A stretch of 64,000 nucleotides of DNA from Ectobius pallidus (lineage: Eukaryota > Arthropoda > Insecta > Blattodea > Ectobiidae): assembly GCA_964059195.1 (NCBI GenBank), contig CAXKWD010000007.1:26051023-26115022 (forward strand), written 5' to 3'. Below are positions 1-64,000 of the stretch, in pieces; positions within the stretch are counted from its first letter, which is position 1, and every line of letters starts with the position of its first letter. The position numbers and the translations under genes are program-made. A model generated the notes under the pieces. The model did not search any database and was not told the origin of the DNA. It saw only the letters and a list, made by a program, of their open reading frames with translations.

Positions 1-150
1 CATAACCTAAAACGGCATGATTTATGAGCACAAAAATTCCAACTACTGTGGATAAAATACAAAATTCCTTAAATTTACACACTTTGCCGCAATATAACAC
101 AGGCATCTCGAACTCGGCACAGAGATAAAAGAAAAGTGTATCGTGATCAC

Positions 151-1921
151 TAGACTTCGGACTTTTAGGTCGCTAAAAATACTGTTTTAGGTACCTAAAA
201 TAGGCTCTAAAAATTGGAAAATAGGCTCTAAAAATTGGAAAATAGGTTCTAAAAATCGTAAAATAGTCTCTTATAAAATCGTTAAGTTGCCAATTTTCTG
301 AAATATCTCAATTGCAATGCAGAATATTATATTTATTGAAGTCACCATTAATCAGTAATCATGATAAAACACAGATGTAGGCCTATGGTACACAGAATTA
401 TATAGACCTACTAGCTGAAAAGGCCCGGCATCGCCCGGGCTTTGTATTTTTTAATTTGAAATTAACTTATGGAGGACTTTATGTATGTAGAACTTGAAAT
501 GAAGAAAAAGATATATCACACTCAAACTATTCCATCAGAAAATGCCAGATATAGCTTTTTATGGCTCATAGAGGATGTCGAATGCTGCATTCCGTTGCTT
601 CTACACATCATGCTTGGGAGGGGTTGAAATAAGAAGAAACATAAATTAAATAAGATTGTATTGACTTGACGGAAAATTTTATTTCTCATTCTCATGTTAC
701 CATACAACCGTTTCGGGGTTGAAATAAAAGAGAAATGCAGTATCACTTTCATACTTTCCTCCCCTAAAACCCGGGACATAATATACTGCGAGCATAGGAC
801 TCAAAATGTTCCACCCCATGCTTTGGGACTATGATAAACATCCCTATTTCTCAACTAATACAAAGCCTACAGCTATGTATAACGTATAAGGGGAAAGGAT
901 TATTTACAGACTTCTGATATAGCATATTCGCACACTTAAGTTGTCCCTGCAATACGACGTCTTTTTCTACATCAAAATGTGAAGTGAGAAAATATTTCTT
1001 ATGTTGAGGGTAGAGAAAGTTATGTGACTACATCACACTGTGCTTTATTTTCGTGGATTTCATTTTCAGTAATTATTTTCGCCAATATATTATATCGATG
1101 AAATCATAATTCGTTAAAGTCCAGCATTATATAGTCGCCAAAGCCCAATGTTATCAAAGTAAACAATACACTGTTGTCATGTGAACTGAACAACATTTCA
1201 TTTTTTTCAGTAGAATATTCACAGAAATTATATAATTTTCAAGGGAAGGACTGATTTGTTTCAATTTTAATGTTGACAGCTTTACTTCCCGGGCTTAACT
1301 GGGTATGTGTGCAAAATGTCGTGTAAATTGGTAAAGAAATGTAGATTTGTATAAGGAACAAACATACATAGGCTACATACATACATACACACTTTCGATT
1401 TTATATATTAGATTACTAGGGCCTGTATTACTACCATAACAGTAAAAACATAATCCCTGTGCCCAGAAGCTACGCATATCATACTAGAACATTCAACCCC
1501 TTGAATCCCTCAGTGATTCAGAGAACTACTTTTTTTTTCTTCTTTCTTTTTCTTTTTTTGCTGGATGAGGGAGTCAGGAGAAAAACACTACATTTTCTTG
1601 GGAATTCCAAGGAATTTTTCTACTGAAGACGAAACATTCCTTACTATCTAACCACGTCACAAATGTGGCATGTACTGCACATTCCGAGCTAAAAATCTAG
1701 TACGAACTGAATATAAATGCTACAATTTATAACAAAAAATGAACTTTAGAGGAAAAACAAGCAAAAAGGTAATATTAGGCTCTAACGTAAAAATAGGCTG
1801 TTTTAGGTCCTATAAAATTATCAGTTTTAGGCATAGTCACTTATGAAACATGCATATACAAGTTTTCGTTCATATATCACTAAAGGATTAAAATAGGTTT
1901 TTACCTAAAATCCGAAGTCTA
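151..1921. mobile_element. hAT-type element, non-autonomous, 1.77 kb
   Basis: Terminal inverted repeats start TAGACTTCGGA and continue into TTTTAGGT-like sequence at both ends. They are flanked by a perfect 8-bp duplication GTGATCAC at 143-150 and 1922-1929, the hAT target length. GTGATCAC is itself a palindrome, which weakens the boundary call slightly. Near the left end a unit containing GGCTCTAAAAATTGGAAAAT is repeated about three times (around 210-260). No transposase reading frame is left, so it would need one supplied in trans. Confidence 0.75.
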
Positions 1922-1929
1922 GTGATCAC

Positions 1930-3010
1930 TGAATAGAATACATTCCTCAGTCTTTGCTGTAATCATAAGTATAGATAACTTAGCAGCCATAGAAATAGCA
2001 AAAAAGGAAGCACATGCTATAAGAAATGAAGGAAAAAATCACACAAACAAAATATTACGATTTTGAATCAAATTTTTGTACTAATTTCTCAATTCATGTA
2101 TGGAAGGGGTGTATTTTGCATAATTCAATTAGATTTTGCGATATTTTTTTTATTCAATTTGCTTAATATTGTTACTTTATGCATGTACTAAGCTGAATAT
2201 AGCTAAGGAAAATTGTTTTATAAATTTTCACGCTGTTACCAAAAAATACCATCCCTACTTATGAACATTGAATTAGAACCACTGAATATTTGATGTTATA
2301 GACAAGATATCGCACAAACCAAAGTTGCTGTTATAACATTCTACTGTTGTAACATTCTACTGTATTAATCAAGTATTAAATGGATTAAAGTGTAATAACT
2401 AGGGAAACCTCATTGGAAGAGCTGGGTTCCACATAGACTAAACTCCTCACATTTTAACATACAATATTACTCTATTAAATTTATGAATCTGCTTGTGTGT
2501 TACACATCAATAGCAGTGTAAAGATTAAGATACTGTAAAGTACTAAGGTTATTGAAGAGAAATAAAAAATTGATGACTGAGAATCAAACCTGGGTTTTCT
2601 GTCTGTTGCTCACAGTTTCCAGTTCTACCTCCAGAGTTAGGCTACATATGATTTAACATATCCTTTAAAAAAGTCACCAATAACATAAGCGATCACATTA
2701 ATACATCAACAACTGTGATGAATCAGTTTGCAACCATTGTGGCTTTGAATGTTAACATAATATTATGAACAACTTCGATGATTTCATATCAAGAGTGTGT
2801 GGAAACAAAAGGAGAATGCTCCCCAGAATATTTTACATTGTATAGAGTTTCATTTTTGTGGTTTCCATGGGTTTAGCTATTACATCTACAGACTGTCTCA
2901 AGCAAACGAAGATTGAATAAATATGTTTCAGGTAAATCAGTATTTTGTTAATACAGTTCAAAGAATTCTCATTTTTGACCGTGATTAAGGTACCACTATC
3001 CAGACTTATG
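1930..3010. other. Intergenic, little recognised
   Basis: No coding signal. At about 2580-2650, on the minus strand, a weak B-box-like string (CAGGTTTGATTCTC) with an upstream A-box-like GGTAGAACTGG may be an old SINE head. Nothing else is supported. Confidence 0.4.
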
Positions 3011-3018
3011 TTCATTAG

Positions 3019-3642
3019 TAGGGTTCGGATGTTTATGACCTAAAATAATGAAAAATATTACTTGAAATATGGCCTTAAAAATGACTAAAAATAACACAAA
3101 AATCCTAAATATGAACTAATAAAATATATTTTTCCAGAAATAAATGTTCCAATTTAAAACGTTTAATTACACTAAATTATTATATCACATAAATTCAATC
3201 AGATAAAAACTTTATAACAAGTTACATGTGATTTACAGTTTTACTTGTAATGAACTTCTAATTAGAAAGAATTTGCTTCTGTTTGCTCGTTTCATCAGCA
3301 CCAAATATTTTGTAGATCAAGCATGTCCCTACAAAATATGAACAATTGTATAAATTAAGTTACCTATTAATTGGGCATAAACATTAAAATAATGACATAA
3401 CTTTCAAATATAACTCGACCATTTAGTGCAAGTAGTTTATAATAATTGTACTCCTTTACCAAATTTATAACTGAAATATGTCATTAAATTACAAATATAA
3501 AAATGACCAAAATATGACTTTATATGCAAAATAAAAACAGTCCGATTAGGATAATAAGCGTGCAGTTTGTGTTTAATTTGTGTCTGCAGCGAGAATGGAG
3601 GTAAGGATAGAAATATGACATGTCATGAACATCCGAATCCTA
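3019..3642. mobile_element. hAT-type miniature element, 624 bp
   Basis: Ends TAGGGTTCGGATGTTTATGA and, reverse-complemented, TAGGATTCGGATGTTCATGA, with a perfect 8-bp target duplication TTCATTAG at 3011-3018 and 3643-3650. The interior is AT-rich and non-coding. Its TAG-start termini suggest the same broad hAT group as the 151-1921 element, but the TIR sequences differ. Confidence 0.85.
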
Positions 3643-3698
3643 TTCATTAGTTTCATATAATCAGATTCCTACTGCACGAGTTCACTTCAAGTGAACAA

Positions 3699-3797
3699 TC
3701 CCTTGATCCCATAATACTTAAACCCCCTGAATAATCCCTTGATCCCATAATACTTAAACCCCCTGAATAATCCCTTGATCCCACGATACTTAAACCC
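3699..3797. repeat. Short tandem repeat, 36-bp unit
   Basis: About 2.7 copies of a unit containing CCTTGATCCCATAATACTTA and AAACCCCCTGAAT. The last copy differs at one base (CACGATACT). Confidence 0.9.
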
Positions 3798-3811
3798 CAA
3801 ATCAGTGAACA

Positions 3812-4575
3812 GGGCCCTGTTTCATAAAAGTCACTATTTTACAGGTGACAGGGATCAGTAAATTGTTTTACTGGTATACATTTTGACAATTGTGTGTTTC
3901 ATAAAAGCTGACAACTTTACATAAATGTCATGACAATTTTGTAGATTTTATGACAATATTACACATTCCTGTTTCTCAAAACTTTTGAGTTTACAGGTAA
4001 AAGTCTGACAAATACGTCAAATCTTAGGATACCTACATTTATGAAACAAATTTTGTTGACATTTTCAAATTTACAAAAAATGTAGAATTGTCAATGCAGA
4101 AGTTACAGGCAATCTTTCATATGTAGTCCAAGTCAGTAGGTTATGTAAATGTGTGGCACAACTTGACAAACTGTTTTTGTAATTTAAACTTTCTTGTTAA
4201 TGAACTTGGTAAATTTAGGCAACGGATTAACCTAACTTTCAATTAAGTGACTTTGTATTCAAAGAGAGAAATAATTCAATTATTTTCTATAGTAATAATC
4301 GTTGCTTGGTATCACATTCTATGTTGAGATCGATTATCGCACGTGTATATGAGAGCCATCTACAGTGTACTAAAGTAATCTTTAGATTTGATATAAAATT
4401 GTCATGTTTATGAAAAGGGTTCTTTTAGTCTGACAATTTGCATTAATTTGCCTGTAATGTAAGGAAAAGTTGTAATGTTTATGAAAAATACAATTGCCAT
4501 GACATATTGACAATTTGTCAGACTTGACATAATTGTTGTATTTGTCACACCTTAGAGTTTTATGAAATAGGGCCC
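3812..4575. mobile_element. TIR element starting GGGCCCTGTTTCATAAAA
   Basis: The two ends read GGGCCCTGTTTCATAAAA and, reversed, GGGCCCTATTTCATAAAA. The interior is built from many short GACAATTT/TGTCAGAC-like repeats in both orientations, so the whole 764 bp could fold back. No coding capacity and no clear target duplication, so the superfamily is not assigned. Confidence 0.65.
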
Positions 4576-5202
4576 AGGTAGTTATCACTCCAGTTAAATC
4601 TTCCAGATGGGTTGAGTGGGGGTGTAATAAGAGATTTTCAGCTGTAGAAATGTAGTGAGTTTCTAAACAACAAACTAAAACTTTAATTTGTTTCTAATGT
4701 GTGGAAAGTAGTTGTAACGAGTTTCTAATGTGTGGAGAATTGCTCTGACAAGTTCCTAATGTGTGAAAAATTGTTGTGACAATATGTGAAGAATTGTCGT
4801 GATGAGTTTCTAGTATGTGGAGAGTTATTGCTGTGACCAGTTATTTGGGACGAACAGTCATGGACTCTCACAGTCAGCCACATTACACCCCATGTTGTGT
4901 GTAGACAACTACATATTGCAGCTCAAAATAAAGAAGAAAATTAATTAAATTTAAATCATAATAAATAATGGATAACTATTCAACTGTTACTGCAACATGT
5001 AGATTTAATATAACTCTAGTGTTCCTGATGTGCTCTCCGTATTGTTAAACTTGAAAGTGGTTAGGTGCCCTATGTTCTGGTCTCTAGGATCTTGCGATAT
5101 TCAGTTTTGTTAGAAGTGGTTGAATCAATCTCAGGGTCAAAATGCCACTAGAAGGATTGGGCCAATTGAAGCTTCTTAACAATCAAACCCACGACTTTCT
5201 AG
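4576..5202. other. Unassigned sequence downstream of the IR gene
   Basis: Only a loose degenerate tandem motif (GAGTTTCTAATGTGTGGA-like, about four copies, 4665-4830) is visible. Confidence 0.5.
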
Positions 5203-5208
5203 TTTATT
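5203..5208 (-). promoter_or_regulatory. Candidate poly(A) signal of the IR gene
   Basis: AATAAA on the minus strand about 86 nt past the IR stop codon. A reasonable 3' end signal, but the hexamer is common in AT-rich DNA. Confidence 0.4.
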
Positions 5209-5293
5209 GTGCAGTGTCTCAGTCAACTGCACAAAGGTTTTCTGTAGTTCTTAATCTAACCATGAATAAAAATAAATCTCTCCATAATACAAC

Positions 5294-5573
5294 TCAGTAA
5301 TTGAAAGGTGTCATCATTGACTGCTCCTTGATTGCATGCCATGCTGCAGTTCTGTTGCTCCTTTCACTTGGCCGCTTCTTCCTGAAGAACCGTCCTCTCT
5401 CCAGAAAAAGTAACAACAAAGCTAATATTATCCCAATAGCTAGGAGAGTAATGAGGGATATGATGTTCCGGATGTCAACGCTCGCCCAGTCTGCATATAA
5501 CGGAGGTGTAGATTGTCTCCATGCTTCTTTTTTCAGCTTCTTCAAAACTCCAGTGTCCATCATTGCCTGCAGA
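5294..5573 (-). CDS. IR exon G: end of S2, M4, C-terminus
   Basis: 280 bp ending in TGA. I used acceptor TTTCTGTCAG, because only this site joins the 2-base overhang of exon F in frame to give LQAMMDTGVLKKL, the usual IR helix before M4. The AG seven bases downstream would cause an immediate stop. M4 is the hydrophobic run IISLITLLAIGIILALLLLF, followed by an Arg/Lys-rich cytoplasmic tail of about 35 residues. Confidence 0.9.
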
Positions 5574-8500
5574 CTGACAGAAACATGAAATTAGATAATA
5601 GATACGCTACTGTAAAATTTCCATACATTCTAGATTAGTCTATCTGATAGTGTACTGACTTTTATTTACTTGAGAATCAGTTAACAGTATTGCTAATATG
5701 TCAAATATGTTTTATTTGAAGAGTGCGTTGTTTTAATATTTAATATTTCAAGTGTGGCAGAATTCATTAGACAGTTTGAAATTACAAAACTAATTACTAA
5801 ATTCCGGGGTGCGTGGGCAAAGAGAGTTAAGTCCACTTTCTTGTTACTGAGAATTAGAGTGACTTAACACACTATACCAGCCCAACATAGCTTTAGAGAT
5901 GTATAAACCCATGAGGCACACATCCATAACTACCGTACAATTTTGAATAAGACTTACTAGACTTAACACAAATGTAGAGAACATTTTTATCTGTAACTCT
6001 ATGGACATATCTCAATTTATTAGGATGGTGGACTTAACTCTCTCTGCCCGCGCACCCTGGAATTATTCCATTTAGTGTTCCTGATGAAGACCTAGTGGGT
6101 GGGCCAAAACGTATAGTTTTAATAGGTTATGTGACATCCATTGTGAATTTTAAACTGTGTTGTGTTTTGAAGTTTTATCATGCATACAGTGGAAAAAGGA
6201 CTATCTGCAATTTTGTGTACTAATTATTGTAATATAAACAGTTTATCGAACATTTATATTGTTGCAAGGTACATTCGAAAGCACTTCATTTGGTGTTTAT
6301 GATTTGAAAATATCAGTGAGATCAGTTTCATCATCTTGCACATCATCTCCTGTGGAATGATCTGAATTTCAGCCCTTATGGATTCCTTCAACTCTTTAAT
6401 GATGTGAGGTCAATTTATACACAATTTTTTTTGTTTTAAATATTCCCAAGAGAAAAAATCGCATGGAGGTAAGTCTGGCAAGCTTGAAGTTCATGTGCAG
6501 TCACCATTACATGGCATGACTTTCCAGGAAACATTTCATGAAGAGTTTCCATTGAGACATGCTCTGTGTGCAAAAATTAAACGGTTTGAATTAAAAATGC
6601 AAGGCCATATTATGTAACATTCACTGCCTCTGTTAAGTGTCATTTAAATACTATTGTGGAGTGATTTCAGTCTATTTTTAAACGTCTTGTTGCTTCTTGG
6701 GAAAGCTTCTAGTACATTTGCAGGTAAATCATTTCAATCTTTGATAGTCCAGTTAAGGAAAGAAAGTTTTCCTTCATCTGTTCTCTGTTTTCTTAGATTT
6801 ATTTCATATGAATGATCATTTTTTGATAAATATATGGGTGACTGTGTTTTACCTTTTATTTCCTTCCAGGCAGTCTCACCTCTCTATGCTTTGAACAGTG
6901 GACACAGTCTAGCCAGTTTTCTCTTTTCCGCAAGCGTATCCCATTGAGATTAATTATTACTTCAACATAATTTATTGGTCTGACTAATGACTTGTAAGCT
7001 ATCTCTTTTAACCCAGGTGACATAGGGTTTGTAGGCTAATTAATTTTCGGAAAGCTGGAAACAGTTTTAATTTCTTCATTTGCATGTAAAAAGAGTTTAT
7101 TGAAGTTTGCACCAATTTTCTGCTTGTGCTGTATGAGGGGTGTCCCAGAAACCTAAAAATCTTCGGACTTTAAGTTTTTCACTAATAACCCCTAAATGAT
7201 ACATTTATAGGAAAATTTTACTCTATTTAAATGAAAGTACATAAAATTCTGCATCGAATGAAATTATATGAATAAGATATGAGAGTTCAAAGAACAACCA
7301 TTTTCCCCATTTAAAAAAAGAAATATCTTTTGGATTTTTTAACCTTATTTTCACATTGTAAAATGTATTATATGAAGTAAATAATACATTTGTATATCCC
7401 AGCGTTTCTCAACCTATGGTCCGCGGACCACTGGTAGTCCGCGAAGATGGTGCAGATGGTCCACAGACATAATTAAAAATATAAAGCAAGTGAAAAGTGA
7501 AGAAGTAAAATTTTTTTCACACATTTCGTTATAATGACCTATAATTAATAACCCAAATATTAAGAATATAGGCCTTCTTTTAAAAATGGGATGTAAAATT
7601 AGGGGTCCGTAATTTTTTTTAGACATTTTAGAGGTCCTTGGGTTCAAAAAGGTTGAGAAACGCTGGTATATCCTATAGTATCAAATCTTTTACCAGACCA
7701 TGTACATGAACACTGGTACAACAATTTTCAACAAACAAAGTCTACTACTTCATTTCTGCTGGCAAACCAAGAACCTATTTTGGTGAATCAAGGGATTTGA
7801 AAATGCAAAACATTGACCAAAAGTACAAAAAGCTGTGATGTAAGGTTTGATGTGTAGATATTTGACAAAAGTTAAAAATAATAAAAATACAAAGTTAATT
7901 GAATTTGATGCATTTGGAAGTAGAAGCTAACTAGAACATGCTCCAATAGAAGGTCCTAGTCATCCAGAAGGTCTTCTAATTCATCATTGTTAGGTATCAT
8001 ATCTTCAAGTTTGGTTTGTCATCTGCTGTGTTGGTGCAGGACACTCCTCTGCAATTACAGCATATTGAGGAACATTTCATCCCTCGCTTCCTGCAACCAC
8101 AGGCATTTTGGCACCCCTTCGAACATTTGCAGGGGTATTATTAAGGGAAGATGGTAGTTATCAGTGTCAACAAATAGATTTTTTTTCTTAGGCTCATGTA
8201 ATAGAGCCTAGTTTTGTGAATATTTTGATATATAGGTCTTATATGTTGCGTTATTGTTAAGCCAAGCAGAGCGACCTGGAGCCTTCTAAAATGGATAAAA
8301 TACCATAAGGCACGCCATTTTCTTTTCGCTCTCCTGTAAAATTACATTTTTTGTACTTCAAGTACCATTTTCTGAAAAGCTATTCAAACTAAAATAATGA
8401 AACTTTCAGGAATTCATTATAGATGGATGACAAATCTCCCTTAGCAGAATTATGGGAAAAGTCTTGACTATACAGAATTTTCAACTATTTTTATTTTAAA

Positions 8501-11500
8501 AAAGTATTTTTTTTTTTTTAGTCGTGAAGTTTTTATGCAGTTTTCATGCAGTAATAATGTACATATTAGACTGATCGTACTAGGGTAAATAGTAGTACCT
8601 ATTGTTAGTAAGTTCCTAAAGTTTCACAAAAATCTAAGCTACAGAAATTGAATAAAGCGTACCTCTGTCAAGGGAAGTAACCGTAAAACAAAATTATCAC
8701 CTATGTGTTAAAAAATTCTTTCCTACCAAACAGCGAGTTCTAGCACAACCATTCTCTGCTTATTTTAAACTGCAGAGTGCACTTGCAAAGCATAAAAAAA
8801 TTCAACTAAATCTGACTGTTAACACCTGAGTTATGGCTTCTTGAACATACGCTATATTTTCTATCATTTTGCTAGCGGTAACTACCATCTCCCCTTAACA
8901 GTTCCTGCAGGGCTTGTTTGGCTGTTGATGGTATTGGGAGGAGCCCATGCTTAGTAACCTTCCAACGCCATTGAACTGGGTCCATCAAAAGACAATTCCA
9001 CAAATTAATTTGTAGGAAAGCCCTCATTGCATGTAGTCGAGCAGCTTCTTCAGTTGCAGGAAGAGTAGCCAAATTGAAAGTATTCTATACTAAGGATTTG
9101 GTGAACAGTTTAAAGCATGTTTCATTCAGAGAGTAAGACTGAAGAAATGATCCAGCATACAAAGCAGCAATTACTTTTGCGCTGGCAGCACCGACTTCAT
9201 CTGTAGTCGTATCATGGGTTTTAAATGTCTTAACAGTCCTTTGCACCTCCGCATCTTTGTCGAGAAGGTTTGCCAACTTCATCTTCCCCTGAAGAAATAA
9301 TGTATTTTCTTTAACTTTAATTAAGTGGAAGGAAAGGAAATAGACATTAAATCCATGTCTGGGATATTAATACAAGTAAGAATCAGCTTGAAAAATTTTA
9401 TGTCATAACCGGGATTTGAACACGGATCTTCGGCTTGACGCGCCGATGCTCTACCATTGCTCTACCATTGGCATGTCTTTCCGTTCGCAGAGAAAACAAA
9501 TAGCGCCGATGGTTCACCTACTGTTGAGCACGCCACGCACAACTGCCCATGGAAAAAACATGGCAACTCAAGGTTTATTCCACACACTTCCAACAATTGG
9601 CCTTGCGATTTATTACTGTTTGTCATTGCAAATATAAGGAAAATAGGAAACTGGATACGCTTAAATCGAAACAGCAAATTGGTTGGAATCAGTGGTATTC
9701 TTGGAATCAGAACAATCTCGCCTTTGAACTTTCCTATGATTATTGTTGCTTTAATCACGTTGTTCATCAGCTTCCTAACAGCAAGTCTTGTTCCATTACA
9801 TAGTTTCGGTTGGTTCAGATTGCGTAACTTGACTATCACCAAGCCGACCTTGAGCTGCAAATTGTGCGGCGGCATTCCTGGCAAATCCAATTAATCCAGA
9901 AATTCAACTGGATAATCGACGACTTCATCTGGATCGGTAATTGAATTGATTGACTTATATGAATGCAATTGGCCAATGATTTGACTTTGAATTTTTATTT
10001 TCAAATCATCTATGTCCTTATTCTCTGCTGCCAAAATAGCTCATTCGCTCAACCAAACATGGTTTTTGTAATTTGCACCAATATTCGGGACTACTTTCAT
10101 GATCAATTCCTCCGATGTTGTGAATTGACAAAAATTAGGTGGAAACGAAATGAGGCCAGTGGAAGCATCAACCAGAATTTTCCCATTGAAAATGTCTAAT
10201 AATTGTATGGAAAACACTTCTGCCGATTTGTCATTTTGTAACGTGACTCGCATATTCATTGTTAACTGTAGTTTTCACGTATCTCCACAAATTTGATGAT
10301 TTTAAGCAAGCGTTTATTTCATCACCAGCTGTTGATCTAGGAATGAGTGGCAGTGTTTTCCGAAAATCACTGGCCAGCAGAATCATCGTACCTCCAAAGA
10401 GGTCCTAATTACTGCACAAATCTTTCAATGTTCGATCGAGTGCCTCCAATGCTCGTTTGTGAGCCATCATACAGTCATCCCAAATGATTATTTTGCAATT
10501 CTGCAGTACTTTCGCCATTGCTGATTTTTTGGCAATGTTGTACATTGGTTCATCTGTCGTTTGCAAATTCAGTGGTAGTTTGAGCGCTGAATGGGCTGTT
10601 CGTCCTCCTAACAATGTGGCAGCGATTCCTGATGATGCTACGGCCAGCACTATTTGACCTTGTGCGCCAATCGAAGCTAAAATCAATGAAAATAGAAACG
10701 TTTTGCCAGTCCCACCAGATTAGTAGACGGTCATTTGGCCACTGCTCCAGTCCGAACGAGGTTTTTGAGGGGTTTCCCTCGTTCTTAGGCGAATGCCGGA
10801 CTGGTCAATAATCCCCTCAAACTGATACACGCACTACAAATCTCTAGAATACATAACTACATGTCACTAAAAAGAAACACACTCGGAAATATTGCACGTA
10901 AGACCTATCCGCACTTAGGTCTATCCTGCGCCAAAGTACAAAGACACAAGAACTCAGCCCAAACACGTCACACCATCAACATCCCCTACGGATGTACATA
11001 AGGGCACAATAGGTATACGCACATCACATATGGTTACCAAAATTTGGTCTGACCGGAGGTTTAGGCTTAATTGCTTGGCACTCCGGGGGTAAGGGTGGGC
11101 ACACAAAAAAAAAAAAAAAAAAAAGTCCCACCAGATGCATCGCGGAAAAATATTCCTCTGTTGCCGTCATTGACTGCTATTATCAATGCATCATATGTGG
11201 TTTTCTGCTGCTAATTCAAAAGTTCATACTGATTGACTCAAAGCATCTCGATCGTATTTGTCGTTCTCGTTCAAATTCTCAACTGAATGCATCGTACATG
11301 GGGCGATTTGATGCTGGCATTCCTAATTCGTGCAACATCTTGCCAGACATTATCAGGCACAAATCCTCTATAGAAATCAACGCCGTGTTGTGGATATCCA
11401 CATTAAATCAAGTTCAGGATTTGCACTCGATGCAAAATGTCTTCAGCCATATTGTCTTTGTATTTGTTCCATAAATGAAGTGGGTTGGATGGAAAACAGG

Positions 11501-14500
11501 TTGAAATGATGATTGCAAAAAGTGATCTAATTTGATGCACAGTAGACAAAATAACAGCGTCAGCAAGTGTATGATCCCAATGAATGTCATCCTCGAGCAA
11601 ATGTAAACGCTGACATGCTTCTCGATTAGTTGCGCACAACTCACCGTTGAAAGTTCATAGAAATTCGAATGAAGTTGGTCCACGAACATTAACCAATAAG
11701 AAACGCGGGTAAAAACATTCATTATTGCTCGGACGAACTGTGTAAATGCACCCCAATGAATCGATTGAATATACATTCACATATCCAGGAACTGGCTTTC
11801 CTTGTTCCCGATGTTCGAATTTTTTCCATGATGCGTCCATGTAAAATATCTCGGCATCTCCGAGTAAAGTAGTGTTCTTGCAAATGGATCACTTGTGCCA
11901 AGTTGCGAAGAAACTTGTCAGTTTTGTCGCTGGTGGTCATTCAGCTCTCTGCGCTGCGTTTGCTGCTGTAAAATAAACTTGTCCATTCTCCAGATGCACA
12001 GCTAAATGGGCCACAATGAGATGACGTTTGTGTATGGTGAATGAAAAGATTCCCCAAATCGTCTCATTCCTGCTGACATATCTTCCTATTTGATATTGTG
12101 AAACTTCATCGTTGGCATCAGGAGATGCAATACCTTCTCGCTTCCCCTTTCGTGACATACTTGCAAACATATGAGGAGCGTTGATTCAAAACGCGTTTAG
12201 TCCACAAATAATGATTTTTCAGGAATGACGAAAAACTGTTTGTTGCCAAACTATCAAACAAATTTGCATTATTTTTTTCTGATCAGAATCAGTTATTAAT
12301 ATATAGTTAAATGTATTGAGAGTGTCAAATCATTCTTTTCATTTAAATCTTTTATTGATAATTAAAGTTTTGAAAGTAACGGAATAACGGGTTTGACCCA
12401 ACACTATAATAATAATAATAATTTTAAAAGATGAAAGTTTGTTTTTTATTTAAGAATTGCAATCACATCTGATCCCACTAATACAAAGTGAACTATTGCC
12501 GAAGTACCAAATTGTCAAAATTTAAACAATTTCTGGTTTTTAAGCATGTTAAATCATGGAAAATCCATGCTCCTCTTCTTTTATTATTGACCACTAATGA
12601 CATCTGTTTCGGCGTCTGGTGAATGCCGCTTTCATTAGAAAAATACCTGCAACATTAGACGTCGTTAAGTTCAACGCACCACCTGTTTTGCACGTGATCG
12701 CTTCTAAAATGTGGACTCAACGTAATTTGGACCGAACCAAGTCTGAACTGAACGCGTTTTGCATCGAACCCCATATTTCAGGTTCAATTTTAACGAGGAA
12801 AGGTTGCGATTTGAAACTAAAACGTTATGTAGTATCATGCAGAACACCTCAGAGAATGCGAAGAATCTGCAAAAAACTACATTACGATCGGAGGTGGACT
12901 TAACGCATTTTGAACATACACTCCTCATATGTATTTGGTGGACTTGATAGAATTGCAGTACTCTACATTGCAATGCGCTTTTAATGTTTTGGAAAGCAGC
13001 GGCAAATATGAAACAATCCAGCTGACTACAACGTCCTTATTCTTGACTCTCAATGTTATTGTTCTGCTGTTATCCTCTGCAGAGTGACGATGATACAGGG
13101 GGGTAACCGTCATTACCTGTGAATGTGTCAGCCAAAAAAAGCACGTGGATAACGTTTGGAGCATTTTTTTTCAGTCATACATGGTGATTCCCGGTTGTGA
13201 TTCCCACATGGTCAAGAATCATATTCGTCGTCACAACTTCATACAACTCTGGATCTGTTTCCTGATCTGGAATTTCTGCGCAAATGATGGCATCAATTTC
13301 ATCCGGTCTTATTTTCTCGACCATCCAAAGGAGAATATGTGCATGAGGCAGTCCTCTATTCTGCCACTCCACAGAGTACATCCAACATCACACGTCTCTG
13401 AAGACATGATACTTCACAATGACTTTCTTGAGCACATTGAATTTCTGCTTAAATACTTGTGCTGTAGTGTCGTGATGATCACTGGAGACTGATGGGTAGT
13501 AACAGCTGTGTGATTTTGATCCATTTTGAGTTGCAAGTGAAATTGATGAATAAGTCTGGTTGACCGTATTGGCGCACATAGGTCATTGCATCTTGCGCAT
13601 ATTCGTGCTTGTGCCTCGGACTTCCAACATACGTTGCTGGAAAAATGGTAAGTCGGCCGACATTGTTTGCATTTCCATCTACATTCATGGTGTCATGCAG
13701 ATGGATGTATTCTTACAAACGCAATTTTTGCTGATTTAAACGTATAAATGTCAGCCGTTCCATCTCGGTTTTGACATACATATCAATGACGAATTGATGA
13801 AACAGTCTGCGGCATTTCAATATGTGATGTCCTTGTTGCGATGAATCATCAAACGGTAGGCATAAAAATGTGAGCTGACCTTTTTGTTTGTTTCTTGACC
13901 TGTAAATGAATAATGAACTTTTATAAATAAAAATCAATGCATTTTCCCACCCATAGGGGTAGAATTGTTTCTCAAAATTTAAATGGGACGATCTTTGAGA
14001 TGCAGGCTTTCCATTAAAAAAATAATTGTAGTCGGTTCACAAACGGCAGAGATGTTGATTAACAATCATACCAAAAAAATATAAAAACATACTTGAATTG
14101 AAAACCTCCTTGTTTGAAGTTACCAAAAAAATATAAAAACATACTTGAATTGAAAACCTCCTTGTTTGAAGTTAGTTAAAAACGATTAACAACATTGCTA
14201 CTTACTGGTTAATGGATTAATCATCTTGATGAAAAAATTATATCCACCCTCTCCTCGGCAAAATATCAGCGAGTGTTGTAATGCATCATATGAATGATGG
14301 GTTTTGCTGACACGCTAAAGGAGTCATGCCGTTAAATCACAATATCACGAGACTACAAACTCTCGCAACCACAATGGCAACTTTGTTCAATGTCGGTGCA
14401 TTGAAGCATCTTTCATGTTTGCCTGCTGGTCACTATTTTGTGATCATCCGACAGCATCATTTCTAGTGCGGTCTTGAACAATTTAACCAATTCATTGTGT

Positions 14501-17500
14501 TCATGTAAGAGTTGTTGCAGTTGTGCAATAATCTCTCTCTTTACCGCACAACTGATGGCACAATACTGATTGAATTTTTCATCAGAATTTCCAAGGAAAT
14601 AAACTTGAAGAAATTTGTGATCATCATTCACTGGTGGCAACAATGCTCCTACACGATGGTGGATTTGTCCTTGAATCTGTAAAATTGAAAACAAATATTG
14701 TTGATGTTTGTTTGTGTTTTTGTGTATGTGATGTGTGTTGCAGTTCAAAATGAATTTACCTTAAAAGTTGGGCTAAAACCTCGTTCTTCAGTTGTATTCG
14801 CTCCAAATGATGCCATTTGGAAGGTACTGTTGTATTTTTGCATATTCTGCAAAAAATGCTTCGATTGATGATGCTAATGGCTCTGGTGGCAGTGTCAATT
14901 TTGGTAATTTGACCTTTCTGCTTGCACAACATAATCCTGGCGGTTCATGTCGAAACCTCCAAAGCATTGCGATATTGACAAATAGGGCTCATGGTTCCGA
15001 AGTCAACCAATACATTCACAGCGTAATCGATTGTTGGATCTTATCTGAATGCCAAACATTCATGTCGAATTGTTACTGTTTTGTTTACGTTCAAAATTAT
15101 TTTGTATGTTTTCTCCAACTGAGCGAGTTGAACTCAACTGTACCTATAACTAATCAGAGATTGACTAACACACTATATACTTCACTTACCAAGTTAAGTT
15201 GGTAAGTGACTAACACACTATATACTTCACTTACCAACTTAACTTGGTAAGTGAAGTATATAGTGTGTTAGTCAATCTATGATTAGTTATATGATTTCAC
15301 TTCACTGTGTGAGTTCCACCAGCAATAATTTGCATTTGTTATATCAACTGTACCTGTTGTTTCGGAGTCGTAATTGATCGTGCTTGAGAAATTCTTATTT
15401 GATTTTCCTTCAAATGCTGTCTACACTCTTCAACAGTCTCATTGACTCGATGATCATGTATTTCTCTTGCTTTGCGCATACATTGACCGATATTTCGACG
15501 TCTTATTGGTGGAATTTTTCCAAAGACACCAAAATAATCTTTTCAACACACCACCGTTAACACAATATTCAAAATGTCACACTTCTATTTCATTTTATGG
15601 ATTTTAATGGCTTGGTTGCAAGACTCACACTTTTTTTTTGTTACGAAAACATGTGACAGCAGAACTCTCAACTGTGCCTATGTCACACTTAAAAAAAAAA
15701 AAATATCTCAGCCAAATCGGTCGAGCTGTTCTCAAGTGATGCTACCTCATACATGTGGCAATTAGTTTTTATTTATATAGATTTCTGAGTAAGCATTGAG
15801 ATGAATCGATTTTTGTTCCCTTCATTCCAGAAAAATTTATCTTTTGACAACGTCAGTAACATTGTTTCACGTTTGCTGCAATAAACTTGTTCCTTCTAAG
15901 GCATTCTGCAGATTTTGTGCTTTTTGTTGTAGGGTCTTCTAGATAGCTATCAAATACTAGAACTGATTGCGCCCCGAAGTATTTTTTGACATACTCTACG
16001 TATTTGTTGAGGACTGAAAATAATTTTTCTCTCAACTCCCACAGTACTCGGCGAAGTAGGAACCCACCGTCAAACACTTCTGATGTTTGACGGGGTGTCC
16101 GTTGGTTTAAAAAAATCATAGTAAATGGATTTATGTGATTTTCTTTGTTCATCAAATAAAGATGGTGGGCAAGGAGCCAGTTCATATGCAATTTCTGAGT
16201 TTGGATTCTGTTTTTTTGTGAAATGCAATTCTCCTGAAAATGGTGTATGGGTCTATTGGAACTACTTCGTCACGCAACCACACTGCTGGTAAAGCCTTGC
16301 ATTGGTAACACACTTTTCTTTCTGGAGAACTTCACTTGACCAAAATTGCTTCCGATAATGCTTTAGAGACATAGGAGCATGAAGGAATTCTTATTTGATG
16401 AGCCAACTCTTTGCTCATTTTTTACAAAAAATCCTCCTATTTATTTTAGGTATATCCAATACAGCATTCAGTGCACTATAATATCCAAATCTATTATTTC
16501 ATATAGTAGGCCTACATTTTACAATGTGAAAATAAGTTTTAAAAATCCAAAACAGTTCTCTTTTTCCTTCTTCTTCCTCTTCCTCTTCCTCTTCCTCTTC
16601 TTCCTCTTCCTCTTCTTCCTCTTCCTCCTCTTCCTCTTCTTCTGCCTCCTCTTCTTCCTCTACTTCCTCATCCTCTTCCTCTTCCCCCTCCTCTTCCACT
16701 TCTTCTTCCTCTTCTTTTTTCCTCCTCTTCCACTTCTTCTTCCTCTTCTTTTTTCCTCCTCTTCCACTTCTTCTTCATCTTCTTTTTTCCTCCTTTTCCT
16801 CTTCTTCTTCTTTTTCCTCCTTTTCCTCTTCTTCTTCTTTTTCCTCCTTTTCCTCTTCTTCTTCTTTTTCCTCCTTTTCCTCTTCTTCCTCTTTTTTCCT
16901 CCTTTTCCTCTTCTTCCCCTTTTTTCCTCCTTTTCCTCTTTTTTCCTCCTTTTCCTCTGTTTTCCTCCTTTTCCTCCTTTTTCCTCCTTTTTCCTACTTT
17001 TCCTCTTTTTTCCTCCTTTTTCTCTTTTTTCCTCCTTTTTCCTCCTTTTCCTCTTTTTTCCTCCTTTTCCTCTTCTTCTTCTTTTTTCCTCCTTTTCCTC
17101 TTCTTCCTCTTTTTTCCTCCTTTTCCTCTTCTTCCTCTTTTTTCCTCCTTTTCCTCTTCTTCCTCTTTTTTCCTCCTTTTCCTCTTCCTCCTCTTTTTTC
17201 CTCCTTTTCCTCTTTTTTCCTCCTTTTCCTCTTCTTCCTCTTTTTTCCTCCTTTTCCTCTTCTTCCTCTTTTTTCCTCCTTTTCCTCTTCTTCCTCTTTT
17301 TCCTTTTCCTCCTTTTCCTCTTCTTCCTCTTCTTCCTGTTCCTCTTTTTCCTGTTCCTCTTTTTCCTTTTCCTCTTTTTCCTTTTCCTCTTTTTCCTTTT
17401 CCTCTTTTTCCTTTTCCTCTTTTTCCTGTTCCTCTTTTTCCTTTTCCTCTTTTTCCTTTTCCTCTTTTTCCTTTTCCTCTTTTTCCTTTTCCTCTTTTTC

Positions 17501-20500
17501 CTGTTCCTCTTTTTCCTTTTCCTCTTTTTCCTTTTCCTCTTTTTCCTTTTCCTCTTTTTCCTTTTCCTCTTTTTCCTTTTCCTCTTTTTCCTTTTCCTCT
17601 TTTTCCTTTTCCTCTTTTTCCTTTTCCTCTACTTCCTCTTCCTCTTCTTCCTCTTCCTCTTCTTCCTCTTCCTCTTCTTCCTCTTCTTCCTCTTCCTCTT
17701 CCTCTTCCTCTTCCTCTTTTTCTCTCTTTTTCTTTTTCCTCTTTTTCTTTTTCCTCTTTTTCTTTTTCCTCTTTTTCTTTTTCCTCTTTTTCTTTTTCCT
17801 CTTTTTCTTTTTCCTCTTTTTCTTTTTCCTCTTTTTCTTTTTCCTCTTTTTCTTTTTCCTCTTTTTCTTTTTCCTCTTCCTCTTTTTCCTCTTCCTCTTT
17901 TTCCTCTTCCTCTTTTTCCTCTTCCTCTTTTTCCTCTTCCTCTTTTTCCTCTTCCTCTTTTTCCTCTTCCTCTTTTTCCTCTTCCTCTTTTTCCTCTTCC
18001 TCTTTTTCCTCTTCCTCTTTTTCCTCTTCCTCTTTTTCCTCTTTCTCTTTTTCCTCTTTCTCTTTTTCCTCTTTCTCTTTTTCCTCTTTCTCTTTTTCCT
18101 CTTTCTCTTTTTCCTCTTTCTCTTTTTCCTCTTTCTCTTTTTCCTCTTTCTCTTTTTCCTCTTTCTCTTTTTCCTCTTTCTCTTTTTCCTCTTTCTCTTT
18201 TTCCTCTTTCTCTTTTTCCTCTTTCTCTTTTTCCTCTTTCTCTTTTTCCTCTTTCTCTTTTTCCTCTTTCTCTTTTTCCTCTTTCTCTTTTTCCTCTTTC
18301 TCTTTTTCCTCTTTCTCTTTTTCCTCTTTCTCTTTTTCCTCTTTCTCTTTTTCCTCTTTCTCTTTTTCCTCTTTCTCTTTTTCCTCTTTCTCTTTTTCCT
18401 CTTTCTCTTTTTCCTCTTCCTCTTTTTCCTCTTCCTCTTTTTCCTCTTCCTCTTTTTCCTCTTCCTCTTTTTCCTCTTCCTCTTTTTCCTCTTCCTCTTT
18501 TTCCTCTTCCTCTTTTTCCTCTTCCTCTTTTTCCTCTTCCTCTTTTTCCTCTTCCTCTTTTTCCTCTTCCTCTTTTTCCTCTTCCTCTTTTTCCTGTTCC
18601 TCCTCCTCTTTTTCCTCTTCCTCTTCTTCCTCTTCCTCCTCTTCCTCTTCCTCTTTTTCCTCTTTCTCCTCTTCCTTCTCCTCTTCCTCTTCGTCCTCTT
18701 CTTTCTTTTCCTCTTCATCCTCTTCTTCCTCTTCCTCTTCATCCTCTTTTTCCTCTTCCTCTTCATCCTCATTCTCTTCCTCCTCTCTCTTCCTCCTCTC
18801 TCTTCCTCCTCTTCCACCTCCTCTTCCTCTTCCTCCTTTTCCTCTTCCTCTTCTTCCTCTTCCTAAACTCATCTTCCTCCTCTTTCTCTTCTTCCTCCTC
18901 TTCCTCCTCTTCCCGTTTTTCCTCTTCCTCTTCCTCCTCTTCATCTTCCTCCTCTTCCTCTTCCTTTTCCTCCTCTTCCTCTTCCTCCTCCTCCTCTTCC
19001 TCTTCTTGTTCCTCTTCTTCTTCTTCTTCTCCTTCTTCTTCTTCTTCTCCGTCTTCTCCTTTTTCTCCTCCATCTTCTTCTTCTTCTTCTTCTTAAACTT
19101 GAATTGAGGGGTTATGTACATGAGCCTTTACTGTCTGACTGCTTTCTTCCAGGCCACCACGTAGACCATGCATTTTCGGCACATCACAAAAATGTCTCTG
19201 TAGATGATAGAAGGTATATTGTTCACTAGGGTGCATCAAATGTCCATTTTCATTTATTATCTTTTTAAATCAGCTAACCATCCATATAAGTGTAAACAAA
19301 TCTCAGGTCGATTGGTAAATTTCTTCAGGTGACACCAACAGCTTTAAGTTTAAAAAATTTCATAAAAAAAATGTTAAATGTTTGCCTTTATGAAATCAGT
19401 TTACCCTTAGTGGTATTTGATACAAAGGTCCACATTTTACTTAAAAAAAATTCAGCCTGATTGGTCAAGTCCTTCAGGTGCCACCAGTGTCTTAAAATTT
19501 GTATAAAAACTATAAAAAATCGTTTTTGTTGTTTCATAAAAATAAGTTTTAGTGTTTCTGTATATTGCGAATGGTTAATTAAGTAAAAAACCAATCTATT
19601 GCATCTGCAGCTTTTTGCTAATTTTTAAACAGAGATGTTGGAAATACCACATGCCCCCTAATCCTGCCGTCTGCCTATGGTAGATGACGCAGCGGTCAGG
19701 TGGTAGTTCTTGTCCCTTCTGGGATGTTAGCGCCATGGAGTTAATTAATTACCTAAAACCCACAATGGGGAGTTGGCTGTAATTCGAGTTCCTTGCACAT
19801 ACTAATGATGTTAGTGGTGCAGGTTCATGTATTGTTACTCTTTTGCTTTATTGGCATGTTCTCTCTTGATTATAAAATTATTGGGATAAATCAATGTTTC
19901 TCACTGATGATGATGCCTTTTGTCACCAGTTTTAGCATTTTTCTACAGGATGAGTGTAACAGGGTCAAGATGTAATAGTTTCAGCTGCCAGTGGAGCTGT
20001 CTTCACATTTTAGTTTAGCTTCTCCACAAGTGTTTGTCAGTGGTGACACCATCAGCATGCATGTTGACCAATTAATCACTTGAAAATAATTTGCTGCTAT
20101 TAAGTTGATATAGGGAACAACGATGTCACATAGAAGTATGTGATCACCACACGGGGTCTTTTGTCTTGCTTTTAGGACTTTTATATCCTGCAGCCTAGAA
20201 CCTGTACTTTAACATTTTGGTCAATTTGACAGAAGTAGGTTCTTGGGGTAGCCATATCACGCATTTCTACATATTGTGGGATTAATTATTTTTTGGTGTT
20301 CTGCTTCCATGCACAAATATAAATACATAATTTCATCTTGATACAGTTTTCCTTTCATGCAAATAGACATGTTTCTGAAAAGTGTACTCTTAGATTCATG
20401 GAACCTCAAAACGTGTATTAAGGCTGAAAACTTTACATAAAATTTCAAAGTTGGACACAATACTTCTTCTAGTAGTTGAATGTTTATAAATATCCAATTA

Positions 20501-22868
20501 GCACTCCTTTGGTTGTTATGGTAAAGATGATGTCCTGATCGTTAATGGTGTGTAAAATCTTATTCACATTTATAAAAACACAGAAAAGAATTATTTAATA
20601 AATAGTGAGTCTTAAAATGCTTGGTTAAATTGGATTCTTCAGCAGGCGCCACAGCTTCTTATGGTGGTGTCCAGTGTGTTATATTGTCATATCTATGAAA
20701 ATGCATTTCAGCAATATTCATATGCAATCTTCAGTTCCTGTTAAGAAGAATAATGTATGAGGCTAAACTAGAAAAAACTATCTATCATACCTTTGTACCA
20801 TTATATACATAACCATACGATAGCAGTGTCGTCTCCTCGCTCAACTAACCGAGCAAGATTTCATGAGGAAATTCCAGCAAAAATAATCAAATTGATAAAA
20901 ACTAAACATCAGGTACGAAGATTATGGCAAAATGAAAGACTACCTTGGCAGCGCCAAAGATTGAATCAACTAATAAGACAAGTAAAAAAGGCATTGGATG
21001 ATTATAGATTTAAATCTTACCAACAGCATCTTTCTACCATTTCGCCACATGATTGTACATTATGGAAAGAAACAAAAAGAATTCTCCATGAACCTACTAT
21101 AATACCACCTTTGAAAATAGCAAACGATCATTATACTAGTGACGCAGATAAATGTAAAATTGTTGCTGATTTTTTGGAGCATACTTTTACACCTAATCCT
21201 GTAATCAATGACGAACCCAATTCAAAAATAGAAGACGAACCAAAATTTTATGTCACCGCACCTTTGCCAATTCGCTTTACTGCTCCCAGTGAATTAGATT
21301 TTATAATTAAAAATCTGCAAAGCAAGAAGTCACCTGGACATGACTTGATTCCAAACTTAGCTTTGAAGCATTTGACTAGGAAAGCTCTTGCCTTTCTTGC
21401 CTCCATATTTAATGCTCTTCTCCGTTTGGGACATTTCCTTGAGATCTGGAAACATGCTGAAATCATTGTTTTACATAAGCCTGGAAAACCTGCAAATCTT
21501 CCATCTAGCTATCGCCCAATAAGTTTACTACCTACATTATCGAAAGTTTTTGAAAAGGTAATCCAACAACGTCTATGTAAATTTCTACATGATAATTCAA
21601 CCTTACCTCCACAACAATTTGGTTTCAGAAAACACCATTCTACTACTCACCAACTTCTGCGTGTTACTGAATCCATAGCCCGAGGGTTTGAAGCTAAACA
21701 TCATACAACAGCAGTATTTCTCGACTTCAAACAAGCATTTGACAAAGTGTGGCATTGTGGCCTTCTCTTTAAGTTGCACGTAATTGGTCTTCCTGACTAC
21801 CTATATAATATCGTGCTAAGCTTCCTCTCAGACCGAACATTCTGTGTCAGAATCGGAAATGATAAATCACCAATCAAGCCTATCAAATCTGGTGTTCCGC
21901 AAGGATCAATTTTAGGGCCTATTCTCTTCAATGTCTATACTTATGATATGCCATGCCCATCTTTCGCCAACGTCGCTATGTATGCGGACGACACTGCAGT
22001 ATATACCTCACATGAAGACATTCTTACAGCAACTTCTCGTCTGCATTCAGCGTTGTCACGAATAACTGACTGGCTTTCTAAATGGCGTATTTCACTTAAC
22101 TATGCTAAATGTGAAGCAATGATCTTCACCTTACGTCATCCAATAACTCCTCCAGCTATTACTCTTGATGGCATAACTGTTCCATGGAAACCATCTGACC
22201 AAGCAGTTAAATACCTAGGAGTTCATTTAGATCGTCGCCTCACTTGGAAGCATCACATTAATATGAAACTAAATTTAGCTTATGCTAGACTTTCGAAACT
22301 ATATCCTATTCTCAACAGAAATTCCTCACTCAAATGTGACTATGCAATTCTACTGTATACATCATTAATAAGACCTTTAATAACCTATGCTTGCCCAGTA
22401 TGGGGCACTGCTGCTAAAAGTAAAATTAAGAGATTACAAGCTCTTCAGAATAAAACACTGCGTATTGCTGTTAACGCTCCATGGTTTGTGCGAAATAGTC
22501 AAATTCACAGAGAACTTGGTCTGCAAAGTATCCATGAATTTATTCGCAAACAAGCTAAAAAGTTCTTCGCAGATTTGTATAAAGTTCCAGGAGCAGTACA
22601 CTTCAATCTTGGCCATAGAACATCTCAACAAACTAGAATTAAAAGCAGACTACCTGAAGACAATCTCCTGTCAACACCAGAAACATCGGACGAAGATAGT
22701 ACCTGAAGTATCACTTTATCTTTAAACCAGAAATATGTATATTGTTACAGAGGGGCCATTGGCTGACCTCAGGTCTTGTTTGTTCGTTTGTTGTATGTGT
22801 GTATATGTGTGATTGTTAAATTAACACTAATCTGTAAAGCACTGATGTTGCTGGGCGATTTGAAACTG

Positions 22869-22903
<35 letters not shown>

Positions 22904-25900
22904 TCCAGCTTCTTAAGGATACAGTGTGTTACATTTGATAAGAGGGTATAAGGAGAAAAATCCCTTTAGGCAAGCCTACAGGCTGAGGTAGATTTCGAAG
23001 CACTTTTGGTTTAATTTACTGTCGCTGCGTAGCACTCTTCTTCTTTAGCCTAGCCATGACAAACCCGCAATAATAACTGCAAAAAAGAGGAAAGAGCACT
23101 TTTTCAAACATTCAAATCTCGCCTTGTATGAGAACTATCAAGAAACTAGTTAATGATTTGTAGAGTACTCATCAAGAACTTTTCAACAATACCCCACAAG
23201 ATGTAGTTTCAAAAATTTCGAATTTCCATCCCCCCACCCCCACCCCCGAATCGTTGGTGTCACTGTGAACTCCAGAGGGAGTACTCTAATTTATTTAAAC
23301 AAAGTTTCCCTCTATACTTCATAGGGGCTGACAATGAGATATAAATGTTTTAAAATTCCAACCCCCTCCCCCGACCACCCCCTTGGGCCAATTTTGCTCA
23401 TTAACGAACTTTTCCGAACTATTGGGCCTAGAAATAACATAATAAAATTTGGTTCAAATATCTTCAAAATTACGGCCGCTAGCGTGTAAAGATATTTATA
23501 AATATATTATATATATATAAATATCACAATTTTTTTTTGAACAGGCGGTGGTTTCGTACTTAGGGAGGCATGAAATGTAAAGATATGAAAGAATTTTTCG
23601 ATTTTTCTTCGAATCTACCTAAAAACTACTTGGAATAGTAATCAAGCATGTGACCACTGTATTGTACTGTTTACAGGACTGGCTCTAGGTATTTTGAAAA
23701 AAATAATCTTGACACCATAGGAAAAAAATAATTTTGGTGCCATCTAAATCATTCCATTTTTTACCATTTGATTAAATTTGGAATTTCACATCCATTTGGT
23801 AAATGGTTAAATAAAATACATTTGAATTGGTCTAATTTGAGAAAGGCTTGAATTTATGAAGGTGTTATGACATAATGTACTGAATTTATTTCTATAATTC
23901 AATATGCTTTTTATTCTTACAATTTTTATTTTATTTTAGTGTCATGATGTAAATTTCAGTTTTTTTAATCTAAATGTTGCTGCCCTTAAATGTTTCTAAA
24001 TATCCCACCCTTGGCGGCTGCTAAGTTTGCCTACTGGTATATGGTCAAGTCTGCCTTAATTGTATATCTTCTTCATTGTAAATCCTGTATTCTAACTCAA
24101 CTGACTTTGCCTATTGCAATCAATGCTTAGTGAAAACAAAACATTAATAATAATAATGGATCTCTGTCATGCCAATATTGTTGATTTAGAAACAGATGCA
24201 GCCCATGTTGCAACTATTATACAGCAATGGACACAGAAACCACTACATGGTCGCCATGCACATGATCTGGAGCGCCCGCATATTGATCGAGAGGCTTCAA
24301 TGTAATTATTTTATAGCCTAATACTAATACTGCTTGTATTTCACAAAACTATGCAAAAAATTGCAAATCGTATACTTTCATTTATCTCTTAAGATATAAA
24401 TTTAAAATAACACAATTGCACTTACTTGCTGTTGAAGAGTTCTGTATATTGGCTTTTGTTTGAGAAGGCAATGCCTACACTAGCTTTGAAATACTGCTTC
24501 GGGAGGACACTGACTTCACATCTTGCTGTTTTTGTGAATGATAAAACATGCTCAATGGGAGCCATGTATGCATATTTGGTGTCACAAATCCTCTGGAACG
24601 CTGCTTCATCAGTTACTGCTATATTCTTTGGGTCTTTCAGTATAAGTCCCTTATATATTCGATGTAGCACAGACCCTTTTTTTGCATCCTGAAAATAGGG
24701 TAGATTACTTAAGGCACATAACTTCCTCTGCCAAATAAAAGTTAGCCTCTTAGTATAATATATTAAATGTAACATTCTCTTCATGTAATAGTGGTTGTAA
24801 AAATGAAGAGAATGTCGTTACCACATCATATTGCATCCCTGAAGGATACATAACCCAAATAAAATCTGATTAATATACTCTTGTAACTGTCTTTATGCAT
24901 ATAATTCTTGTTACCTAGGTTTGCCATAACAATGTGTGGTATTAGTTTGTTTTAAAAACAGTCAATAGACTTTCAGTAGGTGTGCAATTGAATTTATAGC
25001 AGTTCTTGTATTTACAATTTTCAATACATTTCCAATATCTGGTGACCGTGACTTAGGACTGTTATTTTAGAATGGAAAGAACACGTAAAATACGAAGTTT
25101 TACAAGAACTGCGTTTACACGATTGCACAACGAATTGAAAGTTGAGTTGGATTTTCACGAATTATTTTGCATGTTGGAAGCGGAGATGAAGTTCCAATTA
25201 TTGACATTAAAGTTTGAGGAACTAAAAGGTCTCGAAGATGAGATATTCATGTATATGTTGGAGGCAGATGCAACGGAGGAACAGCTGGACGCAGAGAATA
25301 AATCAAAAGAAGATTACGCCAGCAAGTATTTCAAAGTTAAGTTTATGATAGAAAAGCAAGATAAGGAATGTGACATCATCAGTGTTATAAGCAGACAGAC
25401 TGAAAATAACCTTACAAAAAGAAAATTTGAGCTAAGACTGAGCTTAAGAAATTTAGTGGTGAGATTAAGGAGTGGTTAGCTTGATGGGGCCAGTTTTCAA
25501 AGATTGATCAAGACGAAAATATTGACTCAAGCGATAAGTTTTAATATTTAATTCAGCCAACAGTACCAAACTCTTGTGCTAGAGAAATAGTAGAAACCTA
25601 CCCTCCAAGCACAGAAAATTATCTGCAAGCTGTAGAAGCATTAAAATCATGATTTGGGAAAGATGATATGTTGATAAAAGTATACATTCGTGAACTTCTG
25701 TCGCTAGTTGTGCAGAATACACGTACGGGATCTTTATGTTTATTTCTGTCTTTATATAAATTAGAATCATATTTAAGGTCTTGAGTCCTTGGGTGTAACT
25801 ACTGATGAATGTGAGACCATGCTATTTCCATTAGTTGAGTCGTATGTACGTGAAGATTTGCTTCGAGTATGGCAACAGCAGTCTACAGTTGGAGGGAAGC

Positions 25901-28900
25901 CAAAGGACTGTCTAAAGGGTCTAATGAACTTTATTAAGCAGGAAATAGAGGGAGAGGAAAGAATCTCGATAGCAAAGTCTGGAGTCAAGTTTGAAAGGGG
26001 CAAGGTAAACAAAGAAAGGAAACAATTGGGATTCAAAACAGATTAAGTACCTACAATCACAGGATTACTCATCATTAAGCAAAATAAGGTAAGCCTAGCT
26101 AATAATTGTATATTCTGCAGAGGTAATCATATCAGCAGTAAGTGTTGTAGAGCACAGGAACTATGTGTCGAGGAAAAGAGCAACAAATAAAAGGTGTTGT
26201 TTTATATGTTTGAAGCCTGCACAAAGAACTCGGAATTTCGCTTAAATGTATAATTTGTCTCCGAAAACATTATCCTATTATGTGTCCAGATTTGCCTACC
26301 AATAAGGATACTTTGAAGGTAGGTAAGAAGTGAGACGATCCTTTGAAAGTAGATAAGAAGTTAGATGTATCAGCTAAATGGGAGCAAGAGGAAACAAGAT
26401 ATGTGGAAGCATTGCATGCAAGATCACTACCTTCTGCTGAAGTATATTTGCAGAGAATATTAGTAAGATTAATAGGAAAAAGTAATGAAAGAATAGTCAA
26501 AGCAATCATAGACACAGGGTCACAGAGGTCATATGTTCTTAAGGAAGCTACTATGGAAAAGGGTTATGAACAAAGAAAGGGAGAGTAGATAATTCATTCA
26601 TTGTTCAGAGGAAGTAAAACAGAAGTAAGCGAACACAACATATAGAATTTGTTTAGGAAGTCTAAATGACAGTTACCAGTGTACTCTTGAGGTATTGGAT
26701 CAAGAAGTAATATGTGGATATTAATCAGATCTAAAGAAGACCATGGGTACAGGAACTTGAAGATGAAAATATTGAACTAACTGATGTAGGGGATAACACT
26801 GTCCCAATAGAAGGGCTGATTGGTCCAGATGTAGCTGGGAAACTCTTGACTGGTTCATGCAAGAAATTAAAGTGTGGATTGGTAGCTATACACACTAAAC
26901 TTGGATGGACTGTTATGGGTAAAGTCAATAAGGAACAGACAAGAGAAAATTGTGGTATGTTGGTGACATCATTGTTTGTCAACAACATTTCAATGTCATA
27001 TTTATGGGACTTAGAACTCATCGGAATCAGGGATCCAGTATTGCAGAAAACTAAAGAAGGTGTAGGCTACATAAGGCTGTTCTGAAATATTTTGAGGAGA
27101 CTGTGGCAATTAACGATGAGGGACGTTATGAAGTGCACATGCCTTGGAAAGAAGGTCATCCACCTTTGCCTGATAATTATGAAATAGCTTTGAAGAGGCT
27201 GGATATGTGCTATACCGATGAATGGAAAAGTGAGGGAGTAATAGAACCGGTTCTACAGTCAGAATTAGCCACTTTTGGGCAGTATCTACCTCATTGATAT
27301 GTAGTAAAAGAGAATAGCACCACAAAGATCAGACCTGTGTTCGATGCGTCTGCAAAAATGGCCGAAAACCTTCATTAAATGAGTGCCTGGAAAAGGGGCT
27401 TAATCTAATTGAATGTATACCAAAGATCCTGTTGCAGTTCCGACTGAGGACCATAGGTATCATTGCTGATATAAGAAGAGCCTTCCTACAGAAAAGTCTT
27501 CACAAGTCAGAAAAAGATTTCCTTCGCTTCCTTTGGTTTGACAGTAAAGAGAAAATACAGGTTTATCGTCATTGTAGAGTTGTATTTGATATTACATGTA
27601 GTCCCTTCCTGCTAGGAGCTGATCATGCATTTAAAATGGTCGATTTTAACAAGATCGAGTACTTTGGTGAGGGACAAAGAATTCAATGGAAATTTAATCC
27701 ACCTAGTGCTGCATGGTGGGGAGGTGGAGAGGCTGATAAGACTCTTGAAAGATTCAAAACTCTTAGAAAAATTCTTGGAAGAGCAAAACTAGATTATGAA
27801 GAAATGTCCACCATCCTCTGTGATTGTGAAGCTTTGATGAATTCTCGCTCTTTGACTTATCTGTCTAATGATTCGAAAGATCTGGTGGCATTGACACCTT
27901 CCATGTTTTTTGCAAGAAATAAAAGAAGTGGGCGTGCCTGATATTCATCAAATAGATTCTTCTCACATTAATGCTACAGTGAGTCTCAGACAGATTGGTG
28001 CCGCTTGTCGTGCGCGCCATGTTTCCCTTGTGATGACTCAACACTACCCGCTTCGCGGCCAGCTGTGTCCCCGCAGATAAGTAAACAATTCCTGCATAGC
28101 CTGCAGTTGAGCATTGTTCTCGTGTTGTACAGACGTGAAATTGTTATTCGGTAGTTGTCACAACTAAAAGAAACCATTAGGATAGAGATAAACTCAATAA
28201 TAACAGAAGAACAATTAATGCGTATTAATCGGAATTTCCTATCACGATGCCAAAAATGTGTGGATGTAGGAGGAGGACACTTCCAGCATCTCCTGTAATA
28301 AGGTAGGTGCCTATTTTCGTTATTTTCAAACTTATTTCATTTATTTTCATTGTCACGCACGGACAAGTCAGTCAACTGCCGGGGAGTTCCTTTGCCGCAT
28401 ACCGGGGATAGGAGCGTCATCTGGGGGGAACCCAACGCGCGGCGCGGCGGAACCAATCTGCCTGAGACTCACTGTAGAATCTCTTACAGGCAAAACCTCC
28501 GAGAGGCTGTTAGAGAAAGATTTCGGCGAGAATATTTAGGGCAATTGCATCTCAATAGTACTAAAAAGAAAAATCGACAGATAAAGGTGGGAGAAATTGT
28601 ACTTGTTGGGAGCAACAACATGAAACGACTAGATTGGCTTTTAGCTAAAGTGGAGGAATTGATACCTGGATGTGATGGTGAAGTTTGAATAGTACGTTTG
28701 AAGACATCAACCGGAATGCTTCTTCGACCAGTTCAGTGACTGTATCCTCTGGAGGGTGTCGTAGGAGAAGACAGTGATGCATGTGAGCGGTTGTTGACGA
28801 CTGCTCGGGTGAAGACGAAAAGAGTGTAAGAACAGAAACAAGACTTTCAAAGTCATGTTAGAAGTTGAAAAAATAAAGGTTTCCAGCAAGACCAAATTTC

Positions 28901-31900
28901 TAAAATATAGACTACAATCAAACTATTATGATTTAGGGATCAGTTATGTTCAATTCTTAATTATTTGAATGTAATTATTAAGATGCAATTGATCCATTTA
29001 ATAGGTGTTAAGTTAACTCATCAAGATTTTGTTAACTTAAAGTGGGAGTATGTTGGAATAGAATGCATATAATTCTTGTTACCTAGGTTTGCCATAACAA
29101 TGTGTGCTATTCGTTTGTTTTTAGAAAGAGACAATAAACTTTAAATAAGTGTGCAATTGAATTTATAGCAGTTCTTTTATTTACAATTTTAAGTACCAGT
29201 ACATTTCCAATACTTTACTTTAAGCATGGCCGATATATTTTTCTCACTTCACATTCTTATATAGAACAAGAGGCCATCCCCAGAAAGTACCTAACCCCAA
29301 TACAAAATTTTCTTGTTATATGATTTTCCATTAAAAGAGGCTGTATTGCAAAGAGTGTGTATTCAGACTGGGTGACTTATAACAACCCTTCAGATAATTT
29401 TTTTCTAAAAAGTTTCAAATAAAAGTTTCAGCTCCTAGTATAAGCACCCCATGTTCAAAATTTAAACAAAATCATTAGAACGTTTTCGAGAAAATTGCGA
29501 AAAACTAAATTTTCTTCATGTAAAGTCCCCTTAAAAATAATAGAAAGTCATTGCCAATCTTCATGTCACATTCTCAGAAGATACATAACTCAAATACAAA
29601 ATTTTGTTTTCATACTATTTTCCATTCTGGAAGTAGGCTGTTCCCAGACACAGACACAAACACACATACAGACATGTTTCCGAAAATACTTTTACATTCA
29701 GGGGACCTCAAAACAATAATGTGAACAATAAAACTTTGCATCAGGTTCAAACAACTGAATGCATGTTCTTTGCAATATGGTCTCTTATTTTGTATCAGAA
29801 TGTGAAGTGAAAAAAGGTGTAGTGGGCTAGTGCCCATGCTCAAGGTAAAGAAAGTTATGTGGGTGAATTAATTAGATTTTTTATTTGGGTTATGTACTCT
29901 TCAGGGGATGCGATATGATGACATTCTCTTCATATTCACAACAATTTGCATGAAGAGAATGCAAGAGAGAGGCAAACTTTTATTTCGGCAGAGGAAGTTA
30001 TGAGTTTCACATCAGATTTTCTTTCGGTTAATATGCCATTACTTTAAAAAAAACTTGTTCTTCACCCACTTCCTAGTGTCTTTTTTTCACATAATAGATA
30101 CTTTTTATTACAAAGCATAACATATGCAAAATTATGCAATTCCTAAGAAATGTATACCAAAAACATTAATTCTTTCACAATTTTCCAAACAATGAATCTC
30201 TTTGGGAGTAGGCCTAATATTCTAAGAATTTTTTGGTATGTATCCTATAATTATTAATAAAATCAATAAAGCAACATTTTGCTGATTTTACATAAGCCTA
30301 CTCTAATCTAATCTAATCTAATCTAATCTGAATTACATATTTATTTATTCACTAACTTATTAAAGCTAACAGCAGCATTCTTGATGCATTTCCTTCAATG
30401 CAGTTCTACTCAGCGCATCTGTCTTAAATCTGTGTCCAGGAGGGTGTAAACTCCACAAAACACAGATGTCCTAAGAAAGTGATACACAAAGCTTTGACCT
30501 CGCCTCCCAATGAATCTAAGACATGTAGACAACCACTGAGGAAGGTGTAAATACCAATGCTTACTGATATGTAACATAGCAAAGCTTCTCAACAGAATGT
30601 TTCATTATGCCAAAATCAGTGGAACTAGGCACAGCCTACTTACTGTATATAACACAAATCTACAGATTGTTATAGAAATGAGTTACAGCCAGGATTATAC
30701 AAGTATAGAATTTGAACTAACTAATTTATACTTAATAAGATTGAAACTGAGACATATGAAAGGTGAAAAATCACACACTTGGTGAATATTTAATCTGAAG
30801 ACAATACTAATTCAGGGATTAGGTCATCCTTGGTATTATTATAGATCGTCATCTGAAATTCGACAAACACATAAATTTACGTACCAGACTATGAAAAACA
30901 TTGTACAAATTTGTCAGTCTAAAACAATATTTACTGACTGAAGTCATACGGACAGTTTACTTAGCTCTAATACAAGTATAATCTGTCATCGAATACGGTA
31001 TCATTGACTGTGGAGGAAGTAGCACTTCTGTATTGACTCCTTTGAATATAATACAGAAGCAAATAATAAAAGTTTGCTTAAAAAAGCCCTTAGAATATCC
31101 ACAGAATTGTTATTTCCTGAATTTAATGTTATGACTGTAGAACAAATTTATAAGCTCACACTTTAAAAATACTGTAATGTACACATATCTGATCCACATA
31201 ACTACAATACTAGAAGAAATAAAACCTTGCCTTTAATAGAATCAAAATACTTCACCTCTTCCAGCTCTAAACATAGCAATTATAATGGTCTAAGACTCTA
31301 TAACTCCATAATTAGGTCACATCCAGGAATAGTAAATATGAACAGCAAAAAATTTGGTAAGTATATCAAAAATCTTATTTCACAGTTTATAATTTAGCCT
31401 ACATCACTCTGTAATTAGTTGTATATTTAAGGAACCATTTTATTAGTTATAACTCAGAATTTCAATTTTGTTCTTCCCAATTTGTATTTTTTCTATTATA
31501 AAATTCATAAAGAACAAACTAAAAATAATTTACTTGTCAGTGGATAAAAACACACACATTAACTATCGTAACGTTTCAGCCTGAACCCCCAGGCCTTCAT
31601 CAGACGACTGAAATATTAGAAGAAAATATTTTTTCTGTTCTTTCTTTTTTATTTTTTTCTAAGTATTGAATTCAAATTAGTTATATTTTCAAAAAACTCC
31701 GGTCGGAACGTTCACAGTGGAGTGTAACAACATTTGAAAATGATGCGAGTTGACAACTCGCATCATTTTCAAATGTAGTTATATTTTGTTTTATGTATTT
31801 ATATTTAATTTGTATTTAATTGTGTATTAATTTAGTAATGCAAAAAACTGAACTTGTGTTATATAAGTTTATATAGGGAGGGAAAAAAGTAAGGAAGGTA

Positions 31901-34900
31901 ACTATCGTAATGAATATTTATTTTCTGGTAGTGGTTAGTTGTAATGATAATAATTACTAGAGTAATTTAAATCATCTTACCGTAAAGAAAGTGAGTTCTG
32001 TGGTATCAGCAAGGACACCAAAATGAAAAGATTTTGAAACAACAAGACTATCAAAATCTGTGAAGGGTAGAGTTTCTTTTTTCACTGCAAGGAAAGAAAT
32101 AAGAATTCCAGAATAAGCAGAGACCAAGACAATGGCAATGATGTAAGAGTACCAGTAAACCAGCCGGCATGAAGTTGCCTTCGGAGTTATATCTCCACCT
32201 ACAACAGAAAATAATTTCAATACAGGAGGGATGTTAAGTATGTAGCCAAGCATTTTAATATGAATGAAATGCTCTGCATTTTGTTTTTTTTAGAGTGCCC
32301 TAAAATTTGCTTTAACACATGGTAAAATATAAAAATCAGTATGAAGTCTTTTATACAGTAGAGCATGTTCAATTAAAATTAAAATTAGTCAAACATTAAA
32401 AACACTTGTTGCTCCACTTACATTGGAGCAACAAGTGTTTTTAATGTTTGACTAATTTTAATTTTAACATGGTAAAATAGTTTATATAATTATAATTGTC
32501 CCTAGTCAGAAAAGTAACTACCGGTATGTACTGATATTATATGAAATGGGATAACCAGATTAATAAATAATATTAATCAGATAGATATTATATTACAACA
32601 GAACTTTGTTATGATGACCTCTTGTGCAACATCTTGCCAGTAACGTCTAATATTGAGTGGTACCAACTAATTCCTCATAAGATGCATGTTTTTCTTCTTT
32701 GCTTAATATGACAAACATAAATATATCTACCTAAGATATAACGTCACTCTAGTAGAAAATCTGAATGCAATTTCCCCATCTCTATTTCCAAGAAATGCAT
32801 GATTCTACATTTGGGAATGTTGTAAATACTTCAGGCGAATCAATTGTTTCTATTGTATACACCTATCCCTATTATCCAGGTTGAAATGCCAACATTCATG
32901 CATCCATGCTTTACCTTTGTGCATAACCTGTTACAGACAATAGTGTATGTAAACAAGTTAGCGGCAGGAATGTGTTAAATATTCAGACAACTGTTATGCA
33001 AGCAATGTGAAAAAAGATAAAATTTTTACTTAAAAAAAAAAAAAAAGGATGAAAATTAAGCAACTAAGGAAATTAGAATGTAGATGGAGCGTTATTAAGA
33101 GGTTGCTGGAAAAAAGGGAAAATTGAAGCGAATGTGCATTAAATAAAACTACTCGAGCAATTAAAGTGGTTAATCATTTTTATGAAGCTACATCAGAGAC
33201 TGTGTAAATGATGTGTGAACTACAGTGTTTTTCACATATGAGTTGGCCAATCATGCAGGTTTCTGCATCGCAGCAGCCACAGCTCTAGCTCCTGGGTGAT
33301 CAGGTGAAATATCTACGCAAATAAAGCCGCTAACAGTGCAATGATTCGGGTTTTCATGATTACAGTTGAAATTACAATGAAAATAACCCCAAGTACCTCA
33401 TCACAAAAGATGTTGGAATTATCCTCCTCTTTCATCCACACAACACTGGCACCTTTTTAGGAATTTTTTTTCACGCACCTAAGTTCACCTTCCGAGATAG
33501 AGTTAATTTCTCTTGTGATATTGTCTTTAAGCTCTTCTAATGTATGGGGGTTAACCTAAACACTTTATTTTCCAACTCCAAGCTTATCGCTTATAATAGT
33601 ATCGCTCAAAACATTACTTATGACCTACATTTCTCTTCCATTCATTCAAAGTCTGTAATTCCATGCCAAAGCAAAGGATTATTCAAGATTAGTTCTTTGT
33701 CTATTCTATAATGGCATAGCTTGAAGAGAGATATTGTAAATAAATTTTTATTCTCAGCAAATGTAGAAGTTATGTTCATTTGTCTTCATATGTAATTTGT
33801 TACAAATAAATTGTTGCCAACCAAAAGAGCCTGAATTCTTCTACATATGAAATTACCACAAATATTTTGATTACTAGTCTAAGCACAAGCAAACAAATTA
33901 TTTTCCTTTTAAAATTTACAGTGCAAAATAACATAAAACGTACAATTTTCGACTTTTATAAGAACTTAACAGACTTGCACAAATAACAAAACTTGCTAGT
34001 TCTTGTTTTGTTAATTTTGTGCTTGCCTATTAAGTTATAAATAACGGTCTTACATCGTAAATAACCATTATAGTGGCACTTGTTTATGATGACACAATTT
34101 TCCTGAGCCCTTGGATGTTGCTATTACGAAGTTATATTGTAATTAAAGATACACACACACACTAACACAAATATATATTACACTATATTGAGTGGCATTC
34201 CAAAGGGGGGTGGTCTGCCCCGGGCCTCACTTACTATGGCCCCCATTGATGCTCCACCCTAATATAAAAATGAACGTTTTCCTCAAGAAAAAAATATCTA
34301 TAAATTTTCTATAAATAAAATAATATTTTTAAATGTATACTTTAAGCAAGGGCTCACTTCAAAATAAAATAAGAATCCTGGTACATCAAAAGTAACAAGA
34401 TGCCTAGTAGAGAAAAAATAATTTAAGTAGTACATTAAACTAGTGAGGTAAGATTCAGCCCTGTTGACGACTCGGTAAATGTAGTGATGTAGCAGGGGAT
34501 TGGCTGTGATGAACATTAGACAGTCGTTGAAGCAGTGACATAGACAAGATAAATAGAGCAGTGATACAGTGGTTGTGTTCACTCATTGTCAGTTGATTTC
34601 GCCTTAGTTCTTGTTTTTTTAAAGGTAAGTCTATTTAGTTTAGAGTTAATATTTTACGAGTTACTTTAAAAATAATTACATTTACTTTCAGTTGTCATGA
34701 AATCACTATAACAAATTAGTATAGATTTGAAAATAACAATGGCATGTACCGATGTGTTAGGTATGATATTTGAAAGTAGTTGTTCGAAAGCGCAAATATT
34801 CAAAAGTGTCATTTTGATATAATTTAACAATATGTTAACCACTAGTTAGTTTGAAGTATTGTTATTTTACCTTTTATTATTAACAATTTTTGTAACTTGA

Positions 34901-37900
34901 AAAATATGTCAAATTCATTTCACATTCACTCACTATTCACTAGTCTCCTTATATTCACAGTTTTCCATTCTTGAAGATACGGTATAATATTGTAAAACTC
35001 ATATTAAAGTGTGCTGTGATATTTTCAGAAATACTGTTATGAAGAGTCAACAGCCTATTGGGGATCAAAAAAGGAAACAGAAAAAAGAAATAGTTGATCT
35101 CAGGAGCCATTTTAAAATTTATCCAACAAAAACAACATCTTGAAAGCTTACAAGAACTTTCATGAGACAATTAGACAATTTTCTGAAGAAAAAGCTAGAA
35201 ACATGCCATTTTAATATTACAAATATTCTGAATTAATAGTATCCAGAGTTTTGCTAATTTATTACCTGAATCTCCCACTAAAATTAAACCTGTTGTTTGT
35301 TACCATAAAATTTCATTTTGTTAACTTTCTTATTTTGTCATATTTCAACATAACTTTTTTTTTCCCCCATTTCGTTACTATTTAATTATGCACACATTTG
35401 TATTTTGTTAATCAGATAGCTTAATATTATTTGACTGTCTGTTTGTATTTAATTAATAAATACAATACTACTATGAAATTTTATTTTGTTAACTTTATTT
35501 TCAGTTATTTAAACATGAACTTTTTCCTTAAATACTTTGTGATTATGCACAGATTAATATTTTGCTAATCAGTTAACTTAATATTATTGAACTAATGTCT
35601 GTTTGTATTTAATACATAAATACAATCAATACTGCATGAGTTCACTCCCTTATTCAATTATTTTTCCGATCCGAAAGACAAAAAAGGCTAGCCATAGAAA
35701 AAGAAGTTAAAAATAGCTGTGTTTGTAGCTTTTGTTGTGGGGGGGGGGAGGGGGCCTCAAAAATAAATCCGTCCCGGATCACAAATGGTCTAGTTACGCC
35801 ACTGAATATATTCTCTCTCCTGGTCATGTTTCAAAGTCACTATCATAAATGAATAAGCAATGTAATTCTAAAAGTTTTTCAGGCTAACATATAAAAATTT
35901 GACTAACGGCCACTTTAAGTAAGTACCAGTACTGTCCAGAAACAGAATAGCCACAGTTTACCTTCATACCTTAAACATTTCACTGAGATTTAGAGCCCTT
36001 ACTATGTTGTATACACTAATAGTTGTACAATGTTTCTTTCTGTAAGTAGCCTGAATTTTAAAATTTTATTTTTAAAATATGTTTCCATGTAAACACATGT
36101 TCATAGTCAAAACAGTCAAATAATATGAAATCCAATTCTTACAATGCTCTTTGCTATTTCCAAATAGACATGAAGGAAATAACCTAAAACTCACCACGAT
36201 GCAGTTCGAGTTTAGAGTTCGAGTTTAAAGATGTTTTAAGCAGTGGTGCAGATTTATATTGTTATTCTCTTTTTTATTTTGTGCTAAACTCTGGCGCGTT
36301 GTCTCTCAATTTTAATGTTACTAGGATACATCCATGTTATGCCTCTTCCCACATATCAATGATGCTGCCTTTGTCACCAACTTCACTATTCTTTCTGCAA
36401 TACGAGTGTGTAAGGGTAAACATGTAATGGTTTCATCAGCCGTTAAAGCATTCTTCACATTTTCTTTTAGATTCTTCAAGCTCAAGTGGTTTATCAGTGT
36501 TGACTCCATGAGGGTGCATATTAATCAATTAATCATATAACATAGTTTCTAACTTCTATGTTGATATTGGGAACAATGATTTTACATACTGGTATGTGAT
36601 CACCAGATTGTCATGCTTTTAGGACTTTCCTCCAGCCTAGAACCTGTACTTTAGCATCTTGATCAGTCAACATGGGCAAAAAGAAGGTTCTCAGGACAGC
36701 CGTACTATGCATCTCTATGGATTGCTGGGTCAATTCTTTTTGATATTTTGCTTCCATGCACCAAGAAGTTGTGATGAGTTGCTACAAATGATGCCCTCCT
36801 TCTGCGCGTGATGGATTACAGATCACAGTTAACCAGAGTGGCATGTAGATCTCCATGGTGAACTGGGCAATAACGAAGTTCTTCAGTTTCCTACATAATA
36901 ACGCAAGTCCCAATTTGCTATATTTGCCATCTGGATTGATAAATTTTACCAAGTTTCTTGTCAACTAATCCAACAGTGCAATCTTCTGAAAAAATTGCTT
37001 GGCAGATACTCAGCAAATATTTTTGGTCTGTGCTCAATGAATCTTCAGTTAAGTTGAAGCACTAGTCTACTTGATCAAGCTAAAAACTCTGGTATGGCAA
37101 CTCTTTGTAGGTTGACAGTGCTGATCAGACTGGTCCTATATATGTATTTGTTCTAATTATCTTGCTGTCTATGGATTCAATCAAATTCCAATATGGGAAC
37201 TAATTGATGTGAATCATACAGACAAATCTCTAAAGAGTTTTGTTAAGGAAGTCTTCAATATGCGCCAATCTTTTGACCAGTGTAAGTAGCAGTACCATCG
37301 CAACTTAACATGACCACCTCTGACATGGGGATGTTTTGATCAACAAAGAACTTCATAATGCTAGCCCCTATGCCAGAATTTAACCCAAATTAAATCAAAG
37401 TGAAAGATTAATGATGAACCTGGACCACCAAATGCAACATAAATAAGCACGGCTGGGTGGATCTTAAATTGCAGCCACCTCAACATCCATCATAATTGTT
37501 TGGAAATAAATGAAAAGTTGCAGATTCAGAAGATGTAACTTATTTCTTACCTAATTAACTGTTCACAGGAGATAGAATCTTATTTTTTATAAAACAATGA
37601 ATACAATAACTTTTTGGGAATTTTTGTAGAAATTTTAAGCCATAGGTGGCACCCAAAGGTGAACAGATTTTAATAATGTAAACCTATAGATCTTACTAAT
37701 AAAAAAAAACACAAAGTGAAGGCTGATTTCATAAGTATAAATATTTAACTTTTTTAAAACAAATGTAATTTTTAGCAATTTTTTGAAGCTTATGGCTGTT
37801 GGTGTCATCTGAAGAAATTGACCAATCAATCTACGATTTTCTACATGTTATATGGAGGTCACTATGCAAAAAGATATCACTAACAGCAAGCCAATTTTTT

Positions 37901-40900
37901 TTAAAGTGGAAATTCGATGCACCCTAATGTACAGTACGATAACACACTTCAGATATGTTGTTACTTCTGAGTTTGTATACAAATTATACAGCTTCTAAAT
38001 ATTATAACCTCAGATTTCTCATGTTTGTAGTGTTCTAAAGAAAGTAAATTCATTGAGCAACATAGAAAAATACACCTATGCAGTTCATGGTCAGAGGGAG
38101 ACTTTTAAAATGTTTCTGTATAATTGCCATAACAAAATCGTACACATCAGATTAGGATAGAAGAGGATACATATTTTCACTTCATAATAGAACATAGAAG
38201 AGCATACATATTTTCACTTTAACATGTTACACAGTCATGCAATAGGCATCATCATTATAAACTATATTTTGGGAAACCTAATTACAGATATTTTCCATTA
38301 ATTCGTACATATGTAGACTACGTTTCCCCCACCTCATTACTCGCATTCATAATGTAACTTGTGTATAATTTGATAATCCTATATAAGATTATTATGCAAA
38401 AATATCCACCTTATACCCCCAATTAGTGCTAATGCGTTTGTAGATTTGCCTATCTTTAACATTTATTTATTTTGGTCAAATAATATAAAATCTATTATAG
38501 GAGGGGAGTCAAACTTGAAAATAGGAGTTGTGCTTACTGAGCATGTCTCTGAGGTATTGGTAGCTCACGGTACAGCCTGAAAACGTTTCTTCTAGTACAT
38601 AAACTGGCCATGAGAACACATGGAACATAACATTGAAAGTTGGATTTCATGGATTCTTGCCTGTGAACAATTTGATATGCGTGAACTATCTATTATATAT
38701 AACGTGTGGCATCCGGGCCCCGAAGCATTCTGATTAGCTCTAGAGGACAGCCAATCAGCAGCCAAGTTGCCATGAATGTTAGTATTCGTAACTAAGGTAG
38801 GCAAGGGAATCTTGGATGTTTCAATTTCTGTCAGTAGAAATAATAGCCAAAATTACTTACTAAAGAGCGCTTTCTTATCCAAAAGTTCTATCCAGTTGGT
38901 ACTTTATATAAACTTTATGTTAAACTTAAAAATAAAGTGACAGTCATCCCAGCCGGGCCATACTGAGTGAGACCAAGTCTACAATGTAGCCAATATTACA
39001 AACATGACTACATACCGATTGAATTCAGCAGACAAACAATGTTTTATGAAATGTGAGGAAGGGTAAAAGCTTCTGCATTTAGTTAAATAATGATATTTAA
39101 ATTCGGTTTAATTTAACAATGTTTTATGAAAGGTGTGGAAGGGCAAAAGCTTCTGCATTTAGTTAAATAATGATATTTAAATTCTAGGTCAGTGACAGGT
39201 TATGTTAGGTTAGGAACGTTATGTTAGTTTAGCAGCAGTATTCTGAATAGCGCGGGGTTCGTGACATGTTTTACAAAAGGTGTGGAAGAGTAAAAAAAGC
39301 TCCTATATTAAGTTAAATAATGACAGCTAAATTATATGCCAGTGACAGGTTATGTTAGGTTAGGAACAGTTATGTTAGTTTAGGAGCAATATACTGAATA
39401 GCGCAAGGTTTATCATTTTTAACATTGAATCTCTTCAGTGACGGGAAATTTTACCCTTGCACCAGCTGTTTCCCGCAGCTCGGAGGGGCACGGTCGCTAA
39501 TGTCTGAGCATTCCTGTCTACTCTATTCTGAAGGAGTTTCAAACTTTATTATTTGTCCACTTGACAGCATATAATATTATACGTTTATACTTACTAGTAT
39601 TATACTTATTATAATGGACATAACATACGGTGCTACAATAATATTGCATGGCCCACTCTATCCTAAACATAACATACCAAATTGCCGATCACTTTGATAT
39701 TGTGGTTAGCCCATCTTGATTGATTTATTTCTTTATAATGATGTCAGTGTAAATAAATATAAATAAAATATTTAAAAATATCTAGCCTAGTTGAAATTAA
39801 ATGCAGCTGCTGTTGATATAATACTGTGCATTCTATTGAAATCTACGGCTACCGATATCTGCATTATATTTTAATAGGAGTATTTTTCAGTATAAACACT
39901 CCTCACTTATGTGCAAGTAATGTAATCCATTAGAGATTTCAGACTTAATGTAATTCATTCCTAACCTGTAAGGCTGCTTTAAACATGTAACCAACATGTG
40001 ACTGAATCATACACTTACATAATTAATATTATTGCCAGTGCATTCTGTGAAATCTTTACACATAAGAATTTCTAATATCAGTGTTATATGAGTGTGAATT
40101 AAGGTTAAGAAGAAGCATAGCTATATTAAATATGTGGGCTGTTTAATCCATTGCGCTGATATGTATTAATTTCAGTCTTATTATAAAGAGAAATGTACCC
40201 TAATGTTCCTATTATAGATACTATGAATATCACTTTTACACAAGATTGTATATGTAATTTAAATAAAACACACTATTCCAACAAAATGCAATCATTCGTG
40301 TTATTTTTTGTGTCTGAGTAGATGCACTACATCCCACAATGAAAAATCATTAAGAAAAAAGAATCATAACATTATGAATCTTTCTAAATTTTAGCTGCAC
40401 GAATTGCTAGTGTGTTTATAGTTTCTGAGTGCTATAGCTTTGAAAATATTAATCCTGAGACAAGAATGAATCGGACCTTTTTTGTACGAAATTTTGTGTA
40501 CTTTAATTTTGTATCTGGAGTAATTTTCGCCAGGATTGATAAATACGGACATATGCAACAACAAAAAATAAAAAACGCAGAAAACCCACCATTCAACACC
40601 TCTCCCATCCTCGGCTCACATCCCAACATCCAGGATTTTTAATATGTGCCGTAGGTATGTACGAACAATCATGCCAAATTTCATCAATTTTTTCCATATT
40701 TTTTCACTCGATCACCATAGTTTCTAATTTGACGAGACTATAATGTACTATTTTGATGTCTTATTATAGGAAGTGTCGTTTTTGTAGTTCCATACCACTA
40801 GTAAACTTACTTATACTGTACCAATACACAAATGTCAAATAATTGCCGTATGCAAGTTGAGACGGTAGGCCCTACTACAAGCAGCGGAACGCAACTGTAC

Positions 40901-43900
40901 ACATTTGTATCGGCAATGTTTTTTCTTAACCTAATATTTAGAGCCAAGACATTTAGAACATTGCAACATTGAGGTAACTATGCGGAAACTATCCTAGGCT
41001 ATGCTGATATGAGTGAAAATAGGTAAGCAGCATCCGTACTGTACACAACAAAGATAAGAGAGCATATCCTACTCACAATCCAAATGAACTGAAGTTCGAT
41101 CAGTCTGCATGTTGTCTTCTGTGAGATCCTCAAATCTATTGCAGGACCGAAAATAACATTTTCTGAACATATCGAATTCGAAATTCTTCAAGCAACGTTT
41201 ATGCTCGGAACTTTCGACGTTGCATAACTTGACGGTAAAGCTCAAGATTCTTAAAAATACTACAGGAGTACAGGTTGCACCACTAGCCACTCTGAGCGAT
41301 CATTGGCTGCGGGATGTGACGTGGCGATGGTGACGGGCAACCCTTCACTCGTAAGAAATGAACGGAAAACAGATGGTTTTAAAACTTTAATATTTAATTA
41401 CAGCCAGCAACTATCAAGTGTTCTAACATGTCAACCCAAAGTATAAGAACTATTCTGTTAGGCTATGTGGTAGACATTGTAAAAATCGATCGGGTTTGGT
41501 TTAAAAATCGTAGTTAGCTGGTTTCATCTGCAGATGATGTCGAGGTAATTTTAATGCATGAAAAAGTTTCATGAGACTATAATCAGGACTATTTCTATTA
41601 TTGGTATTCGAAACCGACAGAAATGTGATTCACATTGTTAATTTAATTTTAATACTTCACTATTACAAAAAATTAAATTATAATTATTTAGGCTATACAC
41701 TACTTACTGAAAAAATTAATCTATACAGTACTATTTAGCTCTATATTGATTGATGAATTGCCATAAGGTAATGTATCTACCGGTAGTATATACATGTCGC
41801 CGGTGAGCCGGAATTTTCTCCCTCAGTAGTACATGCCTGTAAATGTAGTGACATAGGCCTGTTCCATTTATGCACATATAAATGTCATCGACCTGGATCG
41901 GGATAGAACCCACGAACACAGAAAGCCAGTACCATACAGACTGCGCCACCCAGGTCTACTACGTAAACCAGCAACGATTAAGATTGTTATATTACTAGGT
42001 ATCACAGTATTTTATATTGACATATAGGCTATATTAAAACATTTGATTAGTTGTTGTATGACAGGATTTTACATGACATTATCCACACTAAAGTCAGATA
42101 TTGTTTAAAATATTTATAGGTATATTACTAATCATGCAAACTACAGTACTTTAGTAATTTTTTACAAGATTTTACTTGAGATCCAGGATAACGCTTACAT
42201 TAAATTATATTAATTACATTTAAATATATTATTGCTATGTATAGATTACTTTCAACAATATATGGTATAAATAAATACAATAAGTTATTAATTACTAGTT
42301 GTTTGTTCTGATGTCTATAATAATAAGATCAAGTGTTTGTCTGTCTGTCTGTCTGTACGCGATTGCCCAGAGAAATCTACTGAACGCAAAAATCTGAAGT
42401 TTTAAACATAACTTAGATGAACTGAAGGGTAGGCGAATGCACCTCGAAGCCGGATTTTAATTTTCGCATTCGTTCGCGAGTTATGAGTGAAAAAGGGCAT
42501 TTTTTTCGTTTCGAAGCATCACTTTTCAGTTTGTCAATCAATTTCAGGTAGCTTTGCCTATTTTTGTTATACCATGGAAATCATGGCATCGCGATCACTT
42601 GAATTTTGTAAGCGCACCCTGGTCGATTCATTTGTTTATAATGTCAAAGCACGCAGATATCTGAAAATTTCTACCTAGAAAGACGAGGGATAATGAATAT
42701 AGGCCTAAATGGGCAAACATTGCTCGATTTGGATGAAACTCACTACGCAGGGGTAGTTATTTTCTCATGCTGCGCTTTCTAATCATGGAATTCACTTCAA
42801 AGCCGGATTTTAGCTGTTTCATTAATTATTAATCGTTCAGTTTAGACCTATGAATGTTTCGCGTGCAAGTGTTAATAAATATGTTTTAATTATTTTGCTC
42901 TTAATTTTTTAAAACTAATTATCGTGGGCGAAGCCGCGGGGACCTGCTAGTCTAGAATAAAGGCTAAAACAATTACATTACCAAGTAGCTACACATTACT
43001 TCCAGTAAATCATAGAATCTCTATTTAAGCCTACAATATTAATTATATCATTTGCTGAATTGTGAATTTGCTGAAATGAAATTTCAACTTTCTGCAGACA
43101 TCTAATCTATAAGACAACGAATGATATCATATAACATCAATTAACAGAAGTAAGTTATCAATGTTATACTAACTACACATAACTTACCACTAATTGAGGT
43201 ATTGTAAAATTATTTCTATACAATCTTATTTACAATAATTCCTCATTTGAGATAAAAGTTATATACATTGTTCTCGTGTCTCAGCAACATGAATGAATGA
43301 AAATGAATGGATCGGGCCCTTTCGGTCCCGTGCAGGTAGGCCACGTCTTACCAATATAAAATAAATAGAATATACTTGGTAGGGACTATATGGAAAGTAT
43401 GGGTCCAGCCCTATCTCCTTAATATATTTTAATATTAACTAAACGAAACAACGTTAAAACTGTCTCTAGGTGCAAGGATTATAATTAACTGCGAAATTTG
43501 GTAATATATCAGAATAGATCCTATAATTATCTTACATTTAAATACGTAATTCATGATAATAACATAATTGACGGCCGTCTTATCTGGGTACACAGGTTGA
43601 CCAACACGATAAACCTCATGGGAGATATAATATGGCACATTTTCGAAACACGTGAATTCGGTATGCCCTACTAAACTAATACCACTGTTCATAACCTAAC
43701 ATAACATAACATAACATAACATAACATAACATAACATAACATAACATAACACAACCTAACACAACCTAACCTAACCGCCAATAAAATAGAATCTACATGC
43801 CACTACTTACCTGCGTCGCATTCTAATCCTGCTTCGCTCAGAATCATAATATGGCTGGCGATTTTATGCGTAATAAAAATGAACTGATTGAAATGGGTAA

Positions 43901-46900
43901 AAATACAAGATCAAGTTCTAAAAACTACTAATTTCACCCCTTAATCAATTTCTTGAACAAAAGTACATCTAATGAAGTTTCCAGTTGCTAAGGAGATAGT
44001 GCTCTATTATACGCGGAAAGTATTACTGTGTTAATAGCAGTGTGGTCAAGCCTTTCATTACCCGATGGCAAATTAAAAGATTAAAGGGGTCTAGTTGTTC
44101 TACCGAAACATAAGTGGACAGAATTTTCAAACAGGAATCCATCCAAAGGAGAACTACATAACCGCAGATGACACAGGATTAGTTGGCCCAGCCACACACG
44201 GATCCAAAACTGATAAACACATTGAAACTGGCCTAGTTGCAGTAGAAAACACCATGGAGATTTATACTGAGGCGCGCAGTGCTCGGTATTCCAAACAGAA
44301 CTTCTTGGCATCCAAATGGCAGCAGTAGACTGAATTGAACGCCAACGTAAAGCAAACACATCCCCATCATACGCAATACATGTAGACTCGCAAGCGGCAC
44401 TTTTCGCTATCAAAAACACCAGAACAACACAACAAATTGGAGTTTCCATAAAAAAGAAAGACCGCCTGCGTGGTCTCGTGGTTAGCGTTGCTGGCTACGG
44501 ATCCTTAGGCAAGGGTTCGATCCCCGGTACCTCCTCGGATTTTTCTGAAGGTCTGGAACGGGGTGTACTCAGCTTCGTGATACAAACTGAAGAGCTACTT
44601 GATAGAGAAGTAGCGGCTCCGGTCACGGAAACCACAATTAACGGCCGTCGGTGTCGGCATGCTGACATGCCCCCAAACTTGCCATCTGCCTATGGTAGAT
44701 GACGCAGCGGTCGAGTGGTAAGCCTTGTCCCTTCAGGATGTAGCGCGACGGAGTTTAGTTTTTATCAGAAATAAAATAATTATAATGAAGAAAACTCAAA
44801 TTTCACTGCATTGGGCCAGAGATCATACAGGAATTCGGGGCAACGAAAGAGCCGACTATTTAGCCAAGACAGCAACCAGGTATAGAACCACCATAGATTA
44901 CAGCTCCATCCCATTGTCTCTTGAAACTTCTACTAAAATACTACATAAATATTTGGAATACTACATAAATATTTGGAATGCTACATATATAGGCCTACAC
45001 TCCGAAGCTGCACATCACACCAAACAGTTCATCCCCTCCATCCGCTGTAGACTCCCAGTACCCTTATGGCCCACCTACATACTCACATAATTTCTCACCA
45101 ATCATGGATGTTTCCGTACTTATCTCCACAGAATTAACAAAATACTCTCTCTTTTATGTAAAGTCACCGCAGACAGCTATAAACCGCAGCTATAAATCAG
45201 AGAACGGCCAACCGTTCTAACAAAGCAAACTCTGCTCCAGGTAAGCTACTGAAGTCCCACATCAACACTGTTGACGTCACAAACTTCATCAGCAACATCT
45301 TCCGCACATTTCAAAACTCTTAACATTCATTAAATGAAAATGCCCTGTGATATGCCTTTGGCAAAACACAGGTTATAAAAATCATTTGTAAATATAAAAA
45401 AATCCCTTTAGGCAGGCCTACAGGCTGAGGTAGATTTCAAAGTGCTTTTGGTTTAATTTATTATCGCTGCGCAGCACTCTTCTTTTTTAGCCTTGGCATG
45501 GCAAACCTGCAGTAAAGAGGAAGAGCCTACAATCATTTGTTTTGACAACAAGAATAGGATATAATATTCTGGGAGGCCGTGCGCAAGATCAACAATGAAT
45601 AAAATTAGCAAAGCCGCTAAACAAGACAAAATTATGATATTATAATAATTCTTTTAAGTGTTATTATTTTCAAACATTAAAATCTCGCGTCATATGAGAG
45701 CTATCAAGAAACTATTTATTGAGTTGTAGAGTACTCATCAAGAGCTTTTCAACGATACCCCACAAGACGTGGTTTCAAAAGTTTCGAATTTTCATCCCCC
45801 ACCCCCACCCTCACCCTCACTCGAACCCCCGAATCGTTGGTGTCACTGTGAACTCCGTAGCGAGTACTCTAATTTATTCAAACAAAGTTTCCCTCTATAC
45901 TTCATAGGGGCCGAGATATACATTTTTAAAAATTTCAACCCCCTCCCCCGACCACCCCCTTGGGCCAATTTTGCTCATTAACGAACTTGTCCGAACTATT
46001 GGGCCTAGAAATAACATAATAAAATTTGGTTCAAATATCTTCAAAATTACGGCCGCTATCGTGTAAAGATATATATATATATATTATATATATATATATA
46101 AATATACGAGGGGATGCTGAAAAGTAATGCCTCCAAATTTTTTTCGTCTGTTTGCAGTATAGTAGAGGTTTCGCATGTCCTGCATATTACTCAGTTGTCC
46201 TTGCTGCTGAGCTGACGCAAAGTACAACCCTCTGCCGCTAGAGGGCTAGTAACATGGCGGTCTGTAAAGTGACTATGTCGGTGTGTGAGAAACAGCGTGC
46301 TGTAATCGAGTTTCATAAACCAAAACGCATTCGAAGAACTCGTCCCCACATGGAACACCCTCTCCTTCAGCATGACAATGCCAGACCGCACACGAGCGTT
46401 GCGACGTCTGCAACGATCCGACGTCTTGGATTCACTGTCATCGATCATCCTCCATACAGTCCCGACTTGGCTCCATCCGATTTTCACCTCTTTCCAAAGC
46501 TTAAAGAACACCTTCGCGGTGTCCACTTTACAACTGATGAAGCAGTGCAAGCGGAGTTGAGGCTGTGGTTCAGACAACAAGGTCCAAACTTCTAGTGACG
46601 GGATCCACAAACTGGTCTCTCGTTGGGAGAAATGTGTGCGTCGCCAGGGTGACTATGTTGAGAAATAATTAAGTAGAAATGGAGAATAAAGATGTAGTAT
46701 TGTAATACAGTTTGGTTTATGTCAAAAGCTTTAAGGTGTTCCCGGAAAAAAAATCGGAGGCATTACTTTTCAGCATCCCCTCGTATATATAAATATCACA
46801 ATTTTTTTTTGAACGGGCGGTGGTTTCGTACTTAGGGGAGCATGAAACGTAAAGATATGAAAGAATTTTTCGAAAATCATGACATGGTATCCATTGCAAT

Positions 46901-49900
46901 AGGTAGATTTTTCTTCGAAATCTACCTAAAAAAGGGATCTAGTTTGGTTTATTATGCACTTCACACCGCAATACTTAAGTTACTAAGTTGTGTTGGATCT
47001 ATGCTTGCCGTAAATGACTTTCATTGGCTGACACAGATTTGGCATCTCATTGGTTACCCGTCACGCGCTGCCACTGCATTTTTGAGCCGTGATTCAAAAC
47101 ACACTTTTCCCGCGCCATCCATCCGCGATTCTAGGTAAGTGGCAGTTAGGTTAGGAATAGTGATATTACAGTACTTTTCATATGAGAAGTCTTTTCCTTC
47201 ACCGCCAATCACGTGTACGGGCTAAAAGACTGCCGCTAGCAGTGAGAGTCTTCCCTCCGTCTCGCCGGCTCTGATTGGACCGCGTATCTATGCAGTTGAA
47301 GGACATAGGACTTGTCATCTGCAAAGCACCTTAGTGTTAGTGACATGTTGAACTAGGTTAGTGACAGTTAGGTTAAGAATATAGACATGACTAATTATAT
47401 AGTGTTAGTGACATGTAGAGCTATGTTGGTGGCAGTTAGGTTAGAAACAGTGATATTAGCTTTGATCGCCGTCAAGTTTACAGCCATGTTTCTGAATCAC
47501 GTGACCTACGCGCAACTTGCTGCCAGCCATAATTCTCGCCTTCCAACACTCATTTTCTGTTCACAGGCTGCTATTTGTAGGTTCAAAAAGTGGCATCTTC
47601 ACTCTCATTTTCGCAAAGTTTCGGACACTTTCCACTAAAAGTAAAACGATATATAGTTTATATGGTTTATGAAGGACACAGAAGCTACAATGAAATTATT
47701 TCTTCCTGGCAGCGGAGAAACGCGTTTCAGGGGAAGGGCATTCAGAGGTGGGAGTTGAATCCAAACCATCTTCCCCTCCCGCGTAGCCGTATTCTTAGCA
47801 CGATGTGACTGCCCTGAAGACTGGCGTACGAATGAATCGTCACCCCTTCAAATGTCTGTATATAGATATAGGTTACTGCGAATTCCTCTGAGCACGGCCA
47901 GGAAGAAAGGATTTCACTGTAGAAATCACTTATTTTCAACCATCTTTAATGTGAATAAACTTAGTGCGTAATCATCGAAACCATCCCCGAATAAAGCTAT
48001 GAGTTTAAAAATTATTTTGATTTGTATAGTTTGAATTCTGGACCCAAGTATTTTGTCGCCAGAAGTCCGAAACGTTTCTGAAAAAAGGGATCTGCTGAAT
48101 ACTCATGCAAAAATGTTAATTTATTTATAGATTAAAAGTCTACTTTAGTTATTCGGAGAAGTAAAATAAACTGTGGCTGAAAATCACAGAATACACTCTG
48201 ATAATTTGGAACTTCACTACAGTAATTTGGCAATAGTCGTCATTAACCCCATAAGAAAAGTATAGTACTCCAGATTCCGTGGATAATTCCGTCATTTTAC
48301 AAAATTCAAATTTATTCCTGTTAATATGCCCAAATTCGCGAAGATGACATTTTCCTGTAAGCTTTCTGTAGTATTGTCCCGTTCCTCTGTCATTTCTGAA
48401 CAACATACGCCATACTTAATGTGATGTAGTCTTCTCGAAGCAAGCCAACAGAACATGTTTATTTTAGTTCACATATTAAGTTCTTATTTGGGGTCTACGG
48501 AATCAATTTACTTTTTGGCGAAGGAAGCTTAGATTGGATAATATTAAGAAAAATCACACTGATGTTAAGCCTTAATTCATTACTAAATACTATGTCCGTA
48601 AACTGATATAGGCAGAATCTTAAGCTTAAAAATAAGATGCTAAAATGTATAAAATACTTATTTTTCACAAAAGTGATTTTAATTAAATCTGTAGACAGGT
48701 ATTATTGACTTATTACTAGAAATTTGAACAAAGTTTTATAAAAGTTTCTAATAGATCCACCCAGAGAATAAAGCCATGCCATAGCAAAGCCAGTGCTGTA
48801 GTCTTTTGACACCCACTTGAAATAATGAAAATTGAATTAAGACGAATTACTGCCAAATAACCCTTATTACCAAATTACCGAAGTTTTCTCTACATCAAAT
48901 TCGGGATGGGAGATTATAGGATAATATTAACTCTGCATAAATAGTGGAATTTGGAGCTAGACGTGGTTCCTACTTTATTTATAGCTTGTCCTGATGTCTT
49001 TGTCTACTTTGCTACGGCCTCTATAAAAATAGTATTTTATGTCAGGAGGAACAAGGGTTTTGATACGTACCTTGCAAACAGAATGCTCCGAAGATGTAGA
49101 AGAGAGCATTATAAACAGTGAAATGAGGCTGTAGAAACTTGATTTCGTCGTTGCCATGCATTTGACCATAATAATGAAGAGACGACAGGACCAAGGCAAG
49201 GACGAGAAGAGCCACCATTACGCTCACCCACAGCGTGCCACCGAACGGTTTAAAATAGGTGTCCCATTCCAGGGCCCCGGACTCTTTCTCTGGCACGTGG
49301 AAGAATATAGAATATCTGGAAATGACAAGTCATATTAGTAAAAAGTAAAAAATAAAATATAAAAATAAATAAATTTTAAAAAATTAAAAAAAAACATTGT
49401 GCGTAAATATTGGTAGGCCTATAAGATAATTTGATGAATTGTTAGTACAGTGAACGCCGCTTAATGTAAACGCGGATACTGTTATCAGTCGGGTAATGTT
49501 ATCATTTTTACGAAGTCCCGTACGGATTAATACTGATACACTGAAAAAATGCTGTTTATTGTGATCAAAGATTCGGTTTATAAATGTTATCACATTTTCC
49601 TTTTTGCGGCTTTATTTCCAATACCTCATTCCAAATTTCGTTTTTAAGAGTTTCGTTTCTAACTCAACTGTATTGTGTTGTACTGGAGGTAGCAATACTG
49701 TTCCCAGCTCACAGGATGATCAGTTATTGGGGGTGGCATTACCTAATTTTCTCTTTCAAGTGATAAAACATGTTTCATCCCACAGTTAAGCTGCAGCTTT
49801 TGATTTATTAAGATAACAGTGTTGATATGCAGTGATGTCTAGAGTAAAATGAAAAGACTTGTGTAGGCAGGCGTTAGACATTTTGCTACGCGGTGTTCAC

Positions 49901-52900
49901 CACAGATCAGTATAGACTTCCAAAAACACTCGTGTCTTGTAACTGAGTATAGAGTATTGGTTAGTGGACTCCTAAAGGAAAGTAAAAACAATTTTAAACT
50001 TTGTTACTGTTTGAAAAATAGTTGCCTTCATTCTATTACTGTATTAGTCTATGAGTGGTTCAATGATTCACAGTTACGTATTATTTTATAAATAATTTTT
50101 TTAAATTCTGTTTTGTAGTGTATTATCTTATATATGAATAACCTTCATTTAATTCCTTCGGATACTGTTATCAATCGGTTAATATTATCAGATTAGCTGT
50201 GTCCCGAAGTGATCACAATAAGCGGCGAGTACTGTAGTTCCTGGTCTTGTGTTAGAGCTGCTGAGAATGGATCCGTAAACCTGGGTTAGATTCTGGTAAC
50301 TCCTCGGATTTTTCTGAAATAGAGAGGCCTGGAACAGAGTTCATTGAGCTTCGTCAGGACAACCGAAGAGCTAACTTATTTGGCAAAGAAGTAATGGTTG
50401 AGGTCATGAAAGCAATAATGGCCATTGGAGTTGGCATGTTGACCCAAACCCTCACTTCTCTGCCAATGAAGTCGGAAGATGGAGGTAAATGTCGCAGTGG
50501 TAGGATGGTTTATTTTATTCCCATGGAAAACATGAAAAAACATGGTCTCCCAAATGTTTTTTTAACGAATTAAATAAGCTAATTTTTTATTTCATCAAAT
50601 AGGCTACGTACCTATTCAGAAGTCAAAATAAGAAAATTCCAATTCAGCACTCAATGACCAAATATAGGCTATATATTTCAATATAGGGAAGAAATTGATA
50701 AATATTTATATATAAAATAGAAGAAATTTGTGACATATATCCAGATATCCCTTTAGTAATAGTAGAGGACTGAAATGTGAAGTCCCCCTGGTGGCGTAAT
50801 AGGTTCAGGGATGGGAGAGAGGAAAGACTGAAGGAACTAACGGTTCTAAACAAAGCTGGAAATCCGCCCACCTTCTCAAATCGAGCAGGAGTGGAATCCA
50901 ACATTGATTTAACCTTGACTAATAATAACTCAGGGGTTGGAAACTGGTGGGTCGCAGAAAATTTAACTTTGACTGATAGCAATCTAATGCAGTATATTTT
51001 TGAAATTTCCGAAGTTAAAATCATAGCCACATCAAAACCAACATGGTGTGCGGTGTGTGGCTATTATGATTTTAACTTTTTAAATTTTATCACCGAGGAT
51101 GACAGCAAGTTGGTAGAAATATACAGTCAACCCTCGATATAATGCCCCTCTTTACATGCCACCCTCGCACTGCGCCAATAAATGCAACTGAACAGATATT
51201 CTCCCATATAAAATACATAAGAAACCTCGTTACTGTGTCAATTCATTTAGTGCCAGTGAATTTAAGACAAGATTTTTACAAAATTATACCTTGTAGTGAT
51301 TTTTTTAGTTGCAGAATTTTTTGAAACTGGTGTGAATGTTTGGAAGATTATTTAAGAACACACTGTACTTTATTTCCGAGAAATGTGTGTGTTTCCCTGC
51401 CACTAACTGTAAATTTAGTGCGGTGGAAGGAGGAAGCTATGTTAAGAAGTCGGACAGATAGCCTGCGTGAGGGTGGTGCAGGCAGAAAGAGCCCTTCATA
51501 CAATGAGACATTAAAAATGTTCACTTCTTTTAGTCCATTGTCCAGTCAGCTGTTATACACTACACTACAGTTACTCAGTTACAGTTAATCACTTACATGA
51601 TTTTCAACCCCTTTGTGTACTGTAGTACTGGACATAAACTGCAATAAATTGAGTTACTGTACAGTATTTTATTTTGTGCTAAAGTTCTCTATTTGCCTTT
51701 TATTTGATTTTTACTTCATAATGCAGTACAGTATATTAATACAGCACTGTATTATGCCATTTTTATTTTAAAAATTAAATTTCGTTTTAGTGCCACCCTC
51801 GCTTTGTGCCACTAAATGTTAGAGAACGGATGGTGGCGTTATATCGAGGGTTGACTGTATTTGATTTTTAATATTTTAAAACTTTTATATTGACAAGGCG
51901 GTGCTATCGCATTTTACATTGAAGACAAGTCAGTATGGCTCTGTTTTATCAACATTGTAGGTACCTAGAAGCCAAGCAGATTTTACTGTCATTTTATTTT
52001 CTGCAGATTTATCTTTGTCCTTTTTTTTCTTCTCTCTGTTGCATTTTTAAAGCGTGCATAAATCTCCATACCAGAGTCGGGACTTGAACTCAGAGACTAA
52101 TGCATCACAACTGTAAAGCCATAGACAACACCTTAAGGAGGTCGGTTAAAAATATTTTCAAGTATTTTGAAACTTAAGAACCGCGAGCCACTTTTGGTCC
52201 ATGAAATTTGGAGGTCTCCCAAGGCAGGAACGCTAGCATTGCATTAACTGAGGACCTCAACATTTTCAATTTAGAGTTATTGTTTTGTTTTAACTTTGGA
52301 AGTGACTATGTACTCTGCGTTAGGCCACAAACCATGTGAACCACCAGTTTAGTCATCAAATCTGTAGGTCCCCAGCAAGATGAGCCTTCTCAAGGCCAGA
52401 ATTCATATGGATTGCACAGAAATACAAGATAAAAGAAAATACAAGAAACATGTAAAGTGGCACATACCTATATGTAAGTATGGGGATAGTAAAACCCACT
52501 ATCTTTGCCCTTGTCGAGGAGATTGTAGTATCAGCCACTACGGCATCCACTATGTTCTGAGGAATCAGTTGTAATAAGTCACTCCCGTTTCCAGTTAACG
52601 GATTCCAGGATAAATTATGAGGAATGAACCATTCTGTTCTGAAATATAAGAACAATTTGTAATTTTAGCCAAAAACAATACACGATGGAGATGATTACAA
52701 GCGTAGTTGAATTGATCCTCCAAGAAAATATATTTCTAACGAAAGCACACCGACATGGGCTATTTTTAATTTTTAATTGAGGAGTTAGCCCCCTTTTTTT
52801 TTGAGAATGCTCTAACAGGTCCACCATGTTCCTTTTTGTGCTACGCTTGCAAAATCTTTGGGATATTTTAATTTTTTAGTATGGTAGCCCTGTTTTCTTA

Positions 52901-53519
52901 GACTTAAGGCCAGTATTCACTCTCAAAGTTCGTGAACAAACTTTGAACAGCGTTAAAAGGCGATGTTTGAATGAAAGGTCCTTTACCCAAACCAGTTTTC
53001 TGTTTAGAAGGCTGTGTGGAGGGCTGCGGACATGGTTTCCGTTAAAACAGACGTTTCATATTTATTTTCATCTTTTTAATTAACATTGGGATCATTGGCA
53101 TATAATAAAAAACAAATACATCAGCAGTTACCTTTATTTTTCCGCCATGTATTGAGTTTTCACATCTTCCTAAGTAATTTCTGGAAAGTACGATTTAAGT
53201 CAGTCAATCTCCCGAAGCCTCTTCAATCTCGTCTATGTTTTTGTAATTAAGAAATTTTGAATAGTACAGGAATTCATTTTTATGATACAATTCAATTGTC
53301 ATTCATTGTTACCATCTATTTTTACATCTTTCACTCCTTTTAGCTTCGAAATCGTTGATGTATTTTCAAAACAGCTTATGTTTACCTGCCATCTTAAACA
53401 TGTTGCTACGGTAATCTAGAAATCTTTAATCCAATGTAACATCATTCAGAAAGCGATCAGTCATTAATAAACACTGTTTGCTTTTCAACTTCTTGACGTG
53501 GCTCTTGTGGCTCGTGCTC

Positions 53520-53552
<33 letters not shown>

Positions 53553-56500
53553 GGCTATTTTGCTTTCAAAATTGAATATACAGGGAAGAACTAAATGTTT
53601 TTCAAATGAACATGTGAGGTCCGAGGTGGCTCCCAAATAGAAAACGGTAAATAACTAGAAATAACCAAAATGGTTCGCAAATCGAACAACTGTGCCGATT
53701 TTTCTAGTGGCTGTCATGTAAAGCATTATTAAGCGAGTGGGTTGGGAAATGTTATTATTTCCGATCCTCGCCGGTGGTTAGCAAGCAATAACTGAAATTT
53801 GGTAACAAGTAAATGTTAGACGCTGCAGCTTTACCTTGGACAGGATGGATAACTACCTTTTCTGCCGCCAAAAAATGTTGAGGACTGCTTCACCAATGAT
53901 GTGATGTCAAAAACACAAATCCACTTTCAACTAGATGATTTCTTTGATTAAGAGTATATTCTTTTTTTAAAATTCAGCTGTGTTTATACTGCTTTTAGCT
54001 ACGAGGGCATATCAGGAGTTCGGGATTAGAGTAGGCCATGGACCTATTGATTGCCAATTCTTTCTATAATTGATGTATTTTATGGATTAAATTTCAACTT
54101 ATATTAATTTAAATGGATATGATATAGGATAATGGGAATTGGTGAGGATGATTCATGGTATGTAAATATCCAATTCGGCATTTGCCTTTACGACTGGGGA
54201 AACTATGAAAAAACTCATGTCAAATTGGCCGGCCACGGGATTTGAACCTGGGACCTTCTGAATGCTAGTCGTTACCATCTCGGCCACCTCGCTCGGTCAT
54301 TATATTCTTGTAAATTGTGTAAGGAGCGATAATGACTTTCCGCCATATGACTACTGGGCTGACGAACAACAAAATACTATGACTCTTTCAGGTCTTAATC
54401 ATTCAATTCATAGACGCGTTGAAAACAATAAAGATAGAAAGTTACTCCAAAATTAGAAACCACCGTAAGCGGAATTTAAAAAAAAAATCAGGATAAATAA
54501 CAGTTTTACAAGAAAAGCTAATAAATTTACATGTGGTACAATTTCGTGACTTGTGTCTTGCTGATTGGTATATGGTTACTTAACGACGGGGATGTACTGC
54601 AACTTAGGCGTGTGACCGTCGCCAGTGTGCCGGAAATTTGTCCCGCAGGAGTCCTTTTACATGCCAGTAAATCTACTAACATGGGCCTTTCACATTTATG
54701 CACACACAAATCTCATTGACCTGGCCCGGGATCGAACCCGGAACCTTGGCACAAAAAGCCAGCGCGATACTAACTGCGCACCCAGGCACTTATGTCTTGC
54801 GTATCTAATGCTACAGGTTTCTGTTCCTAAATAATGCTAGCCTCATCATAAGTGTAATCCTTAAGCTGACGATATAATAATCACAAGATACATAACTAAT
54901 ACCAGAAAATATTTCGGGAACCAGCTTAGACATTTCTCGGGAAACGGATCGGAAACCAACTAGGACTTCGCGACAGTAACTGACCGAGAACCACTTAAGC
55001 TATTTAGAACCACCTCATCCTCACCCAAATATACATATATGCCACATATTTACAGTATAATAATATAATGTTAGTGTAGGATCCGGGATAAATCCGGAGC
55101 GATAGGAATAAAATGTAGGAATAGGATAGAAAATTACAATAAATCTCTGATAGCGGAGGACCTTGAAAGCAAGAGTGGACTATGACGCAGGACGTTGAAG
55201 TCAGGGAACCAAGGAATTATAATTGGACAACAATCTAAACATGTTATTAAACTTTGCACTTTTATTCACACTTGTAAACTACTGGTTAATTAGGAGATGA
55301 AATTTGAATAAGAAATACAGAAACACTTTTAAAACAATGAACTGAAAATGGCGCGGAATGATGTTGCACCACTGGACGAAATTATGTAAAAGTTGTAATT
55401 ACCAATAAATTATATATGAAATTAATGGTAATGAAATTTACTGTTATTTAAATATATTCAAAGATATTGGAACTTGCTTATTCACTTAATGTTAGCTTCG
55501 CGAATGAGCGATGATGTCACCACACTAACACCTTGTAGAAACTTGTAGACGAGATCCAATAAGCATTGAATTAGACAAATGCTTAAATTATAATAAATAA
55601 TTTAGCGGAATAAATAAAACTTATAATGGAAGTTTTATATCAACGATTCCGAGTTATAATACAAAGGGCGCAAGAAGCCTTTGTTAAAACCGCGAAATCA
55701 GAGCAGAGCAGAGTACGTCTTACCCGTGTTTCTGCAGATCTAATACTGACAAAGCCAAGTGACGCTTCCAATCAGCGTCCCTCAAGCAAGCACCTGCCAC
55801 ACACAAGCGCGTGACACAAAGCTGATGAAATGTTGCGCCTAATTTTAGCTGAATCAGCGCAAGAAGGCACAGCGGACGATTTAAATTGGAACTAGTCACT
55901 GTACATATAAAAATGATGGAAAAACACTTAGCTTGCGTTGACAGTTAGAATACAAGTACTTACTTGAAATTCATCCTCTCTTCCAACGCTTTCCACACTT
56001 CTCCAATGAAACCCCCAGTTAATTTGGATACGTTATTTCTTGTTTCAACTACCATAAAGGGTGGAAACTGAAAGAGAATAGTTAGATTATGAGTAAGAGA
56101 AAGACTTTATTATTTTTGTTTTGCTACGTGGCGGTTACACAGAATACAATAGATAAGTGAATTTTTACACTTAGAAATGGTCGGTAAAGAATTTACAAAC
56201 AAATGCAGAAAAGTACGAGGGTTGGAAGTTTAACAGTAGCAACACATCTATAAAATCAATGTAAATTACAGGAAGTTCAAATCGCTTTTGTTGGATGTTG
56301 GTTGGATAGCCAGCGTACTTCAAAGCAAATAGGACCCTTCTATCATTACCAATGCCTTCACAGTAATTGAGCTGGCTCTATCAACCGGTCTAAAATGAAC
56401 TTTGGATCTGACAGAAAACCAACGATTAAAAATAATTAAGTGCCAGAATGGTACTTTATGAGATTATATGGGGGACAGGAAAATGTCTGTCCGTCTGTCT

Positions 56501-59500
56501 GTACATGTGTGTGTACGCGCGAAACTCAAACACGCTTTATCGGATTTTCCTGAAACTTGGTATACGCATTTATAACGTCCATGAAAAGAAGCCTATTGTT
56601 AATGGATCAAATCGGTTGACCCGTACCGGAGTAGTGCCTAATGAACAAGTAACTGAGCTTCGTAACGAGGTCGAAGTACTCGGCCATTAGAATGGTATCT
56701 ATCAGTATTATGAAGTCTATCTGCCGTCTGAAAGTCAAGTTTAAAGCTAAGTAAATAAAAAAAAAAACCTAATGATTAAGTGCAAACGGCAAAGTAATTA
56801 TTATATGACTTCAAACAATTGTCTAGCGTAGAAATCAACTGGACGACATGAAATATATTGGAAAAGAGAGTACTTCCCAAGGCTTGTAAACTACAGAGGT
56901 AGCGTATTCCGGCGAGTTTATAGAACAGGGGGTTGCGGCGAGCAGGCGAGTGTGTGACGTCACCAGATTCCAAATCTCGCAATTCACAGTTTTTACTCAG
57001 TCTAGAAAATCTTACACCGCGTGATTAAACTAGTAACCTTTAAATAACCCTTTGTCGGATTCCTGTGAAATTTATACAGAAATAATCTACACACATCAGC
57101 CCTACTGATGGTTAAAACAGAGCCTTAAAAAAGCGGACACAAATGTTTTTATTTCATTTTATAAACATCACCCGTTACACAAAATTCATGGAGGGAGAAG
57201 CAGATTTCACTATGCGACAATTTTTTGTATTTTTGTGTCCCGAAAAAACTTCAAGCGAGAAAGTTTTAGTGAAATAATTGAATTTTAATACAAATGAAGT
57301 TCCAGCCCCATATTCGAATGGTTTACGAGTAATTGAGTGGTAATTATTCCGGAATGATTTGGCGCTTCGAGCAGGACAGTAGAGAGCATGGTCCCGTTGA
57401 CAAGGCTTTTGTACCTACTGATCTCGGTCGCTTGACCGTAGTCTTTTAGGATAGAGATTACCAATACATATTGTTTTTAATAGTACAATTAGAAAGTGCT
57501 TTAGAATGTGCAAATAACTAAACCATTATGCCGGGCCAGAGATGTGCTGTGGCAGTGTGTAACAGTAATTTCTCAGATTGCAAGAAGCTTGACTGTAACA
57601 TTTCGTTCCACGTCTTTCCAAAAATCAAAGATGTTCGCAAGCAATGGATTGTTGCTTGCCGAAGAAATGATTCTTGGAATCATGATACAAGTCGAGTATG
57701 TTCCTTGCACTTCATGGAGCAGGATTACGAAAGGGATTTCAAAGCTGAACTGCTGAATTTACCAAGGGAAAAACGATTGTTATTAATCATAGGCCTATTT
57801 ACATGGGCTTTTAGGACTACAGAACTTTGTTTGCCTTTATATGAGCAGCTATGTCGGGATGACTAAATAAAAAGGTACCTCCGAAGAATATAATTATTGA
57901 ACATTAATTCTTTAACTGCACTGGAAAGCATATTTTTTTATTGAGGAATGGAAATTAGTCTGCAGCAAGGCAATATTTGGCGTTTCTTCTGAAGAAGATT
58001 GAAGAATTATATTCACAGCTGAAGATTGAAGAATTATTGAAGATTAATATTCACAGCTCTCGGTAGATCACGGAGTAAAGGGTCCATGGATTTAACCAGG
58101 CTAAATTATATTTTATTAAATTTTTGCGACTATTATTCACTTATATTGTTATAGGTATTCAGGTCGGCACTCATTTATAATTTAATGATTTATTAAAAAT
58201 AATTAATTATAAGTATTTAGGCATCACGGACGGCGTCTATTGAAGTCTTCCAAAATAATTTAGTTTCAAAGGGTCAATCTTTCAGTATGGGTACAAGTAG
58301 CCAGTTAATATCCTTTATTATTGAGTCCACGACTAAAATATTTAAGGATTTTTACGTAATTGCTAGTAGGTATATTTTATAGAACAAAAAGACCTCTGTT
58401 CCGTTTCCATAGCTTTAGCGCCTAGAGTAATTACTACTCTATTACTCGTAAACCATTCAAGGTATAAACGTGGTACTTGATGTATAATAAAATTCAAATA
58501 TTTTCCTAAAGCTTACATGCTCGAATCATTTTCTGGTCACAGAAATACAAAAAATTTTCGCATAGTCAAATATGCTTCTTCCTGAACATTTCACGGTCGT
58601 CACAACTGAATAGTATAATTACCACTCAATTACTCGTAAACCATTCGAGGTATAGGGCTGGAACTTCATTTGTATTAAAATTCAATTATTTCACTAAAAC
58701 TTTCTCGCTTGAAGTTTTTTCGGGACACAAAAATACAAAAAATTGTCGCATAGTGAAATTTGCTTCTCCCTCCATGAATTTTGTGTAACGGGTGATGTTT
58801 ATAAAATAAAATAAAAACATTTGTGTCCGCTTTTTTAAGGCTCTGTTTTAACCGTCAGTAGGGCTGATGTGTGTAGATTATTTCTGTACAAATTTCACAG
58901 GAATCCGACCAAGGGTTGATTAAAGGTTACGAGTTTAATCACGCGATGTAAGATTTTCTAGACTGAGCAAAAACTGGGAATTGCGAGATTTGGAATCTGG
59001 TGACATCACGCACTCAAGTGCTGCGATTGGTATATCCCGGAATACGCAACCTGTATAGTTTACTGATCTTGAGTACTTCCAGGTTGTTGTGACGCTGGTT
59101 GAAGTTCATAAGAGTTACACACTACCGAATTACGTACATCCGCATAGACCGGGAAGATGTAGGAATTATGAGCTTAAATGCTTTATGTATTACCAGGCCC
59201 GACGAGAGGGAGGGGCAGCCGGGGCCCGGGCTCAAAATGGGGCCCGGCCGACCAGGTTTTATTTTTTACTTTCTAAATTTACTGTAAAATAAAATTGGTT
59301 AAAAGCCAATAAACAGCTTAAGTTTTGTTTTATGTGTTTATTTTATCTGCATTGTCCTGTCATATAATGGTGACACGGAATTAATCAGTTAATCTGAAAC
59401 GGATTAATCTTGAAGAAAAATGGCTATTTTTGAAAAGTAGAAGCAGAAATCCTTTTGGACTCAACAGTAGGCCTCACTAACGTTCGGCAACTAAAATCAT

Positions 59501-60304
59501 AATTTTCAAAAGATTAAACTGGTACACACAGATAAAATTGTTCCTAATTAGAACATTTTAATGTATTTTTCCGTTCCGTGCCCGGCATCAATTTGGTCCA
59601 AAATCAATAGGCTTCGTTCCATATAAATGATTATAAAATGGTGTACTATAAATGGTGTACTAAGTTTTATGAAAATCCGATAAAGCGTAGGCCTATTTGA
59701 GTTATCGCGCTTACAGACACACGGACAGACAAACAGTCTGACGGACAGATATTTTCTTGTCTACCAAACAATCTCATAAAGTACCGGTACCATTCTGGCA
59801 CCACTTAATAATTATGTAATATCATTACATAATCTTTTTGTTGCATACATTATAAAGGGCGAGTTGGGCAGAGTATTTAATATTTGACGGGGGCCCGGGA
59901 AAATTTGTCCCTGGGGCCCTTGCTTTCTTTCCACGGCCCTGTGTATTACTAGATGTAATGTTCACAAAAGTTTTGCATTTTTGTAGAATGAGCGAAAAAA
60001 ATCTTACATGGTAGGAGGCAGCCCTAAGAGTGATTCCATGCAAAGAATTTCTTCGTTCATGGAGTTCCTGTGTGGTCCAGGAAAGTCCCTCTGAGCTGGA
60101 CCATGATCCTACTCTCCTCGTAATCAGTGGCAACTCATACGACACTCGGTACACTTCTTCCAGCACCACTTGATACATATTTTGATATCGTGCCACTACC
60201 ACGAAACTGCTGAATGGTACGTCCACATTCATAAAAGCTTCATTTGCTGATATTTCGAGAAAAATAAGCCACAATCCTCTCGACAAAAATGATGTTCTCG
60301 TTAG
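5294..60304 (-). CDS. Ionotropic receptor gene, 7 exons, 5' end missing
   Basis: An insect ionotropic receptor, a ligand-gated cation channel of the iGluR superfamily normally located in chemosensory dendrites. Exons (minus strand) are 60304-60008, 56067-55964, 52638-52468, 49315-49071, 32198-31981, 24688-24426 and 5573-5294. All six junctions have AG/GT splice sites and keep phase, giving 525 residues plus stop. Order: end of the amino-terminal region, S1, M1, pore loop, M3, S2, M4. Of the three iGluR glutamate-contact positions, an Arg (TISSTRAK) and a Thr (ADTTEL) align, but the S2 acidic residue is Pro (KYAYMAP), so glutamate is an unlikely ligand. The style (GITLR, PPFM, GAFCLQG) resembles the IR75 lineage, but I am not sure of the subfamily. 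At least 55 kb long, with introns of about 3.9, 3.3, 3.2, 16.9, 7.3 and 18.9 kb. No stop or frameshift occurs in the exons, so it appears functional. Upstream exons were not found. Confidence 0.9.
5800..6064. mobile_element. MITE with GTTAAGTCCAC inner TIR
   Basis: About 265 bp with imperfect 37-bp TIRs: AATTCCGGGGTGCGTGGGCA then AGAGAGTTAAGTCCAC, against AATTCCAGGGTGCGCGGGCA then GAGAGTTAAGTCCAC. Non-coding. The GTTAAGTCCAC core also ends the TIRs of the element at 12172-12927, suggesting one transposase family served both. Target duplication not resolved. Confidence 0.75.
6290..6500 (-). pseudogene. Mariner/Tc-like transposase C-terminal remnant
   Basis: Minus-strand translation gives DLPPCDFFSWEYLKQKKLC followed by ELKESIRAEIQIIPQEMMCK. 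This is the tail of a DDE transposase family common in insects (pattern PCDFFLWGYLK...LKxxIxxEIxxIP). No full ORF and no termini located. Confidence 0.6.
6640..6990 (-). pseudogene. LINE reverse-transcriptase ORF, C-terminal end
   Basis: Minus strand, about 110 codons: WDTLAEKRKLARLCPLFKAY, GETAWKEIKG, YLSKNDHSYEI, RKQRTDEGKLSF and WNDLPANVLEAFPR. It matches the conserved tail (ARLCALFKAY, RKQRTD, WNxLPAE) of a widespread insect non-LTR retrotransposon family. Reading is open over most of this stretch, with no upstream RT core. Confidence 0.7.
7400..7665. mobile_element. hAT (Charlie-like) MITE, 266 bp
   Basis: Terminal repeats CAGCGTTTCTCAACCT at both ends and a perfect 8-bp duplication GTATATCC at 7392-7399 and 7666-7673. 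The CAGYGTTTCTCAACC terminus is the familiar Charlie-type hAT end. Non-coding. Confidence 0.9.
7674..8030. other. Unassigned, AT-rich
   Basis: No frame, repeat or RNA signature recognised. Confidence 0.5.
8031..9300 (-). pseudogene. Orphan repeat family with Cys-rich tail: C-terminal part
   Basis: Minus strand from about 9295: a KMKLANLLDKDAEVQRT segment, LATLPATEEAARLHAMRAF, then VTKHGLLPIPSTAKQALQEL. After an inserted element it resumes with CKCSKGCQNACGCRKRGMKC and CNCRGVSC. From memory, this is the end of an unnamed high-copy protein family in arthropods and cnidarians whose C-terminus has a CXC-type cysteine motif (CxCxxGCxxxCGCRKxGxxC). There is a break around 9080 and a one-base frameshift at the insertion junction. 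The acceptor-like TTCTTCAG before the first segment suggests an intron. The N-terminal part lies at 15783-16330, on the other side of the Helitron; the central part is absent. Function unknown. Confidence 0.75.
8145..8894. mobile_element. TTAA-targeted element, 750 bp
   Basis: Ends GGGAAGATGGTAGTTATC and, reversed, GGGGAGATGGTAGTTACC (16 of 18 match), each bordered by TTAA (8141-8144 and 8895-8898). TTAA duplication is used by piggyBac and Kolobok superfamilies. The insertion separates two parts of the orphan Cys-tail coding region, which independently confirms both boundaries. No ORF inside. Confidence 0.8.
9402..9471 (-). pseudogene. tRNA-like pseudogene or SINE head
   Basis: Minus strand: GGTAGAGCATCGGC, a 5-bp anticodon stem TCGGC/GCCGA around a 7-nt loop GCGTCAA (central GTC), then TTCAAATCCCGG in T-loop position. 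The acceptor 3' half TTATGAC has no matching 5' half, CAATGGTAGAG is duplicated, and position 33 is not T. I therefore call it a pseudogene or SINE-derived head. It sits at the break between the Helitron helicase end and the orphan gene fragment. Confidence 0.6.
10721..11123 (+). mobile_element. Poly(A) retroposon, 403 bp, 13-bp target duplication
   Basis: The 13-mer AGTCCCACCAGAT occurs perfectly at 10708-10720 and 11124-11136. Between them is a non-coding sequence ending in about 20 A. This is the signature of a LINE-mediated insertion on the plus strand, either a 5'-truncated LINE tail or a SINE. It cuts the Helitron helicase within its P-loop coding region (DASGGTGKT). Confidence 0.9.
12172..12927. 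mobile_element. TA-flanked element, 756 bp, Tc1/mariner-like
   Basis: The TIRs begin TGAGGAGCGT and TGAGGAGTGT and continue to TTCAAAACGCGTTTAGTCCAC-like sequence on both sides (about 33 bp). TA borders at 12170-12171 and 12928-12929. The flanking Helitron frame reads K-Y-I then C-K-Y-V, the motif Helitron Rep proteins carry there, so the insertion point is certain. The interior repeats fragments of the TIR core but has no transposase ORF. Shares GTTAAGTCCAC with the MITE at 5800-6064. Confidence 0.85.
14070..14173. repeat. Exact 52-bp tandem duplication in a Helitron intron
   Basis: Two identical 52-bp units starting ACCAAAAAAATATAAAAACA. They lie inside the proposed intron 13900-14205, so the Rep frame is not affected. 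Confidence 0.9.
15145..15291. repeat. 64-bp inverted repeat, hairpin-forming
   Basis: Left arm from TATAACTAATCAGAGATTGA to TTGGTAAGTG and its reverse complement (about 63 of 64 match) flank a 19-bp spacer. The spacer itself repeats part of the arm (ACTAACACACTATATACTT). It lies in non-coding Helitron sequence and could be a tiny MITE or a local inverted duplication. Confidence 0.85.
15783..16330 (-). pseudogene. Orphan Cys-tail family: N-terminal part
   Basis: Minus-strand translation: YELAPCPPSLFDEQRKSHKS, YYDFFKPTDTPSNIRS, FDGGFLLRRVLWELREKLFS, YVEYVKKYFGAQSVLVFDSY, then LSKDKFFWNEGNKNRFISML ending at the Helitron TC terminus. It matches the same unnamed family as 8031-9300 (VDGGFLLHRVxW, VxFDGY, FLSNxxNKxRFISML). 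One frame change lies about 15850. The middle section expected between the halves (about 200-250 residues) is not in the window, so the Helitron insertion was accompanied or followed by a deletion. Function unknown. Confidence 0.75.
16556..19094. repeat. 2.5 kb polypyrimidine/polypurine tract, 15-bp variant blocks
   Basis: The plus strand is almost only C and T; A and G occur at a handful of positions. The core is arrays of 15-bp variants in blocks: CCTCTTTTTCCTTTT (about 17340-17625), CCTCTTTTTCTTTTT (17715-17875), CCTCTTCCTCTTTTT (17876-18035), CCTCTTTCTCTTTTT (18036-18410), and CCTCTTCCTCTTTTT again (18411-18590). The flanks are irregular CTTCCT. The long E/K-rich or L/F-rich open frames across it are composition artefacts. 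It lies in the last IR intron, so the receptor pre-mRNA would carry the purine strand. Confidence 0.97.
19226..20460 (-). mobile_element. Orphan TIR transposon, copy 1 (one end)
   Basis: Starts AGGGTGCATCAAATGTCCAT. About 130 bp of this end matches, in inverted orientation, the end at 37931, including a TTTCTTCAGGTGACACCAAC-like block. Inside, the minus strand carries a decayed CYTHPVEKC motif near 19950 and a long block (20040-20310) parallel to 36480-36770, both belonging to the second copy's coding region. A SINE fragment sits at 19645-19742. No open frame remains. It probably represents the 3' half of the coding strand plus one TIR. Confidence 0.6.
19645..19742 (+). mobile_element. SINE family 1, 3' fragment
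   Basis: Contains GTCTGCCTATGGTAGATGAC and GCAGCGGTCAGGTGGTAG, matching the 3' part of the full SINE at 44463-44757 (CATCTGCCTATGGTAGATGA). The tRNA-like head is missing. Confidence 0.75.
20793..22900 (+). mobile_element. Jockey-type LINE, 5'-truncated, RT ORF intact
   Basis: A single open frame of about 637 codons (20793-22706) encodes a non-LTR reverse transcriptase. Motifs: KKSPGHDLIPN, SSYRPISLLPTLSKVFEKVI, FLDFKQAFDKVW (about residue 309), SGVPQGSILGPILFN, the catalytic YADD (about residue 396), then VKYLGVHLDRRLTW and a PLITYACPVW thumb. The order fits the Jockey clade, which has no RNase H. The endonuclease half is missing, so this is a 5'-truncated insertion. The 3' UTR ends in 29 A (22872-22900). 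The intact RT frame suggests a recent insertion. No clear target duplication found. Confidence 0.9.
22958..23640. repeat. Repeat R, copy A (mariner-free)
   Basis: Begins ATCCCTTTAGGCAAGCCTAC and shares most of its length with 45402-46938. Its left end carries GGTAGATTTCGAAG and its right end the inverse CTTCGAATCTACC, so it may be a TIR element. At 23500-23530 it has an uninterrupted ATATATTATATATATATAAA run, exactly where copy B holds a mariner. Confidence 0.8.
23641..24425. other. IR intron, unassigned
   Basis: AT-rich; a short open stretch at 24114-24305 matches nothing I recognise and is unlikely to be coding. Confidence 0.5.
24426..24688 (-). CDS. IR exon F: S2 lobe
   Basis: 263 bp, acceptor CCTATTTTCAG, donor GTAAGTGC. 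It encodes DAKKGSVLHRIYKGLI, then FQRICDTKYAYMAP, then CEVSVLPKQYFKASVGIAF and SQYTELFNS. This matches IR S2: a G-K-Y-A-F-like strand, the C-x-L-x-x-L strand, and an S-P-Y-T-x-x-F-N-like helix. The iGluR acidic ligand residue (KYAFLLE) is Pro here. A repeat copy begins only about 25 bp upstream of the acceptor. Confidence 0.88.
24713..24880 (+). repeat. Repeat Q, copy 1 (inverted partner at 29868-30006)
   Basis: Contains CATAACTTCCTCTGCCAAAT and an internal hairpin whose stem is CATTCTCTTCAT/ATGAAGAGAATG. The reverse complement of 29868-30006 carries the same order of blocks, with the hairpin stem conserved. The two copies flank the BEL element in opposite orientation. Class unknown. Confidence 0.7.
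24896..25037 (+). repeat. BEL/Pao element 5' LTR
   Basis: 142 bp starting TGCATATAATTCTTGTTACC and ending TTTCCAATA. It matches 29064-29212 apart from scattered substitutions and a short insertion. The 5-mer CTTTA lies just before it and just after the 3' LTR. A primer-binding-site-like TGGTGACCGTGAC follows directly. Confidence 0.85.
25072..28690 (+). pseudogene. BEL/Pao Gag-Pol, degenerate and internally deleted
   Basis: In order: Gag (25072-25479, acidic and coiled; then DUF1759-like FGKDDMLIKVYIRELLSLVV and VESYVREDLLRVWQQQS to 26046); zinc knuckle CIFCRGNHISSKCC (about 26110); aspartic protease VKAIIDTGSQRSYV (about 26500); RT finger region ADIRRAFLQKSLHKSEKDF and VVFDITCSPFLLGA (27450-27620). 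The frame then jumps to the integrase end, IQWKFNPPSAAWWGGGEA and LDYEEMSTILCDCEALMNSR. The RT catalytic YxDD, RNase H and most of the integrase are therefore deleted. A DUF5641-like REAVRERFRREYLGQLH follows a nested element. Multiple frameshifts and stops: a defective relic of an insect LTR retrotransposon. Confidence 0.85.
27977..28474. mobile_element. TA-flanked MITE nested in BEL, 498 bp
   Basis: TIRs CAGTGAGTCTCAGACAGATT and CAGTGAGTCTCAGGCAGATT, bordered by TA at 27975-27976 and 28475-28476. The CAGTG start is pogo/Tigger-like. The interior is unusually GC-rich for the window and non-coding. It interrupts the BEL integrase tail. Confidence 0.88.
29064..29212 (+). repeat. BEL/Pao element 3' LTR
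   Basis: 149 bp copy of the 5' LTR, preceded by a purine-rich tract (AAAGTGGGAG, about 29038-29048) and followed by CTTTA, the same 5-mer found before the 5' LTR (24891-24895). Confidence 0.85.
29230..29860. repeat. Dispersed repeats of unknown class
   Basis: Contains blocks found elsewhere in the window: CACACATACAGACATGTTTC and GGGGACCTCAAAACAA, close to 20360-20420; and GAATGTGAAGTGAAAAAAGG with AAAGAAAGTTATGTGGGT, close to 975-1030 inside the hAT at 151-1921. Confidence 0.5.
29868..30006 (-). repeat. Repeat Q, copy 2
   Basis: Inverse partner of 24713-24880, with the same hairpin stem (CATTCTCTTCAT and ATGAAGAGAATG). Confidence 0.7.
30298..30330. repeat. (TAATC)n microsatellite
   Basis: About six perfect copies of TCTAA. 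Confidence 0.95.
30820..31396 (+). pseudogene. LINE reverse transcriptase, C-terminal remnant
   Basis: Plus strand: LGIIIDRHLKFDKHINLRTR, YLLTEVIRTVYLALIQ, VIEYGIIDCGGSSTSVLTPL, NIIQKQIIKVCLKKPLEYP, PEFNVMTVEQIYKL, then NYNTRRNKTLPLIESKY. This is the thumb and tail of a non-LTR RT (YLGIxIDxxLxWxxHI, GIxxWGG, QKxIIRxI, TRxxxxL) of CR1/L2-like appearance. It has several stops. A different family from the Jockey copy at 20793. Confidence 0.65.
31690..31775. mobile_element. 86-bp insert with 12-bp target duplication and palindrome
   Basis: TAGTTATATTTT occurs at 31678-31689 and 31776-31787. The right half of the insert is a palindrome with perfect 23-bp arms (31730-31752 and 31754-31776, the last base shared with the duplication) and a 1-base loop; the arm starts ACATTTGAAAATGATGCGAG. 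The left half (ACTCCGGTCGGAACGTTCAC) is unrelated. No family recognised. Confidence 0.75.
31981..32198 (-). CDS. IR exon E: M3 gate helix and start of S2
   Basis: 218 bp, acceptor TTTTCTGTTGTAG, donor GTAAGATG. It opens with the Gly that completes the pore box and runs through YWYSYIIAIVLVSAYSGIL, the M3 gate helix. In M3, AYSGILISF replaces the iGluR SYTANLAAF signature. S2 begins with FGVLADTTELTFF, where a Thr sits at the iGluR ligand-contact position. The exon ends in phase 0. Confidence 0.9.
32329..32467. mobile_element. 139-bp insert with 12-bp target duplication and 44-bp palindrome
   Basis: CATGGTAAAATA lies at 32317-32328 and 32468-32479. The insert ends with a perfect inverted repeat: 44-bp arms 32373-32416 and 32424-32467 around a 7-base loop CTTACAT. 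It has the same architecture as the insert at 31690-31775. It lies about 120 bp upstream of an IR exon. Confidence 0.75.
32480..34180. other. IR intron, little recognised
   Basis: A run of A at 33031-33046 may mark an old retroposon end. Around 33470-33570, minus strand, PIHLEELKDNITREINSIS resembles a mariner/Tc transposase tail but is too short to call firmly. The rest is AT-rich and featureless. Confidence 0.45.
34190..35804. mobile_element. hAT element, decayed, 1.6 kb
   Basis: Ends GAGTGGCATTCC and, reversed, CAGTGGCGTAAC. Both are followed inward by G/C-rich GGGCCTC-type sequence. Flanks ACTATATT (34182-34189) and AATATATT (35805-35812) match at 7 of 8 bases. Around 35040-35140 the plus strand reads IGDQKRKQKKEI, reminiscent of the basic KRK leader of hAT transposases, but no full ORF survives. 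A unit of about 170 bp is tandemly duplicated at 35290-35640. Confidence 0.7.
36200..37931 (-). pseudogene. Orphan TIR transposon, copy 2 (coding part and one TIR)
   Basis: Minus-strand translation fragments: PMSEVVMLSCDGTATYTGQK (about 37320), IEDFLNKTL, CMIHIN and FPYWNLIESIDSKIIRTNTY (37240-37140), LTRNLVKFINPDGKYSKLGL (about 36930), then KNALTADETITCLPLHTRIA, ERIVKLVTKAASLICGKR (about 36400). I recognise an unnamed high-copy arthropod family (PCHTQAVERxVKLVTEAS, DGTAxNTG, LLHxNELP). Many stops. The end at 37931 is the inverse of the one at 19226 (AGGGTGCATCGAATTTCCAC), so the family appears to belong to a TIR transposon. Function is otherwise unknown. Confidence 0.65.
37932..39030. other. 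IR intron, unassigned
   Basis: No coding, tRNA-like or terminal-repeat signal seen. Confidence 0.5.
39034..39415. repeat. Minisatellite with TTAGG-like segments
   Basis: Begins with about 85-bp units (TGTTTTATGAAATGTGAGGA and AAGCTTCTGCATTTAGTTAA), then two larger units of about 150 bp. Each larger unit adds CAGGTTATGTTAGGTTAGGA and a CTGAATAGCGC block. Confidence 0.85.
39416..41740. other. IR intron, unassigned
   Basis: AT-rich. An 76-codon open stretch at 40412-40642 lacks any recognised motif and is probably repeat-derived. Nothing else is supported. Confidence 0.45.
41742..41955 (-). mobile_element. SINE family 2, copy 1
   Basis: tRNA-derived head on the minus strand: A-box region TGGGTGGCGCAGTCTGTATG and B-box GGGTTCTATCCC. 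The body shares TGTGCATAAATGGAACAGGC and a CCGGC...GGCGAC block with 54560-54789. Confidence 0.75.
42314..42950 (+). mobile_element. Non-autonomous Helitron, 637 bp
   Basis: Starts TCTATAATAATAAG and ends with a GC-rich hairpin region GGGCGAAGCCGCGGGGACC followed by TGCTAG, with T as the next host base. These are standard Helitron termini. GTCT repeats and CGAAGCCGGATTTTA occur inside, and no Rep coding. Its 5' sequence resembles but does not equal that of the large Helitron. The base before the TC is G, so the A|T rule is met only on the right. Confidence 0.8.
42951..43690. other. IR intron, unassigned
   Basis: AT-rich. GATCGGGCCCTTTCGGTCCC (about 43310) is a small GC hairpin-like block in otherwise plain sequence. 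Confidence 0.4.
43693..43775. repeat. (ACATA)n with telomere-like CCTAA variants
   Basis: Ten or more ACATA units grade into CACAACCTAACACAACCTAA and CCTAACC. The insect telomere repeat is CCTAA/TTAGG, but this run is short and degenerate. Confidence 0.85.
44095..45330 (+). pseudogene. LINE with RNase H, split by a SINE
   Basis: Plus strand: an RT-like ADDTGLVGPA (about 44165), then an RNase H piece with AIHVDSQAALFAIKNTRTTQ (about 44375-44435). After the SINE comes MKKTQISLHWARDHTGIRGN, ERADYLAKTA (44785-44880). The DSQAAL and H-W-x-x-D/G-H-x-G-x-x-G-N-E-x-A-D pattern is the LINE RNase H (I/R1-type clades). The RT-to-RNase H spacing is too short, indicating an internal deletion. Distinct from the Jockey copy, which lacks RNase H. 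Confidence 0.75.
44463..44757 (+). mobile_element. SINE family 1, full-length copy
   Basis: tRNA-derived head with A-box GTGGTCTCGTGGTTAGCG and B-box GGGTTCGATCCCC. The body contains CCTCGGATTTTTCTGAA, a GAGCTACTTGATAGAGAAGT block and CATCTGCCTATGGTAGATGA. It separates the two parts of a LINE RNase H. Other copies: 50238-50515 (older) and 19645-19742 (3' part). Confidence 0.85.
46105..46785 (+). mobile_element. Mariner element with internal deletion, 681 bp
   Basis: TIRs TACGAGGGGATGCTGAAAAG at both ends, running on to TAATGCCTCC, flanked by TA. Repeat R copy A provides the empty target site. Internal length is about half of a full mariner. Confidence 0.92.
46254..46660 (+). pseudogene. Mariner transposase, N-terminus fused to C-terminal part
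   Basis: An open frame of about 113 codons starts at a mariner-like MSVCEKQRAVIEFH region and jumps directly to HDNARPH, then PPYSPDLAPSDFHLFPKLKE. These hold the second and third catalytic Asp of the D,D34D triad; the first Asp and the helix-turn-helix core are deleted. A stop follows NF, and the tail IHKLVSRWEKCVRRQGDYVE continues in another frame. Not active, but the N-to-C fusion frame is open. Confidence 0.85.
46940..49070. other. IR intron, unassigned
   Basis: Contains AGGTTAGTGACAGTTAGGTT repeats near 47340-47450, of the same style as the minisatellite at 39 kb. Otherwise no supported feature. Confidence 0.45.
49071..49315 (-). CDS. IR exon D: M1 and pore loop
   Basis: 245 bp, phase 2 in and 1 out, acceptor TGTCATTTCCAG, donor GTACGTAT. 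It starts with the YSIFFHVPEK strand that follows S1. A roughly 20-residue hydrophobic helix follows (LWVSVMVALLVLALVLSS, M1), then a polar loop, then the re-entrant pore segment ending FYIFGAFCLQ. The pore lacks the Q/R-site pattern of AMPA receptors, as is normal for IRs. This is the clearest single piece of receptor evidence in the window. Confidence 0.92.
49448..50234. mobile_element. pogo/Tigger-like element, 787 bp
   Basis: Ends CAGTGAACGCCGCTTA and, reversed, CAGTACTCGCCGCTTA, with TA duplications at 49446-49447 and 50235-50236. Subterminal GATACTGTTATCARTCGG blocks occur at both ends. No transposase ORF. Confidence 0.85.
50238..50515 (+). mobile_element. SINE family 1, old copy
   Basis: Abuts the preceding pogo-like element. 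Aligns with 44463-44757: GTCTTGTGTTAGAGCTGCTG head, decayed B-box GGGTTAGATTCTGG, CTCCTCGGATTTTTCTGAAA and a GTTGGCATGTTGACC body. Confidence 0.75.
50762..51040 (+). pseudogene. LINE endonuclease, C-terminal fragment
   Basis: Plus strand: WWRNRFRDGREERLKELTVL, GNPPTFSNRAGVESNIDLTL, GNWWVAENLTLTDSNLMQYI. It matches the end of an R1-type APE endonuclease (RGxxLxxxI, PTFxxxxGxSxIDLTL, VxNWxVxxxxSLSDH). The usual SDH active site is altered to TDS. Isolated, with no RT nearby. Confidence 0.65.
51124..51857. mobile_element. pogo/Tigger-like element, 734 bp
   Basis: Near-perfect TIR CAGTCAACCCTCGATATAA at both ends, with TA at 51122-51123 and 51858-51859. The second-layer repeats (GCCACCCTCGC) also occur at both ends. 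No intact transposase. Confidence 0.9.
52065..52150 (-). mobile_element. Possible old SINE head
   Basis: Minus strand: GAGTTCAAGTCCCGACTCTG resembles a B-box, followed by GGAGATTTATGCAC as in SINE family 2. The A-box is unclear. Confidence 0.4.
52468..52638 (-). CDS. IR exon C: S1 lobe with ligand-site arginine
   Basis: 171 bp between acceptor TATATTTCAG and donor GTATGTGC. It encodes NGSDLLQLIPQNIVDAVVA followed by TTISSTRAKIVGFTIPI. This is the A-D-x-x-I/T-x-x-R-x-x-x-V-D-F-T block of iGluR S1. The Arg aligns with the residue that binds the ligand alpha-carboxylate in iGluRs and acid-sensing IRs. Two potential N-glycosylation sites (NLS, NGS) fit an extracellular location. Confidence 0.88.
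52640..54050. other. IR intron, unassigned, with a poly(A) run
   Basis: A 28-base A run at 53520-53547 may be the tail of a retroposon of unknown extent; no target duplication was found. The rest lacks signals. Confidence 0.5.
54100..54302 (-). mobile_element. SINE family 3
   Basis: tRNA-derived head on the minus strand: GAGCGAGGTGGCCGAGATGG (A-box) and GTCCCAGGTTCAAATCCCGT (B-box), about 60 nt. The body toward 54100 is AT-rich with an uncertain end. Single copy in the window. Confidence 0.65.
54560..54789 (-). mobile_element. SINE family 2, copy 2
   Basis: Minus strand: A-box TGGGTGCGCAGTTAGTATCG and B-box GGGTTCGATCCCG, well preserved. The body follows as in 41742-41955 (GTGTGTGCATAAATGTGAAA, TTTCCGGCACACTGGCGACG). 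Confidence 0.8.
54790..55963. other. IR intron, unassigned
   Basis: No recognised motif; a 62-codon stretch at 55626-55814 lacks domain features. Confidence 0.45.
55964..56067 (-). CDS. IR exon B: start of S1 lobe
   Basis: 104 bp, too short to stand out as an open reading frame. It lies between acceptor TTCTCTTTCAG and donor GTAAGTACTT. It begins FPPFMVVE and ends in a GGFIGEVWKALEERMNF motif, matching the IR S1 pattern of a PPF box followed by an amphipathic helix and an N-F end. It leaves phase 2, which the next exon completes as Lys. Confidence 0.85.
56440..56690. repeat. Outer segment, inverse of 59540-59804
   Basis: Starts GTGCCAGAATGGTA directly after TTAA (56436-56439). The inverse copy ends the same way (GTGGTGCCAGAATGG) against TTAA at 59805-59808. 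Both carry GTCTGTCCGTC-type runs and GCTTTATCGGATTTTC. May be the true ends of the THAP element or a separate repeat. Confidence 0.6.
56868..57347. repeat. Left arm of long inverted repeat around THAP ORF
   Basis: About 480 bp inverse of 58615-59096. The inner 230 bp differ at only about five positions, the next 150 bp at about ten, and the outer part more. Includes AGAGCCTTAAAAAAGCGGAC and AATTGAGTGGTAATTAT at the inner edge. Confidence 0.9.
57528..57866 (+). CDS. Stand-alone THAP zinc-finger protein, 112 aa
   Basis: Encodes a complete N-terminal THAP C2CH zinc finger: C6-x4-C11, HVFP (28-31), W40, C58-x2-H61, inside CAVAVCNSNF and RVCSLHFMEQDY. The spacing fits the C-x2-4-C-x35-50-C-x2-H rule. 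The AVPTIF box that normally closes the domain is not seen. THAP domains bind DNA; in P, Kolobok and related transposases they recognise transposon ends. Here no catalytic domain follows; the frame ends at 112 codons, with an AATAAA over the stop. It lies between inverted arms in an IR intron, on the strand opposite the receptor. Either a truncated transposase or a DNA-binding-only derivative that could repress an active relative. Confidence 0.75.
   Translation: MPGQRCAVAVCNSNFSDCKKLDCNISFHVFPKIKDVRKQWIVACRRNDSWNHDTSRVCSLHFMEQDYERDFKAELLNLPREKRLLLIIGLFTWAFRTTELCLPLYEQLCRDD
57870..58424. other. Spacer between THAP ORF and right arm
   Basis: AT-rich, no frame. GAAGATTGAAGAATTAT is repeated near 57995-58040. 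Confidence 0.5.
58425..58590. repeat. Diverged tandem copy of the right arm's inner end
   Basis: TTACTCGTAAACCATTCAAG and ATACAAAAAATTTTCGCATA parallel 58625-58790 in the same orientation at lower similarity, so the arm end has been duplicated. Confidence 0.8.
58615..59096. repeat. Right arm of long inverted repeat around THAP ORF
   Basis: Reverse complement of 56868-57347. Together they could form a hairpin with a stem of roughly 480 bp and a loop of about 1.27 kb. Confidence 0.9.
59194..59941. mobile_element. hAT-type element, 748 bp
   Basis: Ends CAGGCCCGACGAGAGG and, reversed, CAGGGCCGTGGAAAG, both followed by GGGGCCCGG-type blocks, with a perfect 8-bp duplication TGTATTAC at 59186-59193 and 59942-59949. 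The interior includes 59540-59804, the inverse of 56440-56690. Confidence 0.8.
60008..60304 (-). CDS. IR exon A: end of amino-terminal region
   Basis: 99 codons, phase 0 at both ends. The acceptor is TTTGTTTCAG just above 60304 and the donor is GTAAGATT just below 60008. It encodes a stretch ending in RRNSLHGITLRAASYH, the usual IR lead-in to the S1 ligand-binding lobe (L-x-G-x-x-L-R). The reading frame runs past the donor for some 180 bases into intron, so the donor sets the exon end. Upstream coding sequence is expected because no initiator or signal peptide is seen here. Confidence 0.8.
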
Positions 60305-62297
60305 CTGAAACAAAAAGTATTACATGAGATGTCACACATGCAGTCGGAGAAGTGAAATAAATTCATAGAGATTCGTGGTTAACTGCTGATGCCAAGTGAC
60401 GATATCCAAAGAGGAATCACATTATCTTACCATTTGTTACTGACTAAATTGCAATAATATGTTGAAACAAATTGTTTTTTCATAGATAATCCCACGAGAG
60501 TTGACGAGTTTATCGATAGATTCGCGACTGCGCAGCAGGAGCTAATTTATCTGATGCAACTCGTCAACTCGAGTTGGATTTATTAAGACTATTTCATGAA
60601 TAAAAATCCAACAGATTATACAAATAATAATTACTATCGTGCTTTGTTCTACAAAAACAGAACTAACAGCTGCGAGATCACGGCATACTGTGAATCAACC
60701 ATCCATGAATCGATTCGAGCTTCCTTGGTGTAATCAGTGCTACCACCAGTGCATATAAGACATAACGAACTTCATTCAGTTAAGCTAACAGCAGAACACA
60801 ATAAAAGCACACGAACTGGCTTGCACCGAATCGAAATTGTGTTCTTAATCAATGTTCATTTCTATTATTTCAATTTCCAAACAAGTTATGTTGTATAAAA
60901 TAATCTGTTTTCGTGGCGCTTAGTGGCAGCATCTGATTATTAATCACTGCACACTGATACTCGCGTCTCCAGTAACGACCAAACGGTTTTATCACGATAA
61001 AACACCACCCTCGCGATTCCTACAAGAATATTGCAAGATAAACGGCCGGAATTGGTCTATATCCGAGGAATTGCTAGACGTTATTAGTCAATATCAAACA
61101 CGCGGCGTATGAGTTGAATAGTCAATGTAAAAAAAGAACTCAAAGCAGATTCTACACATTGGTAATTCTTTATCTCATGTTGCAACTAGGGTCTATTTCA
61201 AAAGATACCACGTATTTGGGATATAAACATTTTATAATTTATCAGTGCGATAAATTTGTTTCATAAACATAAATCAACACTCTTAAATTTCTTACACTAC
61301 TTTTAGCAGTTAGAAATGTAGCATCGTTCAAGATCATACGGCATAGACAAAAAATATAGACTAGTGTTTTGTGTTAGGCCCATGGAAGCGTCTGAGGAGA
61401 CATGGGTTATTGAAGTGATTTCAATGAACCTTAAAACCCTATCAACGTTTGTTTGAGGAGTCCTGGAGATCTCTGTATGTCTTCTTCAAATAATAATCAT
61501 CAAAATTTGTGTTTATTTAATTTTTTTAAATTTTTTTAATTAATGAAAGCACTTTATGAGCCATTTCTCATTAACAAAGCCCATACAAATACAATCTGAC
61601 CATATTCGCAAATATATACAAACTGATGACAAAGTAATATAGTTTAATTCATTAACATTGCACAAGTAAATTTCCACATATTTAGAGAGACCATTAATAT
61701 AATATTTAAATTTGTTCCAGTGCAATCGATAAATATTTTTAATTTAATTTAAAAATGGTAACAGTTTAATTTCGAGAGGCAAAATAAATTACACAGGTCA
61801 ACAATGGAAAAATTGTTTGAAAACTAATAACTGATTCTTATAGATTTTTGGGTGCTGATTTCAGGAGAAATGGTAAAAAAAATTCCATCACGTACCATTT
61901 TCTCACAATCTGTAATTTAAGTTTCAATAATCCGGAAATCATTGCACTATACTGGTGTAGTAATTGAATAAATAAATTAAGTCCGTTTTACACTATTGTT
62001 ATCATTTATTACACTATTACTTCTTTTATACAGTGTATACTATAGATACAGTATTCTATCTAAGATGACTAATAATGTGGAGTTATGTGTACTAAGTAAT
62101 AACAGGAATCTATGAGTCATCTTCTCTTGCAATGCATGACACTTTTCCTCCAACTCCCATATACTCTTCTCTGTTCTGTACAATACAGTTGCAAGAATCA
62201 GTTGCAATTATAACATTGTGTGAATAGGTTCTGTTGTGAAATAGTTATTTCTATAGCCTGAATTTAGACGATATTTATTTTTTATGGTGTTCCAGTT
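60305..62297. other. Upstream of the known IR exons; unassigned
   Basis: An earlier IR exon may lie here or beyond the window, but I found no frame with receptor features. GAGTTGACGAGTT and AACTCGTCAACTC (60500-60575) form a short interrupted palindrome. Confidence 0.45.
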
Positions 62298-62324
62298 GTG
62301 ACTTTTCTTGTGGTATTCTGTGTA

Positions 62325-64000
62325 ATGATGGCTTCAAGGGGTTGTGTCAATTCACCAAATAACTTCTGTTATATCTGTGGAGAGTTCGTAGTGAAAGAAC
62401 AGCAAAGAAATATTACACACTTCGTTAAGAAAGTGTATTATGCATATTTTGGGATAAAATTAGGCGACCAAGATAAAACATGGGCTCCTCATCGAGTTTA
62501 TTCAATTTGTGTGGAAGAGCTCCGACAATGGTCTAAAGGTAAAAAGACATCGTTTCGTTTTGGAATTCCAATGATCTGGAGGGAACAGCAAAATCACATT
62601 GATGACTGCTATTTCTGTTATTGTTATATACGAGGGTTCAATCTAAAAAATAAGAAAGAAATCGTGTATCCAAATTTCCCTTCAGCAATACGACCTGTAC
62701 CTCATGGTCCTGGTATACCTGTACCTTCAGTTCCAGAAAAACTAGAAGATGTTTTGAATGACTGTGAAACAATGTCTAATGATGATGGTGATGATGACGA
62801 TGAAGACTACATCTTAGGCAGTTCTGAACCGCAACTTTTTTCACAGCATGAACTGAATGACTTGGTCAGAGATTTGGCTCTTCCTAAACATTCAGCAGAA
62901 TTATTAGGCTCTAGATTAAAATAAAAAACTTACTGGCCCCTGGTACCTCCTTCTCATGGCTCAGGAACAGAGAAAAACATTTTACTCCATACTTTTCTCA
63001 AGAAGAAGGCCTAGTTTATTGTAACAATGTTCCTGGTCTGATGGATCAGTTGAAAATAACATAACTTATAATTTGAATGAGTGGAGACTCTTTATTGATT
63101 CATCTAAAAGAAGTCTCAAAGCAGTTCTTCTTCACAATGGCAACAAATATGCATCAGTGCCAGTAGGACATTCTGTATATTTGAAAGAATGTTATGAAAA
63201 TTTAGAACTATTTCTAACTAAGCTGAAATACTGTGATTATGAATGGACAATATGTGGCGATCTAAAAGTAATTTCAATGCTCCTTGGACAGCAGGGAGGA
63301 TTTAAAAAATATCCCTGCTTCTTGTGTGAATGGGACAGCCGGGATAAAAAAAAGAGCATTGGATCAGGAAGGAGTGGCCACCTACGGGTTTATTACAACC
63401 TGGAAGCAAAAATGTGATTCCCCAAAGTTTGGTTGATCCACGAAAAGTGGATATCAAACTTGGATTAATGAAACAATTTGTTAAAGCTCTGTCAAAAGAA
63501 GCGGAGTGTTTCAAATACATATGCCACAGGTTTTCACAACTGTCAGAAGCAAAACTAAACGAAGGCGTTTTCATAGGACCAGATATTATAAAACTTTTAA
63601 AAGATGAAAACTTTGAAACCAAAATGGACGAAGTAGAAAAAGAGGCGTGGAAAGCTTTTAAAGAAGTTGTAACAAAATTTCTTGGGAACAATAAGGACCC
63701 TAACTATAAGTGCATAGTAAACAACATGCTATCAAAATTCAAAGACTTGGGTTGTTCAATGAGCTTGAAGGTACACTTTCTACATTCTCATATCGACTAC
63801 TTTCCCGAAAATCTTGGCGCCGTCAGCGAGGAGCAAGGAGAAAGATTTCACCAAGACATAAAGGAGATGGAACGTAGATACCAGGGAAGTTGTAACGTGA
63901 ACGTGCTTGCAGACTATTGTTGGAGCATCTATAGAGACGAGCCGCAAGCTGACCACAAGAGGTTTAGTGGCAGAAGAAGTGTTGAAGGAAAACGAAAACG
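62325..64000 (+). pseudogene. Third orphan high-copy family, broken, runs off the window
   Basis: The first frame (62325-62924) begins MMASRGCVNSPNNFCYICGE with paired cysteines, then KLGDQDKTWAPHRVYSICVE, IDDCYFCYCYIRG and an acidic run. A stop and frame change around 62925 precede NEWRLFIDSSKRSLKAVLLH, then WTICGDLKVISMLLGQQGGF and YPCFLCEWDS (to about 63350). A third frame, open to the window end, has KLGLMKQFVKALSKEAECFK, SLKVHFLHSHIDYFPENLGA and GERFHQDIKEMERRYQG. I recall this family as a very common unnamed protein in arthropod and cnidarian genomes. The spaced Asp residues (FIDSS, CGDLK) and E/H-rich end would suit an RNase H-fold transposase, but that is inference. At least two lesions. 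Confidence 0.75.

Follow-up and report, generated by a model that had tools for sequence, protein, structure and literature searches.

An internally deleted transposon of Ectobius pallidus with foldback-like arms and 9-bp target-site duplications, assigned to the P superfamily by the transposase of its full-length relative

Introduction

For DNA transposons of the P superfamily, target-site duplications of 7–8 bp have been described (PMC4168063, PMC1562414, PMC7776569, PMC10983969). The P element proper duplicates 8 bp and carries 31-bp terminal repeats (PMC7776569), whereas the Ectobius pallidus family reported here duplicates 9 bp, in each of the 21 copies whose two ends could be read, and has inverted arms of about 475 bp. 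Galileo, a Drosophila member of the P superfamily, resembles it in combining a P-type THAP transposase with long, foldback-like arms that contain internal tandem repeats, and is likewise rich in non-autonomous copies (PMC3688188, PMC3573991, PMC4168063). This likeness is drawn from published descriptions of Galileo. With arms of 0.5–1.2 kb described for Galileo, the present family lies at the lower edge of the range and can still be counted as Galileo-like in this respect. In contrast, Galileo duplicates 7 bp (8 bp in three copies of D. willistoni) at GTANTAC or GTATTAC (PMC4168063), and no such consensus was seen among 18 target sites of our family. Two further P-type systems show a similar population structure with different ends. 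In Anopheles gambiae, a few full P copies are accompanied by non-autonomous relatives sharing their ends, but the P-MITEs have repeats of 27–31 bp and 8-bp duplications (PMC1562414), and in zebrafish, Pdre/THAP9 comprises a single full-length element beside multiple copies with internal deletions, but with 13-bp terminal repeats and 8-bp duplications (PMC7776569, PMC10983969).

Long composite arms, duplications of 8–10 bp and a mostly non-autonomous population are also described for Tetris and Tm1, both assigned to Mutator (PMC4079207, PMC3169594). Tm1 has a Mutator-type transposase, whereas none is known for Tetris, which was placed in Mutator by its duplication length and by earlier suggestions concerning foldback elements (PMC4079207); the family described here has a P-type transposase. 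A narrow phrase search, covering few subscription journals, returned no report of a 9-bp duplication with a THAP or P element, nor did a broader search show one among the 20 of 567 papers listed, and prior reports may exist. Of 11 papers listed on P-superfamily and foldback transposons, none, judged by the openings of the abstracts, deals plainly with a long-arm P element outside drosophilids.

Results

The analyzed window is a stretch of 64,000 nucleotides, in which a first-pass annotation had delimited a single THAP-bearing element at 56440–59804. This region consists of three unrelated things, the core of which is one transposon copy (Table 1). The outer segments had been taken for the element ends, yet the true ends lie further inside: the left border, at 56878, reads CAAGGCTTGTAAACTACAG, and the right border, at 59071, reads GTATAGTTTACTGATCTTG. 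The element starts with CAAGG and finishes with CTTG, and the outermost eight bases of both ends have CAAG in common and then differ. Its immediate flanks form a direct 9-bp repeat, not TTAA. The long inverted arms noted previously are real: 56886–57347 and 58615–59063 are 91.4% identical over 464 aligned columns, rising to 96.0% in the inner 401 bp. The window element contains a further, diverged duplicate of the inner right arm, which its full-length relative L075 (described below) lacks. A search of 56000–60300 against Rfam yielded no family at its cut-off.

Table 1. Coordinates of the transposon copy, its parts and the neighbouring repeats (positions in the window unless a locus is given)
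Feature	Position	Strand	Remarks
Whole non-autonomous element	56878..59071	+	2,194 bp, CAAGGCTTGTAAAC...GTTTACTGATCTTG; sharp borders common to copies
Left target-site duplication	56869..56877	.	9 bp, AGTACTTCC
Right target-site duplication	59072..59080	.	9 bp, AGTACTTCC
Left terminal inverted repeat	56878..57350	+	461/473 = 97.5% to L075 left end
Right terminal inverted repeat	58615..59071	+	435/457 = 95.2% to L075 right end
Additional diverged copy (~80%) of inner part of right arm	58425..58583	+	tandem duplication within arm
Transposase exon 1 remnant	57528..57773	+	THAP residues 1–82, without C-terminal AVPT box
Remainder of 112-aa frame, including stop	57774..57866	+	intron 1 read-through
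Internal deletion junction	58271..58273	+	L075 1426 joined to 5797, 2-bp GG overlap
Truncated copies of very common repeat beginning TTAAGTGCCAGAATGG	56436–56642 and about 59591–59808		two separate copies
Separate insertion	59194–59941 (59186–59949 with flanks)		CAGGCCCG...CGGCCCTG; TGTATTAC on both sides
Internal-deletion type, apparently recently multiplied	L073:6491–9027		~53 bp of exon 1 left in L073

The former outer arms are two copies of an unrelated common repeat that is foreign to the element. A query spanning 56440–57000 gave 8,243 first-look candidates in the genome, and among the 47 matches listed (40 candidates scored) the window itself was the only one to continue past query position 208. 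The left and right outer segments are merely 75.6% alike. No match to the inner element was present in seven outer-repeat loci (L002–L008), and, conversely, 18 of the 20 inner-element loci (L039–L058) lacked any match to the outer segments above 60 bp, the remaining two (L043 and L057) each having a single one off the element, near 4.2–4.5 kb of the locus. Longer copies of the outer repeat, such as L003 and L007, end, as judged by eye, in ...CATTCTGGCAC after about 0.5–0.7 kb. The right outer segment sits within a separate insertion, which we take to be hAT-like from its 8-bp flanking repeat. The TTAA regarded by the first-pass annotation as the target adjoins other repeats, whereas the element itself bears 9-bp duplications. 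Elsewhere in the window, positions 16556–19094 are occupied by a long minisatellite of about 170 copies of the 15-bp unit TTCCTCTTTTTCCTC.

The transposon copy belongs to a family for which all copy numbers given here are lower bounds. Querying the genome with 56886–57520 produced 1,468 first-look candidates, and the 40 that were scored, including the window copy, all matched at 95–100%. Twenty of the best copies were taken with their right sides; adding L073, L075 and the copy in the window made 23 copies that were examined for their ends. One end was missing in two of these (L041 and L058); the other 21 were all flanked by exact 9-bp duplications. The arms spanned 464–493 aligned columns in each of the 18 copies measured. 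Related empty sites were found for two copies: the joined flanks of L048 are 98.6% identical to an uninterrupted site that its own locus contains at a distance of 0.5 kb, and those of L073 are 86–89% identical to uninterrupted relatives in L045, at window positions 44618–44760 and in L012. The identical 9-bp flanks and the related empty sites indicate that the insertions were precise.

Ten diverged copies selected by THAP protein matches (L063–L072) contained no P-type transposase, but included a longer form (L065, L066) with 1.3 kb more non-coding 3' sequence. Neither this set nor the 20 fetched copies, which are those closest to the window copy, is a random sample. Searching with the longer form led to L073, which represents another deletion type, to L074, whose stretch showed neither the left end nor a transposase, and then to L075, by way of a longer-form match 3.5 kb from a THAP match. 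L075 measures 6,352 bp, shares its ends with the window copy and is flanked by the 9-bp duplication ATATAGATC. It comprises a THAP exon 1, an intron with GT...AG borders and an exon 2 that opens with AVPTLHL and lies inside an uninterrupted frame of 774 aa. The spliced protein is predicted to have 852 aa from two exons, with the THAP domain split across both; in this model, with its inferred splicing, the THAP match covers profile positions 1–87 of 87 (62.1 bits).

Within the 774-aa frame, five P-type transposase families of Pfam score above their cut-offs: PF12017 (23.5 bits, cut-off 23), PF21787, PF21788, PF21789 (25.9 bits, cut-off 24) and PF12596. Together these cover the P-type HTH, the RNase H-like halves, the GTP-binding insertion and the P C-terminal domain. 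When the frame was compared with the whole of Pfam (E up to 0.01), P-type families were the only ones found, with no MULE match. The frame aligns with the solved Drosophila P transposase (6p5a) at E 5.2e-90 over residues 100–566, and the aspartates of LQFDEIKV and VSDCGGGN and the acidic residues of NQDSLENFF, among which we presume the catalytic ones to lie, align with their 6p5a counterparts. The best database match is a nameless protein, P0002 (52% identity over 97% of the query), and among the named matches insect proteins rank highest, for example P0004 from Photinus pyralis (47% over 96%). The sequence of this transposase places the family in the P superfamily, and the full-length copy with a catalytic part that the first-pass annotation had suggested looking for does exist. 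Among the 58 of 793 candidates scored in the host genome, there was one intact copy of the L075 transposase and one decayed copy on C2, identical in pieces at 82–95%; the remaining matches, which include relatives of 52–53% identity at C1:69814930 and C7:53397628, reached at most 63% over stretches longer than 100 aa, apart from two short segments of 71 and 77% identity. Since a single intact full-length copy was found, the link between family and transposase rests on L075, and as the data come from one assembly, other individuals may carry more intact copies.

Relative to L075, the window copy aligns to positions 1–1426 and then to 5797–6352, its right part matching the right 556 bp of the full-length element. 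What is absent is a stretch of 4,370 bp, which includes the whole of exon 2 and, before it, the 3' portion of intron 1. Exon 1 has in addition lost its end, together with the splice donor, to a second and local deletion, and the 112-aa frame consequently consists of 82 THAP residues followed by about 30 residues read from the intron. The THAP match in this frame (57528–57863; Pfam PF05485, 49.6 bits) is limited to profile positions 1–62 of 87. The previously noted THAP protein is therefore present as a frame but not complete, compared with the 1–87 coverage of the spliced L075 model; its sole protein-database relative is a 168-aa fragment, P0001. The description of the locus as a non-autonomous DNA transposon that kept only the DNA-binding end of its transposase gene holds.

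Four internal deletion structures were seen in the family. On L075 coordinates, the breakpoints are 1426/5797 in the window copy, 1292/5801 in L053 and 718/4789 in L073, and the two ends were read in all three. The fourth structure, 1186/4508, comes from L066, whose ends fall beyond the stretch retrieved. For the L073-type segment, 33 of the 40 listed rows begin at query position 284 and show 99% identity, L073 being the one that was read; on this similarity, the L073 type looks like the youngest deletion type. In another family copy, L067, a fragment resembling a mariner transposase (by eye) is inserted at 1240–1572.

The condition of the THAP frame was assessed by comparing 40 sampled copies, not a random set, with the exon 1 reference. 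Upon reading, the frame was open through the four zinc ligands in 15 copies and broken in 23, and two copies were left untranslated. The breaks are deletions or insertions, several of them shared, stops and lost zinc ligands. A 70-bp deletion and a 20-bp insertion are common to subfamilies, which points to multiplication of those subfamilies with broken frames. Across the 40 copies, exon 1 showed 96 distinct nonsynonymous changes (6 stops) and 16 synonymous ones, a ratio of 6.0, with 3.0–4.2 expected in the absence of selection; the excess may come partly from misaligned frames. A rough, script-based split gave 31 nonsynonymous and 5 synonymous changes for 12 in-frame copies and 73 and 14, respectively, for the other 28. 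There is no sign of purifying selection on the THAP frame, and a selected repressor is unsupported.

The host genome also contains other P-type sequences. Family end motifs were not found, at up to 5 substitutions, in four loci selected by PF21787 matches (L059–L062). By eye, none of the 150 PF21787 matches listed lies within 10 kb of a listed THAP match, and L075 was not among the PF21787 matches listed. L059:1–5001 (reverse strand) belongs to another family, of P/THAP9 type, whose open frame spans 882 aa; identical domain scores at dozens of places in the genome suggest that this family may have been active very recently. A further P-type family is found at L060:1063–4325, with a 907-aa open frame and the ends CAGGGCGAGTAAAGCATTAA, and the one copy read is flanked by the 7-bp repeat ATAGCAT. 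A single genome may thus house P-type families that differ in the length of their duplications.

Discussion

We conclude, with a confidence close to certainty, that 56878–59071 is an internally deleted, non-autonomous member of a P-superfamily family whose terminal repeats are long and foldback-like and whose target duplications measure 9 bp, and that L075 is its full-length relative. The 9-bp duplication, longer than the 7–8 bp described for the P superfamily, counts against this reading, as do the 15 of 40 sampled copies still open through the zinc ligands. The window copy retained the left arm, part of intron 1 and, in exon 1, the greater part of the THAP domain, and lost exon 2 through the 4.37-kb deletion. 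In P elements, internal deletions arise by incomplete gap repair, and those of the present family probably formed in the same way. An L075-type transposase made elsewhere would bind the arms and mobilise the short copies in trans. The THAP frame is a passenger whose splice donor was damaged later. There is nothing unusual about the window copy, a dead-end derivative, and the family is apparently served by very few intact genes.

Two other superfamilies come into question. Long arms with duplications of 8–11 bp are the usual signature of Mutator (PMC6446971, PMC3169594, PMC4079207), and the family shows precisely this Mutator/Foldback combination, making a Mutator, Phantom or Foldback element with an acquired THAP exon a serious candidate on the ends. 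It was dropped after L075 was found, as an element with the same ends and a 9-bp duplication shows five matches to P-type families of Pfam and none to MULE at E up to 0.01, and we regard this assignment as extremely improbable. The first-pass annotation had instead proposed Kolobok, from a THAP domain joined to TTAA targeting, with the outer GTGCCAGAATGG segments as bounds. Kolobok transposases do carry THAP domains (PMC6004289), and TTAA adjoins both outer segments here. These segments, however, are an unrelated common repeat, the element's own duplications are 9 bp long and without TTAA, and L075 carries P-type domains in place of a Kolobok DDE transposase. The duplications and the transposase together reject Kolobok, to which we assign virtually no probability.

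For the role of the locus, the alternatives to a deletion derivative carrying a passenger exon concern the frame and the arms. A THAP-only repressor maintained by selection, comparable to the KP protein of Drosophila P elements, would draw on the fact that small P elements can encode repressors (PMC7776569), on the abundance of the THAP exon, with at least 165 matches at E up to 0.001 in the host genome (150 of 3,569 candidates scored), and on the 15 of 40 sampled copies that remain open through the zinc ligands; some copies may indeed make a short protein. The repressor design suggested earlier nevertheless fits poorly with a THAP domain that is cut before its C-terminal box and a frame that ends in an intron, with 23 of 40 copies broken, and with ratios of 96:16 overall and 31:5 among in-frame copies that betray no purifying selection. 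Moreover, L073, from the group of 99% identity, retains hardly any of exon 1. We hence consider a selected repressor highly improbable. The arms, at more than 450 bp and 91% identity, would pair if contained within one transcript and could in this way supply snap-back double-stranded RNA that silences the family. Arms of this length also occur in the full-length L075 and are simply the family's ends, and a silencing source appears very unlikely. We accordingly retain the reading of the window copy as a non-autonomous deletion derivative of a P-type element.

The length of a target duplication mirrors the spacing of the transposase cuts and serves as a criterion for placing elements that lack a gene in a superfamily. 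The family described here adds to the P superfamily a variant that has foldback-like arms and a 9-bp duplication in every readable copy. By combining these features with a P-type transposase, it goes against the rule of thumb by which 9 bp and long arms point to Mutator, and it illustrates that assignment to Mutator by duplication length can mislead. We lean slightly towards a broader view, in which a P-superfamily lineage outside drosophilids evolved Galileo-like long arms together with a 9-bp staggered cut, its non-autonomous copies thus bearing the Mutator/Foldback signature, and in which some families filed under Mutator by duplication and arm length alone may be P elements. The cut sites of the Drosophila P enzyme are 8 bp apart, and the family offers a case for comparison with this enzyme. 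With one intact gene found beside many deleted copies, one type of which is 99% identical, it also lends itself well to studying how a P family comes to be dominated by its non-autonomous copies.
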